64,000 nt of DNA, taken from NCBI GenBank assembly GCA_024642285.1, contig JAHEBJ010000003.1, forward strand, positions 62,001 through 126,000, written 5' to 3'. The notes under the pieces were generated by a model. That model was given only the letters and a program-made list of their open reading frames with translations. It was not told the DNA's origin and made no database searches. Numbering within the stretch: position 1 is the first letter of the stretch; each line of letters begins with the position of its first letter. This DNA is from Sphingobacteriales bacterium. GTDB taxonomy: Bacteria > Bacteroidota > Bacteroidia > Chitinophagales > Chitinophagaceae. Shown piece by piece: positions 1 to 64,000 of the stretch. The translations under genes and the position numbers were made by a program.

Positions 1-213
1 AATAAAAAACTTGATGGCATGATTGAGCGCCGCATGCGCCAATCCATTTATGCAATTGCTTCATTCTGGTACACTGCCTGGGTTAACGCCGGCCAACCCG
101 ACCTGAAATCGTTGATTGCGCAAAAATTCAGCGAAGCAGATATTAAGGAGTTTGAAAACCTGAATAAACAGTGGAGTTCAGCAGGGAAGATGATTGGAAG
201 AGAGGAGCAGTGA
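1..213 (+). CDS. C-terminal end of a zinc-dependent phospholipase C-like protein (partial)
   Basis: Frame 1 is open from the first base of the window to TGA at 211-213, so only the last 70 residues are present and the start lies upstream. The segment contains SFWYTAWVNAGQPDL, which I recognise from the C-terminal part of the S1/P1-nuclease/zinc-dependent phospholipase C-like family that is common in Chitinophagaceae. The zinc ligands would be upstream and cannot be checked. The tail is rich in Lys and Glu and is predicted helical. The assignment rests on this short motif alone. Confidence 0.6.
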   Translation, partial: NKKLDGMIERRMRQSIYAIASFWYTAWVNAGQPDLKSLIAQKFSEADIKEFENLNKQWSSAGKMIGREEQ

Positions 214-234
214 TACTAATTAAATTCATTTAGG

Positions 235-242
235 TATTTTTG
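235..242 (+). promoter_or_regulatory. Bacteroidota -7 promoter element upstream of serC
   Basis: TATTTTTG followed by CAC matches the Bacteroidota sigma-70 -7 consensus TAnnTTTG. It lies 36 bases before the GTG start of serC, giving a 5' leader of roughly 30 bases. No convincing -33 TTG was found at 19-21 bases upstream. Confidence 0.5.
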
Positions 243-277
243 CACACTAACAAATTTTATCAGTTAACCTTACAGCA

Positions 278-1345
278 GTGGTTCATAATTTCAATGCCGG
301 CCCTTCTATTTTACCCAAAGTTGTTTTTGAAGAAGCTTCGCAGGCGGTACTTAATTATAATAATACCGGTTTGTCCATTTTGGAAATTGGTCATCGTACT
401 TCTTTATTTCAGGATGTGATGGATGAAGCCAGGGCATTGGTAAGAGAACTGATGAAGCTGGATGATGACCGTGAAGTTTTGTTTTTGCATGGTGGCGCCA
501 CCACACAGTTTATGCAGCTGCCGATGAACCTGCTGGACGATAAGGAAACAGCGGCCTATACTGATACAGGCGTATGGAGTACCAAGGCCATCAAGGAAGC
601 AAAACTGTTTGGTAAAGTAGAAACCGTTTGCAGTAGTAAGGAAACCAATTTCAATTATATACCCAAGGATTTTGCTGTGCCTAATGATGCAAAATATCTG
701 CACATCACCACCAACAACACCATTTACGGAACGCAGTGGCAAACAATTCCACATACCAGTAACAGTTTGGTGGCCGATATGAGCAGCGATGTTTTCAGCC
801 GGGTGTTGGATTTTAATGCGTTCGATCTTATTTATGCCGGCGCACAAAAAAATATGGGACCGGCTGGTGTTAACCTGGTTGTGGTAAATAAAAATATTCT
901 GGGGAAAGTAAAACGCAATATTCCTACTATACTCGATTACCGCAATCACATTAAAGAAGGATCTATGCTTAACACACCACCGGTTTTTGCTGTGTATGTG
1001 TGCATGCTCACTTTAAGATGGCTTAAGGCCAATGGAGGCATTGCTGCCATCGAAAAACTGAACAATGAAAAAGCCGCTGCATTATATGCGGCCATTGATG
1101 AAAGTACGTTATTTACCGGTACAGCCAATATAAATGACAGAAGTAAGATGAATGTTTGTTTTGTGATGAACGATCCATCTCTGGAAGAAACATTTTTAAA
1201 TTTTACCAAAGAAAACCAGATCGTCGGTATTAAGGGGCACAGACTGGTCGGCGGTTTTAGAGCTTCATTGTATAACGCACTTCCATTGAGTAGCGTAGAG
1301 GTTTTGGTGCAGCTGATGAAAGCGTTCACCAAAAAATATGCTTAA
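278..1345 (+). CDS. serC: 3-phosphoserine/phosphohydroxythreonine aminotransferase SerC
   Basis: Cytoplasmic PLP enzyme that converts 3-phosphohydroxypyruvate and glutamate to phosphoserine in serine synthesis, and acts in the analogous pyridoxine branch. The 355-residue length is typical of SerC. The N-terminus VHNFNAGPSILP is the family signature, and K191 in AGAQKNMGPAG is the PLP Schiff-base lysine. The start is a GTG at 278, chosen because the conserved N-terminus begins right after it and no ATG is available. DUF1015 follows 38 bases downstream, probably in the same transcript. A serA gene is not present next to it in this window. Confidence 0.96.
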   Translation: MVHNFNAGPSILPKVVFEEASQAVLNYNNTGLSILEIGHRTSLFQDVMDEARALVRELMKLDDDREVLFLHGGATTQFMQLPMNLLDDKETAAYTDTGVWSTKAIKEAKLFGKVETVCSSKETNFNYIPKDFAVPNDAKYLHITTNNTIYGTQWQTIPHTSNSLVADMSSDVFSRVLDFNAFDLIYAGAQKNMGPAGVNLVVVNKNILGKVKRNIPTILDYRNHIKEGSMLNTPPVFAVYVCMLTLRWLKANGGIAAIEKLNNEKAAALYAAIDESTLFTGTANINDRSKMNVCFVMNDPSLEETFLNFTKENQIVGIKGHRLVGGFRASLYNALPLSSVEVLVQLMKAFTKKYA

Positions 1346-1383
1346 AACTAATTCGATACTTTTACAATACTTAAAACAACAGC

Positions 1384-2631
1384 ATGGTTACGATATCTCC
1401 TTTTAAAGCACTACGGCCAGCAGCAGACCTGGCAAAACAATTGGCATCACGTCCCTACGATGTGCTTAACAGCAAGGAAGCAAAGACAGAAGCAGAAGGA
1501 AACAACGTGAGTTTTTTACACATCACCAAAAGCGAAATTGATTTACCCGATAAAACCGACAGTCATTCGCAGGCTGTGTATGATAAAGCCAAAGAAAACC
1601 TGGATGCATTCATCAGCCGCAAGGTTCTGTTCAGGGAAAGCAAAGCCTGTTATTATATATATGAGTTAACCATGAATGGAAAAAGCCAGACGGGTTTGGT
1701 TTGCGGCAGTTCGGTTGATGATTATGAGAATGGACTGATAAAAAAACATGAATTCACCAGACCTGAGAAAGAGCAGGATCGCATAAATCACATAAAAACC
1801 AGCGGCGCTCAAACGGGTAATGTTTTTTTGGCTTACCGCAACCTCGCAGAAATTGATGCAATCATCAACAAATGGAAGGAAAAAAGTCCCGTGTATAATT
1901 TTACCGCCGATGATGGTATTCAACATAGTATCTGGATCGTAAATGATGACAACACTATTGAACAGATATCATCTATGTTTAAAGAAAAAGTTCTCTGTAC
2001 TTATATCGCCGATGGTCACCACCGAGCTGCTTCGGCGGCAAAAGTAAGAGCTGCACTCGGCGATAAGGCAACAACCGGAGCCGATATTTTTCTTACTACT
2101 TTATTTCCTTCCGATCAATTGCACATCATGGACTACAACAGGGTGGTTACCGATCTGAATGGATTATCAGAAAGTGATTTTTTATCTGCCATAAAAAATA
2201 ATTTTTCAGTTGAAAAAGCTGACAAGGCATTTTCGCCGGATAAGTTGCATGAGATTGGCATGTACCTGAACAAACAATGGTACCGCCTTACGGCTAATGA
2301 AGGCAGTTATAGCAACGACCCGATTGGCATTTTGGATATCAGCATCCTTTCAAATAATTTACTTGATCCCATTCTGAATATAAAAGACCAGCGTACTGAT
2401 AAGCGAATAGATTTTGTTGGTGGTATAAGAGGATTGAATGAATTGGAAAAAAGAGTGAACAGCGGCGACATGGTTGTTGCGTTCAGTCTGTACCCTGTAA
2501 CTATTCAGCAACTATTTGATATTGCCGACAGCGGAAATGTAATGCCACCCAAGAGCACATGGTTTGAACCCAAGCTTAGAGATGGTTTGCTTACGCACCT
2601 GATCAACAATATTGACGATGATCAGAACTGA
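1384..2631 (+). CDS. DUF1015 family protein (SerC-linked)
   Basis: 415-residue cytoplasmic protein of the DUF1015 family (COG4198), whose biochemical role is not firmly known. Visible family motifs are SPFKALRP at 5-12, the RPxKEQDRxNHIKxSGAQTGNVFLAY block at about 126-151, and DGHHRAAS at 210-217, which carries paired histidines suggestive of a catalytic or metal site. It starts 38 bases after serC on the same strand. In Bacteroidota this gene recurs beside serine biosynthesis genes, so a role linked to phosphoserine/serine metabolism is likely but is an inference. Confidence 0.85.
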   Translation: MVTISPFKALRPAADLAKQLASRPYDVLNSKEAKTEAEGNNVSFLHITKSEIDLPDKTDSHSQAVYDKAKENLDAFISRKVLFRESKACYYIYELTMNGKSQTGLVCGSSVDDYENGLIKKHEFTRPEKEQDRINHIKTSGAQTGNVFLAYRNLAEIDAIINKWKEKSPVYNFTADDGIQHSIWIVNDDNTIEQISSMFKEKVLCTYIADGHHRAASAAKVRAALGDKATTGADIFLTTLFPSDQLHIMDYNRVVTDLNGLSESDFLSAIKNNFSVEKADKAFSPDKLHEIGMYLNKQWYRLTANEGSYSNDPIGILDISILSNNLLDPILNIKDQRTDKRIDFVGGIRGLNELEKRVNSGDMVVAFSLYPVTIQQLFDIADSGNVMPPKSTWFEPKLRDGLLTHLINNIDDDQN

Positions 2632-2684
2632 TAAATTCTTGCGGGTAAAATTCTTATCTTGCCAATAACAGTAATTTTAACGAG

Positions 2685-3686
2685 ATGAAAAAAATAATTT
2701 TCCTTTTTATTGCATTTGCTTTTCATAGTTCATTGTTTGCGCAGGATGCAAAACAGTTGTATGAGAATGCAAGAAATTTTATGCATAAGGGAGATTATGC
2801 CAATGCCATTTTGGTGCTCAACCGTGCTTTGGCGCTAGAGCCAAATAACCTGGAAGTAGCAAAAAACCTCGGACTTAACTATTATTACGCTAACGAATTT
2901 AAAAAGTCAATTGCTGCCTTAACGCCGTTGTTCGACAGGAATGATGTAGATGATCAGTGCTTTCAGATTGCCGGAGATGCTTACTGGGCGCTGGAAGATG
3001 CTAAAGAAGCAGAAAACACCTACCGGAAAGGCATAAAAAAATTACCTAACAGCGGCGCACTTTATAACGAGTTGGGAAAAGTACTCTGGACTAAAAATGA
3101 TTTCTCTGCCATTAAACAGTGGGAAAAAGGAATTGAAAATGATCCCGGCTTTGCCGGCAATTATTATAATGCCAGCAAGTACTATTATTTTACTACTGAT
3201 AAGGTTTGGAGTTTGCTCTATGGCGAAATATTTATAAATATCGATCCAAGAAACGCCTACTGCCCCGAAATAAAAAACATATTGCTGGAAGGTTATAAAA
3301 AGTTATTTGCAGATGCCGACCTTGAAAAAAACTACAAAGAGAAAAACAGTTTTGCACTCGCTTTTTTAAAATCGATGAACAAACAAAGTTCATTGGCTTC
3401 GGGTGGCATAAGTGCTGAAACATTGACAATGATACGTACCCGTTTTATCTTCGACTGGTATGCAGGCGGATCGGCAGAAAAATTTCCTTTTAAATTATTT
3501 GAATTGCAACAGCAATATATTCAGGAAGGACTTTTTGATGCTTACAACCAATGGGTTTTTGCAACGGCTCAAAATTTACCCGCTTATCAAAACTGGACCA
3601 GTGAACACAGCAAGGAATATGCTGAACTAAATCGTTTCCTGCAGGACAGGATGTTTAAAATTCCTACGGGGCAATACTACCATTAA
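2685..3686 (+). CDS. Secreted tetratricopeptide repeat protein
   Basis: 333 residues with a clear signal peptide (MKKIIFLFIAFAFHSSLFAQ, cleavage expected after the AQ). At least four TPR-like helical repeats follow between residues 22 and about 150 (for example YANAILVLNRALALEPNN and ALEDAKEAENTYRKGIKKLP). The C-terminal half is helical without a domain I recognise. It probably acts as a periplasmic scaffold. It sits alone between DUF1015 and a 2TM gene on the same strand; its partner is unknown. Confidence 0.75.
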   Translation: MKKIIFLFIAFAFHSSLFAQDAKQLYENARNFMHKGDYANAILVLNRALALEPNNLEVAKNLGLNYYYANEFKKSIAALTPLFDRNDVDDQCFQIAGDAYWALEDAKEAENTYRKGIKKLPNSGALYNELGKVLWTKNDFSAIKQWEKGIENDPGFAGNYYNASKYYYFTTDKVWSLLYGEIFINIDPRNAYCPEIKNILLEGYKKLFADADLEKNYKEKNSFALAFLKSMNKQSSLASGGISAETLTMIRTRFIFDWYAGGSAEKFPFKLFELQQQYIQEGLFDAYNQWVFATAQNLPAYQNWTSEHSKEYAELNRFLQDRMFKIPTGQYYH

Positions 3687-3771
3687 TAATTTCTTTGCCC
3701 GATTTACTTTATACACTTCTGTAGGGGTGAATGACTATTTTTTATTAACTTGTCTGTCAAACAAATTTACT

Positions 3772-4050
3772 ATGGCCGAACAACGCGATGAAAAATTATG
3801 GCAGATTGCCAAAAAACGGGCTGGTTTTCAAAACAGCCTCATAAGTTTTGCAGTAATAGTAGGTATCTGTTGGGTAATCTGGTACTTAACCGCCGGCCGC
3901 AGGGGTATAAATACCGATACTCCCTGGCCGCTTTGGGTAATGCTTGGTTTGGGTATAGGCCTGTTCTTTAAATTTCTTAAAGCTTATAAAACAGACAAGG
4001 ATACCATGGCCGAACAGGAATATGATAAGCTAAAAAACAAAAAACAATAA
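3772..4050 (+). CDS. 2TM domain-containing small membrane protein
   Basis: A 92-residue inner-membrane protein with two hydrophobic segments (about residues 22-41 and 55-72) joined by a short polar loop, and with charged ends rich in Lys and Glu. This is the Bacteroidota 2TM domain layout (often fused to histidine kinases, here alone). The start at ATG 3772 (MAEQRDEKLW) is preferred over the in-frame ATG at 3727, because the 15 extra residues are not typical of the family. The function is unknown. Confidence 0.7.
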   Translation: MAEQRDEKLWQIAKKRAGFQNSLISFAVIVGICWVIWYLTAGRRGINTDTPWPLWVMLGLGIGLFFKFLKAYKTDKDTMAEQEYDKLKNKKQ

Positions 4051-4076
4051 CTCCCCGTTTAAACCATCCATTGCTT

Positions 4077-5864
4077 ATGAATGAACATTCAAGAATATTT
4101 GATTATATCGACTTTCAGTTGAACAAATTTCCAAAGGCAGTCATGTTTTCGGGAAAAGAAAACGGACTGTGGAAAAATTACAGCACTGTTGAAGTAAAAG
4201 AAACGATCGATAAATTAAGTGCGGGATTAGTTAAATTGGGCATAAGTGGTAACGACATGACCATCGAAAACCAGGATAAGATTGCCCTGATCTCTAAAAA
4301 CCGTCCCGAATGGCTGATGTTAGACATGGCCTGTCAACAGATTGGTGCAGCCATTTGTCCTATTTATCCTACAACCAATGTTAAGGAACTTGAATTTATT
4401 TTTAATGATGCAACAGTAAAACATGTATTTGTTAGTGGCGATGAAATTTTGGGTAAAGTGCTGGCTGTAAAAAATGCGGTGCCTTCCTTACAAAATGTTT
4501 ACAGTTTTGATGAGTTACCCGATTCAATAAACTGGAGAACGCTTCTGGAAGATATCAGTGCTGCAGATCTGGAAAAAATGGAAGCCATTAAGGCAACAAT
4601 AAAGGCTGAGCACTGTGCAACTATTATTTATACTTCGGGCACAACAGGCACGCCAAAAGGCGTAATGCTTAGTCATAGGAATATCGTAAGCAATGTTACG
4701 CATTCAAAAAACAGTTTTCCTTTTGATGATGACGTGAATGGCAGAGCCTTAAGTTTTTTGCCGCTCAACCATATCTTCGAACGAATGGTTTCTTTGATCT
4801 ATATCAGTAGCGGTACATCTATTTATTATGCCGAAAATTTGGATACTATTGCTGAAAACCTGAAAGAAGTAAAACCGACTCTGTTTTCAACTGTACCCAG
4901 GCTGCTTGAAAAAACCTATGAAAAAATTATGGCCAAAGGCGGCGAGTTGACAGGAATAAAAAGAAAATTATTTTTCTGGAGTGTTGCTCTGGCCAACGAC
5001 TATGATAATCAAAAAACACAAAGCATTTGGTACAAGCTACAGCTTGCTATAGCCAATAAATTAATTTTCAGTAAATGGCGTGAAGCATTGGGTGGCAATA
5101 TAAAACTTATCGTTACTGGCGGCGCTGCCTGCCAGATCAGGTTGATCAGGATTTTTACAGCTGCGCAAATACCCATTTACGAAGGTTACGGGCCAACGGA
5201 GAACAGTCCTGTTATCAGTGTTAACTGTCGGACCAAAGGTGGAACTAAATTTGGCACTGTTGGTTTGGTAATTGAAGGGCAGGAAGTAAAAATTGAAGCC
5301 GATGGAGAGATTTGTGTAAAAGGACCAAGTGTAATGATGGGTTACTATAAAAGACCTGACCTTACCGCCGAAACCATTATCGATGGCTGGTTACACACAG
5401 GTGATATTGGCGTTTTTGAAGACGGTAAATATTTAAAGATAACCGACCGCAAAAAAGAATTGTTTAAAACCAGTGGCGGTAAATATGTTGCTCCGCAGCC
5501 TATTGAAAATAAAATGAAAGAATCGCCATTTATTGAGCAGATGATGGTGGTTGGTGCCGAGCAAAAATTTGTTGGTGCTTTGATCGTTCCATCTATACAA
5601 AATATTAAGGAATGGATGCAGCACAAAGGCATAACTTTTACTACTGCCGAAGATGCTATTCATAACCCTAAGGTTTTAGATCTGTATAAAGAACTGATAG
5701 ACTCATTTAACGAATCCTTTAATCATGTGGAGCAGGTAAAAAAGTTTGAACTGTTGCCACATGAATGGACCATTGACAGTGGTGAACTTACTCCTACACT
5801 GAAATTGAAAAGGAAAGTGATCATGGAAAAATACAAAGGCGCTTATGACCGTATTTACAATTAA
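4077..5864 (+). CDS. Long-chain acyl-CoA synthetase (AMP-forming, FadD/FAA1 type)
   Basis: ANL-superfamily ligase of 595 residues that activates long-chain fatty acids to acyl-CoA via acyl-AMP. The P-loop-like motif YTSGTTGTPKG is at residues 185-195. YGPTENSP (adenine site), GWLHTGDIG and DRKKELFKTSGGKYVAPQPIE (hinge) follow in the normal order. The frame is open from TTG 4071, but ATG 4077 is the better start. Its length and the 'AL' C-terminal lid fit the eukaryote-like LACS clade common in Bacteroidota. It likely supplies acyl-CoA for beta-oxidation or lipid synthesis. Confidence 0.92.
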   Translation: MNEHSRIFDYIDFQLNKFPKAVMFSGKENGLWKNYSTVEVKETIDKLSAGLVKLGISGNDMTIENQDKIALISKNRPEWLMLDMACQQIGAAICPIYPTTNVKELEFIFNDATVKHVFVSGDEILGKVLAVKNAVPSLQNVYSFDELPDSINWRTLLEDISAADLEKMEAIKATIKAEHCATIIYTSGTTGTPKGVMLSHRNIVSNVTHSKNSFPFDDDVNGRALSFLPLNHIFERMVSLIYISSGTSIYYAENLDTIAENLKEVKPTLFSTVPRLLEKTYEKIMAKGGELTGIKRKLFFWSVALANDYDNQKTQSIWYKLQLAIANKLIFSKWREALGGNIKLIVTGGAACQIRLIRIFTAAQIPIYEGYGPTENSPVISVNCRTKGGTKFGTVGLVIEGQEVKIEADGEICVKGPSVMMGYYKRPDLTAETIIDGWLHTGDIGVFEDGKYLKITDRKKELFKTSGGKYVAPQPIENKMKESPFIEQMMVVGAEQKFVGALIVPSIQNIKEWMQHKGITFTTAEDAIHNPKVLDLYKELIDSFNESFNHVEQVKKFELLPHEWTIDSGELTPTLKLKRKVIMEKYKGAYDRIYN

Positions 5865-5881
5865 TTGGTAACCCAAAAATC

Positions 5882-5900
5882 CAGCAATTTCTGGTTGCTG
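5882..5900 (+). terminator. Weak candidate terminator after the acyl-CoA synthetase gene
   Basis: CAGCAA (5882-5887) and TTGCTG (5895-5900) can form a 6-bp stem with a 7-base loop, followed by AATTTT and then TTTTT at 5911-5915. It lies 18 bases after the stop codon. The stem is short, so this is tentative. Confidence 0.3.
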
Positions 5901-6051
5901 AATTTTAGAGTTTTTACCTCATGCCTGCAAACTTTTTTATACTATCGGGTTGCCTGCCTTATTTAAATGACAGCTTCTATTTCGGCAAACTGTTGAATCT
6001 GTATTTCAACAACTCCAACCCTTTTTTGCATTTGACTATCCATCAATGCTA

Positions 6052-6687
6052 TTAATGGTCAAACGCCGGGAGCAATTTTATTTCACTTCGATATAAAATA
6101 ATTTTTTTATTATTTTCCAGTTGCTTTAATAATCGGGAAATAACTACTCTTGATGTAGCCAGTTCATCGGCAATCATACTATGAGATACCTTGATAACAG
6201 CTGAGCCTGTAATTCGTTGTTTTTCTTTAAGATATTCAATCAGCCTTTCGTCGAGTTTATGAAATGCTATACTTTCTATTGATTTTAATAATTCTATAAA
6301 GCGCTCATTAAAACTACGCATAATGTAATTTTTCCAGCCTGGATATTTACATAACCATTCGTCCAGTTTTTCATGCGGTATAGCTATCAGTTCCACATCA
6401 TCTTCTGCAATGGCTTTTACTTCGCTTTTTTTGGCTTCAATACAACAACTGTAAGCCATGCTGCAGCTTTCGCTGCTGGTTAAATAGTATAATAAAATCT
6501 CATTTCCATTATCATCCAGTCTTGATACTTTTATCGTTCCTTTTAAAATTACCGGCATCATACGGATGTACTTTCCGTAATCCATAATAATATCCCCTTC
6601 TTTAAAATGCTGTATTATTCCCGATTCTTCTATTTCTTCAAGTAAGGCTGGTTCAAAAACAGCTGCTAAATTCTGTATCGCCGACAT
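6052..6687 (-). CDS. Crp/Fnr family transcriptional regulator of the sulfur island
   Basis: 211-residue cyclic-nucleotide-binding-fold regulator: a beta-barrel sensor at about 20-115, a dimerisation helix at 115-150, and a C-terminal winged HTH (SHSMIADELATSRVVISRLL, recognition helix near 178-190). It lacks the N-terminal four-Cys iron-sulfur set of FNR. It does carry C75, the vicinal pair C81-C82, and C113, which could sense persulfide or redox state (inference). It is the last gene of the twelve-gene sulfur operon, 5 bases after the porin gene. GTRAC-N4-GTTRC palindromes upstream of several sulfur genes are its likely targets, making it an autogenous activator. Confidence 0.85.
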   Translation of the reverse strand: MSAIQNLAAVFEPALLEEIEESGIIQHFKEGDIIMDYGKYIRMMPVILKGTIKVSRLDDNGNEILLYYLTSSESCSMAYSCCIEAKKSEVKAIAEDDVELIAIPHEKLDEWLCKYPGWKNYIMRSFNERFIELLKSIESIAFHKLDERLIEYLKEKQRITGSAVIKVSHSMIADELATSRVVISRLLKQLENNKKIILYRSEIKLLPAFDH

Positions 6688-6692
6688 AAGTT

Positions 6693-8117
6693 TTAGAAAT
6701 GATAATTAATTACAAAATTGTATTGAGTCATGTTTACCTTATTAAAACTGTAGCGTTTATTATTGTATAATTCGCCGTTATTTATTTTTCCGGCAATCAG
6801 CAATTGTGCTTCCATGCCTTTCAAAAATCCGGCAAACGAATAACGTACGTCAGCGTTAATCTGATAGTATGAAGGTAAACCATACTTATTTAACTTGTAA
6901 TTTTTTACATCGGGCAAATTAAAATAGCCTGCCGCTAAAGCTGTTTTTATACGTCCGGCGGCCAGGTTATAATTAAGTTTGATAACTAAAGCATGCACGT
7001 CTCCAAATCCTTCATTGCGTTCCCGGGGCAAAAAAGTAAAGAATGGATCTCTACCCCATTCACGTGGCATAAGGTATCTGCCAGCTTTGGTAATTCGGTT
7101 ATAATTCAGGCTGGCCTGCAGGTTTTTATTTTTCCATCCGGCTTTTGCGCCAAAACTGAATGCATGTTTTCCTTTTTCGAAATAGGTTTTTTCGGGATCT
7201 GCATTACCGCCATTGTTTACTGCATCCTGCCGTATGGCCTGTACCGCTCCAAATAAATTGCTCTTGTTTTTCAGCGGCATTGAAATATCTGCCTGTAACA
7301 TAGCCGTGTTAAAAATATTTTCAGTCAGTACATTCCAGCCTTGTAGTTTTATTTTTTTACTGAGTTGATGGTTAATACCAACCATAAACACACCGGTACT
7401 TCTCATATGGCCGGCATAACCGGCTTTGGTTCCGTCAATGTTCAATCCCGCCGGATAAATACCCATTGACTCATCAATATCATACCATCGGGTAGTGCTG
7501 CGGGGAGAGATGGCATACAACCAGCCTGCTTCAATTTTAGTTTTCTTTATTTCATTTACTTCCACCCAAACTCCTTCTACGCCGGTGGGGCGCATTCTTC
7601 CATCCTGCAGGTTGATGAAGGGTGTATTAATGATCTGCCGGCCAAAAACAATATGCGAATTTTTAAATTGATAACTCAGGTTCAATTCTTCCAAACGGTC
7701 AATATTTGTTTTGTTTGCCGGATCCTGAATGTCAAACAAACCAATTTCGTAACGGTTGTACTGTCCGGTTGTGGTATCGGGTTTTGTAAAGTCGGATGAG
7801 CCAATGTTGAAAATATAAAACCCACTCAATGCAAACTGAAAGCCATGAAAATTCGCGGTTTCGTATCGTAAACCGCCGCCTGCTGCATTGGCGTAATAAT
7901 CGGTGAGTCCTTTTTCATTTTGCGTACTCATAAAAAAATATCGGAAATGACCATTTATCTGTCCCCGCTTAAATGCAGATAACAATGAAGTAGTATCGGT
8001 TGCTGCTACTTTTTTCCCCCGGTACATTTCAGGCTTCTCCGAAATTTCCTGGTGTTGTGCTTTAACATTGAGGGTATATACTAAACTTAAAATAATTATT
8101 GGTGCTATACGCTTCAT
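6693..8117 (-). CDS. OprD-like outer membrane porin
   Basis: 474 residues with a signal peptide (MKRIAPIIILSLVYTLNVKAQ), followed by alternating amphipathic beta strands and a terminal aromatic residue (…NFVINYHF), as expected for an outer-membrane beta-barrel. The NGHFRYFFMSTQN and GRQIINTPFINLQDGRM segments resemble the OprD-type porin family. In this operon it would let thiosulfate, tetrathionate or other anionic sulfur compounds enter the periplasm, where the TsdA-like and SoxB-like enzymes act; the substrate is inferred from context only. Confidence 0.75.
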   Translation of the reverse strand: MKRIAPIIILSLVYTLNVKAQHQEISEKPEMYRGKKVAATDTTSLLSAFKRGQINGHFRYFFMSTQNEKGLTDYYANAAGGGLRYETANFHGFQFALSGFYIFNIGSSDFTKPDTTTGQYNRYEIGLFDIQDPANKTNIDRLEELNLSYQFKNSHIVFGRQIINTPFINLQDGRMRPTGVEGVWVEVNEIKKTKIEAGWLYAISPRSTTRWYDIDESMGIYPAGLNIDGTKAGYAGHMRSTGVFMVGINHQLSKKIKLQGWNVLTENIFNTAMLQADISMPLKNKSNLFGAVQAIRQDAVNNGGNADPEKTYFEKGKHAFSFGAKAGWKNKNLQASLNYNRITKAGRYLMPREWGRDPFFTFLPRERNEGFGDVHALVIKLNYNLAAGRIKTALAAGYFNLPDVKNYKLNKYGLPSYYQINADVRYSFAGFLKGMEAQLLIAGKINNGELYNNKRYSFNKVNMTQYNFVINYHF

Positions 8118-8140
8118 CTTCCTTTCTGCTTCTATTCTTT

Positions 8141-8578
8141 TTAAAACCCGATTTTCAAATAACTCCAGCCTTGTTCCTCTTTCAATATAATTTCGCCAAT
8201 TCCCATGGGGACGGTACCTGCTTCGGCAACCAGCGATTCACGGGGGATTTTCTTTTCTCTCAGGGTGTTTTCGCAGCCCATGAAAACAATACCCATTTCT
8301 TTGTATTTGGTAATCAATTTTTGCTGGGTTGTTTTTGCCGCTATCAACATTTCTATTCCAGGGCCATGTGTCACCACTTCAATATTAACGCTATCGCCCC
8401 AGCCAGCTTTCAGGTTTTTAATATTATTCATCAGACTTTTCCAAACCAAAGTGTCGCTACTTGTCATATGCAGCACAACACGATGTTTGGCTGGCTCGGC
8501 AGTTTTATTCGTTTGCTGTTGTGCAAAACTGCCAAGCATTGTCATTACAAATAGTGCTGCAAGAAATAATTTTTTCAT
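8141..8578 (-). CDS. Periplasmic DsrE/DsrF-like protein
   Basis: 145 residues: a signal peptide (MKKLFLAALFVMTMLGSFAQ) followed by a DsrE/DsrF-like fold (HRVVLHMTSSDTLVWKSLMNNIKNL, VEVVTHGPG, MGIVFMGCENTLREKKIP). The conserved Cys in FMGCENTL corresponds to the persulfide-carrying position of the DsrE superfamily. ATG 8578 is chosen because it opens directly on the signal peptide; the frame continues upstream to 8623. DsrE-like proteins carry or transfer sulfane sulfur, so this may be the periplasmic sulfur carrier for the neighbouring SoxB-like enzyme, a role SoxYZ plays elsewhere (inference). Confidence 0.82.
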   Translation of the reverse strand: MKKLFLAALFVMTMLGSFAQQQTNKTAEPAKHRVVLHMTSSDTLVWKSLMNNIKNLKAGWGDSVNIEVVTHGPGIEMLIAAKTTQQKLITKYKEMGIVFMGCENTLREKKIPRESLVAEAGTVPMGIGEIILKEEQGWSYLKIGF

Positions 8579-8597
8579 AACCTTAATTTTAATTTTA

Positions 8598-10286
8598 TCA
8601 GCGAAACTGGTAATCCACACCATACACCTGGGTTAACAAACTTTGCGGACCATCTAAAATTTTAGCGGCTAGTGGCAGTGTTGGTGTTACCGGCGAATTG
8701 GCTGCCAGGTAATCCATCATTACAGAATGTAAAGTATGTTCGGTATTTTTTGTATTGACAACATTTTTCATTCTGCATAGCATGTCTGCCGGATCACCTT
8801 CCCGTTCGCAGGCGCAAATGTTGTAATTCTTATTTATATCCAGCGGCTGGCCGCCAATGCTTACTTCCTGCACCCGTTTTCCTTTTTGGGCAAATGCATT
8901 GAAAGATATTTTCATTCCCTTAAACTTGATCACCCATCCACCAAATCGCTCGGCAGCTTCTTTTGCAAAAACATTATTCAACTCTTTTTCCAGCCAATCC
9001 TGTATTTGTTTACCGGTTACAGTTCCTGTACGTACCAGACTGTTAACAGGCAACATATCATAGATGTACCCTTCAGTAATGGGAATATTACCCGTTTGAT
9101 CAGGTGTTGTGCGTGGAGGGCAAAACCGGAATCCGTTTGACAAAACAATATCTACATCTTTAATTTTCCATTTTAATGCGTCCAATATAAGTGTGTCAAT
9201 TGTGTTTTCTACCACAAAATACCGGTATAAAGGAATTGTACTGTAACCTGCAATTTTATAAATCTCGTCTTCAAACGGTTTTTCATTGGACTTTATCATT
9301 GCAGCCATTTCTTTTGAGGGTGCATATTTATCAGCAGTAACTTCCACCAATTCATACTCATCTTTTATTACTTTACCGTTTTGTATGGTCAGGTTAAGTT
9401 TACCAACAAATGAGCCAAATGCACCCGGTTCCACTACTTTAGCATATTTGCATTGAATGGGTTTACGAACACGTTCATGTGTATCTCCTCCTAAAATATA
9501 ATCAACCCCTGCACACTCCGGTAAATTGGCCAGATGAATCTGTTGCGATAAACCGAGGTGGGCCACAATCAATACATAAGCACATTGCTCCTGGTTGCGC
9601 AACACATCAACATAATGCGCCAGATTTTCTTCGGGCTTTGTATAAATAATGCCCTTGCTGTAATTTGGCGATTGACGAATTGGAACCAGTGGATCGGTAT
9701 AACCAACAAAACCAATTTTAACCCCCTTAACATTCCAGATATAATAAGGTGGAAAAATTAATTCTCCTTTTTTACCTTCTCCCAAATCGTGATACATATT
9801 TGCACAAACTTTTGGCGCATGTAACGACCCCAGTAAAGTTTGCATTGCTTTTTTATAATAAATCACTTCCCAATTACCGGGTAAATACAAATCGTAGCCA
9901 AGTTCGTTTAATAAAGGCACCATGGCGGTTCCTGTTGTTTTAACCGAAAGCTCACTGCCCTGAAACATATCGCCGGTATCAATTAAAAAACTATCCTGAT
10001 TTTTCTTTCTTTCTTTTTTCAGATAAGTAGCCAGATGAGCATAACCGCCGGTTTTACGGAAAACAGCTTTGTCGTTTTCCCAAAATAATTCATCATGTGG
10101 ATGCACCTGGCAATGCACATCGGTAGTTTGTAAAATGGAAACAGTAAAAGGCTTATCAGCCGGATGAGCGGCCTCCTCTTCACTTTTTTCTATAGATTCA
10201 GCCATTGCCATTACAGGCGTAGCTGCTAAAAATCCGGCGCCGCCAATGCTGCTTATTTTTTTAATAAAATCTCTTCTTTCGTTCAT
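8598..10286 (-). CDS. SoxB-like thiosulfohydrolase / metallophosphoesterase-5'-nucleotidase family protein, Tat-exported
   Basis: 562-residue protein of the 5'-nucleotidase/SoxB superfamily. A Tat signal is visible (RRDFIKK at 4-10, then a hydrophobic stretch to about residue 29). Metallophosphoesterase motifs follow: TTDVH at 54-58, DTGD at 103-106, PGNWE at 136-140, the VAHLG block and GGDTHERV. The C-terminal nucleotidase-like domain starts near 340 (LSNGFRF). The Trp in GNWE, where nucleotidases have GNHE, and the Tat signal point to SoxB rather than UshA. Dimanganese SoxB releases sulfate from SoxY-bound thiosulfonate. No soxX, A, Y or Z is nearby, so the carrier must differ. It lies 10 bases after the TsdA-like gene. 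Confidence 0.78.
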   Translation of the reverse strand: MNERRDFIKKISSIGGAGFLAATPVMAMAESIEKSEEEAAHPADKPFTVSILQTTDVHCQVHPHDELFWENDKAVFRKTGGYAHLATYLKKERKKNQDSFLIDTGDMFQGSELSVKTTGTAMVPLLNELGYDLYLPGNWEVIYYKKAMQTLLGSLHAPKVCANMYHDLGEGKKGELIFPPYYIWNVKGVKIGFVGYTDPLVPIRQSPNYSKGIIYTKPEENLAHYVDVLRNQEQCAYVLIVAHLGLSQQIHLANLPECAGVDYILGGDTHERVRKPIQCKYAKVVEPGAFGSFVGKLNLTIQNGKVIKDEYELVEVTADKYAPSKEMAAMIKSNEKPFEDEIYKIAGYSTIPLYRYFVVENTIDTLILDALKWKIKDVDIVLSNGFRFCPPRTTPDQTGNIPITEGYIYDMLPVNSLVRTGTVTGKQIQDWLEKELNNVFAKEAAERFGGWVIKFKGMKISFNAFAQKGKRVQEVSIGGQPLDINKNYNICACEREGDPADMLCRMKNVVNTKNTEHTLHSVMMDYLAANSPVTPTLPLAAKILDGPQSLLTQVYGVDYQFR

Positions 10287-10296
10287 GTTAAGCCAT

Positions 10297-11367
10297 TTAT
10301 TTTTTTACCAACGTTTTTTTTTCAGCCGCCTCATTTTTCTTTTGTGCTTCAAGGATAGGTTTAAACGGACCATATTTATGTTGCGCTTCAGAAAACTTAT
10401 CGGTATAAGGACCAGAGGGATGATCAACCGGTTTCTTCGAAATATCGGGCCAGTCGTTTGGTACGTTAATGTGTGGCCGCTTTTGCGAAACCACATAGGC
10501 TGCCACATCCCAGGCTTCTTCGTCGGTAAGCAAAGGCTCTTTATAGGTAGTGCCCAGCGGCATATTGTATTTTACATATTTTGCAAAATTACTCAGCCGG
10601 TATAAACCGGCGCCATCATTAAAACTGCTTTTACCCCACAAGGCCGAATATGTATATTCGTTTTTATCGATACTGAGCAGGCCTTCTCCGTTTTGCTGGT
10701 GACAGCTCTGGCATTTTGCTTTATATACTTCAATTCCCTTAACCGGATCGGCAGCCCGGTCCATAAAAGCGATATCTTTAAATCCGGAACCGGTAGCTTT
10801 TTCTCCTTTTTTTACATTTGACCCTAAAAAATTAATATACGAAACAATCGCCTGCATTTCAACACCGGCGGTATCAAGCGCATTGCCATTTAAACTTCTT
10901 TCAAAACAATCATTTACCCGTTTATAAATATTTTCGCTTGTGCCGCTTCTTGCCCTGAATTTTGGATAGAGCGAAGCAACCGAACCATAATTATTTCCGA
11001 AGATGGCAGTACCGGCTTGTAAATGACAGTTCTGACAATTTAATCCATTACTGATTTGTAAAACCGAACCTTTGGGGCCAAGATACTTTGCTGTATGTGC
11101 AATTAATTCTTTACCATACTCCACTTGTTTTTTCTTAACTGTATCGGCGATGGTATTTATATCGGGAGCTATCCAATACGCAACCGTATCTTCAGTATTA
11201 ACAATTACAGCTTTTGCTTTTTCTTTTTGCGAATTTTCGATATACCGCAACGCAAATGGCATGGCAATGATGCCGGCTAAAAGCACTACAATAATCAAAA
11301 TCAGTTTACTGATGATGGCAGTGAGTCCCTGAATAATGCTGTCCTGATCTTGCCCGTTGTTATACAT
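10297..11367 (-). CDS. tsdA: TsdA-like dihaem cytochrome c (thiosulfate dehydrogenase/tetrathionate reductase family)
   Basis: 356 residues with an N-terminal membrane anchor (about 20-40) and two c-type haem sites, CQNCH at 111-115 and CQSCH at 219-223. Between them are YPKFRARSG and NDCFERSLNG, the TsdA signature; C154 sits where TsdA uses an unusual Cys axial ligand to haem 1. SSFNDGAGLYRLSNFAKYVKYNMP in the second domain also fits. TsdA couples two thiosulfates to tetrathionate (or the reverse). The membrane anchor suggests electron flow to the respiratory chain. It is flanked by the YeeE/YedE genes and the SoxB-like gene in one operon. The direction of the reaction cannot be read from sequence. 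Confidence 0.85.
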   Translation of the reverse strand: MYNNGQDQDSIIQGLTAIISKLILIIVVLLAGIIAMPFALRYIENSQKEKAKAVIVNTEDTVAYWIAPDINTIADTVKKKQVEYGKELIAHTAKYLGPKGSVLQISNGLNCQNCHLQAGTAIFGNNYGSVASLYPKFRARSGTSENIYKRVNDCFERSLNGNALDTAGVEMQAIVSYINFLGSNVKKGEKATGSGFKDIAFMDRAADPVKGIEVYKAKCQSCHQQNGEGLLSIDKNEYTYSALWGKSSFNDGAGLYRLSNFAKYVKYNMPLGTTYKEPLLTDEEAWDVAAYVVSQKRPHINVPNDWPDISKKPVDHPSGPYTDKFSEAQHKYGPFKPILEAQKKNEAAEKKTLVKK

Positions 11368-11385
11368 TGGAGATTATTTAAAAAA

Positions 11386-11886
11386 TCAGTTTGGTAATTT
11401 TTCTCTGAAATACCCATATACCCAGGTACCGGCAACAGCACTCAAAATTGTAATTGCAATAACAGTTGCACCCGTTCCTAATTGAGCATATAATGGGCCG
11501 GGGCATGCACCGGTAATGGCCCAACCAAATCCAAATATCAGTCCGCCGTAGATCTGTCCTTTGTTAAATGTTTTTTTACCGAAGGTTATTGCTTCGCCGG
11601 AAATAGTTTTAATGTTGAATTTTTTGATCAGCCAAACCGAGATAATACCCACCACTATAGCGCTGCCAATAACTCCATACATATGAAAGCTTTGCAGTCG
11701 GAACATTTCCTGAATGCGGAACCAGCTGATAATCTCTGCTTTTACGAAAACAATTCCAAAAGCAAGGCCTACAATAAGGTATTTTAAATTGCTATACCAC
11801 TTTGTTTCTACTTCGCTGCTGTTTACACACATTGCATCAAGTGAGCGAACTTCAAAATCGGTATTTGTATCTGTATTATTTTGCAT
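11386..11886 (-). CDS. YeeE/YedE (DUF6691) half-transporter, C-terminal-type subunit
   Basis: 166-residue inner-membrane protein with about four to five hydrophobic segments and the conserved TGACPGPLYAQLGTG motif, whose Cys matches the pore cysteine of YeeE/YedE sulfur transporters. In Bacteroidota and many Proteobacteria the single YeeE (TsuA) chain is split into two adjacent half genes; this is the second half. It begins 9 bases after its partner. The probable substrate is thiosulfate or another sulfane-sulfur compound, moved across the inner membrane. Confidence 0.85.
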   Translation of the reverse strand: MQNNTDTNTDFEVRSLDAMCVNSSEVETKWYSNLKYLIVGLAFGIVFVKAEIISWFRIQEMFRLQSFHMYGVIGSAIVVGIISVWLIKKFNIKTISGEAITFGKKTFNKGQIYGGLIFGFGWAITGACPGPLYAQLGTGATVIAITILSAVAGTWVYGYFREKLPN

Positions 11887-11895
11887 ACTATTTTT

Positions 11896-12465
11896 TTAAA
11901 GCGATAAGATAAACGGAAGAATAAGATTGGCCATTATAAAACCACCCGACATAAAACAACAGGTAGCAATTAAGGATGGCATTTGTAAAGTAGATATACC
12001 CATAATGGCATGGCCGCTGGTACAACCACCGGCATAGCGGGTTCCAAAACCTACCAGGAAACCACCAACTACTATCATTATAAAACCTCTCAGCGTTAAT
12101 AATGCAGGCCAGTTAAATAAATCGTTTGGAACTAAGCCTGTAAGGTCGGTAATACCATAGCCGGCTAAATCAGCCGCCAGCTTGGGATGTATAACAACCG
12201 GATAAGGGTTCTCCAGAAAATTGACAGTGATCACTGCCCCGAAAAAAATACCCACCACAAAAAACATGTTCCAGATTTCTTTTTTCCAGTCATATTTAAA
12301 GAATGGGATATTGGCGGGCACACAGGCTGCACATACGTGGCGCAGCGACGAGCTGATACCAAATGACTTATTTCCTAATATTAACAATGTTGGCACTGTT
12401 AAACCAATTAACGGCCCTGCAACATACCAGGGCCAGGGTTGTTTGATCCACTCGAGTATACTCAT
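11896..12465 (-). CDS. YeeE/YedE half-transporter, N-terminal-type subunit
   Basis: 189-residue polytopic membrane protein with the family motif RYAGGCTSGHAIMGIS near residue 135-150, containing the conserved pore Cys, and a second Cys pair (VCAACVP) in an early loop. It pairs with the downstream half gene to give a complete pseudo-twofold YeeE/YedE channel. It sits between rhodanese and the second half in the sulfur operon. A hairpin at 12497-12517 just upstream may reduce read-through from the rhodanese gene. Confidence 0.86.
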   Translation of the reverse strand: MSILEWIKQPWPWYVAGPLIGLTVPTLLILGNKSFGISSSLRHVCAACVPANIPFFKYDWKKEIWNMFFVVGIFFGAVITVNFLENPYPVVIHPKLAADLAGYGITDLTGLVPNDLFNWPALLTLRGFIMIVVGGFLVGFGTRYAGGCTSGHAIMGISTLQMPSLIATCCFMSGGFIMANLILPFILSL

Positions 12466-12496
12466 ATTTAATGTTTGACTTTTTTATAAAAATAGT

Positions 12497-12517
12497 GCCA
12501 ACCCGTTTAAGGTTGGC
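12497..12517 (-). terminator. Intra-operon hairpin between rhodanese and YeeE genes
   Basis: GCCAACC (12497-12503) pairs with GGTTGGC (12511-12517) around a 7-base loop. On the - strand it is followed by ACTATTTTTATAAAAAAG. It lies between the rhodanese stop and the YeeE start. It could be a partial terminator or an mRNA processing/stability element that changes the ratio of the two operon halves. Confidence 0.5.
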
Positions 12518-12537
12518 TATTATTAATGCCAGCTTTA

Positions 12538-12849
12538 TTATTTTACAAACTGATTTACATAATCCCAGGCACCGCCGTTAATTACATCAATAATTCCGTT
12601 TTGCTGCAAAATGCTTTTTGCCTGTCCGCTACGGGCACCGCTGCGGCACATTACAATAATGTTCTTTTTGTTTTTGAATTTTGAAATTTGCGTTCCCATT
12701 GAATCCAAAGGAATATTAACCGATCCCTTTACATGTCCGCCTGCAAATTCACCCGGTGATCTAACGTCCACCAGAAAAGCACCCTCTTCAATTATTGATT
12801 TCAAATCGACGGTAGGTGCCCCGCCGAAAAGTTTTTGTAATAAACTCAT
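12538..12849 (-). CDS. Single-domain rhodanese
   Basis: 103-residue cytoplasmic rhodanese: FLVDVRSPGEFAGGHVKGSVNIPLD (26-50) and the active-site loop VMCRSGARS with C68 as the persulfide-carrying cysteine. Such proteins move sulfane sulfur between low-molecular-weight thiols and protein acceptors. It is placed 10 bases after thioredoxin and before the YeeE transporter, consistent with handling sulfur that has been imported. The start at ATG 12849 matches the family. Confidence 0.92.
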   Translation of the reverse strand: MSLLQKLFGGAPTVDLKSIIEEGAFLVDVRSPGEFAGGHVKGSVNIPLDSMGTQISKFKNKKNIIVMCRSGARSGQAKSILQQNGIIDVINGGAWDYVNQFVK

Positions 12850-12859
12850 TTTTTTTGTT

Positions 12860-13162
12860 TTATTGATTAATTAAAAATTTTTTAAACACCCCAAGTAAAC
12901 CAGATTTATTTACCACCCCGCTCTGTCTCCACAATTGCTTACCATTTTTAAATAGTATTAAGGTTGGTACACCCTGCACCTGATAATGTTGTGCCGCCTG
13001 CGGACTTTGGTCCACATCCACTTTAATTATGGTAACCGCATCGCCAATTTCTTTTTTTACCTCTTTAAGAATGGGTGCCATCATTTTGCAGGGGCCACAC
13101 CACTCGGCCGAAAAATCAACCAGCACCGGTTTGTCAGATTGTATGATATCGTTAAACTTCAT
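12860..13162 (-). CDS. Thioredoxin
   Basis: 100-residue thioredoxin with [20 protein letters not shown] (C22 and C25 of the WCGPC redox site), the cis-proline GVPTLILF, and no signal peptide. The ATG at 13162 is chosen; the frame extends to a TTG at 13216 but the extra Lys-rich residues are unlike thioredoxins. It overlaps the stop of the upstream DUF6132 gene by 11 bases, suggesting translational coupling. It probably reduces persulfides formed on the neighbouring rhodanese or cysteine-containing membrane proteins. Confidence 0.93.
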
Positions 13163-13385
13163 TGCAACCTTCTTTTTTGATAATTTCCTCTTTCTTATCT
13201 TTTTTAAACATTCCAAAAAGGAGTGAACCCATTAAAGTACCGTATAATGTACTGTTAACCGGTTTTGATGTAATCATACAGGTACCAGAAACACATCCTA
13301 CCTGTTGCCAGTAAATATATCCCGCTATGGCCCCAACCAGCCCCCCAACGAGATAAAACATATTTTGTTTAAACCACTTCTTCAT
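13152..13385 (-). CDS. DUF6132 family small membrane protein
   Basis: 77 residues. One hydrophobic hairpin (about 8-27 and 47-60) encloses a loop with [12 protein letters not shown], two cysteines separated by five residues; the C-terminus is very Lys/Glu-rich and ends with a third Cys. It matches the DUF6132 family known from Bacteroidota sulfur and selenium loci; its function is unknown. It overlaps the gene before it by 17 bases and the gene after it by 11 bases. The paired cysteines hint at a role in membrane sulfur relay. Confidence 0.8.
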
Positions 13386-13605
13386 AGTTCACATCTTTAA
13401 TTGTGTCTGATTTTTTTTGTGGCGGAACGTAGCATCCGCTGGTACCGCAACAACCAACATTAAATAGTGGCATGGCAGTAAACAGAATTCCTAAAAATGC
13501 AAACATTACATCCCGGGCTAAAACGGCCTGAACCAGAATAGCTATTCCTATTCCTAATCTAAGAAACCGCATTAAATTCCAGTTTGTAAAAATTGTTTGT
13601 TTCAT
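13369..13605 (-). CDS. Small membrane protein with CCGTSGC motif, first gene of the sulfur operon
   Basis: 78 residues. Hydrophobic segments cover about 10-28 and 31-47, followed by FNVGCCGTSGC (three Cys) and a charged tail. I recognise the type from Bacteroidota genomes, where it accompanies rhodanese and DUF6132 genes, but it has no named function. ATG 13605 (MKQTIFTNWN) is used rather than the in-frame upstream codon at 13659, which would run into the operator. It is the promoter-proximal gene, 12 bases downstream of the -7 element's predicted start region. Confidence 0.72.
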   Translation of the reverse strand: MKQTIFTNWNLMRFLRLGIGIAILVQAVLARDVMFAFLGILFTAMPLFNVGCCGTSGCYVPPQKKSDTIKDVNYEEVV

Positions 13606-13622
13606 GTTATTAATTTCTGATG

Positions 13623-13666
13623 CAAACTTAATCCATATACACTGGCTATTAGGTAACAAAGGTTAC
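13623..13666 (-). promoter_or_regulatory. Promoter with Crp/Fnr-type operator of the twelve-gene sulfur operon
   Basis: On the - strand, GTAAC-CTTT-GTTAC (13666-13653) is a perfect inverted repeat. Its centre is 36.5 bases upstream of the last G of the -7 element TAAGTTTG (13630-13623). If transcription starts about five bases beyond the -7 element, the site is centred near -41.5, the classic class II Crp/Fnr activator position. The first gene starts at 13605. Confidence 0.72.
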
Positions 13667-13781
13667 AAATGCCATGTGCTCAATAAGCAGTTACTATTTT
13701 GCACATATATTTAAGCAATTATTGTAATCTGTTTAAATAAAAAGTAAAAAATGCACTATAATTTCTACATTAATTTGTCAA

Positions 13782-15395
13782 TTATTTTTCTATTTTTATT
13801 TTTTGACTGGATGAAGTATGCCGGATTTTAAGACTAACCCAAAAAATATCACCAGGCTTCATACCCTTGATTGTATTTGCAACAGAATGCACCCCGGGTT
13901 TCAGACTTTTCAAAGTTTTCTTTTTTAGGATTTCCCCATTGTAGTCCGCAATGGCAATTTCTACAGTTGTATTTTCGGCGAGTGTAAAATTTATCAAAAA
14001 TGTTTTTTCGTTGACATCCGGAAAAACCTGTAATTGAAGTCCATTATTACTTTGAATATTTAGTTTATCTGAAACACCATCTGTATTTTTTATTAAATAC
14101 ACTTTAAATAATTTGTTGCTTGCATTACTCTCCTCGCCTGTATTTATAAAAAATATATTAGGCAATGAGCTAGCTATCCCCCCGTAAATATGTCCTACAA
14201 GCGTTGTATCGGTATTAAGCTCATCCAATTTTACAACTTTATTCGGATAGTGCGGAACAACGGGCAATAAAATAAACTCTGAGCCGGCACCCAACAAAGC
14301 GGGCATTTCAACAGGTAATTTATATTCTGCCAATTTCCCTTCCCTGTTTCTGGTTACTCTTGATATGGTTTTTACAAAAGGAACCTCGTCACTCTGAACA
14401 AGAACATTGGCACTATCGTAATATTGAGCAATGCCGCCGAAAACAATGTTGTGCATATCGCTTTTACTACTGCTGAAAACGGGCAACACTGCACTGTGAT
14501 AGTGATTATAATACTGGGCAAACGAATGATCGACCGAGTATGATTTATTGGAGATGGTTACACTATTTAAAAAAGGTATTCTGGCATTTGTTTGAAATAC
14601 ACCTGAAAAAACCGACAATGCCTCTTCTCCGCTATTTATTATCTGAGGTACAACGTTATAATCTCTTCTGTGAAATGCATCTGCGTCTGTAATCGTTTCA
14701 TAATTACCGATACTGATATTTTTACCATCGTCGGCAATCGTAAATTTTCTTACCTGATCTGTGTATTGCTGAAAAAATCCGGGTCCATGATCGGGCCCCA
14801 TCGGGTTATATCTGCCCATAAATTTTTGTCCGCCTACCAGGTAATACGTATCTCCCATTTTCTTCAAATGGCCACCAGTAACTGCAAAAGCAGTATCTGC
14901 AATTTGTCTGAAATACGGCTGAAGTGAGGAATTATTTAAAACTGCATTTATAATTTCAGGAACATCAACAGCCGTTAATTTATCGTAAGTAATAAATTTC
15001 CCTGAGCTTTCGCTAAACCCATATCCTCCAACCAGGTAAAGGATTTTCCCGTTTTGAAAAAACTGCATATTTGTTGAACTCAACTGGTCTTTTAAATCAT
15101 TATTAAGTGCTGTTATTGTAGATTCCCATTTTTTCTGATTTACCGGATCAATTACAGTAAGTACAGTATTTTTTCCAGCGGGCCTGAATGCCCCAAATGG
15201 CTGCCGCATATGCAGGCCGTCTGTTCTGCCGCCAATAATTAACCACATACCATCAGCTTGCCCATATGCATATGACTGAACTCCTTTTAGTCCCGGTATA
15301 TCAACAGACTTTATTACAATTTGAAACGGCGCCGTCTGAGCATAGATTGTTATCGCTGATGATAAAGAAATCAGCAGCAAAATAAAATATTTCAT
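13782..15395 (-). CDS. Secreted kelch-like protein with T9SS-type C-terminal domain
   Basis: 537 residues with a signal peptide (MKYFILLLISLSSAITIYAQ). Repeated GG-centred beta-blade motifs (WLIIGGRTDG, LYLVGGYGFSES, YYLVGGQKFMG, NIVFGGIAQYY, HIYGGIA) indicate a kelch-type beta-propeller spanning about 30-430. The last 85 residues (LQVFPDVNEKTFLINF… to the Lys-rich end) look like a type IX secretion sorting or related beta-sandwich domain. So it is probably exported or surface-attached. It follows dps by 5 bases, an unusual pairing. No catalytic residue set is recognised. Confidence 0.75.
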   Translation of the reverse strand: MKYFILLLISLSSAITIYAQTAPFQIVIKSVDIPGLKGVQSYAYGQADGMWLIIGGRTDGLHMRQPFGAFRPAGKNTVLTVIDPVNQKKWESTITALNNDLKDQLSSTNMQFFQNGKILYLVGGYGFSESSGKFITYDKLTAVDVPEIINAVLNNSSLQPYFRQIADTAFAVTGGHLKKMGDTYYLVGGQKFMGRYNPMGPDHGPGFFQQYTDQVRKFTIADDGKNISIGNYETITDADAFHRRDYNVVPQIINSGEEALSVFSGVFQTNARIPFLNSVTISNKSYSVDHSFAQYYNHYHSAVLPVFSSSKSDMHNIVFGGIAQYYDSANVLVQSDEVPFVKTISRVTRNREGKLAEYKLPVEMPALLGAGSEFILLPVVPHYPNKVVKLDELNTDTTLVGHIYGGIASSLPNIFFINTGEESNASNKLFKVYLIKNTDGVSDKLNIQSNNGLQLQVFPDVNEKTFLINFTLAENTTVEIAIADYNGEILKKKTLKSLKPGVHSVANTIKGMKPGDIFWVSLKIRHTSSSQKIKIEK

Positions 15396-15400
15396 AGCTA

Positions 15401-15877
15401 TTAATTTTTAAGAAAAGCAGAATACATCCATACTGATTTTTCCTGTGCCCTTATGTAATCACTCATCAGTGCATTGGTGCCTTCATCATTAGCATCTGCC
15501 GAAAGGTTCAGCAATTCACGCTGTAAAGAAATAACAGTTTTAAACGAGGCCAGTATTTGCTCCACTGCTTTTACGCCATCAGAAACTTTAGTACTTTCTT
15601 TAATAGCAGATATTTTATTGTACGTAGAATAATTATGTTCCGGAGCGTAACCCAGGGTTAATATCCGTTCAGCCACTTCATCAACTTTCAGTAAAAGATC
15701 ATTAAATAATTCTTCAAATTTGAGATGTAATTCAAAAAATTTCTCTCCTTTTATATTCCAGTGAAACCCCCTTGTGTTCTGATAAAAAACAGAATAATTT
15801 GCCAAAAGATTATTCAACTTTTTTGCCAATTTCTCCGACTTGTCTTTATCAAGCCCTATAGCGTTTGTGCTTTTCAT
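15401..15877 (-). CDS. dps: Dps-family ferritin-like DNA-protection protein
   Basis: 158-residue four-helix ferritin-like protein. The Dps signature FHWNIKGEKFFELHLKFEELFND carries the inter-subunit ferroxidase ligands (H39, H51, E55 and the acidic residues after it). Dps dodecamers oxidise Fe(II) with peroxide and protect DNA. The gene heads a two-gene unit with the kelch protein. Its placement inside the sulfur island suggests a response to oxidative stress during sulfide oxidation, although no clear GTAAC-N4-GTTAC site is seen at its promoter. Confidence 0.93.
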   Translation of the reverse strand: MKSTNAIGLDKDKSEKLAKKLNNLLANYSVFYQNTRGFHWNIKGEKFFELHLKFEELFNDLLLKVDEVAERILTLGYAPEHNYSTYNKISAIKESTKVSDGVKAVEQILASFKTVISLQRELLNLSADANDEGTNALMSDYIRAQEKSVWMYSAFLKN

Positions 15878-16100
15878 AATTTATTATTTATACTTAAATT
15901 TATTTTAACAAGGAGAACATCGAAATGGTTTATTAACAAACCATTTACCATTCAACAGCACGACAATGAAATAACTGAATTCTGTTTTATAAAATAATTA
16001 CAATTCTGTTACCAATATTGCAGTTAATTATCCTTCCCTTAAAGCAATTTGTTTATAAGCATATATTTGGATGAACCCGCTTATAAAATATTAACCCATT

Positions 16101-16122
16101 GATTCAGACGCCAGCCTGAATC
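16101..16122 (-). terminator. Hairpin overlapping the stop of the DUF2892 gene
   Basis: GATTCAG (16101-16107) and CTGAATC (16116-16122) form a 7-bp stem with an 8-base loop. Seven T residues follow on the + strand; on the - strand the following bases are AT-rich but not a clean T run. It ends the DUF2892 unit or blocks transcription running the other way. Confidence 0.42.
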
Positions 16123-16327
16123 ATTTTTTTGCCGTGAAGGAATTCAATCCTACAAGTGTATATAAAGGGCAAAAGCTCACAAAACTGGTTAATACAAAAA
16201 CAGCACCTAATACCAACAGCACTATACCTGCTACGCCGGTAACGGTGCTTGTAAAATACAAAACGCCAAAAACAACGGCCAATAATAAACGGATAATCCG
16301 ATCTGTGTTTCCTATATTTTTTTTCAT
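16121..16327 (-). CDS. DUF2892 (YgaP-like transmembrane) protein
   Basis: 68 residues: N-terminal MKKNIGNTDRIIRLLLAVVFG, two hydrophobic segments (about 12-27 and 30-48) and the typical CPLYTLVGLNSFTAKK end. DUF2892 is the membrane-anchor part of the YgaP rhodanese and occurs as a free-standing protein in Bacteroidota, often beside rhodaneses and sulfide oxidation genes. It lies 131 bases downstream of the sulfide:quinone reductase gene on the same strand and may share its transcript. Confidence 0.85.
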   Translation of the reverse strand: MKKNIGNTDRIIRLLLAVVFGVLYFTSTVTGVAGIVLLVLGAVFVLTSFVSFCPLYTLVGLNSFTAKK

Positions 16328-16458
16328 AGCACTATTTATTTTTAATTAAACAAAAAAATTATTGACTAAATATTGAAACCACCGGGTATACCAACAACAA
16401 GCATAATATACAAATGATTAAAAACTTCAACCAACGACGTAGTTTCTTCATTATTCAA

Positions 16459-17661
16459 TTATGCTGTACCCTTCAAGATTTTATGCCAATACAGCCAGGG
16501 CAATACTTTTGTCTTCAGCATCCACATGGTCCATCTTGGTTTTGCCTGGTTGAATGGGAATGTCATTTTTGGGGTATTGCTGTAATCAAATTCTGCAAGC
16601 ATCAGTTTGCCATATTTAGTAGGTATTGGGCATGCACTGTATCCTTCATATTTTGCTGTAATTGGTTTATTGTTGAGAAAGGCCAGCACATTTTCTGTTA
16701 CTACAGGTGCCTGTTTACGAATAGCTGCACCGGTTTTACTGGCTGGTGCACTGCTGCTGTCACCAAGTGAAAACACATTGGAGTAACGGGTATGTTGCAA
16801 CGTATGCATATCAACCTCTACATAACCATAAGGATTTTTAGGATCGGCCAACTGGCTTTTCTTTATAAAATCAGGAGCCGATTGCGGTGGAACCGCATGG
16901 CAGATATCAAAATGAAGTTCTTTTCGTTCTGCTTGTCCTGATTCATTCTTTTGTTCGTAAAATACTTTTTTATTGGCTGCGTCAATTTCTACTACATCAG
17001 CTTTATAAATTGGTTGAATATTATCTTCAGCAATTACTTTTTTCAAAGTCTCGGCGTATTCAGGAATACCAAAAATTACCCCACCGCCAGAAATATAATA
17101 GACATTGGTTTTATCCAGTATGCCTTGCTTGCGCCAGTAATCACAGGCCAGATACATAATCTTATGCGGTGCGCCGCCGCACTTTATTGGTGTTGATGGA
17201 TTAGTGAAAACTGCATTACCACCTTTAAAATTTTTAATCATCTGCCAGGTATAGGGAGCAAACTCATGCGAATAATTTGAGCTTACATTGTTTTTACCCA
17301 ATGTTTCTTTAAGGCCTTTAATCTTTTGCCAGTCTAATTGAATACCGGGGCAAATAATAAGTACATCATAAGTATACGATGTTCCCTTTTGTGTTACCAG
17401 CTTGTTTGCATCCGGAATAAATTCCATCACTGCATCCCTTACCCATGTAGTTCCTTTTGGAATATAATCTGCTTCTTTTTTTATGGTATCGTTCACATCA
17501 TAAATACCAGCCCCTACCAGAGTCCAGGCGGGTTGATAATAATGTGTTTCAGAAGGATCGAATATGGTTATTTGCAGACTTTTATCTTTTATTAAAAGCT
17601 TAGAAGCTACAGAAAGACCTGCATTTCCTCCACCAACTATAGCTATTTTTTTTGCTGACAT
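16459..17661 (-). CDS. sqr: Sulfide:quinone oxidoreductase, type II (human SQOR-like)
   Basis: 400-residue FAD-dependent oxidoreductase that oxidises sulfide to sulfane sulfur and reduces quinone at the membrane. Visible are the FAD-binding IVGGGNAGLSVAS (8-20), YYQPAWTLVGAG (41-52), the redox cysteines C161 (STPIKCGGAP) and C344 (YSACPIP), NVFSLGD (295-301, FAD), and a C-terminal amphipathic WLYWHKILKG tail for membrane docking. These features match the mitochondrial/type II subgroup rather than bacterial type I. Such enzymes use glutathione, CoA or another thiol acceptor, and the CstB-like proteins upstream would consume the persulfide. A Crp/Fnr-type operator precedes it. Confidence 0.92.
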   Translation of the reverse strand: MSAKKIAIVGGGNAGLSVASKLLIKDKSLQITIFDPSETHYYQPAWTLVGAGIYDVNDTIKKEADYIPKGTTWVRDAVMEFIPDANKLVTQKGTSYTYDVLIICPGIQLDWQKIKGLKETLGKNNVSSNYSHEFAPYTWQMIKNFKGGNAVFTNPSTPIKCGGAPHKIMYLACDYWRKQGILDKTNVYYISGGGVIFGIPEYAETLKKVIAEDNIQPIYKADVVEIDAANKKVFYEQKNESGQAERKELHFDICHAVPPQSAPDFIKKSQLADPKNPYGYVEVDMHTLQHTRYSNVFSLGDSSSAPASKTGAAIRKQAPVVTENVLAFLNNKPITAKYEGYSACPIPTKYGKLMLAEFDYSNTPKMTFPFNQAKPRWTMWMLKTKVLPWLYWHKILKGTA

Positions 17662-17683
17662 GATAAACTGTTTTTATGTATTG

Positions 17684-17727
17684 TAAATCTACAATAAACA
17701 ATTCCGCCTGTTGGTGACTTTTGTTAC
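17684..17727 (-). promoter_or_regulatory. Promoter with Crp/Fnr-type operator of sqr
   Basis: On the - strand GTAAC-AAAA-GTCAC (17727-17714) lies with its centre 36.5 bases upstream of the end of a -7-like element TAGATTTA (17691-17684). The spacing is the same as at 13623-13666. The sqr start is at 17661. Confidence 0.65.
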
Positions 17728-17859
17728 GTTATCTTCAATATTCACATGATTGTAATCATAGCAAGAGTAGCTACTGATCAGCTGCCTGATTGATCTTTTA
17801 CCAAATAAAATTTTCGCCTTGGTTTTATAGCCGCTTGAATTCTACCATGTCAACTGATA

Positions 17860-18456
17860 TTATGTCTTAATTCCTATAAATCTGACAACTTCAGCATTTC
17901 CATCATGATGCCTGCCCTCTTTGAGTTCAATCTGTTTTTTTTCCAGCAACTTTATATCCAATTCTTCAAAATCGGTTCTAAGCATTTCCGTAGTATATAA
18001 CATTGTTATATCCTGCGGTCCGCCACTTAAATTTCCAAGTTGGTTGGGATTAAACGCTTCTAACAGCATTATGCCGCCTGGTTTTAACCATTTTATTGCT
18101 TTTTGGTGAATGGCAGTTCTGATTTCCGGAGGAAAATGAGCAAAAATAAAAGCAACTATATCTGCCCCATTTTCAGGATAAGCTGCATGCATTGCGTCTG
18201 AAATGTCGTAATTTATAGATGCCACTTTTTTATTTGCTAAGGCGACAGCCTTTGTTTTTCCCGCAGTACTGTTGTCAAAAGCATGTACTTTCCATCCCAA
18301 GACTGCAGCGTAAACTGCATTTCTTCCTTCACCCTCGCAGGGCAGAATAATTTTTCCGGGATTCAAATTACTTAACTTTTCAGCAAAGAAAACATTGGGG
18401 TCTTCACCATAAACATATTCTTCGCCACCAAAACGTTCATCCCAATAATTACTCAT
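17860..18456 (-). CDS. Class I SAM-dependent methyltransferase (TehB-like)
   Basis: 198 residues. The N-terminus MSNYWDERFGGEEYVYGEDPN is typical of this small-molecule methyltransferase family. Motif I is degenerate (ILPCEGEGRNAVYAAVLG, the SAM glycine loop at about 37-54), then VHAFDNS (motif II acid) and LKPGGIMLLEAFNP (post-III) follow. Relatives methylate small thiols, tellurite or unknown substrates. It stands between sqr and the first CstB-like gene, isolated from the latter by a strong terminator at 18517-18564, so it has its own promoter. The substrate is not known; a thiol is plausible from context. Confidence 0.85.
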   Translation of the reverse strand: MSNYWDERFGGEEYVYGEDPNVFFAEKLSNLNPGKIILPCEGEGRNAVYAAVLGWKVHAFDNSTAGKTKAVALANKKVASINYDISDAMHAAYPENGADIVAFIFAHFPPEIRTAIHQKAIKWLKPGGIMLLEAFNPNQLGNLSGGPQDITMLYTTEMLRTDFEELDIKLLEKKQIELKEGRHHDGNAEVVRFIGIKT

Positions 18457-18516
18457 TTTTTATATTTTAAAAGCAAACATAATAATTGATTCGGGTTCTG
18501 TTTTATTGCATTATCT

Positions 18517-18564
18517 AATCAAATAAACAAAAGTTGCCTTTCGGCAACTTTTGTTTATTTGATT
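18517..18564 (-). terminator. Strong bidirectional intrinsic terminator
   Basis: Arms 18517-18538 and 18543-18564 are perfect 22-bp inverted repeats separated by a TTTC loop. The GC part (GTTGCC/GGCAAC) is at the tip and the flanks are A/T tracts, so the hairpin works on either strand. It lies 32 bases past the stop of the first CstB-like gene (- strand) and before the methyltransferase. Confidence 0.85.
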
Positions 18565-18596
18565 GTGAAAAAGAATCCTCATGCTTGAACAAAAAA

Positions 18597-20012
18597 TTAA
18601 GCCTTCATCAATTTACTCTGGCATACAAAATCAGTTTTAAGAACTGCAGTTTCACTTATAGCCTTAAAGCCTCCGGCTATTTCGGTAAAATTCCGGTATC
18701 CCCGTGCCTGCAAAATAGATGCTGCAATCATGCTGCGGTAGCCACCTGCACAGTGAATAAAGAAATGTTCTTCGGGATTGATATCCTTTACCCACTCATT
18801 TATCATTGCCAGAGGTTTGTTAAATGCTTCGTCCACATGCTCGGCTGCATACTCGGTATCTTTACGTACATCAATTACTAAATCTTCTTTAACATTTACC
18901 TTCGCTGCAAATTCATCGGCCGTAATCCTGTCAACAGTATCGGGTTCTTTACCGGCTGCAAGCCATGCTTCAAATCCGCCTTTCAAATGTCCCATCACAT
19001 TATCAAAACCTACACGGCTTAACCGGGTTACTGCTTCTTCTTCTTTTCCGAGGTCGGTAACCAGCAGTATCGGCTGTTTAACATCAACGATCATCGAGCC
19101 CACCCATGGTGCAAAATCGCCGTTCAATCCGATGTTGACGGATTGTGGTATAAATCCTTTGTAAAAATCTTTATTGTCTCTTGTATCCAAAATCAGGGCC
19201 TCGGTACTTTCTGCGGCCGTTTCAAATTCATCAGGCGTTAAAGCCCGCATACCATTATTTAAAATGGTTTCAAAACTTTCAATCCCTTTTTTATTCATCG
19301 CTACATTCATTCCAAAATAACCGGGAGGCGGTTGCAAACCATCGGTAACTGCTTTTACAAAAGCTTCTTTGTTTGGCTGGTTCAATGCATAATTCATCTT
19401 CTTTTGGTTGCCCAATGTATCCACGGTTTCCTTCATCATATTTTTTCCACAGGCACTACCTGCGCCATGTGCAGGATAAACAATTACATCATCGGCCAGT
19501 GGCATAATTTTATTATTGAGACTATCATATAAAATTCCAGCCAGGTCTTCCATCGTCATACTTGCAGCCTTTTGTGCCAGGTCGGGCCGTCCAACATCAC
19601 CCAGAAACAATGTATCACCGCTGAAGATGCAATGGTCTTTACCCTTTTCATCTTTCAACAAATAGGTGGTACTTTCCATTGTATGGCCAGGTGTATGCAA
19701 CACTTTTATTGTTAGTTCGCCTATTTTGAATTCTTCTCCATCTTTAGCAGAAATAAATTCAAACTCAGGGTTTGCATTTGGTCCATAAACGATGGAAGCA
19801 CCGGTTTTTCTTGCCAGATCTACATGACCCGATACAAAATCGGCATGGAAATGGGTTTCGAAAATATATTTCAGTGTGACGCCATCTTTTTGCAGCCTGT
19901 CTAAATAGGGTTGCGTTTCACGAAGCGGATCAATAATTGCTGCTTCGCCCTTACTCGTAATGTAATAAGCACCTTGTGCCAAACATCCGGTATAAATCTG
20001 TTCAATATTCAT
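18597..20012 (-). CDS. CstB-like persulfide dioxygenase-rhodanese fusion, copy 1
   Basis: 471 residues: an N-terminal metallo-beta-lactamase fold (1-250) with T-H54-F-H56-A-D58, H110 (HTPGH), D132 (SGDTLF) and H182; a central rhodanese homology domain (about 265-350); and a C-terminal rhodanese with active-site C421 (HCAGGYRS). This is the CstB/PRF layout, in which an ETHE1-like iron site oxidises thiol persulfide to sulfite and the rhodanese makes thiosulfate. The central domain has T319 where copy 2 has Cys, so it is catalytically silent. ATG 20012 (MNIEQIYTGC) aligns with copy 2; the frame opens at 20042. An operator of the sulfur regulon precedes it. Confidence 0.9.
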   Translation of the reverse strand: MNIEQIYTGCLAQGAYYITSKGEAAIIDPLRETQPYLDRLQKDGVTLKYIFETHFHADFVSGHVDLARKTGASIVYGPNANPEFEFISAKDGEEFKIGELTIKVLHTPGHTMESTTYLLKDEKGKDHCIFSGDTLFLGDVGRPDLAQKAASMTMEDLAGILYDSLNNKIMPLADDVIVYPAHGAGSACGKNMMKETVDTLGNQKKMNYALNQPNKEAFVKAVTDGLQPPPGYFGMNVAMNKKGIESFETILNNGMRALTPDEFETAAESTEALILDTRDNKDFYKGFIPQSVNIGLNGDFAPWVGSMIVDVKQPILLVTDLGKEEEAVTRLSRVGFDNVMGHLKGGFEAWLAAGKEPDTVDRITADEFAAKVNVKEDLVIDVRKDTEYAAEHVDEAFNKPLAMINEWVKDINPEEHFFIHCAGGYRSMIAASILQARGYRNFTEIAGGFKAISETAVLKTDFVCQSKLMKA

Positions 20013-20039
20013 AATCTGTAAAATTTTATTTTTGTTATG

Positions 20040-20083
20040 CAAATATCAGATCATAATCCAATAGTTTTAGTAACAAATGTTGC
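20040..20083 (-). promoter_or_regulatory. Promoter with Crp/Fnr-type operator of CstB-like copy 1
   Basis: On the - strand GCAAC-ATTT-GTTAC (20083-20070) is centred 36.5 bases upstream of the end of the -7 element GATATTTG (20047-20040). This is the same geometry as the promoters of sqr, tauE and the twelve-gene operon. Confidence 0.65.
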
Positions 20084-20135
20084 ATTTCGTAAAATCAGAA
20101 GCTTTTTTATTTGGGCCTATCTATTAAAAAACAAA

Positions 20136-20170
20136 AACCTGCCCCCGGAAAATTGTTCCGGGGTCAGGTT
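20136..20170 (-). terminator. Intrinsic terminator after CstB-like copy 2
   Basis: Arms 20136-20150 and 20156-20170 pair over 15 positions with a single C/T mismatch and a 5-base loop. The stem is GC-rich (CCCCGG core) and is flanked by A residues on the left, which are a T run on the - strand. It lies 17 bases past the stop of copy 2; T residues at 20175-20180 make it usable from the other side too. Confidence 0.82.
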
Positions 20171-20187
20171 ATGCTTTTTTGAAAATA

Positions 20188-21603
20188 TTATAACATGGTG
20201 GTGGGGCAAACATACTCCGACCGTGGTACATCCGTTGTTGCTATTTCCTTAAACCCGCCAATCACATCTGTAAAATTATCCCAACCCCGTTGTTTAAGAA
20301 TAGAAGCGGCAATCATACTGCGATAGCCACCAGCACAATGCAGGATAAATGGTTTGTTTTTTGGAAATTCAGCCAGGTGGTTATTGATTTCATTTAATGG
20401 AATGTTCACAGCATCAACTATATGTTCTGAATCGTATTCACTTTTCTTCCTTACATCAATCGTTAATTGTTTTGAAGCAATATGTATTCTGGCATATTCG
20501 GCAGCAGTAATTCTTTTTATACTATCGAGTCCTTTTCCGGCCCTTTTCCAGCTATCTATGCCGCCATTGAGATAACCAATAGTGCCATCGTAACCAACTC
20601 TCGACAAACGTATCATAGCTTCTTCTTCCTTTTCAGGATAACAAACCAATAAAATATGCTGTTTAATATCGGGAATCATTTCGCCAACCCATTGTGCAAA
20701 ATTTCCTTCCAACCCAATGTTAATACTATTTGGAATAAATCCTGAAGCAAAATCAGATGCATCACGTGTATCCAGTACCAATGCCTCTGTTTCATTGGCA
20801 ACTGCTTCAAATGCTTCGGCAGTTAATCCTTTGTGCCCCCGCTCCAAAACGGTATCCAGACTTTCGTAACCCTGTATATTCATCAATACATTCTTAGGAA
20901 AGTAGCCCGGGGGTGGGGTTAAACCCGTGAGGATTGCTTTTTTAAATTCTTCTTTAGTTAATGCGGGGTTCAACGCATAATTCACTTCTTTCTGATGACC
21001 TAGTGTATCAGTTGTTTCTTTGCTCATATTTTTTCCGCAGGCACTGCCGGCACCATGATTGGGATAAACGATCAGATCGTCACTGAGGGGCATAATTTTA
21101 TTTCGCAGGGAATCATAAAGGTGTCCTGCCAGTTTATCTTCGGTAAGATCTTCTACCACATGTTGTGCAAGATCTGGCCTGCCCACATCACCAATAAATA
21201 AAGTATCGCCAGTTATGATGCCATGTTGTTTCCCTATTTCATCTGTCAATAAATACGTTGTGCTCTCCATAGTATGGCCGGGTGTATGTATCACTTTCAC
21301 TTTATAATTTCCCACTTCAAATACCTGGTTGTCAGATGCCTTGATAATTTCGTACGCAGGGTTTGCTGTAGGGCCATACACAATTTTTGCACCGGTCTTT
21401 TTTGCCAGATCCAAATGACCGCTTACAAAATCTGCGTGGAAATGGGTAAGAAAAACATACTTGATTTTTGCCTTATCCTTTACAGCTTTATCTATGTAAG
21501 GCTGCACTTCCCTGAGCGGATCAAAAATGGCCGCTTCGCCGTTGTTCTCAATATAATATGCTGCATGAGCAATACATCCCGTATAAATTTGTTCTACTTT
21601 CAT
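20188..21603 (-). CDS. CstB-like persulfide dioxygenase-rhodanese fusion, copy 2
   Basis: 471 residues, collinear with copy 1 over the whole length (tandem duplication, diverged). The metal site is T-H54-F-H56-A-D58, H110, D133 and H183; the second His of a classic HxHxDH motif is Phe59, as in other members with a mononuclear iron site. The central rhodanese domain retains a Cys (C321 in LLVCYPEKEEE), and the C-terminal rhodanese has C423 in HCAGGYRS. So this copy may have two sulfur-relay cysteines, unlike copy 1. It has its own promoter region and terminator. Role: oxidation of thiol persulfides to sulfite/thiosulfate in the cytoplasm. Confidence 0.9.
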   Translation of the reverse strand: MKVEQIYTGCIAHAAYYIENNGEAAIFDPLREVQPYIDKAVKDKAKIKYVFLTHFHADFVSGHLDLAKKTGAKIVYGPTANPAYEIIKASDNQVFEVGNYKVKVIHTPGHTMESTTYLLTDEIGKQHGIITGDTLFIGDVGRPDLAQHVVEDLTEDKLAGHLYDSLRNKIMPLSDDLIVYPNHGAGSACGKNMSKETTDTLGHQKEVNYALNPALTKEEFKKAILTGLTPPPGYFPKNVLMNIQGYESLDTVLERGHKGLTAEAFEAVANETEALVLDTRDASDFASGFIPNSINIGLEGNFAQWVGEMIPDIKQHILLVCYPEKEEEAMIRLSRVGYDGTIGYLNGGIDSWKRAGKGLDSIKRITAAEYARIHIASKQLTIDVRKKSEYDSEHIVDAVNIPLNEINNHLAEFPKNKPFILHCAGGYRSMIAASILKQRGWDNFTDVIGGFKEIATTDVPRSEYVCPTTML

Positions 21604-21684
21604 GATGCAAGATTTTGTAATTTTAAAAATATAAATCGATTATTTTTTTCTTTGTAAAAAAAGAAAAAATAACCCTTTAAATGA

Positions 21685-21698
21685 GTTACAATTGTTAC
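21685..21698 (-). promoter_or_regulatory. Degenerate Crp/Fnr-type site upstream of CstB-like copy 2
   Basis: On the - strand GTAAC-AATT-GTAAC (21698-21685) has one good half and one mismatched half relative to GTAAC-N4-GTTAC. A -7-like TATTTTTT occurs at 21671-21664, closer than in the other four promoters, so this copy may be regulated differently. Confidence 0.4.
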
Positions 21699-21848
21699 AA
21701 TATAAAATGATTCTGATCAGTATATCACCTGATGCCGATCAGGTATTATCTCCAAAAGGCGGGTAATGAAAAGGCATGATTTTCTATAATTCATTAACAA
21801 AATCATTAAAAGGAGACTTGTTTTATTATGTGAAAGACGAAAGCCGAA

Positions 21849-22481
21849 TTACTTTTTCCGGAGATTTATAAACAGCTCAGTACCCTTTCGTTTTATAAAC
21901 GAATTGTGGCAAAGTTCAAATACTGAAGATTGAAACCATTGATTAAATAAAGGTTCGTACTGACATTTGCATCCTCCAAAAGGAGGCCCTTTGTGCTCAA
22001 ATTCACGGTCGAACAATACGCCAACGAGTTTACCCCCCGGTGCAAGTAACTTATTCATCTTTGCTGCATAGTCTTTTCGCAAAGGCGGATTGATGGCACA
22101 AAAAAAAGTTTGTTCAAGTATCAGATCATACTCCCCTTCATGCTCAAAAAAATCACCCAGAATAATATTAATACCTTGATTACCAGCAAATTTTTCTTTA
22201 AGCTGCTTGACTAATATCGGTGCAATATCAATTATCGTGATATTTGAAAATCCGTTTTGCAAAAGATATTCAGCTTCGTATGTATTTCCACAACCCGGAA
22301 TTAATATACGCAGATTTTTATCAGTAAGCTGATCGATATATGCTTTTATAGGAGGAGAAACTTCTCCCAGATCCCAACCAGTGGAATTTGCCTCGTATTG
22401 ATTGTTCCAGTATGTTTCGCCCAGCGGTAGATCGCAGGTTACTAAACAACATTTTTCCGATTCTTTTATTTCTTCATGCAT
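21849..22481 (-). CDS. TPMT-family thiol S-methyltransferase-like protein
   Basis: 210 residues with thiopurine-methyltransferase family motifs: ETYWNNQYEANSTGWDLGEVSPP (22-45), ILIPGCGNTYEAEYL (SAM motif I), DLILEQTFFCAINPPLRKDYA, GGKLVGVLFDREF and the family's GPPFGG. Bacterial TPMT-like enzymes methylate thiols, selenols, tellurite or halides. The gene follows tauE by 17 bases and is very likely cotranscribed with it under the sulfur operator. Methylation of sulfide or methanethiol as a detoxification branch is a plausible but untested role. Confidence 0.85.
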   Translation of the reverse strand: MHEEIKESEKCCLVTCDLPLGETYWNNQYEANSTGWDLGEVSPPIKAYIDQLTDKNLRILIPGCGNTYEAEYLLQNGFSNITIIDIAPILVKQLKEKFAGNQGINIILGDFFEHEGEYDLILEQTFFCAINPPLRKDYAAKMNKLLAPGGKLVGVLFDREFEHKGPPFGGCKCQYEPLFNQWFQSSVFELCHNSFIKRKGTELFINLRKK

Positions 22482-22498
22482 CTGCAGTAATAATCTGA

Positions 22499-23299
22499 TT
22501 ATTTCAAAAATAGTTCTTTAATAATTATATAGATTCCCATTATCAGCACAAACCAGCCAAAGCCCTTTTTCAGATGATTGCCATGAATTTTTTTAGATAA
22601 TAAAATGCCAATAAATATACCAGCTACGGCAAAGCCTGTAAAAACACCTAATAGTTTCCAGTCAATTACTTCACTTCCCTGTATATCACCTATAAATCCT
22701 ATCAGCGATTTAACGGCTATTATAAATAACGAAGTACCCACCGCTAATTTCATTGGCATACGTGCCAATAAAACCAAAGCCGGAATAATTAAAAAGCCGC
22801 CGCCTGCACCAACAAGCCCGGTTAATACGCCTACCACAGCCCCCTCCAGTAAAATCATCGGATAATTATAAGTGATTTTTTCATGCTCTTCCACCGCTTT
22901 ATTTTTTGATGGCTTAATCATACTATATGAAGCCAGAATCATTACAATGGCAAATAAAATCATTAATGCAATGGGCTTTGTAAATACAAAAGATCCGGTA
23001 CTAAATATTACATCTGGGATTACCGGAACCAACCAAAGTCTTGTTGCATAAACAGCCGCAATAGACGGTATTCCAAATATCAACACTGTTTTAAAATCTA
23101 CTTTTTTTTGCAGGGCACTTTGCACACCTCCAACAAGCGCTGTAGAACCAACAATAAATAAAGAATAGGCCGTTGCCAATACCGGATTAACGCCCATTAC
23201 GTAAACCAGGATAGGTACTGTTAAGATCGAGCCTCCACTTCCAATTAACCCAAGCGAAACGCCAACTAACATTGCCAATAAATAACCTAGAATCTCCAT
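22499..23299 (-). CDS. TauE/SafE family sulfite/organosulfonate exporter
   Basis: 266 residues, eight predicted membrane segments in two repeats. The family glycine motifs are GxxLGLIGSGGSILTVPILVY (near 13-33) and GLVGAGGGFLIIPALVLL (near 159-178). TauE/SafE proteins export sulfite or sulfoacetate. Given the CstB-like enzymes, which release sulfite, export of sulfite fits. It heads a two-gene unit with the TPMT-like gene and has an operator-promoter of the regulon at 23322-23365. Confidence 0.9.
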   Translation of the reverse strand: MEILGYLLAMLVGVSLGLIGSGGSILTVPILVYVMGVNPVLATAYSLFIVGSTALVGGVQSALQKKVDFKTVLIFGIPSIAAVYATRLWLVPVIPDVIFSTGSFVFTKPIALMILFAIVMILASYSMIKPSKNKAVEEHEKITYNYPMILLEGAVVGVLTGLVGAGGGFLIIPALVLLARMPMKLAVGTSLFIIAVKSLIGFIGDIQGSEVIDWKLLGVFTGFAVAGIFIGILLSKKIHGNHLKKGFGWFVLIMGIYIIIKELFLK

Positions 23300-23321
23300 A
23301 ATAAAAAAATTTAAGTGTGTG

Positions 23322-23365
23322 CAAAGATGAGCTTATAAATATAAAGACTGTGTGACAATAGTTAC
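23322..23365 (-). promoter_or_regulatory. Promoter with Crp/Fnr-type operator of tauE-TPMT unit
   Basis: On the - strand GTAAC-TATT-GTCAC (23365-23352) is centred 36.5 bases upstream of the end of the -7 element CATCTTTG (23329-23322), matching the other three strong sites exactly. A further GTAAC-like half (AGTAACACC on the + strand, 23371-23379) is adjacent. tauE starts at 23299. Confidence 0.7.
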
Positions 23366-23380
23366 AGTAGCAGTAACACC

Positions 23381-24055
23381 CTATTTTTGCGACCTGCCTT
23401 TATAGCGGTTATATATCCCGATTGCATAAGCCAGCATTAATGGTATAGTAAGGAAAACAGAGATTAGGGTTAAAAACATCAAAACAGTATACGCTTCATC
23501 ATGAACATTAGGTTCGCTGAAACCGCCCATAATATTAAAAACAACACGATGCAGATTCAGTGCCGTGAGACTGGCAATGATCAGGCAAATTGGCATCAGT
23601 GTTATGGTTAAAATATTGGGCAACCCTAATTTGGTAAAATGCTTCAGAAAATAATACAGCAAGCAAAGTCGCCAGCTTGCAACTATTATAAGAAACCACA
23701 TATTCATAGTTGTTGCAGTAGCAATATTTACAAATTTCTCAACAGGTATTGCATATAAAATTGCCGGAAAAGAAGTTAAGCTGATAAAAGTGACGACAGT
23801 AAAATAGTTCCAGTTTTCAACAAAGAACGGTTTTACAATCAGCCATATGAAAGCGGCCAATACAAATATGTAAATGACAGAGCCCAAGCCGAGATGCTGC
23901 AGCAGGCTTGCACCTTCATCATCCCAATAACGCCCCATGCCAACTATCCAGGTACCGATAAATCCGGCGATGAAATGTTTTAGCCCGAACTGAAGCATTT
24001 CATCCCGGGTTAACTTAAAGCTCAAGAGCCTGATTATGGATTTAAAGAGACTCAT
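23381..24055 (-). CDS. Polytopic membrane protein of unknown function
   Basis: 224 residues with about six hydrophobic helices and short loops. The N-terminus (MSLFKSIIRLLSFKLTRDEMLQFGLKHFIAGF) is amphipathic and basic. Noted motifs are GTWIVGMGRYWDDEG between the first helices and a final basic RYKGRSQK. I do not recognise a family. It lies just upstream of the tauE operator but is a separate unit; its product may be unrelated to sulfur. Its last codons end 15 bases before the tauE operator. Confidence 0.65.
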   Translation of the reverse strand: MSLFKSIIRLLSFKLTRDEMLQFGLKHFIAGFIGTWIVGMGRYWDDEGASLLQHLGLGSVIYIFVLAAFIWLIVKPFFVENWNYFTVVTFISLTSFPAILYAIPVEKFVNIATATTMNMWFLIIVASWRLCLLYYFLKHFTKLGLPNILTITLMPICLIIASLTALNLHRVVFNIMGGFSEPNVHDEAYTVLMFLTLISVFLTIPLMLAYAIGIYNRYKGRSQK

Positions 24056-24090
24056 AACTGGTGTAAGTTATTATTTATCTTAAATAAAAA

Positions 24091-24112
24091 GCTCCTTAAA
24101 ATATTAAGGAGC
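24091..24112 (-). terminator. Terminator of the marC-tRNA-Arg transcript
   Basis: GCTCCTTAA (24091-24099) and TTAAGGAGC (24104-24112) form a perfect 9-bp stem with an AATA loop. On the - strand the stem is followed by TTTTTATTTAAG. It lies 18 bases past the 3' end of the tRNA. Confidence 0.82.
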
Positions 24113-24130
24113 TTATACGTTTATTTTTTG

Positions 24131-24202
24131 TGGCCTCGCCAAGAATCGAACTTGGATCTGGAGCTTCGGAAACTCTTATACTATCCATTGTACTACGAGG
24201 CC
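24131..24202 (-). tRNA. tRNA-Arg (anticodon CCG)
   Basis: Read on the - strand, the 72-base sequence folds as a cloverleaf. The acceptor stem is GGCCTCG/CGAGGCC, the D arm GTAC/GTAT, the anticodon loop TTCCGAA with CCG at positions 34-36 preceded by T33, and the T arm CCAAG-TTCGATT-CTTGG. The discriminator base is A, and CCA is not encoded. The anticodon stem has one A/C mismatch at its base. It decodes CGG. It starts 7 bases after the marC stop codon, suggesting cotranscription. Confidence 0.93.
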
Positions 24203-24209
24203 ATTTATT

Positions 24210-24800
24210 TTATGTTCCCAAATGCGAAAAATTACTACCGAATATTTTTACTGCAATGGCCAGCAATATTACACCAAAAAATTTTCTGATAACGGTCATG
24301 CCGTTCGGGCCCAAAACCTTTTCTATCCACTTCAATGATTTCAACACTAAAAATATAACGATACAGTTGATGAGGATTCCGATGAATATATTTATATCAA
24401 AATAGTTTGCTTTTAAACTCATTACTGTTGTAAGCGTACCGGATCCGGCAATCAGCGGAAATGCAATCGGTACCACACTTCCGCTTTTCGGGTTTCCATC
24501 AGATTTAAAAAATTCATGCCCCAAAACCATTTCCAGCCCTATGATGAATATCACGATACTTCCTGCCACTGCAAATGATTGCACATCCAAACCAAGTATT
24601 TTCAAGAACTGCTGGCCAATCAGTAAAAACAAGATCATTAATGCCCCGGATGCCAGGGTTGCCTGCTGTGAACGAATCTCCCCGCCCATTTTTTCCCGTA
24701 GCGATGCCAATACAGGAACATTACCCACCATATCAATCACGGCAAACAAGGTAAAAGTCACTGTAAGTATTTCATTAAATGAAATATTGCCAAATGTCAT
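24210..24800 (-). CDS. MarC family integral membrane protein
   Basis: 196 residues with six predicted membrane helices. Conserved MarC features include FAVIDMVGNVPVLASLREKMGG near the N-terminus and VPIAFPLIAGSGTLTTVMSL in the middle. MarC (UPF0056) is a widespread inner-membrane family with no settled function; it was once linked to multiple antibiotic resistance. The stop codon lies 7 bases ahead of tRNA-Arg. A -7 element is at 24820-24827. Confidence 0.92.
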   Translation of the reverse strand: MTFGNISFNEILTVTFTLFAVIDMVGNVPVLASLREKMGGEIRSQQATLASGALMILFLLIGQQFLKILGLDVQSFAVAGSIVIFIIGLEMVLGHEFFKSDGNPKSGSVVPIAFPLIAGSGTLTTVMSLKANYFDINIFIGILINCIVIFLVLKSLKWIEKVLGPNGMTVIRKFFGVILLAIAVKIFGSNFSHLGT

Positions 24801-24819
24801 TGCTTTCGGTTTTAGTTTG

Positions 24820-24827
24820 CAAAGATA
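24820..24827 (-). promoter_or_regulatory. Bacteroidota -7 element of marC
   Basis: TATCTTTG followed by CAAAC on the - strand, 20 bases before the marC ATG, matches TAnnTTTG. Confidence 0.55.
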
Positions 24828-24857
24828 ATCAGCTAAGAATAAAGTTGCCGGCAGAGT

Positions 24858-25073
24858 TTACACATAAATCTGCTTTTCTTTAAAAACAACATATTGCTTT
24901 TGCAGAGCCCTCAGACAATTTATACATAGGCAGTCTTCGTGTTTTGATTCTATATAAACCCTTTCTTCAACTGTTAGCTTAATGGCGCTGCACTGGCATT
25001 GGCCGATGCTGCCTGACTTGCATTCAAATGCAGCGCCGCAACGTGGACAATATTTTTGTTCGTGTTTGTTCAT
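24858..25073 (-). CDS. Cysteine-rich CWC family protein
   Basis: 71 residues with six or more cysteines in a CPRCG…CxxGxxxxCQCS…CLCINCL arrangement, the layout of the small cysteine-rich CWC family (PF14375-like), which probably binds zinc. The function is unknown. In Bacteroidota it is often annotated next to unrelated housekeeping genes. It follows the BtuB-like gene on the same strand, separated by competing hairpins (25089-25139). Confidence 0.8.
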   Translation of the reverse strand: MNKHEQKYCPRCGAAFECKSGSIGQCQCSAIKLTVEERVYIESKHEDCLCINCLRALQKQYVVFKEKQIYV

Positions 25074-25088
25074 CGTAGCGAATACAAA

Positions 25089-25139
25089 TTTTCGCCGGGA
25101 AGGCGAAAACAGATTTTTTTATTCAACCGTCTTCCCGGC
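25089..25139 (-). other. Overlapping alternative hairpins between the BtuB-like and CWC genes
   Basis: Hairpin B: TTTTCGCC (25089-25096) with GGCGAAAA (25102-25109), 8 bp, loop of five. Hairpin A: GCCGGGAAG (25094-25102) with CTTCCCGGC (25131-25139), 9 bp. They share bases 25094-25102 and cannot form together. On the - strand A forms first; an A-rich tract lies between them. It may end the receptor transcript or act as a leader switch for the CWC gene. Confidence 0.5.
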
Positions 25140-25148
25140 AAAATAAAA

Positions 25149-27086
25149 TTAAAAATTCAAATTTATACCTGCCATAAAATTAAAACGACGGCTGTTGTAA
25201 CCATTAACTTCCGAATATTTCTCATCGGTTATGTTCTTCAAGTCGACAAATGCTTTTATGTTTTTACTGATGATATAAGTGCTGTATAAATTCCAGACAA
25301 AGTATGCCGGCATCTCAACAGGCGCTGCATTATACTGTCCTTCATAACGTTTGCTGATGCTTTGTACACCAAAATTCATGTTCCAGTTTTTGCAAAGGTC
25401 AATACCCACATTCAGGTTGATGGTTTGCCGCGGCCTGCGATACAGGTTAAAGAAGGCTGTATCTTTTGTACCTGTTTTAGTTTCAATTTTTCCATCAAGG
25501 TTTGTGTAGTTAGCATTCAGTTGTACTTTACCAAAGTCAACACTGGCTTCAAACTCCAGCCCTTTGTCTTTTTGCTTATCTGCATTTGCATAGTAGCCAT
25601 AAGGTGCTGTATTCGTATTCACAAAAACAATATTGTCTTTTAGATTTCTGCTGAAATAAACGGCCCGCAGGTTTAATTTTTTTGTGCGGTACTGAACACC
25701 TCCTTCAATACTCATAGATTTTTCAGGACTGAGTTCTCCTGCAGGTATCCGGTATTCGGAATACACCTGGTAAAGTGAAGGTGCTTTAAAACCAGTACTG
25801 ATGTTTCCAAATATTTTGATGTTGCTTTTAAAAACATAAGAAGGGTTGAAAGAAAAAGTAAACATATCGCCATACTTATTAAAATTATTGTAGCGGCCAC
25901 CAAGCTCAACATTAAAACCATTGACATTTTTCACAACTAATGATGCAAAGGCTCCAAACTGATTTACTTTGGTACTGTCATCATTTAAAGTTGGCGAAGC
26001 ATAAGGACCAAAGGCACTCACAGAAAAATATTCCTGGTCGGTAAGCTGGTTGCGGTAATCGGCTCCAACAAGTACATCAATATTCTTTGTGATGGCAATA
26101 TTGCTGTAGAGTTCGGCAAAATGTGATTTGCCGGTGTAATTTCCTTCACTGTAGTAGGAAAAATTATTCTTAGTGGTTGAATCATCTAAATAAAACCTGT
26201 TTGTTGTATTGTAATTGTAATTAAAATGCAGGGCAGTTTTTCCAATGCTATAATCTGCACCAAGACCAACCAGGCTGTTTTTCGATTTTACATAATAATC
26301 TACATCATCCCTAAAAGGTCCAGCATCGGCATCAGTTTTATAATTGCTGAACTGGCTGTTTAAGCGTAGTGAAAGTTTAGTATTTATTTTTTGGCTGATA
26401 TTGGCACGGAAAACATTTTCATCCATTCCATCCTTATCAAAATTTCCGTTGCCGGTTTGATCGTGTGCAGCAGAAAACCCTTTACTGTACAATTTTGTGT
26501 ATTGAATATTGTAGTTGGTATTTTTAATTGTTCCGTTTAAACCAACTGAGCCTTTATAGGTATTATAACTGCCTGCAGCAAGATTAGCATTTGCATTTAT
26601 TTTTTTTGATCCTCCTTTTTTGCAGATGATATTGATAACACCTGCAATGGCATCGCTGCCATATAAAGTTGACTGGCTGCCTTTTAAAATTTCAACCCGT
26701 TCCACCTGATCGGCGTTGATCAAATTCAAATCAAAAGCCCCGCTGATGCCGGATGCATCGTAAACAGGAATGCCATCAAGCATAATCAAAGTTTTGCCAG
26801 CTGCGGCTCCACGCAGATACACATCCTGGTTGGTGCCTAAAATATTACTGCTGCCGTTGATGATTAAACCGGCATGTGTGTTCAATACTTCTGTCAGCGA
26901 TTTACCGCTGTTTCTTTCCAGTTGCTCCCGGTTAATTACCGTAACCACCTTGCCGGTAAGCGATTGTTTGATCGGAAATTTGGTAGCCGTAACTACCACC
27001 TCATCTAAGTTTTTTGTACTGTCTGGTTGCGCAAGTAACGGACTGCTGAATAACACAGCAGCCGCAATAAAAATTTTCTTTTTCAT
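25149..27086 (-). CDS. btuB: TonB-dependent outer membrane receptor, BtuB-like (cobalamin)
   Basis: 645 residues with a signal peptide (MKKKIFIAAAVLFSSPLLAQ), a TonB box-like LDEVVVTATKFPIKQS, a plug domain (about 40-150; GKTLIMLDGIPVYD, IEILKGSQSTLYGSDAIAGVINIICKKG type motifs) and a 22-stranded beta-barrel ending in RFNFMAGINLNF. A cobalamin riboswitch lies directly upstream, which identifies vitamin B12 or a related corrinoid as the ligand. ATG 27086 opens on the signal peptide; the frame extends to 27179, inside the leader. No btuC, D or F is close by. Confidence 0.92.
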   Translation of the reverse strand: MKKKIFIAAAVLFSSPLLAQPDSTKNLDEVVVTATKFPIKQSLTGKVVTVINREQLERNSGKSLTEVLNTHAGLIINGSSNILGTNQDVYLRGAAAGKTLIMLDGIPVYDASGISGAFDLNLINADQVERVEILKGSQSTLYGSDAIAGVINIICKKGGSKKINANANLAAGSYNTYKGSVGLNGTIKNTNYNIQYTKLYSKGFSAAHDQTGNGNFDKDGMDENVFRANISQKINTKLSLRLNSQFSNYKTDADAGPFRDDVDYYVKSKNSLVGLGADYSIGKTALHFNYNYNTTNRFYLDDSTTKNNFSYYSEGNYTGKSHFAELYSNIAITKNIDVLVGADYRNQLTDQEYFSVSAFGPYASPTLNDDSTKVNQFGAFASLVVKNVNGFNVELGGRYNNFNKYGDMFTFSFNPSYVFKSNIKIFGNISTGFKAPSLYQVYSEYRIPAGELSPEKSMSIEGGVQYRTKKLNLRAVYFSRNLKDNIVFVNTNTAPYGYYANADKQKDKGLEFEASVDFGKVQLNANYTNLDGKIETKTGTKDTAFFNLYRRPRQTINLNVGIDLCKNWNMNFGVQSISKRYEGQYNAAPVEMPAYFVWNLYSTYIISKNIKAFVDLKNITDEKYSEVNGYNSRRFNFMAGINLNF

Positions 27087-27229
27087 TTTTGAAAAGATTT
27101 TTGTTGTGACTGCTTTCTGGAAAATGCGGTTGGTGAGCCACCAACCACGGCGTGTAGAGATATAAAAGCTGTTAGCCATTACATTTCCTGCCTTTCACCC
27201 GAAAGCTTTAAATGATTGTTGATGAATTT

Positions 27230-27400
27230 GGCAGGTCTTCTGGCTTACAATACATTTCAAAAAACCTTCCCGTTTTTACACAGTGGTTATGAAGTTTGAA
27301 ATGTTGCCCAAAAGTGCGCCGGATGGCGGATTTGGGGTATTGCTTACAGCTACGGGGATAGCGCCGGATTTTGACCGGCTTCCCTTTTAATTCCGATTTG
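27230..27400 (-). promoter_or_regulatory. Cobalamin riboswitch (AdoCbl type)
   Basis: The - strand leader of the BtuB-like gene contains the conserved cobalamin riboswitch blocks in order: GGGAAxxCGGT near 27375-27385, the B12-box core GCGCTATCCCCGTAGCTGTAA at 27345-27365 (GCCACTG-type element), CCACTGTG near 27280-27290 and the terminal AAGCCAGAAGACCTGCC at about 27233-27250. High cobalamin would fold the leader and lower receptor synthesis. The ends are approximate because they were placed by eye. Confidence 0.92.
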
Positions 27401-27422
27401 AAATCGAAAACCAAATTCGCTG

Positions 27423-27430
27423 CAAATGTA
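27423..27430 (-). promoter_or_regulatory. -7 element driving the cobalamin riboswitch transcript
   Basis: TACATTTG followed by CAGC on the - strand matches TAnnTTTG and lies about 25 bases upstream of the first conserved riboswitch block. The divergent APC permease gene starts at 27505, so both promoters share this 75-base gap. Confidence 0.55.
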
Positions 27431-27504
27431 GGGAGTTTAAAAGTTGAATACCGAAAAATAATGTCTTGTGATTTCAACACAGAAATTATATCTATCTTTT
27501 CCAA

Positions 27505-28860
27505 ATGAATAAAGTAACCCAGAAACTCAACCTGTTCTCCCTAACCATGATCGTGATTGGTTTTGTGATTGGAATGGGTATTTTCAGAACAGCGGCCACC
27601 AGTGCCAAAGATGCTATTGACCCATCGGTTTATTTCAGTGCATGGGCTATTGGCGGTATTGTTGCCCTTTGTGGTGCACTCACCTATGCTGAGATTGGCA
27701 GTCGCTTTCCAGTAACCGGTGGCTATTACCGCGTTTTTGCCAAAGCTTATCATCCCAGTATTGCCTTTGCTATTAACTGTATCATATTGGTAAGTAATGC
27801 CGCAAGCATAAGCGGTGTTGCGTTAATCGGCAGCGGTTATTTATTAAAATTATTTCCTGGCAACTGGACTGATATTGATAAAGCATTGGTAAGCTCAGCC
27901 GCCATCTTCGTTTTTTACCTGGTTAATTTAAAAGGATTAAGAACCAGTTCTACGGCGCAGAATATTTTGATGATGATCAAAATTACCATGGTGGTTATTT
28001 TAATATCTGCATTATTTTTTCCTGATAAATATGCAGTTGGAGATGCTGCAAAAGCTGTTGCTGCTCCTGAACAGGCATTTATCTGGATTGACTGGGTGAA
28101 AAGTTTGGGTGTGAGTTTGATTGCTGTATCCTTTACCTATGGCGGTTATCAGCAAACCATCAATTTTGGCAATGATGTGCAAAATCCTTCAAAAAATATT
28201 CCCCGGGCGGTCTTCATCGGCATCTTAATAATTATCGGACTGTATATGCTGGTTAACCTGAGTTATTTTAATGTCGTTGGCTTTAATCAGATGAAAGGCG
28301 AAAAAGAAATTGCCTATGTGGTTATTGACCGGATTTTTGGAAATGGAGGTGCTGCTGCTTTTTCTGCATTACTGTTTCTGGGCGTACTTGCCTATGTAAA
28401 TGGATCATTACTGAGCAACCCACGGGTTATGTTTGCCATGGGTGAGGATGGAAGTCTGCCGAAAATTTTTGCTACCCACAATAAAAAATCTAACGTCATC
28501 AGTTTTTCTTTGACTGTTTTCGCTGCGCTTTGTATCATCATTCTTTATTTTTCGCAGGAGTTTGAAAAGCTTTTGACATTCACGATTTTCCTTGACAGTT
28601 TTGGAATGATTTTGAGTGCGGCCACTATTTTCTGGTTTCGCAAAAAAACAAAGCACCTGGACGGTACAGGAATTTATAAGATGAAACTGTTTCCGTTGAT
28701 GCCGGTGATATTTATTGCGGCCTACTTATTTGTTGCAGGAAGTATAACCATTGCCGATCCTAAAGCTGCATTGACAGGGGTTGCAGTTTTAGCTGCATTT
28801 ATCATCATTTATTTCCTGTTTCATAAAAAGAAAATAAACAGTTCATCATCTGGAAATTAA
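27505..28860 (+). CDS. APC-family amino acid permease
   Basis: 451 residues with twelve predicted membrane helices. TM1 has the unwound motif IGFVIGMGIFRTAA of the amino acid-polyamine-organocation superfamily, and SFTYGGYQQTINFGNDVQNPSKNIPRAVFIG is the conserved TM6 region. It is a secondary transporter, probably proton-coupled; the amino acid is unknown. It is transcribed divergently from the cobalamin receptor and followed by a region without a good gene (28861-29044). Confidence 0.9.
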   Translation: MNKVTQKLNLFSLTMIVIGFVIGMGIFRTAATSAKDAIDPSVYFSAWAIGGIVALCGALTYAEIGSRFPVTGGYYRVFAKAYHPSIAFAINCIILVSNAASISGVALIGSGYLLKLFPGNWTDIDKALVSSAAIFVFYLVNLKGLRTSSTAQNILMMIKITMVVILISALFFPDKYAVGDAAKAVAAPEQAFIWIDWVKSLGVSLIAVSFTYGGYQQTINFGNDVQNPSKNIPRAVFIGILIIIGLYMLVNLSYFNVVGFNQMKGEKEIAYVVIDRIFGNGGAAAFSALLFLGVLAYVNGSLLSNPRVMFAMGEDGSLPKIFATHNKKSNVISFSLTVFAALCIIILYFSQEFEKLLTFTIFLDSFGMILSAATIFWFRKKTKHLDGTGIYKMKLFPLMPVIFIAAYLFVAGSITIADPKAALTGVAVLAAFIIIYFLFHKKKINSSSSGN

Positions 28861-29044
28861 ACGGTGACGTTCACACTCATAAACTGAACGTTGATGCGAA
28901 AGAAAGTCTGACTCTTACAAAGTCCGGGAAATCGAAATACCCTGTTAATGATATGAGCCTGGCTTTTAAAGCGCTAAAATGAGCAGCTTACCGCTTGTAT
29001 AATTGATATATGTGTATTAAATACAGATGAATTATTTTTGCTCT
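28861..29044 (+). other. Intergenic stretch with a short open frame, possible gene remnant
   Basis: Just after the permease stop a different frame stays open without a start codon through about 28982 (reads …GDVHTHKLNVDAKES… ending in …AFKALK, stop TGA 28980-28982). The composition looks protein-like but I do not recognise it. It could be the decayed 3' end of a former gene. Nothing else is evident before the TolC gene. Confidence 0.3.
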
Positions 29045-30475
29045 ATGCGTTATCAATTTTTAATTATTATTACTCTTTTGGCGTTTGGTACGACCGTACA
29101 GGGTCAGGAAAAATGGAGTCTGGTGAAATGTGTTGAATATGCTTTAACCAATAATATAAGTATAAAACAAACCGAGCTGCAGACCAATACTACTGCGCTG
29201 CAATTAAAGCAAAGCAAAATGAGTCGGTTGCCCAATCTTAATTTCAACAGTGGCCCCAGTTTTAGTAACGGATATAATCAGGATCCAACAACATTTAGTT
29301 TGATAACTCAAAGTTATTTATCTACCAGTTTTCAGCTGCAGAGCAGTGCTGAAATATTTAACTGGTTTAGTAAACGTAATACTATTGCAGCCAATGATTG
29401 GGAAGTACAGGCTGCCAAAGCAAACGTAGATAAATTAAAAAACGACATAGCTTTATCAGTTGCCAATTCTTACTTGCAGATTTTGTTAGCTATGGAGCAG
29501 GAAAAAATAGTAAACGTACAGCTTCAACAATCGCAGGCTCAACTGTACAATACCCGTAAGTTGGTTGATGCCGGGTCGCTTCCCGAACTGAATGCAGCTG
29601 AACTGGAAGCCCAGGTTGCCAGGGACAGTTCAACAGTAATCAATTCAAAAGGAATGCTTGCACAGAACATACTTAATTTAAAAGCGTTAATGGCGCTTGA
29701 TGCTTCCACTCCATTTGAGGTTGAAATAGCCCCTGTTGATAAAATACCGGTTGATAAAATAGCTGATCTGCAACCAGAATCTGTTTACGCATTGGCCATT
29801 GCCAATATGCCACAACAAAAGTTTAATGAGTTCAAAATTAAGGCAGCTCAAAAAAGTATGGCTGCCGCCAAAGGACAATTATATCCTACTATTTCCGTTT
29901 TCGGCGGATTAGGATCAAGGTATAACAACAGGTCACAGGAGATTATAGGTTCCAGCTTTATCACCCCCCCGATTGGAAAAGTAACCGTAAATTCGGTTGA
30001 CTATAATGTTTACCCTTTAACTCCCTATACGGTTTACACCTACGGCAAACAGCCTTTCTTTTCTCAGCTGAACCAAAATTTTAATCAATCGATAGGGTTA
30101 AGTATCAATGTACCGATTTTTAACGGGTATTCTGCCAGATCTAATTTTGAACGAAGCAAGGTCAACATAAGAAATCAGCAACTTCAAAAAGATCTCGATA
30201 ATCAAAGTTTAAAACAAAATATTTATCAGGCATACAATGCGGCAATGGTTGCATTGGAAACATATAATGCCGGAATAAAAAGTATGGAAACAGCTGATCG
30301 TACTTTTAATTTTGCGCAGAAAAGATACGAAGTAGGTATGATGAGTACGTTTGAACTGATCACAAATCAAAATAACCTGTTCAGGGCTAAATTACAAAAT
30401 GCACTGAACCATTTTGACTATGTTTTTAAAATGAAAGTTTTGGAGTTTTATAAGGGGCAGGGAATAAAATTATAA
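29045..30475 (+). CDS. TolC family outer membrane efflux protein
   Basis: 476 residues. A signal peptide (MRYQFLIIITLLAFGTTVQGQ) and two long coiled-coil/beta repeats of the TolC family are visible: WSLVKCVEYALTNNISIKQTELQ near the mature N-terminus and QQKFNEFKIKAAQKSMAAAKGQLYPTISVFG in the second repeat, ending with YNAGIKSMETADRTFNFAQKRYEVG. It is a trimeric outer-membrane channel for a type I secretion or efflux system. ATG 29045 starts the signal peptide; an in-frame ATG at 29027 is less likely. An HlyD-like adaptor follows, but no pump gene. Confidence 0.93.
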   Translation: MRYQFLIIITLLAFGTTVQGQEKWSLVKCVEYALTNNISIKQTELQTNTTALQLKQSKMSRLPNLNFNSGPSFSNGYNQDPTTFSLITQSYLSTSFQLQSSAEIFNWFSKRNTIAANDWEVQAAKANVDKLKNDIALSVANSYLQILLAMEQEKIVNVQLQQSQAQLYNTRKLVDAGSLPELNAAELEAQVARDSSTVINSKGMLAQNILNLKALMALDASTPFEVEIAPVDKIPVDKIADLQPESVYALAIANMPQQKFNEFKIKAAQKSMAAAKGQLYPTISVFGGLGSRYNNRSQEIIGSSFITPPIGKVTVNSVDYNVYPLTPYTVYTYGKQPFFSQLNQNFNQSIGLSINVPIFNGYSARSNFERSKVNIRNQQLQKDLDNQSLKQNIYQAYNAAMVALETYNAGIKSMETADRTFNFAQKRYEVGMMSTFELITNQNNLFRAKLQNALNHFDYVFKMKVLEFYKGQGIKL

Positions 30476-30601
30476 ACGTTACCGCCCAGTTGACAATTAA
30501 TGTATTCCGATAACTATCGGGATGCGACGCAGACTTGCCTGCCCTCCGGCAGGTGAAATTGAACAAAAATTTGGCGACGGGCACAAAAAAAACAGAACGC
30601 A
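30476..30601 (+). repeat. Intergenic element with two hairpins (REP-like)
   Basis: Between TolC and adaptor genes lie CCGATAACTATCGG (stem CCGATA/TATCGG) and CCTGCC-CTCC-GGCAGG, joined by GGATGCGACGCAGACTTG. Such paired hairpins with CCTGCC/GGCAGG arms occur as dispersed intergenic repeats in Bacteroidota genomes. Only one copy is visible in this window, so the repeat nature is inferred. Confidence 0.4.
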
Positions 30602-31954
30602 ATGAGTAAATCAATGAAGTGGATATTAATTGGCCTGGCAATCTTAGTTGTTCTTCTGGTAGTACTTTCCAAAACAGGTGTTTTTGGAAAAGATGAAGGT
30701 ATAAAAGTTACCGCTGAAAAAGTAGAGAAGCGCACGATTACAGAGATAGTTAATGCCAGTGGGAAAATTTATCCGGAAATTGAAGTAAAAATAAGTCCTG
30801 ATATCTCAGGTGAAATTACTGAATTGACTGTTCAGGAAGGAGATACCGTGAAGAAAGGGCAACTGCTTGCCCGTATTTATGCCGATGTATATAATATACA
30901 ACGCAACCAGGCTGCAAGCGGTGTGGCACAAAGCCAGGCGCAGGTTGCCAACTCGCAGGCAGCTATTGATGCGTTAAAGGCACAGCTTGAGCAGGCACAG
31001 CGCACATACGACATGCAAAAGAAATTATTTGATGACAAAGTGATCAGCCGCAACGAGTTTAATATTGCCGATGCCAATTTAAAAAGCGCAAAAGCAAATT
31101 ACAATGCGGCGTTGCAGGGAATTAAAGGAGGACAAGCCAGTGTACAAAGTGCAAGAGAAAATCTGGCAAAGGCAAATACCGACTTGGGACGGACACAGAT
31201 TGTTGCACCTATGGACGGCGTAGTGAGTTTATTAAGTGTTAAGAAAGGTGAGAAAGTTGCCGGCAACAGTTTTAATGTGGGTACAGAAATGTTACGCATA
31301 GCAGACATGGATAAAATTGAACTTAGGGTTGATGTGGGTGAGAATGATATTCCCAAAGTAAAACTTGGTGATAGTGCTTTGATTGAAGTGGATGCATATA
31401 GCGACCGGAAATTTAAAGGAATAGTTACGCAGATTGCCAGCAGTAATAATGGTGCGGCGTCTGCAAGTGCGTTATCCAATACGTCAACTGATGTAACGCA
31501 ATACAAAGTGTACATCCGCATTTTGAAAGAAAGTTATTTGGATTTGATAGGGAAAGGTTCGTTTCCTTTCCGCCCGGGTATGAGCGCAAGTGCAGATATT
31601 CAAACCAAAACTCATTTTAATGTGCTGAGCGTTCCCATCAATGCTGTTACTACACGTGATAAAAATGACAGTACGAAAACAGACCTCACCAAGAAAGAAG
31701 ATGAAAATGCAAAACCATCCGTTTCTTTAATTGATGACCTTGAGGTGGTATCATTTGTAATTGATAAAGATGGGAAAGTGAGCAAAGTGATAGTTAAAAC
31801 CGATATTCAGGATATAAACAACATTGAAATTACAGAAGGGCTAAAAGAAGGTGATATGGTAGTTACCGGACCCTATGATGTTGTTAGTAAAACTTTGAAA
31901 GTGGGTAAAAAAGTAAAGGTGGTTGATAAAAAAGACCTCTTTGATAAAAAATAA
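30602..31954 (+). CDS. HlyD/MacA-type periplasmic adaptor protein
   Basis: 450 residues with an N-terminal membrane anchor (about 6-24), a lipoyl/barrel-sandwich half (ISPDISGEITELTVQEGDTVKKGQLLARI, residues about 63-93), a long alpha-hairpin (100-185, AQSQAQVANSQAAIDALKAQLEQAQ), the second lipoyl half (IVAPMDGVVSLLSVKKGEKV), and beta-barrel and membrane-proximal domains. It links an inner-membrane pump to TolC. MacB-type ABC or RND pump genes usually follow, but here the next genes are on the opposite strand. A bidirectional terminator ends the unit. Confidence 0.92.
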   Translation: MSKSMKWILIGLAILVVLLVVLSKTGVFGKDEGIKVTAEKVEKRTITEIVNASGKIYPEIEVKISPDISGEITELTVQEGDTVKKGQLLARIYADVYNIQRNQAASGVAQSQAQVANSQAAIDALKAQLEQAQRTYDMQKKLFDDKVISRNEFNIADANLKSAKANYNAALQGIKGGQASVQSARENLAKANTDLGRTQIVAPMDGVVSLLSVKKGEKVAGNSFNVGTEMLRIADMDKIELRVDVGENDIPKVKLGDSALIEVDAYSDRKFKGIVTQIASSNNGAASASALSNTSTDVTQYKVYIRILKESYLDLIGKGSFPFRPGMSASADIQTKTHFNVLSVPINAVTTRDKNDSTKTDLTKKEDENAKPSVSLIDDLEVVSFVIDKDGKVSKVIVKTDIQDINNIEITEGLKEGDMVVTGPYDVVSKTLKVGKKVKVVDKKDLFDKK

Positions 31955-31962
31955 AAAAACAA

Positions 31963-31996
31963 ATAAAAAAAAGCTCCGGTCATAGGAGCTTTTTTA
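31963..31996 (+). terminator. Bidirectional terminator between adaptor and MurU-like genes
   Basis: AAGCTCC (31971-31977) pairs with GGAGCTT (31985-31991) and the stem extends through an A tract on the left against a T tract on the right. The loop is GGTCATA. It serves the + strand adaptor gene and the - strand nucleotidyltransferase gene, whose stop codon it overlaps. Confidence 0.8.
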
Positions 31997-32710
31997 TGGG
32001 AATAATTTTTCTGCAATGGCAACACTTTCAGGCTTACCAACATCAACAAGTTTATCTCCGCTATGATCATATCCGTAAACTGGATGGTTGACAGCCAGAC
32101 TGAGGTAGGTATCAACTAAAGAGAATTTACCACGCTGAGGAATCAGGTCAAATATTTCTGGCTGAAAAACCACCACGCAGCTGTAAGCCATTTCCATTAA
32201 ATTGTTTTTAGCAATGGATATTCTTTCTTCCCCCGTATTATTGTTTCTCCAGCCACAAAGACGGTTATCTTCATCAAATAAAAAATTACGGGATGTTTTT
32301 CTCTTGGTTATACCAAAAGAGATCAGCGCATTATTCTTTTTATGAAATGCCAGGAGATCATTAATATTAAGGTTAGTTAAAAAATCGGCATTGAGTGTAA
32401 TAAAGGGTTCATCACTTTGTAAAAGATCTTTTGCTTTTAATAAGCCACCGCCGGTTTCCAACAGTTCGTTTGTTTCATCACTAATGAGAACATTGCTTCC
32501 CCAGCCTTTATTTTTTTCTACTGCGTCAATTACCTGATCAGAGAAATGATGAACATTTACAACAACATCTTTAATGCCGTAAAGCTGCAAGTATTCAATA
32601 TTTCTCTGTAACAATGATTTGCCATTAACCAACGCCAAAGCTTTGGGATGCTTATCCGTCCAGGGTTTAAATCTGGTACCCAGTCCTGCTGCAAAGATCA
32701 TTGCTTTCAT
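31994..32710 (-). CDS. MurU-like sugar-1-phosphate nucleotidyltransferase
   Basis: 238 residues with the nucleotidyltransferase signature AAGLGTRFKPWTDKHPKALALVNGK (7-31), TGGGLLKAKDLL and LNADFLT (metal-binding Asp). It resembles MurU and mannose-1-phosphate guanylyltransferases. Its ATG overlaps the stop of the AmgK-RapZ fusion gene by 4 bases. An AmgK-type kinase with a MurU-type transferase forms the anabolic recycling route for N-acetylmuramic acid and GlcNAc to UDP-sugars, so a cell-wall salvage role is likely (inference; the sugar is not readable from sequence). Confidence 0.82.
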   Translation of the reverse strand: MKAMIFAAGLGTRFKPWTDKHPKALALVNGKSLLQRNIEYLQLYGIKDVVVNVHHFSDQVIDAVEKNKGWGSNVLISDETNELLETGGGLLKAKDLLQSDEPFITLNADFLTNLNINDLLAFHKKNNALISFGITKRKTSRNFLFDEDNRLCGWRNNNTGEERISIAKNNLMEMAYSCVVVFQPEIFDLIPQRGKFSLVDTYLSLAVNHPVYGYDHSGDKLVDVGKPESVAIAEKLFP

Positions 32711-34152
32711 CGTACCCAGTTTTCCTTGTTTAGGTGATTTACTTCAATCTTAACTCCGAATTTATTTTTCAAATGTCTGGCAAGAGCATCGGCAGCATAT
32801 ACACTTCTATGCTGGCCTCCAGTACATCCAAAATTTATCATCAGACTTTCAAAACCTCTATTAATATAATCTTCAACCGAGATGTCTATAATATTATACA
32901 CGTTGATCAAAAATTCCGGCATCTTGGTTTGCTGTTCTAAATAATCTTTCACAGGCTTATCCTGCCCCGATTGTGTTTTATGCTCTTCCACCCTTCCCGG
33001 ATTTAAAATGCCACGACAATCGAAAACATAGCCTCCACCGTTTTTGGTTTCATCTTTTGGATACCCATTCTTTAAATAGGAGAAGCTTTGAATTTTTACC
33101 GTTAATGGTGTTGCTGATGTTGCCCTAACCGGAGTAAATTCTTTGATCACTTCCTCGCTGATGCATATATCGAGTACTTTTTTAAACTCGGGAATTGAAA
33201 TTCCTACATTCTGATTATTTACAAACCATTTCAGATTTTGAAGGGCCAGCGGAATGCTTGTTAAGAAATGCGCTTTGCGTTCAAATAATCCACGAAAGCC
33301 ATACGCACCCAACACCTGTAATAAGCGTATTAATATATATCCGTTGTACTGACTCCTGAAAGCAGCTTTGTCGATTGAAGTGCCAATAATCTTTTCAAAA
33401 GCCTGCATGTAATCTTCCAACAGTCTTTGTTTCCAGTCATCAGGTAAATTAGCCCTTGCCTGCCATAATAATGAAGCTACATCATACTGCGGAGCTCCCT
33501 GCATACCTCCCTGGTAGTCGATAAAATGAACAGCGTTGCTTTTATCAACCATGATATTGCGACTTTGAAAATCACGGAACATAAAAAACTGGTACTCGGA
33601 ATGTGACAAGTAATTACTCAGCGCTTCAAAATCATCTATCAACTTTTGTTTGTCGTATGGCCGGCGCAAAGCATCCAAAAAATAATATTTAAAATACAAC
33701 AGATCGGCCATGATGGCCTGTTTTCCAAAACTTGCATTGGTGAGGCATTTGCTGTAATCCAGTTCTTCGTGGCCCTTTATCTGCAGCCTTGCAACCTGTT
33801 CGAGACTTTCTTTATACAATCCGTAAACTTCATCAGTAAACCCTTTTTCTTCCAGCTTGTCGAGCAGTGAGACGTTTCCACAATCTTCCTGTAAATAAAT
33901 ATTTTTTCCGGCGTTGATGCAGAATATTTCGGGCACCGACAATTTTTTTGTCTTGAAATGATTGGAGAAATAAATAAAAGTTTCATTCTCTTTCAGATTG
34001 GTACCGTAGGTAGCAATAAAAGTTTTCTCTGGCGTGTGAATGCGGTAATAATGCCGCTCACTTCCTGCCTGCGGCAGTTTATCAATGCCTGTAATTTCTG
34101 CTTTAGTGAAAGAAGAGAAGAGTTCTTTTATTTTTTCAATATTTAAAGGCAT
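32707..34152 (-). CDS. AmgK-like sugar kinase fused to a RapZ C-terminal-like domain
   Basis: 481 residues. Residues 1-about 320 are an aminoglycoside-phosphotransferase-like kinase of the AmgK group (Brenner-type loop FRDFQSRNIMV at 192-202 and DYQGG at 212-216). Residues about 350-470 match the C-terminal domain of RNase adaptor RapZ, with VFDCRGILNPGR (376-387) and GCTGGQHRSV (442-451). In enterobacteria that RapZ domain binds glucosamine-6-phosphate. Fusion to an amino-sugar kinase suggests allosteric control by cell-wall sugar phosphate. It is translationally coupled to the downstream MurU-like gene. Confidence 0.86.
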   Translation of the reverse strand: MPLNIEKIKELFSSFTKAEITGIDKLPQAGSERHYYRIHTPEKTFIATYGTNLKENETFIYFSNHFKTKKLSVPEIFCINAGKNIYLQEDCGNVSLLDKLEEKGFTDEVYGLYKESLEQVARLQIKGHEELDYSKCLTNASFGKQAIMADLLYFKYYFLDALRRPYDKQKLIDDFEALSNYLSHSEYQFFMFRDFQSRNIMVDKSNAVHFIDYQGGMQGAPQYDVASLLWQARANLPDDWKQRLLEDYMQAFEKIIGTSIDKAAFRSQYNGYILIRLLQVLGAYGFRGLFERKAHFLTSIPLALQNLKWFVNNQNVGISIPEFKKVLDICISEEVIKEFTPVRATSATPLTVKIQSFSYLKNGYPKDETKNGGGYVFDCRGILNPGRVEEHKTQSGQDKPVKDYLEQQTKMPEFLINVYNIIDISVEDYINRGFESLMINFGCTGGQHRSVYAADALARHLKNKFGVKIEVNHLNKENWVR

Positions 34153-34220
34153 TCTGTTTTTTTATTCGGGTAAAAATAGAATTTTTTTATCAGAGCGCTG
34201 GTGAGGTTGACTAAACAAAA

Positions 34221-34244
34221 AACTCCGGCAAGAATACCGGAGTT
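34221..34244 (-). terminator. Terminator of the VIT-plug-TPR gene
   Basis: AACTCCGG (34221-34228) and CCGGAGTT (34237-34244) form an 8-bp GC-rich stem with an 8-base loop. On the - strand it is followed by TTTTTGTTTAG. It lies 23 bases past the stop of the large gene. Confidence 0.8.
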
Positions 34245-34266
34245 GTCCATTTTCAAAGGGATTTGT

Positions 34267-37200
34267 CTACCACTTAACTTCGTCTAATTCCACAACCCCA
34301 TACTGGTTATCCAAATCAAATATTTTTACCTGCATTTCCATATTGTCCTTCTGGAAGTTTTTGAAAGTTATTACCCTGACATACATAGGTATTTGCGAAG
34401 CATATGAATTGAGATTATGAGCATCTACTTTTATCCTGTATCTACCCGCCACAGCATTTCTGATACTATACTCGTTCAGCACATAATTGTAATTGTAGCT
34501 TCTGTAATAATCACTACTTGTGTATCGTCCGCCGTTTGTTGTAAACGGGTTCATACTGTTACATTTGCTGTTGCCGGGTTCAATAAACTGGGTGTTACCG
34601 GTGTAACTGTAATTACTTTCAAGTGTAATACGAAGATCAACCGGCATTACCCTTACCAGGTTATGATTGATATACGAAATGTCCAAATCATTCTTATGCA
34701 TCGCAATGATCGCATTCATCTCGGCAAGTGCATTGTCTTTCAAGCCGCTATTGTAGCTGTCGTTTGATGTAGCTGAGATAATTGAATAATAGGTTTTAAC
34801 TGCAGCCTCAATATCTTTATTTTGAAAATAGGCCAGTGCAAGATTTCTTTTTGCCGACAGGTTATTTTCATCCTTATCAAGGATCTCCTTATAAACTTCG
34901 ATGGCTTTAACGAACCAATGCCAGCTTTCATACATATAAGCCGCAAGAGTCAATCCATCGGTACTGCCACCGCAAAGTTCGATGGCATTGTAAATAATTT
35001 CCTGTGCCTTTTCAATTTTGTTTTTCTCAAAAAAGAAATTTGCCATTTCGAAATAAAAGCCAACATCCAACTGGTATTTGTTCTCAAGTTTTTGATAGGT
35101 AGATAACATTTTATTCTCCGTCGTATTTTTTATCTGCTCCAGGTATACTTCATCTAAGCAGCCGCTCAATTTGTATTCAGTCCATGCGTAAAATTGCCGT
35201 GGATAACCTTTTTGTGCACGTTTGGTTGTCATAACAATAGCACCATTGGCACCATCGGGGCCAAACAAAGCTGCGGCTGCCGGACCCTGTAAGACAGAAT
35301 AGTCTTCAATATCATCCGGATTAATAGCCGACGCATCAGGCATAATAGTTCCATCAAGTACATATAATGCACCAATACCTGCACCCAGTCCGTTTTCTCC
35401 ACGCAGGCGCACTATCGTTTCAGCTCCAAGTTTTGCAGATGACTGACTTCTCACCTGGGTACCTGCAACTTTCCCTGCCAATGCATTATTAATATTTGTC
35501 TGGCGGATTGTATTCACCTGATCTGCGGTTAAATTCTGCACATTTGATGCATTACTTCTTGCCGTACGCTTAATTCCAAAAGCGCTGGTTACCACAACTT
35601 CCTTTAAGTCGCCGCTTGTTCCTCTTGAAACTGTCTCTGCAAAATTGTTGTCGCTGTTTACCGGGGATTTTGCTACTGTTCTGTTACCGGCTGATTCTAC
35701 ATTTTTACTACGCGGCTCAAGATTGTTCAAATCAATCAAGGCTGCATTTTTGTCCCACCAGTATATACGGGCATTGTATTTATTTATAACATTTGCCAAA
35801 GCATCCTGTTCGGTAAATGTTTTCATTGCCCTGATCTTATTTTCAGATCTATAAACATAATTTCTCTCGGCACAGGCTTCCTCAAGCTCTTTGGGAGGTG
35901 CTATTTTGTAATTGATATAGTCCTCAATCCGTTCCAAAACAAGGTAGGATGTTTGCGGAGTCACTACTTTCTCTGTCAGGCCAAATACGATAATATGCTG
36001 CCAGTTGTAATATCGTCTGCCTTCGTCATACATCAGCGAATCATAAATTTTCAACATCCGCATTTTCCTGTAAGAATCGATGTCGCAAATTTCACCGGGT
36101 GACAAAAAATAATTCTCCGATTTGGCCAGGCTTGTGTTATTTCCATATATCAACTCGAGGTTATCAGGTTGATTGATGGTGCCGCTCAGCAAAATATTTT
36201 TACCCAACCTGATTGGGAAAGTTTCATTTAACATGATATGACTTGTGTTAAATTTATACAAGAAGTTTTCGGCGCTATCCGTTCTTTTAACTGCATCGAT
36301 GACATTCGTATTGTTCAGGATGATAAGCGAACCGCCGGAATTACCAATCACTTTTTTTACACATTCATAATTATAATTCCAGGTAGATATGATACAGTTA
36401 ACCGGCACCGCTCCTGCCATAGGTTGCCCCATACCCGAAGAATTAACACAATCTGAAAAAAGAAGAATCCTGTCTGCCATCACATTTCTGAAATTAAGAT
36501 TATCCAGATTAGTTGCTCCTGTATATTTGTGTCCAATTAGAAAATTACGAACGGCTTTAAAATCGTTGTCTACCCTATTGTAAACAATTGTTCCCTGCAA
36601 CTGATGGTTGAACAGAATAATAGTGGTTCTATCAATTTCATTTTCGTTGATGTACATTTCCAGATAGTCAAGTTCCTTCATTAAATTCCGCTCTTTGCCC
36701 GATAGAGAAACATCCCAGTAAACATTGATGGCTTTGGGAGTGGATTTGTAAAATGCCGGTACATCAGGAAACAACCTCATCATAAAATGGGTTTCACCAT
36801 TTTGCTTACTGATACAAATTTGCGGTTCATTCGTAAACTGGTTAATGGAAAAAGAAACAGGTTTGTTAAGCGTTATATTATTTGATTGCAACGAGAACGA
36901 GGCTGAACGATTACGCATTTCAAAAAAATGATTCTCTAAAATACCTTTGTTTGCATATGGTATTGATGCTGGATTTTTAATTTTGATTTCAAGATTAAAT
37001 AAAGATGTATTACCTGAAAAATTCAGCGGAAGATCATAAATGAGTTTTGAGCCTTCGGCTTTCATCATTTGAGTAATGATAAATTTTATTTTACGGCTGC
37101 TTTTGGCTGACACCGGATAAATATTAAGACTGTATTGATCTTGGCCATTCATTTGTAACAAGGCAGGGTCAATCCTCTTACCAACAATGCTGTTATAGGC

Positions 37201-37533
37201 CTGATTTGCTTTCCAGCGTTCTTCAATACTGCCTTCACGATACTTACCATGCAGGTCCAGGTAAAAATCGGTTATCACCTGTCCGCGGTTTAAATTAAAC
37301 AGCTGACGGGCTTCTACTTCCTGATCTTTTGGATTATAGAATTCCATTTCAATAACTGTTGTAGCAATAAAAGAATTTGCTTCAATAGAAATTTTGCATG
37401 TTTTCAATTGCACAGCCTGGTCAAATAATCTTTGACGGGAATTAGTTTCTCTAAATTCAAATTGTCGGCGCTGTGCGGTGCTTTCTGTAAATAATAAAAA
37501 AACAAAAAGAAGGGGTAGGAATATTTTCTGCAT
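34267..37533 (-). CDS. Chimeric VIT-vWA protein with embedded TonB-dependent receptor plug domain and TPRs
   Basis: 1088 residues, with a signal peptide (MQKIFLPLLFVFLLFTESTAQ). A VIT domain covers about 25-160 (EARQLFNLNRGQVITDFYLD). A vWA-like domain follows with a MIDAS: DVSLS at 274-278, a Thr in GATN near 341 and the Asp of LLFSDC near 361. A SusC/RagA-like plug domain is at 643-773 (LKEVVVTSAFGIKR, NALAGKVAGTQVR, GAETIVRLRG, ALYVLDG, GPAAAALFGPDGANGAIVMTTKR). TPR helices span about 818-930, and a C-terminal beta domain resembles the DUF2135-type end of other VIT proteins. No beta-barrel follows the plug. ATG 37533 is chosen; the frame opens 6 bases earlier. The function is unknown. Confidence 0.85.
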   Translation of the reverse strand: MQKIFLPLLFVFLLFTESTAQRRQFEFRETNSRQRLFDQAVQLKTCKISIEANSFIATTVIEMEFYNPKDQEVEARQLFNLNRGQVITDFYLDLHGKYREGSIEERWKANQAYNSIVGKRIDPALLQMNGQDQYSLNIYPVSAKSSRKIKFIITQMMKAEGSKLIYDLPLNFSGNTSLFNLEIKIKNPASIPYANKGILENHFFEMRNRSASFSLQSNNITLNKPVSFSINQFTNEPQICISKQNGETHFMMRLFPDVPAFYKSTPKAINVYWDVSLSGKERNLMKELDYLEMYINENEIDRTTIILFNHQLQGTIVYNRVDNDFKAVRNFLIGHKYTGATNLDNLNFRNVMADRILLFSDCVNSSGMGQPMAGAVPVNCIISTWNYNYECVKKVIGNSGGSLIILNNTNVIDAVKRTDSAENFLYKFNTSHIMLNETFPIRLGKNILLSGTINQPDNLELIYGNNTSLAKSENYFLSPGEICDIDSYRKMRMLKIYDSLMYDEGRRYYNWQHIIVFGLTEKVVTPQTSYLVLERIEDYINYKIAPPKELEEACAERNYVYRSENKIRAMKTFTEQDALANVINKYNARIYWWDKNAALIDLNNLEPRSKNVESAGNRTVAKSPVNSDNNFAETVSRGTSGDLKEVVVTSAFGIKRTARSNASNVQNLTADQVNTIRQTNINNALAGKVAGTQVRSQSSAKLGAETIVRLRGENGLGAGIGALYVLDGTIMPDASAINPDDIEDYSVLQGPAAAALFGPDGANGAIVMTTKRAQKGYPRQFYAWTEYKLSGCLDEVYLEQIKNTTENKMLSTYQKLENKYQLDVGFYFEMANFFFEKNKIEKAQEIIYNAIELCGGSTDGLTLAAYMYESWHWFVKAIEVYKEILDKDENNLSAKRNLALAYFQNKDIEAAVKTYYSIISATSNDSYNSGLKDNALAEMNAIIAMHKNDLDISYINHNLVRVMPVDLRITLESNYSYTGNTQFIEPGNSKCNSMNPFTTNGGRYTSSDYYRSYNYNYVLNEYSIRNAVAGRYRIKVDAHNLNSYASQIPMYVRVITFKNFQKDNMEMQVKIFDLDNQYGVVELDEVKW

Positions 37534-37582
37534 AACCAATATTTTTTACAGGATGCAGAAAGAATTTTTATTACACAAAAGA

Positions 37583-38692
37583 TCAAAACAATTTTCCCTG
37601 CTGCCCCGGCCGCCTGAAAATTTTTGTATTCAAACTCCACTCCTCCGCATTCATCTTATACAAATTCCCATATTTTTTATATTGTTGCGCCACTATATCA
37701 GCGATATTTCCTTCGCCACGCATGCGTAAACCCGGGCGGCTGTCATTTACTTTTCCGTTGTGACTTTGTTCAATCAGGCTCCACACTTTTTCTGCCCGGT
37801 CAGGTAAATTTTTATACAGCCAGTCATGAAATAAAATTTTCAAAGCGCCATTCAAACGGATAAAAGTATAGGCTGTAAATGTTGCACCGGCATCTGCCGC
37901 CCCTTTCATAATACGCTGCATTTCATGTTCATTCAATCCGGGTATCATTGGGCCCATCATGACTCCCATTCTTACTCCTGCGTTGCTCAGTTCTTCAATC
38001 ACTTTTAATTTTTGTTTGGCGGTGGTTGTGCGTGGTTCCATTATTCTTCTCAGGTCTTCATTAAATGTTGTAACCGAAACCATGGCGGAAACTATTCCTT
38101 TTCCGGCCATCTCCTGCAAAATATCCTTGTCTTTCAATATCCAGGAATTTTTGGTGAGTATGCCAACCGGTTGATTAAACTGGTTGCAGACTTCAAGCAG
38201 CTGCCGGGTCAATCTGAATTTTTGTTCGGCCGGTTGGTAGCAATCTGTATTTCCGCTGAGCATAATGGGTGTGGCATCCCATTTGGTATGCATCAAAAAT
38301 TTACGCAGCAGTTTTGGGGCATTTTTTTTAACAATGATCTTTTGTTCAAAGTCTATGCCGGCGCTGTAACCCCAGTATTCATGCACATTACGGGCATAGC
38401 AGTAAATACAACCATGTTCGCAACCGGCGTAAGGATTCATACTGTACATCATGCCAACATCGGCACTTTCAATTTTGTTTACAATGGATTTTGCATCGCT
38501 GACGATGTATTTCGTAACTGCATTGGTCTCTTCCCAGTCATCAATGGCCTCCACATCTTTTTTTGAAGTAAAGGTTTTCAGAAATTTATTTGGCGTATTT
38601 ATTTGGGCGCCACGGCCATGAATATATTGGCCCGATTCATTTTGAATTACTGCCTTTATAACAACCGCATCCTGTTTTAATTTATTTGCCAT
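37583..38692 (-). CDS. Radical SAM protein, PA0069 family (SplB-like)
   Basis: 369 residues. The radical SAM cluster is CEHGCIYCYA with C91, C95 and C98 (CxxxCxxC). IHGRGAQINTPNKF near 24-37 and the HWDATPIMLSGNTDCYQP-type region mark the PA0069 subfamily, related to spore photoproduct lyase. The reaction is unknown, possibly DNA or nucleotide repair. ATG 38692 (MANKLKQDAV) is preferred over upstream in-frame starts, which would run into the divergent SRAP gene. It is separated from that gene's start by only 11 bases. Confidence 0.88.
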   Translation of the reverse strand: MANKLKQDAVVIKAVIQNESGQYIHGRGAQINTPNKFLKTFTSKKDVEAIDDWEETNAVTKYIVSDAKSIVNKIESADVGMMYSMNPYAGCEHGCIYCYARNVHEYWGYSAGIDFEQKIIVKKNAPKLLRKFLMHTKWDATPIMLSGNTDCYQPAEQKFRLTRQLLEVCNQFNQPVGILTKNSWILKDKDILQEMAGKGIVSAMVSVTTFNEDLRRIMEPRTTTAKQKLKVIEELSNAGVRMGVMMGPMIPGLNEHEMQRIMKGAADAGATFTAYTFIRLNGALKILFHDWLYKNLPDRAEKVWSLIEQSHNGKVNDSRPGLRMRGEGNIADIVAQQYKKYGNLYKMNAEEWSLNTKIFRRPGQQGKLF

Positions 38693-38703
38693 ATTTTTAT
38701 TAC

Positions 38704-39423
38704 ATGTGTTTTCATTATGCCTTAACAAAAGAGAAAGCCGAAATTGAGATTCAATTGGGTGTGCAATGGGACGACGAATGGACACCAGTTTTTCATGCCA
38801 GTGGTTTTAGTTTTTTGCAGATGCCTGTCATCACCCAGAAAAAACCTGATCAGATTCAACTTTTTAATTGGGGATTAATTCCACACTGGGTAAAAACCAA
38901 AGCCGATGCTGATAAACTTAAAACACAAACCCTCAATGCACGTTCCGAAACCATTTTCGAAAGGCCATCATTCCGTTCCTATATCCCAAACAACCGATGC
39001 CTCATCATTGCCGATGGTTTTTTTGAATGGATGGACTTTCAGAAAAAAAAATATCCACATTTCATTCAAATAAAAAATGGCGAATTGTTTTGCTTTGCCG
39101 GAATTTATGCTGCCTGGGTTGATAAAACCACCGGCGAGCTCATCAATAGTTTTTCAATCCTCACCACCGATGCTAACCCGATGATGGAAAAAATTCACAA
39201 CCTCAAAAAAAGAATGCCTGTTATCATCGCTCCCAATCGTTACAAAAAATGGTTGAGCCCTGATTTAACTAAAGAAGAAATTCAATCATTTTTTTCTCCT
39301 TTTCCTGAAGGCAGGATGCAGAATCATACCATCAGCAAACGAATCACCTCCCGAACCGAAAACAGCAACGTACCCCAAACGATTGAACCGTTGACCTATC
39401 CCGAATTGGCACTGTCAAAATAA
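38704..39423 (+). CDS. SRAP family protein (HMCES/YedK-like abasic site crosslinker)
   Basis: 239 residues. The start must be ATG 38704, because it places the catalytic Cys at position 2 (MCFHYALT) after Met removal; upstream starts would bury it. Other active-site motifs are NARSETIFERPSFR, IIADGFFEW (Glu) and HNLKKRMPVII (His). SRAP proteins form a thiazolidine crosslink with abasic sites in single-stranded DNA. It is transcribed divergently from the PA0069 gene and overlaps the convergent RNA ligase-like gene by 9 bases at its 3' end. Confidence 0.94.
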   Translation: MCFHYALTKEKAEIEIQLGVQWDDEWTPVFHASGFSFLQMPVITQKKPDQIQLFNWGLIPHWVKTKADADKLKTQTLNARSETIFERPSFRSYIPNNRCLIIADGFFEWMDFQKKKYPHFIQIKNGELFCFAGIYAAWVDKTTGELINSFSILTTDANPMMEKIHNLKKRMPVIIAPNRYKKWLSPDLTKEEIQSFFSPFPEGRMQNHTISKRITSRTENSNVPQTIEPLTYPELALSK

Positions 39424-40017
39424 AACCCCTTGGGCTGCATTAACAGGCAGGCATTGAAATTCGAATCGCTTTACGATCTGGTAACGCCTTTCATTCGTTG
39501 CCCTTCGCAGCAACAAAAAAGCATCTGCGATAAATTTTCCTGTAAATTTTCTATGCAGGTATTCTTTCATGATCTCGAGGTATTTTTCTTTGGGCAGTCT
39601 ACCGGCCAAAGCAATCTGCGGGTCCTGCAAAAAATGCGGGTCTTCTCCACCCGATTTCATCAACCGCCTCGCCTGCTTCAGGTTCTTTATTAATTGCAAA
39701 ACCCGGGGCTGGTTGCCTATCCCGATAAAGATCGCATGCATTGGATAGCTTCCATAATCCTTCAATTCAACAACAAAAGGCTTCTCTGCCATAGCAATCC
39801 AATTCAGGCGGTCAATAATTTTTTGCTCCGTCATTTTCAAAGCTGTAAATCTTGCCAACGATACGTGTGGCCTTCCAGCCTGTGGCTGCTGAACACAGTA
39901 TTTTTGTGTAAGCTGCAACCGTCTTTTTTCAATTTTATGCCGCAACTCTTCGTGAGGATCTATCACCAGCAGGTATTCATAAATCTGATGACCAGGTAAG
40001 TTCAATGGCATTTTCAT
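39415..40017 (-). CDS. 2'-5' RNA ligase family protein with degenerate second catalytic motif
   Basis: 200 residues of the 2H phosphoesterase superfamily (2'-5' RNA ligase/CPDase). The first HxS/T motif is intact (PHVSLARF, H51 and S53). At the place of the second (PHITLA in relatives) the protein has PQIALAG, that is Q134 and A136. So the twin-histidine active site is half lost, and activity is doubtful. It is divergent from umuD, with the TTAGTA palindromes in the shared 122-base gap, and convergent with SRAP. Confidence 0.8.
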   Translation of the reverse strand: MKMPLNLPGHQIYEYLLVIDPHEELRHKIEKRRLQLTQKYCVQQPQAGRPHVSLARFTALKMTEQKIIDRLNWIAMAEKPFVVELKDYGSYPMHAIFIGIGNQPRVLQLIKNLKQARRLMKSGGEDPHFLQDPQIALAGRLPKEKYLEIMKEYLHRKFTGKFIADAFLLLRRATNERRYQIVKRFEFQCLPVNAAQGVLF

Positions 40018-40059
40018 AACGGTTCAATTTTGAAATGAAAAATTTGTTTCCCAAATTAT

Positions 40060-40087
40060 TTAGTATAAATTTACTAATTAAATTAGT
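40060..40087 (+). promoter_or_regulatory. Overlapping palindromic operator upstream of umuDC
   Basis: TTAGTA-N6-TACTAA (40060-40077) is an 18-base palindrome, and ACTAATT-A-AATTAGT (40073-40087) is a second perfect palindrome sharing its right half. The three half sites sit 53 to 80 bases before umuD, between it and the divergent ligase-like gene. They look like an SOS or cell-specific repressor operator. Confidence 0.6.
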
Positions 40088-40139
40088 TTTTACAAAACAA
40101 ATCTTCCCGTTATTCGGGTGAAATAAAAAAATTCAGGTT

Positions 40140-40571
40140 ATGGAATTAGAAGATTTTTACAGCGCCGGGTATCGTGGCAGCAAGGAGTTTACCCAAAAGG
40201 AAGTTGTTACTGCCAACGCCACCGGCTTTGGCGCTGCCGCCGATGATTATATGGAACGGGGAATTGATCTGAACGAACAGCTCATCGGCAACAAACCAGC
40301 CACCTATTTCATGCGGGTGAGCGGTAACAGTATGATTAACGCCAGCATACACGATGGCGATATTGTAATCGTTGATCGCAGCATTAAACCGCAGAACGGC
40401 AAAATTGTAATCGCCGTTATTGATGGCGAAATGTTAATACGCCGCTATGAGAAAACGGTGAACCGCCTGCGCCTGATTCCCGAAACGCCAAAACTTTCGC
40501 CCATTGAAGCAACCGAGTTTAGCAACCTGGTGATTTGGGGTGTTGTTACCTATACTATTAAGAGTATGTGA
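40140..40571 (+). CDS. umuD: UmuD-like subunit of DNA polymerase V with altered self-cleavage residues
   Basis: 143-residue S24-family protein, alignable without gaps to E. coli UmuD from VSGNSM onward and back to the cleavage site. The nucleophile S64 is present (E. coli S60). The general-base Lys (K97 in E. coli) falls on R101 (GEMLIRRYE), and the cleavage bond Cys24-Gly25 falls on T28-G29. Self-processing may therefore be slow or absent. It is cotranscribed with umuC; the stop TGA shares its A with the umuC ATG. It follows the palindromic operator at 40060-40087. Confidence 0.88.
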   Translation: MELEDFYSAGYRGSKEFTQKEVVTANATGFGAAADDYMERGIDLNEQLIGNKPATYFMRVSGNSMINASIHDGDIVIVDRSIKPQNGKIVIAVIDGEMLIRRYEKTVNRLRLIPETPKLSPIEATEFSNLVIWGVVTYTIKSM

Positions 40572-41842
40572 TGAAAGCCATTGTAGATTGTAATTGTTTT
40601 TACGCTGCCTGCGAACGGCTCTTCCAGCCTTCGTTACATGGCAAACCCGTTGTTGTACTCAGCAATAATGATGGTTGCATTGTATCCCGATCTGATGAGG
40701 CAAAAGCTTTGGGAATAAAAATGGCGGGGCCCTATTATCAGCATAAAAAAGAAATTGAAGAAAATAATATCGCCGTTTTTTCAAGTAATTATTATTTGTA
40801 TGGCGATATGAGTTGGCGGGTGATGGAAACCCTGCGACGGCATTCGCCGCATGTGGAAGTGTACTCGGTTGATGAGTCCTTTTTAGACCTTACGGGAATT
40901 GCAGAGAATAAACTGCTTGAGTATTCTTTTTTTTTAAAACAAACAACAGAAATGTGGACCGGTATTCCGGTTTCCATCGGCGTGGCGCCAACAAAGGTAC
41001 TCTCAAAAGTTGCCAACAAACTCGCCAAAAAAGATAAAGCCGGCACAAAAGGAGTGATGATTCTGCACACGCCGGAGCAGCAAAAAAAGGCCCTGCAGAA
41101 TATTGCGATAGAAGAAATTTGGGGAGTGGGAAGTGCCAGTGCGAAAAAACTACGGATGCATAATATCAATACAGGCTGGGACCTTCGCAACATGGGCGCA
41201 GGCTGGGCCCGAAAAAACCTGGGCGGTGTTGTTGGTGTGAGGCTGATAAAGGAACTGCGTGGCGAGTCTTGCATTGAAATGAAAACTGCGTTGGAAACAA
41301 AAAAAATAATTGGCACCAGTCGCATGTTTGGGAAACCCGTTTATGAATTGAAGGAAATAAAGGAAGCCGTGGCTACCTATGTAACAAGGGTAGCCGAAAA
41401 GCTGCGTAGGCAAAAATCTGCCGCTACAACCATAACCGTGTTCCTGGTAACCAATAATTATAGCAACGCATACGAATACAAACCTGCCAGAAGTTCATTG
41501 TATTCAATTTTACTTTTTGCCACTTCAGCAACAAATTTGTTGATTGCTCATGCCATGCCGCTGGTGGAGGGTCTCTACAAAGAAGGAAACAAATATATAA
41601 AGGCCGGTGTTATAGTAAACGATATTGTGCCGGAAGATGCGATACAGTTTAATTTATTTGCAAAGGTTGTTCACTCCAACGAAAAAGTACTGATGGAAAC
41701 TATCGACAACATCAACTTCGGCATACGAAATGATCTGTTAAAATTCGCCAGCCTGGGCACCAAAACCGGCTGGAACATGCGCCAGGATAAGAAAAGCCAG
41801 CTGTACACTACACGGTGGGAGGAATTAGTTAATGTGAGATAA
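40571..41842 (+). CDS. umuC: DNA polymerase V catalytic subunit UmuC (Y-family)
   Basis: 423-residue Y-family translesion polymerase: DCNCFYAACERLF (6-18, catalytic Asp), SVDESFLDLTG (second catalytic acids), IPVSIGVAPTKVLSKVANKLAKK (palm/helix-hairpin-helix region) and the UmuC-specific C-terminal little finger. It is full length. The start is ATG 40571, overlapping the umuD stop by one base, although a GTG three bases earlier is in frame. With UmuD it makes Pol V-like error-prone polymerase after DNA damage. Confidence 0.95.
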   Translation: MKAIVDCNCFYAACERLFQPSLHGKPVVVLSNNDGCIVSRSDEAKALGIKMAGPYYQHKKEIEENNIAVFSSNYYLYGDMSWRVMETLRRHSPHVEVYSVDESFLDLTGIAENKLLEYSFFLKQTTEMWTGIPVSIGVAPTKVLSKVANKLAKKDKAGTKGVMILHTPEQQKKALQNIAIEEIWGVGSASAKKLRMHNINTGWDLRNMGAGWARKNLGGVVGVRLIKELRGESCIEMKTALETKKIIGTSRMFGKPVYELKEIKEAVATYVTRVAEKLRRQKSAATTITVFLVTNNYSNAYEYKPARSSLYSILLFATSATNLLIAHAMPLVEGLYKEGNKYIKAGVIVNDIVPEDAIQFNLFAKVVHSNEKVLMETIDNINFGIRNDLLKFASLGTKTGWNMRQDKKSQLYTTRWEELVNVR

Positions 41843-41927
41843 CCAGGCCTTGACAACCAGCAAATAATAAAACACTGACATTTACCGTTTAAGGAATAAT
41901 AAATCCAAAACAATAAAAAAATAAATA

Positions 41928-42140
41928 ATGAACCATTTCACATCACAAGTGCCCGACGAACTGAAGACAATAGCTAAAAAGCCAACTTACATTTACACTG
42001 AAGAGGATCTGGGAGAAGGGATTCTGGACGCAGGCATCAGCGCCTGAATTCGCCAACATTTGATTGATTCTGCAGCATCTCCTGTTGCAACGAAAGGGAA
42101 TTTGCTCTACTTCTTTAAAAAACTGTTTTCAATAAAATGA
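41928..42140 (+). pseudogene. Small open frame interrupted by one in-frame TGA
   Basis: ATG 41928 opens a 39-codon frame (MNHFTSQVPDELKTIAKKPTY… DAGISA) stopped by TGA at 42045-42047. The same frame then continues with no other stop for 30 more codons (IRQHLIDSAASPVATKGNLL… FSIK) to TGA 42138-42140. Codon composition is protein-like on both sides. It is most likely a small gene disrupted by a point mutation. I do not recognise the product. The rest of the 335-base gap between umuC and crtD shows only the crtD promoter. Confidence 0.45.
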
Positions 42141-42155
42141 AAAGCCGAAATCAAC

Positions 42156-42163
42156 TAATTTTG
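42156..42163 (+). promoter_or_regulatory. Bacteroidota -7 element of the crtD-like gene
   Basis: TAATTTTG followed by CCGC matches TAnnTTTG and ends 14 bases before ATG 42178, giving a very short leader. Confidence 0.55.
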
Positions 42164-42177
42164 CCGCAAGCAAGATT

Positions 42178-43653
42178 ATGATTACAGAAAATAATAAAAC
42201 CTGTGCGGTGATTGGCGCAGGCGTATCAGGATTAGGTGCTGCCATCCGCATGCGAAATAAAGGTCACAAAGTAACCGTTTTTGAAGCCAACCCGTTCCCC
42301 GGTGGTAAATGCTCTTCAGAAAGCAAGGATGGTTACCGGTTTGATATGGGCCCATCGGTATTTACGATGCCTCAATACGTTGATGAACTGTTTTTGCTTT
42401 CTGGTCAAAATCCACGTGATCATTTTAATTATATCCCGCTTGACCCGGTTTATAAATATTTTTTTGAAGACGGAACTGCTTTAGATGCCTATCATGGTAA
42501 AGAAAAATTTGCAGAACAGCTTGCTCAAAAAACAAAAGATAAAAAAGAGGATATCATCAAATATCTGGACAAGGCCGAAACGATATATAATCTTACTGAT
42601 GAAGTCTTCTTAAAAAATTCCCTGCATCGCCTTAAAAACTTTTTTTCGTGGCCCGTGGCAAAAGGTATTTTAAATTTTGGGAAAATAGGAGCATTTGATA
42701 CCATGGCCGGGGCCAACCAAAAAGCATTTAAGGATTCAAGACTGGTGCAGATTTTTAACCGCTATGCAACGTATAATGGCTCCAGTCCGTATTTATCCCC
42801 TGCTACTTTAAATGTGATTGCACACGTTGAAATTGTAAAAGGTGCTTTTTACCCCGAGGGTGGTATGTTCAGCATTACATCTTCTTTAGTAAAGCTTGCA
42901 AAAGATATTGGGGTTGAATTTAAATTCTCTACGCCAGTGAAAGAAATCCTGATCGAGAACAAAAAAATAAAAGGTTTAAGAACAGATTCAGGTGTCACAA
43001 ATTTTGATACCGTCATCAGCAATATGGATGTTTACAACAGCTATAAAAAACTGATGCCAGCTATAAAACGGCCGGCAAAAACTTTAGATCAACCAAAATC
43101 AAGTTCCGGCATTATATTTTATTGGGGAATTAAGAAAGAATTTAAAGAACTGGGTTTGCATAATATTCTCTTCAGCGAAAATTATGAAGAAGAGTTTAAT
43201 ACCATCTTCGCCAAAAAATCAATTTATCACGATCCTACCATTTACTTAAATATCACCAGCAAACATACTCCGTCAGATGCTCCACCAGGTTGTGAAAACT
43301 GGTTCTCCTTTATCAATGTGCCCAACAACCAGGGACAGGATTGGGATATGTTTATCACGGAAGCCCGTGAAAATATGATCCAGAAAATAAACCGTGTTTT
43401 AAGAACCGATATCAGGCCGCTGATTGAAAGCGAAATGGTATTTGATCCAAGAGTCATTGAAAGCAGAACCTCAAGTGCGTTCGGTGCTATCTATGGGAAC
43501 AGTTCCAATAATAAGTTTGCAGCATTTTTGCGCCATGCTAATTTTTCAAAAGATATAAAGAATTTATATTTCTGCGGAGGCAGTGTGCATCCAGGGCCCA
43601 GCATTCCGCTTTGCCTTTTATCTGCCAAAATAACAACCGATTTAATTAAATAA
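42178..43653 (+). CDS. crtD: CrtD-like carotenoid desaturase (CrtI family)
   Basis: 491-residue FAD-dependent desaturase. The N-terminal dinucleotide fold is VIGAGVSGLGAAIRMRNKGHKVTVFEANPFPGGKC, and GYRFDMGPSVFTMP follows, both typical of phytoene desaturase-like enzymes. The C-terminal LYFCGGSVHPGPSIPLCLLSAK is the FAD-contact motif. A second CrtI-family gene (53455-54930) sits with crtB and is the better phytoene desaturase, so this one is likely the 1-hydroxycarotenoid 3,4-desaturase that works with the CruF-like hydratase. It has its own promoter and lies outside the crt operon. CrtI versus CrtD cannot be fully separated by eye. Confidence 0.78.
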   Translation: MITENNKTCAVIGAGVSGLGAAIRMRNKGHKVTVFEANPFPGGKCSSESKDGYRFDMGPSVFTMPQYVDELFLLSGQNPRDHFNYIPLDPVYKYFFEDGTALDAYHGKEKFAEQLAQKTKDKKEDIIKYLDKAETIYNLTDEVFLKNSLHRLKNFFSWPVAKGILNFGKIGAFDTMAGANQKAFKDSRLVQIFNRYATYNGSSPYLSPATLNVIAHVEIVKGAFYPEGGMFSITSSLVKLAKDIGVEFKFSTPVKEILIENKKIKGLRTDSGVTNFDTVISNMDVYNSYKKLMPAIKRPAKTLDQPKSSSGIIFYWGIKKEFKELGLHNILFSENYEEEFNTIFAKKSIYHDPTIYLNITSKHTPSDAPPGCENWFSFINVPNNQGQDWDMFITEARENMIQKINRVLRTDIRPLIESEMVFDPRVIESRTSSAFGAIYGNSSNNKFAAFLRHANFSKDIKNLYFCGGSVHPGPSIPLCLLSAKITTDLIK

Positions 43654-43679
43654 AAGCGGGCTGGGCGGCTTATTTGCTT

Positions 43680-43687
43680 TAAATTTG
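43680..43687 (+). promoter_or_regulatory. Bacteroidota -7 element of the ABC-ACP operon
   Basis: TAAATTTG followed by CACG matches TAnnTTTG. It lies 69 bases before the ABC ATPase start and 25 bases after the crtD stop, so the carrier-protein operon can be transcribed on its own. Confidence 0.5.
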
Positions 43688-43755
43688 CACGATAAAATTT
43701 TTAACCAGACTAACTGCTTTTTTTTACTGCAACAGCATTCCGGTTTACCTTTTAT

Positions 43756-44508
43756 ATGAGCAATTCGGCTATTATAAAAATAGAAAATTTAACCAAGACA
43801 TTTAAACATGCCGATGAACCGGCAGTGAATGGAGTTTCGTTTACTATAAACCGGGATGAGATTTTTGGGTTGCTTGGCCCAAATGGAGCAGGTAAAACAA
43901 CTACTATATCTATTCTTTGTGGATTATTTCCGGCAACCAGCGGACAGGTGACGATTGATGGCAAAAGTTTGGGCACACAGCTCAACACGATAAAGCCCAT
44001 AATTGGTATTGTTCCGCAGGATATTGCGCTGTATCCAACTTTAACGGCCCGTGAAAATTTAACCTTTTACGGGAGCATGTATGGTTTGTATGGAAAAGAC
44101 CTGAAAGATAAAATTGAAATCTGGCTGGAAAAACTGGGATTGAAAGATTCTGCCAAAAGGCAGGTATCAACTTATTCGGGTGGAATGAAAAGAAGAGTTA
44201 ATTTGATTGCAGGTGTTTTACATAATCCCAAAATTTTATTTTTAGATGAACCAACCGTTGGTGTGGATGTACAAAGCCGCAATGTAATCATTGAACATTT
44301 AAAAGAGATTAATGCAGCAGGTACCACAATCATATATACTTCTCATCACATGGAAGAAGCAGAGCATTTTTGTACAAGGGTTTCTATTATTGACCATGGA
44401 AAAATATTAACACAAGGAACGCCATCAGAATTAATAGAAAACAACAACGGTGCTGTTACTTTAGAAAATGTGTTTTTAAACTTAACCAACCGAAAACTGA
44501 GAGACTGA
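43756..44508 (+). CDS. ABC transporter ATP-binding protein
   Basis: 250 residues. Walker A GPNGAGKTT (about 42-50), Q-loop VPQDIALYP, signature YSGGMKRR, Walker B ILFLDEPT and the switch His in TSHH are all intact. It belongs to the ABC-2 exporter ATPase type (CcmA-like). Its stop overlaps the permease start by one base. It is the first gene of the six-gene carrier-protein operon and probably energises product export. Confidence 0.95.
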   Translation: MSNSAIIKIENLTKTFKHADEPAVNGVSFTINRDEIFGLLGPNGAGKTTTISILCGLFPATSGQVTIDGKSLGTQLNTIKPIIGIVPQDIALYPTLTARENLTFYGSMYGLYGKDLKDKIEIWLEKLGLKDSAKRQVSTYSGGMKRRVNLIAGVLHNPKILFLDEPTVGVDVQSRNVIIEHLKEINAAGTTIIYTSHHMEEAEHFCTRVSIIDHGKILTQGTPSELIENNNGAVTLENVFLNLTNRKLRD

Positions 44509-45791
44509 TGTTGAACAAATTGCTGGCTACGGTTAAAAAAGAGATCCTGCTTTTGTTGAGAGACAAAGTAGGACTTTCTGTTTTATTCATTATGCCGGTT
44601 GCGTTAATATTAGTGATGACATTGATACAGGATTCAGCTTTTAAAACCATCAATGAAAAAGGTATTCCTATTGTTTTTGTAAATGACGATAATGATTCGC
44701 TGGGTTATCAGATAAGAGAAGGCTTGTTATCAAACGAACTTTGTTATCTCAGCGACAGTATCGACGGAAAGCCTGCTACTGCAGTACTTGCGCAGAAAGC
44801 CGTAAGTGAAGGAAAGTTTTTAGTAGGTATTGTTATTCCGAAAGGAGCTACGGCTTCCATTCGCAAAAATGTATCAACGCTGGTTGATGAAACATTAAAT
44901 GGTGCCGACAGCTTGCACAAACAACAGGACTCCGTAGAGATCACTATTCTTATTGATCCTGTTGCGAAAAAATCTTTTTTAAATGCCGTTACCAGTAACC
45001 TGCGTGAATTTATTTCGGAAGTAAAAACAAAAATCATGTTCCAGGCCTTTTCGGAACAGATTGCCGAAGTAATTCCAGATAAAGAAAATCCGCCAAAGAA
45101 TTCGTACCAGAAATCGCAGATCATCCGGTACAAAGAGATTTATGCATCTACAGCAACAGATCAGATCGTTCCGAATGCGGTGCAACATAATGTACCCGCC
45201 TGGACTATTTTTGCGATGTTCTTTATTGCCATTCCTTTGTCGAACAGTATTCTAAAAGAGAAAACCGAAGGCAGTGTTTTCAGATTGCATACTATGCCAA
45301 CACCCTATTTGCTGTTGGTGAATGGGAAGATCATTGTATACCTGATGGTTTGTCTGATCCAGTTTATGATGATGCTTGCAGTTGGCAAATACCTGCTCCC
45401 AACAATGGGTTTACCTGCATTGGTTTTAGGCAACAGCATGATGGGTATTTTTATTTTAACATTGGCTACTTCATTTGCGGCTACTGGTTTTGGTGTTATG
45501 GTTGGCACATTAGCTACAACCGATCACCAGGCTGCTATAATGGGCTCTTTGTCCATCTTATTACTGTCGGCGCTTGGCGGTATCTGGGTACCCAGTTATG
45601 TAATGCCAGAGGTTATGCGTAATATCAGTTCCTTCTCGCCACTAAATTGGTCGCTGGAGGGTTTTTATAAATTATTTTTACGAGGTGGCGGCGTTGCAGA
45701 TATCTTGACAGATGCATCAAAGCTAATGGGATTCTTTTTTCTCATGATGGCAATATCCTACCTGGTCAACCATAAAAAAAGAAACATTTAA
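44508..45791 (+). CDS. ABC-2 type transporter permease
   Basis: 427 residues: one N-terminal helix (about 23-43), a large extracytoplasmic domain (45-230) and five or six C-terminal helices, the standard ABC2_membrane_3 layout (LLRDKVGLSVLFIMPVALILV at the start; IPLSNSILKEKTEGSVFRLHTMPTPYLLLVNGK in the coupling region). It partners with the ATPase to export a hydrophobic or amphiphilic product. The next gene, an acyl carrier protein, begins 3 bases after its stop, linking transport to carrier-bound chemistry. Confidence 0.93.
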   Translation: MLNKLLATVKKEILLLLRDKVGLSVLFIMPVALILVMTLIQDSAFKTINEKGIPIVFVNDDNDSLGYQIREGLLSNELCYLSDSIDGKPATAVLAQKAVSEGKFLVGIVIPKGATASIRKNVSTLVDETLNGADSLHKQQDSVEITILIDPVAKKSFLNAVTSNLREFISEVKTKIMFQAFSEQIAEVIPDKENPPKNSYQKSQIIRYKEIYASTATDQIVPNAVQHNVPAWTIFAMFFIAIPLSNSILKEKTEGSVFRLHTMPTPYLLLVNGKIIVYLMVCLIQFMMMLAVGKYLLPTMGLPALVLGNSMMGIFILTLATSFAATGFGVMVGTLATTDHQAAIMGSLSILLLSALGGIWVPSYVMPEVMRNISSFSPLNWSLEGFYKLFLRGGGVADILTDASKLMGFFFLMMAISYLVNHKKRNI

Positions 45792-45794
45792 TTT

Positions 45795-46049
45795 ATGAAT
45801 GCAGATATGATCATAGCAGAAATAAAAAACTATATTGAAAAAAATATCCTGGATAAGTCTGTTCATATTGATGCGGCCACTAATTTAAAAAAGGCCGGTA
45901 TTGATTCTTTTTCAACTGTAGAAATAATCCTTTTCATCGAACGCAAATTTGGCGTAGCTATACCCGATGAAAAATTAATACCAGATAACTTCAATACCCT
46001 GCAATCATTATCCGCAACTGTGCTGGAGCTTATGCCTGATACGAATTAA
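45795..46049 (+). CDS. Free-standing acyl/peptidyl carrier protein
   Basis: 84 residues with the phosphopantetheine attachment motif GIDSFSTVEI; S38 is the expected serine. Helix I (MIIAEIKNYIEKNI), helix II following the DSF motif and an acidic surface are as in ACPs. The motif DSF rather than DSL/DSM is atypical of fatty acid ACP, and no fab genes are nearby, so it is dedicated to this cluster. It lies between the ABC permease and the condensation-like gene. Confidence 0.9.
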   Translation: MNADMIIAEIKNYIEKNILDKSVHIDAATNLKKAGIDSFSTVEIILFIERKFGVAIPDEKLIPDNFNTLQSLSATVLELMPDTN

Positions 46050-46060
46050 CGATAATTGAT

Positions 46061-47377
46061 ATGCTATCTTTTAATAAAGCTGATCTTCCTGAAAAAGTAA
46101 CTCTAAGCGGTGCCGACTGTTTTCATCTTGTACTGGATAAGCATGCAAAAAAACATGGCGCCGGTGGCAATGTTATGCGGAAGATTTTCTATTTCAGTAA
46201 TGCATTGGAGTTTACACGAATAGAATCCTTATTAAAAAGTTCGGCTATTATTTATTGGCTTTGTAATATCAAACTTAAATATGGAACTCCGGTTAGTCCG
46301 CCATTTTGGAAATACATTGATGAAGGAAGAGAAATTATTTTGCTGGAGCATCAGGTAATAAATGAAAGTGAAATTCCCGAAAATATTTTAAACAGAAATA
46401 TTACTGTTACGTCAGAAAGATTTATTGAAGCCGACTTGATTTATTATCCATCCGGTGCCTGTGCGTTTGTATTGTCGTGGAATCATATACTGTTGGATGC
46501 AAAAGGAACTTCTTTACTTTTTGAACACTTAAATCAGCTTTCAGAAAATAAAGCACAAAGCTTTGATATACTTTTTCCTGACATAGAAAAAAAACATAGT
46601 ATCGTTGCGCATATCAGAAATATGTACAAGATTAAAAAATTTGTAAGGATTTCTGCAACGGCGCCAGTAAGTTCTGTTGCATATTCTGCCACAAAAGCGG
46701 GTGATGGAAAAACAAGTACAAAAGTCATTTCATTCAACGCTGATGAAACTAAGCAAATACATGAAAATGCGCTGAAAAGCGGTTCACGTTTTGGGCCTAC
46801 ATTATATTTAGTTGCCTGTTGTTCGCATGTAATACACAAACTTAATCAGCAAAGAAACAAAGCAGGTGATCTGTGGATACCAGTTCCTTATGACGGGAGG
46901 TTGAGAGGAGCTGCCGGGCCGGTCATATCTAACTCGGTTTCATTTTTATTTTATCGTATTCCACAATCTGAACTAAGTACTGTGTTGCAAACGGTAACAT
47001 GTTTGAGTAAACAAATGACTGAACAGATAAAAAATGAGATTCCAAGGAAATACAGCATGTTTCTTAAAATGATGCGTCATGCTCCACTCTGGTTGTATTA
47101 CTTTTTAATTTACAATACCAACAGAGGTGTTTTTGCCAGTTTCTTATATACTTCAACCGGCGATAATTTTAATGACCTTAAATCTTTATTTGGCGAAACA
47201 ATAAAAAATATCAACATGATTCCGGCGCTTACTTATCCACCGGGACTGACTTTCGTTTTCTTAAAGCATGATGAACTACTGAATTTGAATATTGCGTATT
47301 CGCCTGAAATTATCAACAATAATGAGTTAGTTTTAATTGAAGAAAAAATAAAAAAAGTTTTACTTGCCAATCATTAA
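46061..47377 (+). CDS. Condensation-like CoA/carrier-dependent acyltransferase (HxxxD family)
   Basis: 438 residues of the BAHD/condensation/WS-DGAT chloramphenicol acetyltransferase-like fold. The catalytic HxxxD is in SWNHILLDAKG (H142, D146), and the second-half solvent-channel region contains WIPVPYDGRLRG and NSVSFLFYRIP. Such enzymes join an acyl group on a carrier protein to an amine or alcohol. Following the ACP by 11 bases and overlapping the FAD gene by one base, it most likely acts on the ACP-bound substrate. The substrates are unknown. Confidence 0.78.
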   Translation: MLSFNKADLPEKVTLSGADCFHLVLDKHAKKHGAGGNVMRKIFYFSNALEFTRIESLLKSSAIIYWLCNIKLKYGTPVSPPFWKYIDEGREIILLEHQVINESEIPENILNRNITVTSERFIEADLIYYPSGACAFVLSWNHILLDAKGTSLLFEHLNQLSENKAQSFDILFPDIEKKHSIVAHIRNMYKIKKFVRISATAPVSSVAYSATKAGDGKTSTKVISFNADETKQIHENALKSGSRFGPTLYLVACCSHVIHKLNQQRNKAGDLWIPVPYDGRLRGAAGPVISNSVSFLFYRIPQSELSTVLQTVTCLSKQMTEQIKNEIPRKYSMFLKMMRHAPLWLYYFLIYNTNRGVFASFLYTSTGDNFNDLKSLFGETIKNINMIPALTYPPGLTFVFLKHDELLNLNIAYSPEIINNNELVLIEEKIKKVLLANH

Positions 47378-48621
47378 TGGAATCCAATTTACATACCGAT
47401 GTTGTTGTGCTGGGTGGAGGCTCTGCCGGTATTGCAGCTGCCATAGCAGTGGTTCGTAAAGGGTTGCGTGTCGTTTTGATAGAACGTAATGCCTACCCCG
47501 GCGGCAAAGCAACCGCTGCAGAAGTAGGTACAGTTTGCGGATTGCATAAATTCAATAAAAAAGAAAATGCAGAATATCTTGTAAGAGGTTTTGCCAGAGA
47601 ATTTGCAGAATTGCTGCAAATAAAATCAAACACAAGCCCGCTATATAATGCGGATGGGCTGCATTATTTACCCTACGATATTGAAGCATTTAAAAATGTT
47701 TCTATTGATCTGTTGAATAAAAACAACGTGACAAACTATTTCAATTCAGTATTAAAAACTGTTCAAACTGTAAATGATAAAATTGTTTCAGTATCTGTTA
47801 TTGCAGCAGGCAATCCAATTAACATTCAGGTAAAAGCTATTATTGATTGCTCTGGTGGCAGTAGTATCAGCAGAGCTGCCGGTTTGCCTTTAATTGAAAG
47901 CGAAGTTTATCAGGCAGCGGCACAAATATTTACCATGACAGGTATCGATGAAACGAATGAAGGCAGACTAGGCATGATTGTGATGAAGGCGGTAAGACTG
48001 GCTATTGACAGGGAAGAACTGGCAGGGTTTTACGACAGGGTATATATTGTTCCGGGTTCGCTAAAAAATAATACCGTGAGTTTTAAAGTGGGCATACCAC
48101 TCGTCGTTACTTATGCGCCAGGAAATATTCCAGAGCTAAAAACCGTTGCCCGCAGTTTTGTAGAAAACCTTTCGCAGTTTCTGATATCGCATGTCGAGGT
48201 TTTTAAAAACGCTGTTGTAAAAAGTATAGCTCCCGACGTTGGGACCCGTATCGGCCAGCGCAGCACAGGAAAATATATTCTTACCGAAGAAGATGTGCTG
48301 CAGTGCAAAAAATTTGATGATGCCATTGCTAACGCTTCATGGCCCATTGAGGAATGGGGGCAAAATCGGAGAGTGAGTATGCGTTTTATTGATGTTGATG
48401 ATTTTTACCAGATACCTGCCCGTTGTCTTCAATCAAAAAATATTGATAATTTATTTTTTGCTGGACGGAATATTTCCGCAACCGATGCCGCTATTGCCAG
48501 TGCCAGGGTAATGGGTATTTGTTTGCAAACCGGCTATGCGGCTGGCTGTTTAGCCGCAGCCGCAGCAACTGATATTTCAATGGCTGATGCAGTTGCACAA
48601 ATTCAAACCGATCAAATATGA
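47377..48621 (+). CDS. FAD-dependent oxidoreductase (FAD_oxidored type)
   Basis: 414 residues. The N-terminal Rossmann motif is VVVLGGGSAGIAAAIAVVRKGLRVVLIERNAYPGGKA (8-44), the mid FAD contact IIDCSGGSSISRAAGL and the C-terminal NLFFAGRNISATDAAIASARVMG (FAD O-ribityl contact) are present. It resembles the PF12831 family and tryptophan-halogenase-like flavoproteins in arrangement but lacks a WxWxIP motif, so no halogenase role is suggested. It probably oxidises a carrier-bound or released intermediate. Its start overlaps the preceding stop by one base. Confidence 0.85.
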   Translation: MESNLHTDVVVLGGGSAGIAAAIAVVRKGLRVVLIERNAYPGGKATAAEVGTVCGLHKFNKKENAEYLVRGFAREFAELLQIKSNTSPLYNADGLHYLPYDIEAFKNVSIDLLNKNNVTNYFNSVLKTVQTVNDKIVSVSVIAAGNPINIQVKAIIDCSGGSSISRAAGLPLIESEVYQAAAQIFTMTGIDETNEGRLGMIVMKAVRLAIDREELAGFYDRVYIVPGSLKNNTVSFKVGIPLVVTYAPGNIPELKTVARSFVENLSQFLISHVEVFKNAVVKSIAPDVGTRIGQRSTGKYILTEEDVLQCKKFDDAIANASWPIEEWGQNRRVSMRFIDVDDFYQIPARCLQSKNIDNLFFAGRNISATDAAIASARVMGICLQTGYAAGCLAAAAATDISMADAVAQIQTDQI

Positions 48622-48634
48622 GTATTTTTGCCAG

Positions 48635-50077
48635 ATGAACGATTTGCCGGTTTATGAAATACTGAAAGAAGCTGCAGAAAAATGGCCAACGAATCCTGCT
48701 GTGCATGATGAGCAGGGAACGATAAATTTTCTTCAAGTATTTACCGAATCAGAAAAATTACGAATTGAATTAATTCGCCTGGGAATAAAAAGTGGAATGG
48801 GTATAGGTGTGATGGCAGGCAATGGAAGGCAGTTCATCATTGGAATTTTTGGAGCTATTGGAACGGGTGCGGCAGTAATGCCTCTGTCTCCGCAACTGAA
48901 GAAAGCCGAAATTGATGATATTTTGGAGCAGGCGAAATTGCACGCTATTATTGATGATCGCTCAGGAATTCAGCCGCTGGACAGCATTGAAACGTTGTTA
49001 CCTCTACAGCAAGGTGCTTTCCGCTTTGCATTTACCCATGTTCCTGAAAGCGTCGCGTTTGCTCCATTTGTTCTTCAACCTGCATTTATACGGTTTACTT
49101 CGGGCACCACCGGAAAATCGAAGGGTGTTATTATTTCCCATCAATCCGTTTTAGAAAGAATCGTTGCTGCCAATAACGGATTGCAACTTGGGCCATTGGA
49201 TACCGTTATATGGGTGTTGCCAATGGCTTACCACTTTATTGTATCCATCATTCTATATATGAAGTTTGGCGCAGCTATTGCAGTAGCCAAAGATTTCCTG
49301 GCTAAAAATATTATTGAAATTACAAACCGGCATAAAGGAACTTTACTATATGCGTCGCCGGTACAGATAAGATTACTGGCCAACGATGCAGGGAATGAAC
49401 AGATGCCTTCAATAAAAAAAGTGATCTCTACTTCGGCCGCCATTGCGGCTGATACATGTATAAGTTTTAAGGAAAGATTTAAACTGAATGTGAGCCAGGC
49501 TTATGGCATTATTGAAATCGGTTTACCGATTTTAAACTATACAAAATCGGCCGAACATCCCGAAGCCGTTGGGTATGCACAACCGGGGTATACCGTGGAT
49601 GTTTTAGATGAAAATAATCAGCCCTTACCCAATGGTAGCATAGGTAACTTAGGAATAAAAGGGCCGGGCATGTTTGATGCCTACCTTGTACCGCCCATCT
49701 TACAAAAAGAGGTTTTACAAAACGGATATTTTTTAACTGCCGATTATGCGTCTAAAACTGATGATGGCTTAATTAAAATTGAAGGCCGGTTAAAATCTGT
49801 AATCAATATTTCCGGCATGAAGGTTTTTCCGGAAGAAGTAGAAGCGGTTTTGGAAATGATACCGGAAATTAAGCAGGCACGTATCAGCAGCAGTCCGCAC
49901 AAACTGCTGGGACAAATTATTGAAGGCGAAATTGTTTTACATGACGGTTCAACTGTTGATGTAGAAGACATAATTACTTACTGTAAAAAAAGGCTTTCAG
50001 CTTTTAAAGCGCCGCAGCGGCTAACGATTGTAGATTCGTTGCCGATGACGAATACAGGCAAACTTCAAAGACATTAA
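48635..50077 (+). CDS. AMP-forming acyl/aryl ligase (ANL superfamily), loader for the cluster carrier protein
   Basis: 480 residues. The A3 core motif is RFTSGTTGKSKG (153-164), followed by YGIIEIG (A5), the A7-like FLTADYA, the hinge GRLKSVINISGMKV and the A10 lysine in MTNTGKLQR. ATG 48635 is preferred; upstream codons overlap the FAD gene. It is shorter than typical LACS enzymes and carries no carrier or condensation domain. It likely activates a carboxylic acid as the adenylate and loads the upstream ACP. The acid is not predictable by eye. It converges with the crt operon 11 bases away. Confidence 0.88.
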   Translation: MNDLPVYEILKEAAEKWPTNPAVHDEQGTINFLQVFTESEKLRIELIRLGIKSGMGIGVMAGNGRQFIIGIFGAIGTGAAVMPLSPQLKKAEIDDILEQAKLHAIIDDRSGIQPLDSIETLLPLQQGAFRFAFTHVPESVAFAPFVLQPAFIRFTSGTTGKSKGVIISHQSVLERIVAANNGLQLGPLDTVIWVLPMAYHFIVSIILYMKFGAAIAVAKDFLAKNIIEITNRHKGTLLYASPVQIRLLANDAGNEQMPSIKKVISTSAAIAADTCISFKERFKLNVSQAYGIIEIGLPILNYTKSAEHPEAVGYAQPGYTVDVLDENNQPLPNGSIGNLGIKGPGMFDAYLVPPILQKEVLQNGYFLTADYASKTDDGLIKIEGRLKSVINISGMKVFPEEVEAVLEMIPEIKQARISSSPHKLLGQIIEGEIVLHDGSTVDVEDIITYCKKRLSAFKAPQRLTIVDSLPMTNTGKLQRH

Positions 50078-50087
50078 CTTTTAGGTT

Positions 50088-50774
50088 TTAATTTCTACTT
50101 TTTAGTTTTTCATAGAAAGCAATATTCATCAAAATCAACAGCATCCCATAAAAGGCATCTTCAAAAGGAATGGTGTAAATTCTAATGCCCAGGTTTTCTG
50201 CATCATTATATTGCACTACAGGAATTGCAGTAAGAAATCCGTTTACAATTAAAAAAGGAATTAGGCAGATTGCGTAGGAAACTACAAAAGAAATCGCATC
50301 AAAGGTTTTAAAAAAGGGTCGGAACATATAAATAAGCAGAATGAATCCACCGGTAAAAATAAAAGTCCAGCCGGTATAATATTTATCGAAATAAATAATT
50401 CCAGTTATCAGCAGTGCTGTAGCTAATATCTTCAAAAGCCAATCCGAACTTTTTTTATTTACAAGATTTGGAAAATAGGCTCTGATACAGGCATAGATAA
50501 ATACACAGCAGTAGGGTACTACAAAAAAGAAAAGCATTTCCTCAAACGGAAGGCCGTAGAGCTTAACACCTGTAATATAGTTTTCATTAAAACTCCACAC
50601 ACCAAGCCGCGTAAAATACAAATCCCAGATAATGTACACCAACGCAGGAATAATCATCGCAGGAAAAACATATTTCCAGAGTTTATAAAATCCTACTTTT
50701 TTATCAAAACTTAGTGCTAGCGGACCAGCAAGTGATGCCGCAAGAATAAGAAAATATGTGTACTGAAGATTCAA
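50088..50774 (-). CDS. crtY: Lycopene cyclase domain protein (CrtYcd type)
   Basis: 228 residues, six to seven membrane helices in two related halves. The cyclase motif appears twice: GVWSFNENYITGVKLYGLPFEEMLFFF in the first half and RIYTIPFEDAFYGMLL in the second. This is the heterodimeric/fused CrtYcd cyclase type, not the flavoprotein CrtY. It makes beta-ionone rings on lycopene or a monohydroxylated precursor. It is the last gene of the - strand crt operon, 48 bases after crtZ. Confidence 0.9.
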   Translation of the reverse strand: MNLQYTYFLILAASLAGPLALSFDKKVGFYKLWKYVFPAMIIPALVYIIWDLYFTRLGVWSFNENYITGVKLYGLPFEEMLFFFVVPYCCVFIYACIRAYFPNLVNKKSSDWLLKILATALLITGIIYFDKYYTGWTFIFTGGFILLIYMFRPFFKTFDAISFVVSYAICLIPFLIVNGFLTAIPVVQYNDAENLGIRIYTIPFEDAFYGMLLILMNIAFYEKLKSRN

Positions 50775-50821
50775 AGCTGCAAATAAGCCAAACGGCTTTC
50801 AAAATATTTAAGTGAAGAAAA

Positions 50822-51328
50822 TTAAACAGAAACCGCTTCGGCACTATCAAGCTGTTTGGCAATTCGCTTTTTGTCGGCCCTTACTTTATTCCAATATTTT
50901 TTATGCACCCAAAGCATCCCAAAACTTTCTCCCTCTTCTTTTTCAAGGTGTTTGTGATGCATTTTATGTGCCCAGCGAATTGCCCTCACATAGGTATTGT
51001 TACTGCGGCTGAACCATTTTAAACGCTGATGAATGATGACTTCATGCACAATAAAATAGGCTATTCCATATAAAGTGAAACCAGAGCCGATGCAGATCAT
51101 CCAGTATTGCTGATAAATAACACCGAACATAATGAGCAGCCAGCTGGGAATGGCAAAAATCAAAAAGAATGCATCGTTTTTTTCAAAAATACCCGGATTT
51201 TTCTGGTGGTGATCTTTATGCAGGTACCAGCCAAAACCATGCATTACATAGCGGTGCAGACACCAGGTAAAGCCTTCCATTAAAACGAAAGTGCCCAAAG
51301 TGATTGCTATGTAAATAATCCAATTCAT
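50822..51328 (-). CDS. crtZ: Beta-carotene 3-hydroxylase CrtZ
   Basis: 168 residues with four membrane helices and the di-iron histidine motifs of the fatty acid hydroxylase superfamily: CLHRYVMHG, HKDHHQ, HEVIIH and HKMHHKH. It adds the 3-hydroxyl to beta-ionone rings. It follows the CruF-like gene by 9 bases in the crt operon. Confidence 0.94.
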   Translation of the reverse strand: MNWIIYIAITLGTFVLMEGFTWCLHRYVMHGFGWYLHKDHHQKNPGIFEKNDAFFLIFAIPSWLLIMFGVIYQQYWMICIGSGFTLYGIAYFIVHEVIIHQRLKWFSRSNNTYVRAIRWAHKMHHKHLEKEEGESFGMLWVHKKYWNKVRADKKRIAKQLDSAEAVSV

Positions 51329-51337
51329 TAAAAAAGA

Positions 51338-52030
51338 TTAATTCAAAAATGTTCGCAGTAATAAAAAGAACATAAGTTGAATAAGTAACAAATTTACAGC
51401 GAATTTGTTTTGTTTACTAAATTTTGCAAAATGAAATTTGGTTAGCAGTAGCAGACTTATTACGAACCAACAGATATAATTAAAGAATGGAATGGATCCG
51501 TCGCCATTCCAAACCCAATAGCTAAGCTTTACGGCAACAGGTTCCATCAGCCAGTCGAAAAACACAGCCAGCGTTGCTCCATCTACAATTACTGAAAGTG
51601 CTTTTAGCACTGTAGGTGGCTTTCCGCTATCAGACGATATGCGGTTGATGGCCTTCATCAGCAAAGTGTGAATACTGATACCACTGCAGTAAATAATGAT
51701 AAACCAATTGATGCCAATCAGCAACGGTACATTTTGAAACTTAAAACCCAGAACATCTCCGTATGTATAATCGCCAAAAAGCACGCCTGTGTTGATACCG
51801 ACAATTTCTACGGCAACACCAACTAAAAAACAGGCAATAAAAAAAACAATAAAATGCAAATTTTTCTCCTGCTGAGTCCATATCAACAGGGCAAACGAGA
51901 GCATCAGATTGAAAGGTGTTGCTGCCAGAAAAAATGTCTTATCAAAATACAATAAGCCTACCAGGCCAATGGTATGAAACAAAACAGCAATGGCTGTTGC
52001 AATCTGAAATTTGGTAAAGCTGTTTAACAC
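51338..52030 (-). CDS. cruF: CruF-like carotenoid 1',2'-hydratase
   Basis: 230 residues with seven to eight membrane helices. The CruF/DUF422 hallmark DYTYGDVLGFKFQNVPLLIGINW (87-109) and FDWLMEPVAVKLSYWVW (159-175) are clear. CruF hydrates the psi end of gamma-carotene or related carotenoids, giving the 1'-hydroxyl that CrtD-type desaturases then use. With crtZ and the CrtD-like gene it predicts a monocyclic xanthophyll of the saproxanthin/myxol kind. Confidence 0.88.
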   Translation of the reverse strand: MLNSFTKFQIATAIAVLFHTIGLVGLLYFDKTFFLAATPFNLMLSFALLIWTQQEKNLHFIVFFIACFLVGVAVEIVGINTGVLFGDYTYGDVLGFKFQNVPLLIGINWFIIIYCSGISIHTLLMKAINRISSDSGKPPTVLKALSVIVDGATLAVFFDWLMEPVAVKLSYWVWNGDGSIPFFNYICWFVISLLLLTKFHFAKFSKQNKFAVNLLLIQLMFFLLLRTFLN

Positions 52031-52052
52031 GTATTGTTTTTCTGCTCAATAA

Positions 52053-52574
52053 TTAGTTCCCCGATTGCTTTTGAAGATACGCTTCCATCTTTGGAAAAGC
52101 AATTTTAAACCACTCGGTATATTTCTGCGGATGTGAATTGATGGAGCTATTTATTTCCTCTGTTGATTTAAAACAATAGTCACTCACTTCTTCCATATTG
52201 GGACTAATCTCTCCATCGTAGGTTCCAATAAAAACATGATCGAATTCATGTTCTGTCAACCCATTATCAAATGGTGCTTTGTAAACAAAATCAAACGCCT
52301 TCTTAAGCGGTACATGAAAACCCATTTCTTCCTGTAAACGTGCCTCAGCAGCTACCAATGTTTCTTCACCTGGCTTGGGATGGCTGCAGCAGGCATTGGT
52401 CCATAAACCGCCGCTATGATATTTTCTATCGGCTCTCCGATGTAAAAGCATTTCTCCTTTCTCATTAAATATAAAAACGCTGAAAGCCCTGTGGAGCAGG
52501 GCTTTTTGATGAACTTCCATTTTTTCCATGGTACCCGTTTGCACATCCTGTTCATCTACCAAAATAACATCCAT
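52053..52574 (-). CDS. idi: Isopentenyl-diphosphate delta-isomerase, type 1
   Basis: 173 residues with a Nudix-like fold. The catalytic Cys lies in TNACCSHPKPGE, the Nudix-type helix follows as EARLQEEMGF, and the second catalytic region contains the Glu of EHEFDHVF. It interconverts IPP and DMAPP, supplying the isoprenoid chain. It lies 13 bases after crtB and 22 bases before the cruF-like gene; the placement in a crt operon is common in Bacteroidota. Confidence 0.95.
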   Translation of the reverse strand: MDVILVDEQDVQTGTMEKMEVHQKALLHRAFSVFIFNEKGEMLLHRRADRKYHSGGLWTNACCSHPKPGEETLVAAEARLQEEMGFHVPLKKAFDFVYKAPFDNGLTEHEFDHVFIGTYDGEISPNMEEVSDYCFKSTEEINSSINSHPQKYTEWFKIAFPKMEAYLQKQSGN

Positions 52575-52587
52575 AACTGTGATACGG

Positions 52588-53424
52588 TTAGTATAAGTTT
52601 AATTGCCTTCTTAATCCAGCTTTAGCTACAATATAGGCTTTGCCATAATTGGGTATACGAATGCGCTGCTCCATAATATTTGCCGGTGCAGTACGCTTAA
52701 TTTTTTTAAACAACGATAAATAATATTTGTATGCTACATAAACACCAAATCTTGCCTTCGTGGGCAGATTCAAAATTCCTTGGTAAGCGTTTTCAAAATC
52801 GGCTGCTATGTCTTCTTCAATCTGCTTTTTCATACTCGGTGTAAAGTTGTTAAAATCAACTTCGGGGAAGTATGTCCTGTTCAGTAATTCGTAATCAGCT
52901 TTCAGATCCCGTAAAAAATTCACTTTTTGAAAGGCTGCGCCCAATGCCTGCGCCGATGGCTTAAGATCGGTGTACATATTCTTATCGCCTTCGCAAAAAA
53001 CATAAAGGCACATCAGGCCCACCACTTCGGCACTGCCGTATATATAATCTTTATAGCCATTGCTGTTATATTCCGTGTTGCTCAAATCCATTTCCATACT
53101 GTTGAAAAAAGATTCAATCAGATCGGGACAGATATTATAATCCCTTACAGTTATCTGGAAACTATGCAGAATTGGGTTTAAACTGATGCCTCTGTCAACT
53201 GCGGCATAGGTATCTTTCTTAAACTCAGTAAGTAGTTCTTCTTTCTTGTACTGATGAAAAGTATCAACAATCTCATCGGCAAAGCGAACAAATCCATAAA
53301 TGTTATAGATAGGGACACGCAAATCGGGATGCAGTAATTTAATTGCACTACTGAATGAGGTGCTGTATTTTTCAGTTACTGCTTTACTGCATTGTTGACT
53401 CACATCATGGAAAAGCTTTATCAT
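52588..53424 (-). CDS. crtB: Phytoene synthase CrtB
   Basis: 278 residues of the squalene/phytoene synthase family. First Asp-rich motif VRFADEIVD (near 46-54), second Asp-rich motif LRDLKADYE (near 172-180), and YSTSFSSAIKLL at the N-terminus are intact. It condenses two geranylgeranyl diphosphates to phytoene, the first committed step. It lies 30 bases downstream of crtI. Confidence 0.95.
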   Translation of the reverse strand: MIKLFHDVSQQCSKAVTEKYSTSFSSAIKLLHPDLRVPIYNIYGFVRFADEIVDTFHQYKKEELLTEFKKDTYAAVDRGISLNPILHSFQITVRDYNICPDLIESFFNSMEMDLSNTEYNSNGYKDYIYGSAEVVGLMCLYVFCEGDKNMYTDLKPSAQALGAAFQKVNFLRDLKADYELLNRTYFPEVDFNNFTPSMKKQIEEDIAADFENAYQGILNLPTKARFGVYVAYKYYLSLFKKIKRTAPANIMEQRIRIPNYGKAYIVAKAGLRRQLNLY

Positions 53425-53454
53425 TCCTTAGTACAAGTTTTTTTATTAATATTT

Positions 53455-54930
53455 TTAGCCATAATACTTTGTAGCTTCCCTGGCAACTACTTCCCCGCTT
53501 ATCAGGCTGGGAGGTACTCCGGGCCCCGGTACAGTTAATTGGCCGGTGTAAAATAAGTTTTTTATCTTAATACTCCTGCATGCTGGCTTTAAATTCGCCG
53601 TTTGCATCAATGTATTTGCCAGTCCATACGCATTTCCTTTAAAAGAATTGTAATCATTTACAAAATTACTCACCGAATAGGATTTTTTGTAAATGATAGC
53701 TTCTTTTACAGACTGACCGGTATATTTTTCGATTCTTTCCAGAATTTTTTCAAAATACGCATCTCTCAGTTCTTCCGTATCACCTTGTAAACCCGCGGCA
53801 ACCGGAATTAAAAAAAATAAATTTTCGTGGCCGGCAGGAGCAACGGTTTCATCTGTCACCGAAGGAGTACAAACATAAAACAGCGGATCAACAGGCCATT
53901 TTTTTGTTGTGTAAATTTCCTTCCCGTGTATTTCAAAGTCGCTGTCAAAAAAAAGTGAGTGGTGTAAAACCCCTTCCAGTTTTTTATTTAACCCAATATA
54001 ATACAAAATGCAGCTGGGTGCCATTACCCTTTTCTCCCAGTATTCATTAGTATATACTCTGTATTTTTCAGGCAGTAATTTTGTTTCGATAAAATGATAG
54101 TCGGCTGCCCCTATTACAACATCCGCATCATATTCGATTTTAGACGTGCCTGCAACTACAGACTTCGCTTTGCCATTTGCGATTTTTATCTCAGAAACAT
54201 TACTATTAAAAACAAATTTTACCCCAAGCTCTTCAGCCACCGAAAGCATTCCTTCAACAATTTTGTACATTCCTTCATGTGGATACCAGGTACCCAATTT
54301 TATATCAGCGTAGTTCATCAGGCTGTATAAAGCAGGAGTATTTTCAGGTAAAGCTCCTAAAAACAATACCGGAAACTCCAGCAACTGCTGCAGCTTAGGG
54401 TTTTTAAAATGTTTACTGATGTGTTTTTTCATGGATGTAAACACATCCAATTTAAAAACGCCTTTCACCAGGTCCCAGTCTAAAAATTCGCTGTACGATT
54501 GCCCGGGTTTATGCACCAGTTTATTAATACCCACTTCGTATTTATAAACCGCTTCCTGCATAAAGCTGTCCAGCTTGCTTCCGCTGCCAGATTCAATATT
54601 TTCAAATAACTTCTTAAGTTCGTCGTAATTGGCCGGAATATCGATTGGCCCATCTTTCCAGTAAACACGATAAGAAGGATCTAACCTATCCAGCTGGTAA
54701 TAGTCTGAGACCTTTTTGCCAAAACAATGAAAAAACCGTTCAAAAACATCGGGCATCCAATACCAGCTTGGTCCCATGTCAAAAATAAATCCTGCCTCTT
54801 TCAGTTGCCTGGCTCTTCCGCCGGGAGTTGATTGCTTTTCTAAAACGGTAACATTCCAACCGGCCTTAGCCATGAAACATGCAGACGACAAACCTGCAAA
54901 ACCACTCCCTATAATTACTGCTTTTTTCAA
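53455..54930 (-). CDS. crtI: Phytoene desaturase CrtI
   Basis: About 491 residues. The Rossmann motif KKAVIIGSGFAGLSSACFMAKAGWNVTVLEK begins two codons after a TTG at 54930. No ATG precedes the motif, so TTG 54930 is taken as the start (frame open to 54963). GFIFDMGPSWYWMP and the C-terminal LFYTGQLTVPGPGVPPSLISG are the conserved CrtI motifs. It introduces the double bonds that convert phytoene to lycopene. It is the first carotenoid gene after the ECF sigma gene, 24 to 57 bases from it depending on the start. Confidence 0.93.
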   Translation of the reverse strand: MKKAVIIGSGFAGLSSACFMAKAGWNVTVLEKQSTPGGRARQLKEAGFIFDMGPSWYWMPDVFERFFHCFGKKVSDYYQLDRLDPSYRVYWKDGPIDIPANYDELKKLFENIESGSGSKLDSFMQEAVYKYEVGINKLVHKPGQSYSEFLDWDLVKGVFKLDVFTSMKKHISKHFKNPKLQQLLEFPVLFLGALPENTPALYSLMNYADIKLGTWYPHEGMYKIVEGMLSVAEELGVKFVFNSNVSEIKIANGKAKSVVAGTSKIEYDADVVIGAADYHFIETKLLPEKYRVYTNEYWEKRVMAPSCILYYIGLNKKLEGVLHHSLFFDSDFEIHGKEIYTTKKWPVDPLFYVCTPSVTDETVAPAGHENLFFLIPVAAGLQGDTEELRDAYFEKILERIEKYTGQSVKEAIIYKKSYSVSNFVNDYNSFKGNAYGLANTLMQTANLKPACRSIKIKNLFYTGQLTVPGPGVPPSLISGEVVAREATKYYG

Positions 54931-54987
54931 AGTGCGAAAATACGTTAACAGAAGCAACAGCAAGCAGTGTTGCCGGGTATAATTTTA

Positions 54988-55488
54988 CTAAAACCTGTTT
55001 AGCTGCTCTTTCAGCAGTTTACGGGCAAAATGTATTCTGCTTTTTATTGTTCCCAACGGCTCCGAGAGAATATCAGCTATTTCGTGGTATTTATACCCTT
55101 CACAATAAAGTTGGAACGGGTTTTTGAATATTTCGGGAAGCATATAAACAGCTTCGTTAATTTCCTTTAATCCCAATGTAGTTTCAGCAGAATTTTCTGT
55201 AGAGACCTGGTTATAATCCAACAGGTAATCATTTGGAGTATTGTCGAAAACAGTTTTTTGCTTGGCAGTTCGACGGTAATTATTAATAAATATATTACGC
55301 ATAATGGTGTACATCCATGCCTTAATATTAGTTCCGTCGTTGTATTTTTCACGATTTGCCAATGCCCTGTACAAAGTGTCCTGAATCAGGTCTTTTGCCT
55401 TTTCCATATCCCGTGTTAAAGTCATTGCAAATGGCTTTAAATACTCAGTATTACTGATAAGTGTTTGGTTAAATTCTACTGTTGACAT
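54988..55488 (-). CDS. ECF sigma factor of the carotenoid operon
   Basis: 166 residues with sigma-70 region 2 (AKDLIQDTLYRALANREKYNDGTNIKAWMYTIMRNIFINNYRR, residues about 31-73) and region 4 (LPEIFKNPFQLYCEGYKYHEIADILSEPLGTIKSRIHFARKLL, about 118-160). It has no anti-sigma gene beside it. It lies immediately upstream of crtI and downstream of the CarH-like gene, so it probably is part of the light/B12 control of carotenoids. TTGTTTAA inverted repeats precede it. Confidence 0.93.
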   Translation of the reverse strand: MSTVEFNQTLISNTEYLKPFAMTLTRDMEKAKDLIQDTLYRALANREKYNDGTNIKAWMYTIMRNIFINNYRRTAKQKTVFDNTPNDYLLDYNQVSTENSAETTLGLKEINEAVYMLPEIFKNPFQLYCEGYKYHEIADILSEPLGTIKSRIHFARKLLKEQLNRF

Positions 55489-55494
55489 GATTTA

Positions 55495-55582
55495 TTGTTT
55501 AATGTTTATAACATAAAGTTAAACAATTTGTTTCGAATAATAATCATTTTTGTTTAATTTTTTTAAATAAAAATTAAACAAA
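55495..55582 (-). promoter_or_regulatory. Array of TTGTTTAA inverted repeats (putative CarH-like operators)
   Basis: Two inverted-repeat pairs occupy the gap before the sigma gene: TTGTTTAA 55495-55502 with TTAAACAA 55519-55526, and perfect 14-bp arms 55549-55562 and 55569-55582 (core TTTGTTTAATT) around a 6-base spacer. Four half sites share the octamer TTGTTTAA. A hairpin terminator is unlikely because the arms have almost no G or C. Confidence 0.65.
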
Positions 55583-55634
55583 TTGATAGCCAGTAAGTTA
55601 GGTTGAATTAAGATTGAAGGGGCTATATAAAAAA

Positions 55635-56513
55635 TCAGAAAGATGAAACAAAATCCATGATCTCAGCATAAGATCTTCTAAAAATTACAGACGAAGAGGC
55701 CTTTTTTTGATAAGATTGAGTCAATTGCCCGGATATTACAATTTTAGTATCGGGGAATCTTTTTCCTGCATCAAGAACAAACTTATTGAAGTTAAACTTA
55801 GGACCAGCAGAGGTTAAGTGAGTATACAAATAGTCTGGTTTTCTTAATTTAGCTACGTATTCTACATCATCCAATGAAGAGCTGCACCCAAGGTAATATA
55901 CTGTAATACCTTTAGCTTTCAGAAGATAGTACATGAACAGAAGACCTAATTCGTGATATTCTCCTACAGGTAAAAAAAGTAATACCGACTTTTTTATTTC
56001 AACCGGATTATCCGCATTTTCAATGCCAAGAATTAGTTTTTGCCGGATGATATTTGATACCAGGTGTTCCTGTGCAGGATTAATATGATTGGTTAACCAA
56101 AGAATGCCGATTTTTTCCAGATAGGGGAAAATAATCTGTGAAATTGTTTTTTCAATTCCCCTGGACTCAATAAAACCATCCAGTGTTTTTTCAAAATTTT
56201 TAATATCCAGGTCAATCATATGTTGGATAAGCGAATTAATAATTCGATCCTGTTGGGCTTCATTTTGATTAAGCGACAGAATTTTCTCATTAATCTCTCC
56301 ATCATTCAGCTTAGCTATGTGTGAAATCTTATACCCATACTTGTTCAGCAATGCAATATTCAGGATGGTTTTTAACTCTTCACTACTGTAAAACCTGATA
56401 TTGGTTTGTGTACGGTTTGGCTTCAAAAACGAATACCGCTGCTCCCAAATACGTATAGTATGAGCTTTAATTCCCGATAAATTTTCCAGATCTTTAATAG
56501 TGAAAGAGTACAT
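55635..56513 (-). CDS. CarH/LitR-type B12-dependent photoreceptor regulator
   Basis: 292 residues. A MerR winged-helix HTH (TIKDLENLSGIKAHTIRIWEQRYSFLKP, 5-32) is followed by a helical bundle and a cobalamin-binding domain. W139-x9-E149-H150 matches the W-x9-EH cap motif of CarH, and E185-x-H187-x2-G190 is the lower axial His motif. The residue after the Trp is Leu140, where Thermus CarH has the His that forms the light product. In the dark AdoCbl-bound tetramer represses carotenoid genes; light breaks it. It sits directly ahead of the ECF sigma/crt genes. Confidence 0.9.
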   Translation of the reverse strand: MYSFTIKDLENLSGIKAHTIRIWEQRYSFLKPNRTQTNIRFYSSEELKTILNIALLNKYGYKISHIAKLNDGEINEKILSLNQNEAQQDRIINSLIQHMIDLDIKNFEKTLDGFIESRGIEKTISQIIFPYLEKIGILWLTNHINPAQEHLVSNIIRQKLILGIENADNPVEIKKSVLLFLPVGEYHELGLLFMYYLLKAKGITVYYLGCSSSLDDVEYVAKLRKPDYLYTHLTSAGPKFNFNKFVLDAGKRFPDTKIVISGQLTQSYQKKASSSVIFRRSYAEIMDFVSSF

Positions 56514-56553
56514 TCATTTTGATTTTCAGGTCCTAACAACCGGCAACCTTAAA

Positions 56554-56569
56554 TTGTTTAGCAAAGTTA
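56554..56569 (-). promoter_or_regulatory. Promoter of the CarH-like gene with TTGTTTAG half site
   Basis: On the - strand the -7 element TAACTTTG occupies 56569-56562. The + strand octamer TTGTTTAG at 56554-56561 abuts it and resembles the repeats before the sigma gene. This would allow the regulator to repress its own gene. Confidence 0.5.
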
Positions 56570-56579
56570 ACTTAATTGC

Positions 56580-57236
56580 TTAAAAAGGGCGAACAGGAAG
56601 GTCTGTAAAAAATTTTGTTGTCAGCTTGTTTTTGGGGAACACAATTGACCATGCGGTAAGGAATACGATGATAATATCTGTATAAAGTGAAGCTTTTTTC
56701 TGGTACCAAAGTTCCAATGTTCCTTTATATGGGTAGATAGTAACATACATGGCTTTGGGGTCTTCCGCTTCTGAAACAATCTTTTCCTCATCCCTGAATA
56801 TAAGTGAACCAATGCCTGTTATCCCAGGTTTGCAGTTGTAAATAACAGCCTGTACGTTTTCCGGATATAGTTTAAAACTAACTTCCATCAGTGGCCTTGG
56901 CCCCACGATGCTCATGTTGCCTGTGATAACATTAACGATCTGCGGCAGCTCATTTATTTTAGAAATGCGTAAGAACTTCCCAAATTTTGTAACCCTTGGA
57001 TCGTTTCTTAAAGTTATTTCGCCGGTACCCATATTGGGACTATCCTTAACCATGGTGGCAAATTTCCAGATATTGAAAACTTTGTTTTTATAGCCGATCC
57101 TTTTTTGAAAATAAAACACTTCATGCTCGCCAGTAAATAACAGGATTATAATTGAGGGAATAAGTATGGGAGACAGAATTATTAATGCAAGCGATGCAAT
57201 TAAAATATCCATCATCCGTTTGGCTAATTTATACAT
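56580..57236 (-). CDS. Undecaprenyl-phosphate sugar phosphotransferase (PglC/WcaJ-type)
   Basis: 218 residues from ATG 57236 (MYKLAKRMMDILIAS). One membrane helix (about 12-36) is followed by the bacterial sugar transferase domain: VFYFQKRIGYKNKVFNIWKFATM, LRISKINELPQIVNVITGNMSIVGPRPL and KPGITGIGSL. It transfers a sugar-1-phosphate to undecaprenyl phosphate, the first step of a glycan repeat unit. The frame continues upstream through four TTCGATG repeats, but the extra residues do not look like the family. It lies 10 bases from the CarH-like unit. Confidence 0.92.
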   Translation of the reverse strand: MYKLAKRMMDILIASLALIILSPILIPSIIILLFTGEHEVFYFQKRIGYKNKVFNIWKFATMVKDSPNMGTGEITLRNDPRVTKFGKFLRISKINELPQIVNVITGNMSIVGPRPLMEVSFKLYPENVQAVIYNCKPGITGIGSLIFRDEEKIVSEAEDPKAMYVTIYPYKGTLELWYQKKASLYTDIIIVFLTAWSIVFPKNKLTTKFFTDLPVRPF

Positions 57237-57239
57237 TTT

Positions 57240-57270
<31 letters not shown>

Positions 57271-57323
57271 GTTGAATCGGCACAGCCGGCGATCAACAAT
57301 AAATAAACATCGTACAACCTACT

Positions 57324-58454
57324 TTAAAATACTTCTTTTATTTTTTCGCAAACTCCCTTTAATTCAGTATCTGTAATATTTGTTGAACAGGGAATACTTA
57401 AGCAGCGTTGATAAACTAAGTTGGATTGGTTTGTTTTGTTATAAAAAATATTATCGGTGAACATCCTTAATTGATTCATAGGCACCCAAAAAGGACGGCT
57501 CTGCATTTTATTATCATTCAGTATTTCCAAAACTTCCCGTTGCTTCGCCGTCATAATGGTGGGTAACCAGTTATTAGGATTCACATCATCACTTACTTCC
57601 TGGAATTTTATATCGCCAACCCCTGCTAATTCCTTTTTATAAAACGCTGTTACCTCTGCCTTGCGCCTGATAAATCCAGGCAACTGCTCCATCTGCGCCA
57701 CACCCATTGCCGCTGCAACATTTACCAGACGATAGTTATACCCAATTTCATCATGCACATATTCAAAAGGATCGCTCTTGGCCTGTGTGGTAAGATGCTT
57801 TGCTTTTTTTGCCAGCGCTTCATCATCGGTAACAATCATACCGCCGCCACCAGTTGTAATTATTTTGTTGCCGTTGTAACTGAAGGTCCCCATCAGTCCA
57901 AAACTACCTGCGTGTTTTCCTTTGTAATACGAACCCAAGGCCTCGGTGCTGTCTTCAATTACGGTTACGTTATTTTTATTGGCCAACGCCATCAGTCTGT
58001 CAATATCACAAATATTACCCAACACATGTACCGGCATTAAAACAGGAATTCTTCTTCCATCTTTTTTATAATAACAAACACCATTGCGTTGTTCGGTTTC
58101 TTCTTTAAAAAACTGTTCCAGCAGTTCAAGGTCCATCTGCCAGCTGCCGGGGTGCGTATCAATCAAGATTGGATCGGCGCCAGTATACTTTATAGAATTA
58201 CAGGTGGCTATAAAAGTAATGTTTGGTGCAATCACATAATCATCTGCATTAACACCCATCATTACCAAACAAATATGTAAAGCAGTTGTGCCGCTGCTTG
58301 TAGCTATTGCATATTTAGTGCCGGCAAACTCAGCACTCATTTTTTCAAACTGATCTACATAAGCACCCACACTGCTTACCCAGCCTGTGTCGAGGCAGTC
58401 TTTCACATATTTCCATTCGTTGCCGGCCATATTTGGCCCACTGAGTAAAAGCAT
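57324..58454 (-). CDS. LegC family PLP-dependent aminotransferase
   Basis: 376 residues of the DegT/DnrJ/EryC1 family. K197 in FSYNGNKIITTGGGGM is the PLP lysine. GWVSSVGAYVDQFEKM near the start, YYKGKHAGSFG, HLTTQAKSDPFEYVHDEIGYNYR and RPFWVPMN are LegC/PglE-group motifs. It aminates a UDP-4-keto-6-deoxy sugar, typically toward bacillosamine or legionaminic acid. ATG 58454 is used; a TTG at 58478 is in frame but less likely. It lies between the sugar transferase and epimerase genes. Confidence 0.92.
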   Translation of the reverse strand: MLLLSGPNMAGNEWKYVKDCLDTGWVSSVGAYVDQFEKMSAEFAGTKYAIATSSGTTALHICLVMMGVNADDYVIAPNITFIATCNSIKYTGADPILIDTHPGSWQMDLELLEQFFKEETEQRNGVCYYKKDGRRIPVLMPVHVLGNICDIDRLMALANKNNVTVIEDSTEALGSYYKGKHAGSFGLMGTFSYNGNKIITTGGGGMIVTDDEALAKKAKHLTTQAKSDPFEYVHDEIGYNYRLVNVAAAMGVAQMEQLPGFIRRKAEVTAFYKKELAGVGDIKFQEVSDDVNPNNWLPTIMTAKQREVLEILNDNKMQSRPFWVPMNQLRMFTDNIFYNKTNQSNLVYQRCLSIPCSTNITDTELKGVCEKIKEVF

Positions 58455-58475
58455 AATTAAACTGGTTTTGCTGTG

Positions 58476-58483
58476 CAAACCTA
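58476..58483 (-). promoter_or_regulatory. Bacteroidota -7 element of the LegC-type gene
   Basis: TAGGTTTG followed by CACAG on the - strand matches TAnnTTTG. It lies right after the terminator of the upstream gene and 22 bases before ATG 58454. Confidence 0.58.
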
Positions 58484-58485
58484 AA

Positions 58486-58517
58486 TAAAAAAAATGCTCC
58501 TGCCTAAAGACAGGAGC
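58486..58517 (-). terminator. Terminator of the NAD-epimerase gene
   Basis: GCTCCTG (58496-58502) and CAGGAGC (58511-58517) form a 7-bp stem with an 8-base loop. On the - strand it is followed by ATTTTTTTTATTT. It lies 33 bases after the epimerase stop codon, directly ahead of the LegC promoter. Confidence 0.84.
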
Positions 58518-58550
58518 TCATCTATGATTAATTTTTTATAGTGCAGCTCA

Positions 58551-59522
58551 TCAAATATTTCTGAATTTTTGTGCGAACGAATCAGTAACAATTCCTGTTT
58601 TCAACAGTGTATATATTTCTTTTACACCGTCTGGCACCGTTTTAGTAATCGTAAAGCCCAGTTCATTTTTTATCTTATCGAAATTAACACGGTAATCACG
58701 TGGGTCTTCATTGCTTTCAACATAAATAACATTTACATCAGGTACTACTTTGCAAACTTCCTTAATAATCATTCCTTTATTATAATTCTCTTCGGTACTG
58801 CCCACATTAAACACATTGGCTTTTACTTTTTCTACCGGACTTTCTAAAACCAATACTACCGAACGGGCCAGGTCATCAACATGGCAGTAAGGCCGCCAGA
58901 ACTGCTGTCCCCAAATTTCCTGTTCGCCATGAATGGCGGCATTGCGGGTGAATTCGTTAACGGTCAAATCAAATCTTATTCTTGGGGAAAAACCGTAAAC
59001 AGTGCTGAACCGAAGCGATGTTGCACACATCGGGCTGCTGCTTTTTTCTTCCAGAATATACTTTTCGAATTTTACTTTCAGTTCGGCATAAAGTGAAACC
59101 GGATTAAGCTCTGATGTTTCTACTACAAAAGAATCGGGATCGGGCATTTTACCATAGTTGCTGCAGGTGCTGGCAAATACAAAACGTTTAACGCCTGCTG
59201 CTTCGGCCATATTGAACAATTGAACAGCTCCTCCCCAATTGGTTTCATTAGCTTCTTCGCTGTATTTTTTACATGCAGGATCTCCAACAATAGCTGCAAG
59301 GTGAGCAATTCCGTCAATACCTTTCAACGCCAACGCCACATCTTCTGGGTTACGCACATCGCCTTTCATAAATTCAAAATCGGGATTTAGCATAACATCA
59401 TAAAGCGCATCGCCTCCAAACTTAAGAGAATCTAAAGCACGTACTTCGTATCCTTTATCTAATAACTGACGTACAAGTACCGAGCCTATATACCCGGCAC
59501 CTCCTGTTACTAAAACCTTCAT
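58551..59522 (-). CDS. NAD-dependent sugar epimerase/dehydratase (SDR)
   Basis: 323-residue extended SDR. The NAD motif is VTGGAGYIGSVLV (5-17), HLAAIVGDPACKKY follows, and the catalytic pair is Y-A-E-L-K (YxxxK, near 145-149) with the Ser of FASTCSNYG. The C-terminal half binds a nucleotide sugar. The substrate is unknown; it resembles several bacterial polysaccharide epimerases. It has its own -7 promoter and a strong terminator, so it is expressed separately from the LegC gene. Confidence 0.88.
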   Translation of the reverse strand: MKVLVTGGAGYIGSVLVRQLLDKGYEVRALDSLKFGGDALYDVMLNPDFEFMKGDVRNPEDVALALKGIDGIAHLAAIVGDPACKKYSEEANETNWGGAVQLFNMAEAAGVKRFVFASTCSNYGKMPDPDSFVVETSELNPVSLYAELKVKFEKYILEEKSSSPMCATSLRFSTVYGFSPRIRFDLTVNEFTRNAAIHGEQEIWGQQFWRPYCHVDDLARSVVLVLESPVEKVKANVFNVGSTEENYNKGMIIKEVCKVVPDVNVIYVESNEDPRDYRVNFDKIKNELGFTITKTVPDGVKEIYTLLKTGIVTDSFAQKFRNI

Positions 59523-59542
59523 AGCAATTAATTTTTGTGTTG

Positions 59543-59550
59543 CAAAGGTA
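59543..59550 (-). promoter_or_regulatory. Bacteroidota -7 element of the epimerase gene
   Basis: TACCTTTG followed by CAACAC on the - strand matches TAnnTTTG and ends 20 bases before ATG 59522. Confidence 0.58.
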
Positions 59551-59599
59551 GGGAAAGCAACCCTGCAATTTGAGAGACTATAACGATAAACTATTTTTA

Positions 59600-60223
59600 T
59601 TATTTTGCCGGTACCCCAACCACAGTAAGATTATCGGCCACATCCTTTACTACAACTGAGCCTGCACCAATCATTACATTGCTGCCAATTTTAATTCCCT
59701 GTTTTATAACCGCATTGGCACCTACAAAAGTACCTTCGCCAATTTTTACATTTCCACACAAAACTGCTCCCGGCCCAATATGGGCAAACTCACCAACCTC
59801 ACATTCATGCTCAATAATACAGCCAGTATTACAAATGGCGCCTTTACCAATAACCGCAAGTGGGTTAATGGCAACAAGGGCAGCTATCATAACTCCATTA
59901 TTTGCAATTTTAGCTGATGCGTCTATTACTGCTGTTACATGAACAGCATTTTCAGGCAGCAACCCTTTTTCTTCAAGTTCGATAAATACTTTCTTACGAA
60001 TCTTATTATCGCCGACTGCAATAAAGAACCCGTCTTTTTGAAGGGCTGAGATTGCCGCTTCTGATGTTTCGCTTCCCAGATAGGTCAGGTTGAAAGGATT
60101 GTATTCTTTCGCTTCTCTGTCGCAATAACCGATTACTTCCCTGCCTGCTGATTGCAAAATGCCATACAGCACAAAAGCGTGGCCACTGTATCCAATTAAG
60201 ATCATGTTCGTTTTATTATTCAT
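59600..60223 (-). CDS. PglD/NeuD-like sugar O/N-acetyltransferase
   Basis: 207 residues. An N-terminal Rossmann-like domain (ILIGYSGHAFVLYGILQSAG) is followed by a left-handed beta-helix of hexapeptide repeats (NNGVMIAALVAIN, IGPGAVLCGNVKIGEGTFVGANAVIKQG, IGAGSVVVKDV). The catalytic His is in IEHECEVG. This is the acetyltransferase type that acts with LegC/PglE aminotransferases on UDP-4-amino sugars. It overlaps nothing but begins right at the GT4 stop (one base apart), indicating one transcript. Confidence 0.9.
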   Translation of the reverse strand: MNNKTNMILIGYSGHAFVLYGILQSAGREVIGYCDREAKEYNPFNLTYLGSETSEAAISALQKDGFFIAVGDNKIRKKVFIELEEKGLLPENAVHVTAVIDASAKIANNGVMIAALVAINPLAVIGKGAICNTGCIIEHECEVGEFAHIGPGAVLCGNVKIGEGTFVGANAVIKQGIKIGSNVMIGAGSVVVKDVADNLTVVGVPAK

Positions 60224-61393
60224 CTAATTTACCAAGGTTTTATAAGCCCCCAGCATATTTTGCCAAATATTTTCCTGCCGGTAATTTTCGCTTATGTCAG
60301 TCCGAAGTTTTTCGGCCATACTATTCATGTGCTCCGGGTGTGAGAGAGCGTACAAAATAAGATTAAGTATTTGAGCTTCGTTTCCTTTCTCAAATATTAA
60401 TCCTGTTTCATTATTCGTTACTATATCTAAATTGCCGGTGATATAACTGCATATGATTGGCAGATTCATTGCACCGGCCTGCAGCAGGACATTTGGAAAG
60501 CCTTCTCTATGTGAAGGGAAAACAAAAAAATGTGCAAGGTGCATATAGTACTCAACTTTACTGGTCCAGTTAATATGAATAATTGACGGGTTAATATTTA
60601 TCTCCTGGAGTATCTCTGCAGGCAGCGGGTCAAGTTTCTCTTCATACTCACCAACAAGTATCAAAACCAGGTCACTGTTACTTTCCTGTAATTGAGTAAA
60701 AACATGAACCAGTTCTGCTATTCCCTTATCGGCCACCAGACGGCCGATACAAAGCATATATTTATTTGATTCTGAAAAATTGATCTCATCTTTCACCCGG
60801 TCAATTATTTGCTGGTCCAATGCTGTTTTACTAAACCTTTTTAAGTTGATCCCATTGGTGGAGCCCTTAGCGATGATTGAGAGTTTCCTGGGATTGCATA
60901 ATCTCTTCTCCTCAATAAATTTTTTGAGCGACTGGCTGTTAGGCCAAACATTTTTAGCAGAACGGTATGTAAGCCATTCAATAAAAATAAGCAGCCTGTA
61001 TTTAAATCCCTTCTCTGCCATAAGTGGCAAACCGGCAACAGTATGTATACGGGCTTTAACGCAGCAAATTTTCGCAGCCAGCATTCCTAACAAACCTGCT
61101 TTGGGAGTATGGGTATGAACAATATCGGGTTTCTCCTTTCTGAAAATTCTGATCAATTTTATCAAACACCTTAAATCCTGCAGCGGTGTTATCTTCCTCG
61201 TCATTGGAACAATTACATGACTGCACTGCTCCCTTTCAATAATTTCTGGTAATTCTTTTCCATCGGCGCTTATCATAAGCACATCGAATCCATTGTCTGC
61301 CATAAACTTCATTTGCCCTGGCAACAAATACCCGAGTGCCATGGGAACAGTAGTAATGCGAATGAGTTTTTTATGTTTGCTGTCTTTTGTCAA
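60224..61393 (-). CDS. Glycosyltransferase family 4
   Basis: 389 residues, GT-B fold. N-terminal acceptor domain with IVHTHTPKAGLLGMLAAKI and HTVAGLPLM; C-terminal donor domain with YMLCIGRLVADKGIAELVHVF and HFFVFPSHREGFPNVLLQAGAMNLPII, the GT4 E-x7-E donor-site region. It adds a sugar to the lipid-linked glycan. It is divergent from the polytopic membrane gene, and the PglD-like gene follows directly. Confidence 0.92.
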   Translation of the reverse strand: MTKDSKHKKLIRITTVPMALGYLLPGQMKFMADNGFDVLMISADGKELPEIIEREQCSHVIVPMTRKITPLQDLRCLIKLIRIFRKEKPDIVHTHTPKAGLLGMLAAKICCVKARIHTVAGLPLMAEKGFKYRLLIFIEWLTYRSAKNVWPNSQSLKKFIEEKRLCNPRKLSIIAKGSTNGINLKRFSKTALDQQIIDRVKDEINFSESNKYMLCIGRLVADKGIAELVHVFTQLQESNSDLVLILVGEYEEKLDPLPAEILQEININPSIIHINWTSKVEYYMHLAHFFVFPSHREGFPNVLLQAGAMNLPIICSYITGNLDIVTNNETGLIFEKGNEAQILNLILYALSHPEHMNSMAEKLRTDISENYRQENIWQNMLGAYKTLVN

Positions 61394-61485
61394 TGAAATA
61401 ACATTTCAATCTGAAATGATAACGAAGCTTTTTCAGGCTTCAAAAATAACTGCTTATTAATGAAAGATAAGTTAGAATTTTAAGA

Positions 61486-61512
61486 TAAATTTGAGAAGCA
61501 TTTTCAAATGCT
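61486..61512 (+). promoter_or_regulatory. Promoter and leader hairpin of the polytopic membrane gene
   Basis: TAAATTTG (61486-61493) matches the -7 consensus. At the expected transcription start lies AGCATTT (61497-61503) and AAATGCT (61506-61512), a 7-bp inverted repeat with a 2-base spacer, followed by GCTGTTTTTTC. It may be an operator at the start site or a very short attenuator. Confidence 0.45.
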
Positions 61513-61561
61513 GCTGTTTTTTCTTTAAAACAATTCCTGAAACGAAAACCAAATTGAACCA

Positions 61562-62893
61562 ATGGGTTTTTTAGAATTTTTTTTATTCCCCATCTATGTA
61601 GCCCTGTTCTATTTCATTTTTAGTGCCCGAAGAAAAAATTACAACGACCCTGTCTTAAGATATTATCACAAACAAGGATTCTGGATACGGGTGTTAGCAG
61701 TGCTGGCCTTTACGTTTTTCAATACCGTTCTTTCGGTAGGTGATTCTTTTGTTTTGTATTATACCGAAGGTGCAAATATCTACCGTATGATACTGGGCGA
61801 TGCATCGCATATCAAATGGCTGTATTTGCCTGGCCCCGATTTTGATCAGACTCTTTTGAAGAATCATATGAACAGGGGATATTTCAGAGCAGAAAACAAC
61901 TACATGGTAGTAAGGTTTGTAACCGTTTTTTCGTTTTTTAGTTTTGGCAAATACCTGATCATTAACCTGTTTTTTTCAATGTTTGCTTATTCGGGGTTGT
62001 TCAGGCTGTATCGCTTTTTTTACGACCAATACAAACACCTGCACAAGCAAATTGCCATAGCGATCCTTTATTTACCTACGCTTGTTTTCTGGAGTTCAGG
62101 TATATTAAAAGATTCTATTTGCATTGGCGCTCTGGGCTGGATCACCTATGCTTTATATGAAGGATTTTATCTTAAAAAAGACCTGCTGAAAAACATAGTG
62201 ATCGTATTTATTTTTGGTTACCTGCTCGCCGTTCTTAAAATTTATATTCTCATCTCATATGTTCCATTCTTTATCCTGTATCTCATATTAAAAAATGTAA
62301 GTACCGTAAAAAATAGTTTTTTAAAATGGATTTTGGGTTTGGCCTTAATTGCAGGGAGCATTTTTGCCGGGCAACAGGTGATGGCAAATTTGAGTGACGA
62401 GTTAGGATCATATTCGCCAGATACGATTACCGACCAAATGGATAAAAAAAGAGACAGTTACCGCGACCAGAGCGCACCCGGTGGAGGCGATTCAAATTTT
62501 TCGCTGGGTGTTGAAATTGATGGGTCCATGACCAGCCTCTTAAAAGTAGCTCCTGCAGCAGTTATTGCAACATTCTTCCGACCTTTTATCTGGGAGTCGA
62601 GAAAAATATCAACCTTACTTTCATCGCTGGAAAGTATGATGATCATGTTTTTTACATTGTTTGTTTTATTTAAAGCAGGTATAAAACAGTTCATACTGGC
62701 AATCAGAAAAGACCCCGTCATTTTATATTGTATTTTATTCTCGGTGCTATTCGGGCTTTTTGTTGGAGCAACAACACCCAATTTCGGGTCGCTGGTACGG
62801 TATAAAATCCCGTGCATGCCGTTTTACGTTATGGCGCTGTTCCTGATACTTGACAGGGTTAAAAAAATAAAAAGCAGCCAGGCTGTTGCCTGA
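61562..62893 (+). CDS. Polytopic membrane protein, possible O-antigen/polysaccharide polymerase
   Basis: 443 residues with about ten hydrophobic helices and one large polar loop in the middle (about 275-325, with GSYSPDTITDQMDKKRDSYR). LPTLVFWSSGILKDSICIGALGWITYALYEG resembles a conserved block of Wzy/EpsG-like glycan polymerase proteins. The placement in a glycan gene cluster supports this, but the family cannot be named with certainty. It is convergent with the GT2 gene, whose terminator lies in its last codons. Confidence 0.65.
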   Translation: MGFLEFFLFPIYVALFYFIFSARRKNYNDPVLRYYHKQGFWIRVLAVLAFTFFNTVLSVGDSFVLYYTEGANIYRMILGDASHIKWLYLPGPDFDQTLLKNHMNRGYFRAENNYMVVRFVTVFSFFSFGKYLIINLFFSMFAYSGLFRLYRFFYDQYKHLHKQIAIAILYLPTLVFWSSGILKDSICIGALGWITYALYEGFYLKKDLLKNIVIVFIFGYLLAVLKIYILISYVPFFILYLILKNVSTVKNSFLKWILGLALIAGSIFAGQQVMANLSDELGSYSPDTITDQMDKKRDSYRDQSAPGGGDSNFSLGVEIDGSMTSLLKVAPAAVIATFFRPFIWESRKISTLLSSLESMMIMFFTLFVLFKAGIKQFILAIRKDPVILYCILFSVLFGLFVGATTPNFGSLVRYKIPCMPFYVMALFLILDRVKKIKSSQAVA

Positions 62894-62897
62894 CTGC
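62874..62897 (-). terminator. Terminator of the GT2 gene inside the opposing gene end
   Basis: Arms 62874-62883 and 62888-62897 pair over ten positions with one mismatch and a TGTT loop. On the - strand the stem is followed by TTTTTATTTTTTT. The arms overlap the last codons of the + strand membrane gene, so both functions share the bases. Confidence 0.78.
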
Positions 62898-62928
62898 AAG
62901 ATTTCAGAGGGATAATTTTTTATGCCAA

Positions 62929-63927
62929 TCAGGCGTTTGCCGTCCTTTCTGTTCTGGTTGCTGAAAACAGTGCTAACACATTTGCCCAGGAATTTTTCAA
63001 GTAACTGTTTATTGAGTTTGACAATGAAAAGGTTTCGTCAGCTTTCAGCCTCGAAAGAATAGAAGGTGGAGTTGCATCAAAATTATTATTGAATGCATCA
63101 GCAACTGGCCACATAATAAAACTCAGTTTTTTTACTTTATCAGTTTTTTGAAATAGCAACACAACACCGGTAAAGGCAATGATAAAACAACAGTAATGCA
63201 ACAATGCCATTAATTTGCTATTAAATTTCACCTGGTGAATATGAAAACGGTTGCGGATATAGAAATACATTTTCCAGCCAGAAGTATAGTCCCAGTCTTT
63301 CTTAATTGAAAACGCAGTAGAAGGATGGTAGTGTATGCTATTGGCTACGGTACGAACAGGAATTTCGTTTCGACGAACGATCCTGTAATAATATTCGGTT
63401 TCATCTCCCCATAAAAAATATTTAGGTTTTGGCACACCGGCACGTTCAACGATCTTACGATGCAGCATGGTTCCGTTAAACGGATGCCCAATACCTTCAA
63501 TAATATTCCTATCTACTTGATCCAGGGTTTTATATTCACCTGTTTTCCAAACAAAAGACTTTTTATCTTCTTTATCAATTACGGCACAATTTAACAACCT
63601 CAGGCAACCATCATCAGCGGCAAGCAAATTTTCCAGTGCATCTTCTTTAGGGTATCCGTCATCATCCATGCACCAGATCCAGGCATAATTATTTTTGTAA
63701 GCCCATGTAATGCCGGCGCTAAAGCCTCCGCTTGAACCCACATTATTTTGATTGATATAAAACAGGTCGGTTTGTTGCCTTAACCAGCTTTCGGTGCCAT
63801 CTGTACTTCCGTTATTTACAATAAGGATTGCATCTAAAGGGCGGGATTGTTTCCGTAATGCAGTTACGCATTCTGACAGCAGCGTCTGACGGTTGTATGT
63901 AACAACCACGGCGATAACCTTTTCCAT
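62929..63927 (-). CDS. Glycosyltransferase family 2 (rhamnosyl-like)
   Basis: 332 residues, GT-A fold. VVVTYNRQTLLSECVTALRKQ at the N-terminus, the nucleotide site VNNGSTDGTESWL, and the metal-binding motif WCMDDDGYPKEDAL (D-D-D-G) are clear. FNGTMLHRKIVERAGVPKPKYFLWGDETEYYYRI matches the rhamnosyltransferase/galactofuranosyl group (acceptor base region). Length and motifs indicate a full gene. It transfers a sugar to a surface glycan. The 73 bases upstream to the window end hold no further gene. Confidence 0.92.
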   Translation of the reverse strand: MEKVIAVVVTYNRQTLLSECVTALRKQSRPLDAILIVNNGSTDGTESWLRQQTDLFYINQNNVGSSGGFSAGITWAYKNNYAWIWCMDDDGYPKEDALENLLAADDGCLRLLNCAVIDKEDKKSFVWKTGEYKTLDQVDRNIIEGIGHPFNGTMLHRKIVERAGVPKPKYFLWGDETEYYYRIVRRNEIPVRTVANSIHYHPSTAFSIKKDWDYTSGWKMYFYIRNRFHIHQVKFNSKLMALLHYCCFIIAFTGVVLLFQKTDKVKKLSFIMWPVADAFNNNFDATPPSILSRLKADETFSLSNSINSYLKNSWANVLALFSATRTERTANA

Positions 63928-64000
63928 AGGAATGAGGTTTGGTTTTAAATTAGAATATATTGGACCAAACTATAACGCAGTGTTAATTAGGATATTGTAC

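Follow-up and report, generated by a model that had tools for sequence, protein, structure and literature searches.

A predicted Crp/Fnr-type class II activator of sulfur genes in a Bacteroidota genome, with operators at a fixed distance from the -7 element

Introduction

A 64,000-nucleotide stretch of a Sphingobacteriales bacterium genome (contig JAHEBJ010000003.1; the window, below) carries an island of sulfur genes, and similar palindromes recur upstream of several of its transcription units. Are these palindromes the operators of one regulator, is that regulator the Crp/Fnr-type protein encoded within the island, and how would it act at the promoters? To our knowledge, few Bacteroidota transcription factors have a defined operator, and we found no described Crp/Fnr sulfur regulator in this phylum at the level of titles and abstract beginnings, outside subscription papers and regulon databases. 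We propose, with a probability of about 0.8, that the island protein is a class II activator that would control the sulfur genes through GTAAC-N4-GTTAC operators centered at position -41.5.

Results

All features of the island described here lie on the reverse strand. The first operon, which had been predicted to hold twelve genes, has 11 open reading frames by our count. It begins with a gene for a small membrane protein without a Pfam match (13369..13605), followed by genes for a DUF6132 protein (13152..13385; PF19628, 25.8 bits, above the cut-off), a thioredoxin (12860..13162), a rhodanese (12538..12849), the two parts of a YeeE/YedE-type sulfur transporter (11896..12465, PF04143, and 11386..11886, DUF6691), a SoxA/TsdA-like cytochrome c (10297..11367; PF21342 and PF00034), a SoxB-like metallophosphoesterase that scores 251 bits, below the SoxB cut-off of 550 (8598..10286), a small protein that is DsrE-like by resemblance only and has no family match (8141..8623), an OprD-like outer membrane porin (6693..8117; PF03573) and, as the last gene, the Crp/Fnr-type regulator (6052..6687). 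The other units are sqr, for a type III-like sulfide:quinone reductase (16459..17661; Pyr_redox_2 match; 245 bits for the type III enzyme, below the cut-off of 525), two cstB-like genes whose products have metallo-beta-lactamase and rhodanese domains (copy 1, 18597..20012; copy 2, 20188..21603), and tauE-TPMT, for a TauE/SafE permease (22499..23299; PF01925, 141.8 bits) and a TPMT-family S-methyltransferase (21849..22481; PF05724, 97.3 bits, below the NCBIfam equivalog cut-off).

The original prediction placed GTAAC-N4-GTTAC-like palindromes before four units, with each center exactly 36.5 bases from the last base of a TAnnTTTG-like -7 element, and added a degenerate copy before cstB-like copy 2. 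Checked by eye, all coordinates of the four and of the degenerate copy proved correct. Operator 1 (13653..13666; GTAACAAAGGTTAC, or GTAACCTTTGTTAC on the promoter strand) would serve the operon 13605-6052, operator 2 (17714..17727; GTGACTTTTGTTAC, promoter strand GTAACAAAAGTCAC) sqr, operator 3 (20070..20083; GTAACAAATGTTGC, promoter strand GCAACATTTGTTAC) cstB-like copy 1, and operator 5 (23352..23365; GTGACAATAGTTAC, promoter strand GTAACTATTGTCAC) tauE-TPMT. A -7 element stands at 36.5 bases in all four cases, with a full 6/6 match to TAnnTTTG at operator 1 only (TAAGTTTG, 13623..13630, ending at 13623); the elements of operator 2 (TAGATTTA, 17684..17691, ending at 17684), operator 3 (GATATTTG, 20040..20047, ending at 20040) and operator 5 (CATCTTTG, 23322..23329, ending at 23322) match at 5/6. 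The degenerate copy, our operator 4 (21685..21698; GTTACAATTGTTAC, promoter strand GTAACAATTGTAAC), which would serve cstB-like copy 2, has a weak -7-like element (TTTTTTTA, 21655..21662; 4/6), again 36.5 bases from its center.

We trained a matrix on 134 sites drawn from 63 of the 77 relatives' loci, leaving out the window. Operators 1 to 5 are its five best-scoring sites in the window (30.5, 27.3, 28.3, 18.2 and 24.6 bits, respectively), and the degenerate copy is the weakest of them. Among 20 Markov copies of the window, the highest score is 13.6 bits. The remaining window matches of at least 8 bits are only the reverse reading of the 20070 site (14.0 bits, just over 13.6) and a site at 49635 (8.2 bits). 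The pattern GTNACN4GTNAC has 5 matches in the window, where 0.32 would be expected by chance, and none of 100 shuffles reached that count. This pattern skips the 20070 site and takes in an unrelated site at 34594.

Across the whole genome, the palindrome alone is not enriched, either as exact GTRACN4GTYAC (11 places versus 23 for the reversed control) or with one mismatch (223 versus 534), and by itself it is therefore no evidence. Three of the 11 exact places are in the island, 7 are inside open reading frames, and 1 is between convergent genes, where it sits in a hairpin-like repeat. Among 65 oriented sites outside the island (up to one mismatch, in 44 stretches; a part of the 223 places, with the pattern narrowed to A/T-rich cores), a -7 element (at least 5/6) stands at 36.5 bases in 1, which falls inside a gene. 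The outcome that the original prediction had named as refuting, an equally common spacing before unrelated genes, was not seen among the places examined.

The regulator (6052..6687) is built as a Crp/Fnr family member, with an N-terminal cNMP-binding-like beta-roll (PF00027, 37 bits) and a C-terminal HTH_Crp_2 domain (PF13545, 29.8 bits), both above the cut-offs; its AlphaFold model (mean pLDDT, 85.8) has Foldseek matches to 3dv8, NtcA and CAP. The model has a helix at residues 180-192, and alignments identify a recognition helix with R180-V181-R185 and the cysteines Cys75, Cys81 and Cys82. Model confidence falls to its minimum (pLDDT, 67) in the loop that carries the cysteines (residues 71-90). 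Among 223 regulators (duplicate loci L010-L013 kept), Cys75 is invariant (223/223) and Cys81 is present in 187, and cysteine occurs in more than 15% at positions 75, 81, 82 and 113 only. A reactive-sulfur sensor is expected to have such conserved sensor-domain cysteines, and from the invariance of Cys75 we infer a thiol-based sensor of this kind. Cys75, usually with Cys81, occupies the effector-binding site of other Crp proteins, which suggests reactive sulfane sulfur or a persulfide as the most likely signal. The cAMP pocket of CRP has a conserved Arg-Ser motif, which we take to align with position 87 and Ser88 of the regulator. This motif is not kept in the family: Ser88 is present in 221 of the 223 regulators, and position 87 is K in 120, T in 44, P in 18 and R in 7. 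Because the residue before Ser88 varies, we judged cAMP to be an unlikely signal. FNR has Fe-S cluster cysteines near its N terminus, and the positions at which cysteine is common in the 223 members do not form such a set.

The arrangement recurs in relatives. It stands directly before cstB-like genes in 28 of 43 loci with the regulator in the genome versus 1 of 17 loci without it, where "without" means no match at 1e-30. At a cstB-like identity of at least 60%, the same comparison gave 25 of 37 versus 1 of 8 (p = 0.006); a count of cstB identity at 60% or more gave 29 of 37. Regulator-free genomes often have more distant cstB-like paralogues. Neighbor counts for rhodanese (42) and CoA-disulfide-reductase-like (38) genes were left unused because the rhodanese domains of both queries can match cstB-like genes; a recount used the metallo-beta-lactamase half of cstB instead. 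In 109 more distant loci, 77 of the 89 operators precede a gene of the reference list. In 35 of 78 loci, the gene behind the operator encodes, by Pfam, an outer-membrane efflux protein and is the first of an OEP-MFP-RND operon; in 33 of 78, the operator is followed by the family of the small membrane protein encoded first in our operon. Other target clusters are cstB-like, TauE, SQR, YgaP-type and a 78-residue membrane protein. This recurrence at sulfur loci, together with the own-genome controls, supports the predicted sulfur regulon.

Because the operator heads so many RND operons, the range of signals might extend beyond sulfur. The regulator might answer other thiol stress (electrophiles, oxidants or metals) or anaerobiosis, and the sulfur genes would then belong, with the RND efflux pump, to a larger regulon for detoxification. 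We regard this as possible but rather unlikely, given the other target clusters listed above and conserved cysteines that are not the N-terminal Fe-S set of FNR. The RND outer-membrane protein had no match in the genome of the window at 1e-20, in a search without a positive control, and we therefore do not claim the efflux part of the regulon for that genome.

The assignment of the operators to the island regulator draws on the protein-DNA contact itself. In the regulators of the relatives' loci, residue 181 of the recognition helix is either V, which goes with GTAAC half-sites, or E, which goes with GTGA. With L010-L013 kept, the half-site letters are 202 A, 30 G, 32 T and 2 C for V181 and 64 G and 8 A for E181. 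Locus L051, the only one with E181 among the close orthologues, has the operators GTGACCTTTGTCAC and GTGACATAAGTTAC. The best tree gave 7 independent residue-operator contrasts, of which 6 were concordant and 0 opposed, and strict majority gave the same; on well-supported branches, 5 contrasts were left, with about 4.3 to 4.4 concordant and 0 opposed (median p, 0.125). The trees leave out L010-L013 as duplicates, and the contrast trees also L177 and L221; the contrasts exclude two-regulator loci (L222 and L230) and those with a residue 181 other than V or E (L140 and L141), and L114 is without the residue. The E-type pair L017/L020 retains mainly A operators. A second set has many E-type sites that combine a G with an A half-site, and ties account for 25 of its 55 E-type loci.

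The covariation and the presence/absence contrast support the assignment of the predicted operators to the island regulator, as in the original prediction, and they add to proximity as its basis. Another Crp/Fnr paralogue might instead bind these operators, the island regulator having other targets: there are several Crp/Fnr proteins per Bacteroidota genome, 6 candidates were found in the genome of the window at first look, and an E-type paralogue can accompany a V-type regulator in one genome (e.g., G122 and G188). However, only the island regulator passes 1e-30 in its own genome, and both lines of evidence point to its clade, which makes such a binder improbable.

The relatives' loci (n = 77) contain 90 palindromes, compared with 8 for the reversed control. 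Where a perfect TAnnTTTG lies near a palindrome in these loci, it is at 36.5 bases in 52 of 60 cases over 66 spacings, and the next best spacing has 3; in a phylum-wide search of 90 loci, 68 are at 36.5, and the next best spacing has 10. Chance spacing was rejected on these histograms and the own-genome controls. In F. psychrophilum, published start sites place TAnnTTTG at -12 to -5 (PMC9723704), and with the 36.5-base spacing this puts the predicted operator center at -41.5, always equally far from the core promoter, in agreement with the proposed class II placement. The stretch from operator to -7 element shows no conserved -33 element, in sites that had been selected on both boxes; a study of F. 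johnsoniae describes no identifiable -33 motif (PMC7366714).

Because the operator overlies the -33 position, a bound protein could also block the polymerase, and the regulator would then act here as a repressor or in a dual role. We consider this very improbable, since the strictly fixed -41.5 and the missing -33 element are what class II activation needs, whereas a repressor needs no exact distance. That the spacing was inherited, without functional meaning, from one ancestral promoter copied with its genes would suit related loci whose promoters share features, but it is scarcely credible, because the 36.5 arrangement is common to ten clusters whose gene products are unrelated or only distantly related, with a mean identity of only 23 to 55% among the 22-base spacers within a cluster, no second spacing was seen, and the operator letters follow the regulator.

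Discussion

We suggest that the regulator acts as a homodimer on operators centered at -41.5, in place of a -33 element, and that the bound protein would recruit RNA polymerase to promoters that otherwise have only the TAnnTTTG -7 element. Its targets would be sqr, both cstB-like genes, tauE-TPMT and the sulfur operon that ends in its own gene, and, being encoded last in an activated operon, it should activate itself. The strict rule of operator, 22 bases and TAnnTTTG makes the sulfur regulon readable from raw sequence, the arrangement suggests how class II activation fits the Bacteroidota promoter, and residue 181 appears to be a natural one-residue specificity switch. A more far-reaching proposal, on which we are evenly divided, is that of a Bacteroidota-wide Crp/Fnr family with a C75/C81 sulfane-sulfur sensor in the effector pocket, which would activate sulfide oxidation, sulfur transport and the RND efflux pump from -41.5 and in which residue 181 would have switched repeatedly between V and E with the half-site.

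The best relative with a known structure is PDB 3dv8, a Crp/Fnr protein of Eubacterium rectale, which belongs to a phylum distant from Bacteroidota. Two of its cysteines align with Cys75 and Cys81; its title reads "putative transcriptional regulator," and we know of no function for it.

Among persulfide sensors, CstR belongs to the CsoR family and SqrR/BigR to the ArsR family. These proteins and FisR, a sigma-54 activator, control similar sulfide oxidation genes but are of different protein families, and at the level of titles and abstract beginnings we found no Crp/Fnr member among such sensors. According to one study, BigR controls yeeE-yedE-pdo2 and is a repressor (PMC7315123), unlike the activator proposed here. 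If the signal is sulfane sulfur, the Crp/Fnr cysteine sensors would be an additional family of bacterial persulfide sensors beside CstR, SqrR/BigR and FisR.

E. coli CRP has the same fold (Foldseek). Its class II sites are centered at -41.5, and its GTGA half-sites, of the TGTGA type, are read with Glu181; the former matches the placement of our operators and the latter the E-type members. The island regulator differs in having Val at 181, and its 39.8 bits versus the NF008732 cut-off of 266 place it outside CRP proper.

The predicted half-site can be refined as NtcA-like, of the GTA-N8-TAC type, rather than of the CRP type. The NtcA site is given in one report as GTAN8TAC with a center near -41.5 (PMC3898017); GTAAC-N4-GTTAC fits this consensus, and the same R-V pair is at the aligned recognition-helix position. 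The regulator is nevertheless not an NtcA (48.7 bits versus the TIGR03697 equivalog cut-off of 244.95), and it differs from NtcA in its predicted targets, which are sulfur rather than nitrogen genes, in the cysteines of its effector loop and in the Bacteroidota -7 element TAnnTTTG.

Operators and −7 elements in the sulfur island

The original prediction placed four GTAAC-N4-GTTAC-like palindromes and a degenerate fifth copy in the sulfur island, and inspection of the sequence found their coordinates correct to the base. The four (13653-13666, 17714-17727, 20070-20083, and 23352-23365), read on the minus (promoter) strand as GTAACCTTTGTTAC, GTAACAAAAGTCAC, GCAACATTTGTTAC, and GTAACTATTGTCAC, are followed after 22 bases by the −7 elements TAAGTTTG, TAGATTTA, GATATTTG, and CATCTTTG, respectively, so that the palindrome center lies 36.5 bases from the last base of the −7 element. 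The fifth site, GTAACAATTGTAAC (21685-21698), has merely TTTTTTTA in the −7 position at the same spacing. The window has 5 occurrences of GTNACN4GTNAC versus 0.32 expected (at least 5 in 0 of 100 shuffles). A scoring matrix built from 134 sites in 63 of the 77 close relatives' loci, with the window excluded, ranks the five sites first (18.2-30.5 bits); the top score over 20 Markov windows is 13.6 bits, and the reverse reading of one window site scores 14.0 bits.

The palindrome GTRACN4GTYAC is not enriched in the bacterium's own genome (11 places in 3.18 Mb versus 23 for the reversed control), and therefore the palindrome alone carries no signal. Three of the 11 exact places fall within the island; of the remaining 8, 7 lie within ORFs and 1 lies between convergent genes in a hairpin-like repeat. 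A one-mismatch search restricted to sites with an A/T-rich core returned the five island sites, five of the 8 exact places, one further place in the window without a matrix-scan call, and another 37 places; these 37 were all fetched with flanks. The genome search with fixed spacing that had been proposed as a check favored the prediction: across 44 fetched stretches (166,806 bases, covering some of the 223 one-mismatch places), TAnnTTTG (at least 5/6 letters) lies at 36.5 bases from only 1 of 65 oriented sites outside the island, and that one is inside a gene.

The spacing is conserved among relatives

We collected 78 loci that encode a protein related to the regulator; in 77 the relationship is close (68-86% identity, L039-L115), and in one, L116, the identity is 38%. 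The 77 close loci (1.31 Mb) contain 90 palindromes versus 8 reversed ones, and 21 of them have no palindrome. A perfect TAnnTTTG stands at 36.5 bases from 52 of their 180 oriented sites and from at most 3 at each of 65 other spacings; with at least 5/6 letters, these numbers are 83 and at most 7. A phylum-wide search found regulator-like proteins (1e-35) in 119 of 395 genomes, and in the 90 loci analyzed (L177-L266, wildcard palindrome) 68 elements are at 36.5 versus at most 10 at any other spacing. In one locus, a single palindrome (L044:4911-4924) is flanked on each side by a −7-like element at 36.5, ahead of two divergent genes, and may serve as one operator for two promoters.

Flavobacterium psychrophilum promoters have the TAnnTTTG box at −12 to −5 (PMC9723704); with this borrowed position, the operator center would be at −41.5. 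Its 3′ half-site then covers about the place of the −33 TTTG of Bacteroides fragilis promoters (PMC7366714). No conserved element was found between operator and −7 element among sites chosen for having both boxes. An operator centered at −41.5 over the −33 place corresponds to class II activation.

Genes behind the operator

In the window and the 77 loci together, 141 oriented sites have both a −7 element (at least 4/6 letters) and a downstream ORF. Grouping their targets gave ten clusters of at least two sites: outer-membrane efflux protein (35 sites), the 78-residue membrane protein encoded first in operon 1 (33), cstB-like (27), YgaP-type (11), DUF983 (5), TauE (4), SQR-like (3), DUF6132 (3), TPMT-like (2), and one unnamed (2). 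Many of the 16 single targets are probably due to chance. Because spacers within target clusters are merely 23-55% identical on average, the exact distance is more than copied sequence.

The regulator was the sole criterion for picking 89 loci (L178-L266), most of which are 3.6 or 6.6 kb long. Of these, 31 contain cstB-like genes, 30 TauE, and 13 YeeE-type genes, and 48 contain at least one of the three. Adding 20 loci picked for a regulator near cstB brought the total to 109; among the 89 operators there that have a −7 element, 77 lie in front of a gene matched by a list of 23 reference proteins (cstB 29, TauE 27, others 21).

In 35 of 78 loci (77 relatives and the window), the same operator stands at the head of an efflux operon (OEP, HlyD-type MFP, and AcrB-type RND; for example, L088:751-6804 and L097:3300-9346). 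This operon, near the regulator gene, further encodes a 102-residue protein that matches no Pfam family and, in many cases, a YgaP-type membrane protein. That a sulfur regulator should be tied to an efflux pump was unexpected.

The island itself has a gene for a 68-residue YgaP-type membrane protein (16121-16327, PF11127) directly 3′ of sqr, probably in the sqr operon. It also has two methyltransferase genes, of the TPMT family (21849-22481) and TehB/Methyltransf_25-like (17860-18456), for which we presume that sulfide or thiol methylation may be a role.

The arrangement accompanies the regulator

We examined 60 stretches around cstB-like genes: 20 from close-regulator genomes, 20 in which a more distant regulator lies near cstB, and 20 further, with a regulator (1e-30) in 3 genomes and none in 17. 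The arrangement occurs in 14/20, 16/20, 2/3, and 1/17, respectively, or, in any position, in 32/43 stretches with a regulator versus 1/17 without. Because regulator-bearing stretches are often longer, and in L127, L137, L142, and L143 the gene behind the site is TauE-like and not cstB, the fairer count is of sites directly before cstB (28/43 versus 1/17, P = 3e−5). At cstB identity of at least 60%, it is 25/37 versus 1/8 (P = 0.006), and any site is found in 29/37 (P = 0.0009).

Residue 181 and the operator half-site

The recognition helix contains R180 (222/223 regulators), residue 181, and R185 (221/223), the remainder being alignment gaps. Residue 181 is V in 143, E in 77, A in 2, and missing in 1 of the 223 regulators (duplicates kept). 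The third half-site base is 202 A, 30 G, 32 T, and 2 C in V181 loci (133 sites, 73 loci) and 64 G and 8 A in E181 loci (36 sites, 24 loci). By locus, V goes with A in 70, G in 2, and a tie in 1; E goes with G in 20, A in 2, and a tie in 2. Two E-type loci with mainly A half-sites nearby, L017 and L020, are exceptions to this rule. In a second set, counts are 39 A and 4 G for V and 47 G and 29 A for E, whose sites often have one G half and one A half. L051, the sole E type among close orthologs (regulator 10001-10627), has GTGAC operators GTGACCTTTGTCAC and GTGACATAAGTTAC (8661-8745), and may represent a natural specificity switch.

On a tree of 212 regulators with residue 181 masked (operators at 148), there were 7 independent V/E contrasts. 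Of 300 random pairings, 274 gave 6 concordant contrasts and 26 gave 5, none with an opposed one (sign test for 6/6, P = 0.031). Loci of equal A and G were scored as G here, a rule set after the ties were seen. A strict majority, which drops ties (25 E, 1 V), left the pairing result unchanged (122 loci; for V, 88 with A and 4 with G; for E, 28 with G and 2 with A). Supported branches only gave 5 contrasts, about 4.3-4.4 concordant and 0 opposed (median P = 0.125), and the smaller first set taken by itself (93 loci) gave 4 contrasts, 2 of them supported.

A candidate thiol sensor

Cys75 is present in 223/223 regulators, Cys81 in 187/223, and Cys82 in 139/223. In alignments with NtcA and 3dv8, these cysteines fall opposite the effector-loop region. 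The closest structurally known relative, 3dv8, has cysteines at places aligned with Cys75 and Cys81. The AlphaFold model averages a pLDDT of 85.8 overall and 67, moderate confidence, at residues 71-90, the cysteine stretch. Arg is not conserved at the position preceding Ser88 among the 223 regulators. We infer that the regulator is a thiol sensor. Because the island targets include sulfide oxidation, rhodanese-type, sulfur transport, and Sox-like genes, its signal would most likely be sulfane sulfur.

Comparison with known systems

The persulfide sensors named in PMC7315123 are CstR, SqrR/BigR, and FisR, none of which is given there as a Crp/Fnr protein. Our search of the open-access literature found no description of sulfur genes under a Crp/Fnr regulator in Bacteroidota, which does not imply that none is published. 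NtcA has R-V at the aligned recognition-helix positions, as in V-type regulators, and GTAAC-N4-GTTAC fits its site, GTAN8TAC near −41.5 (PMC3898017). We propose that the regulator is a Crp/Fnr class II activator, which would bind an NtcA-like operator at −41.5, adapted to the promoter of Bacteroidota and to the control of a sulfur regulon.
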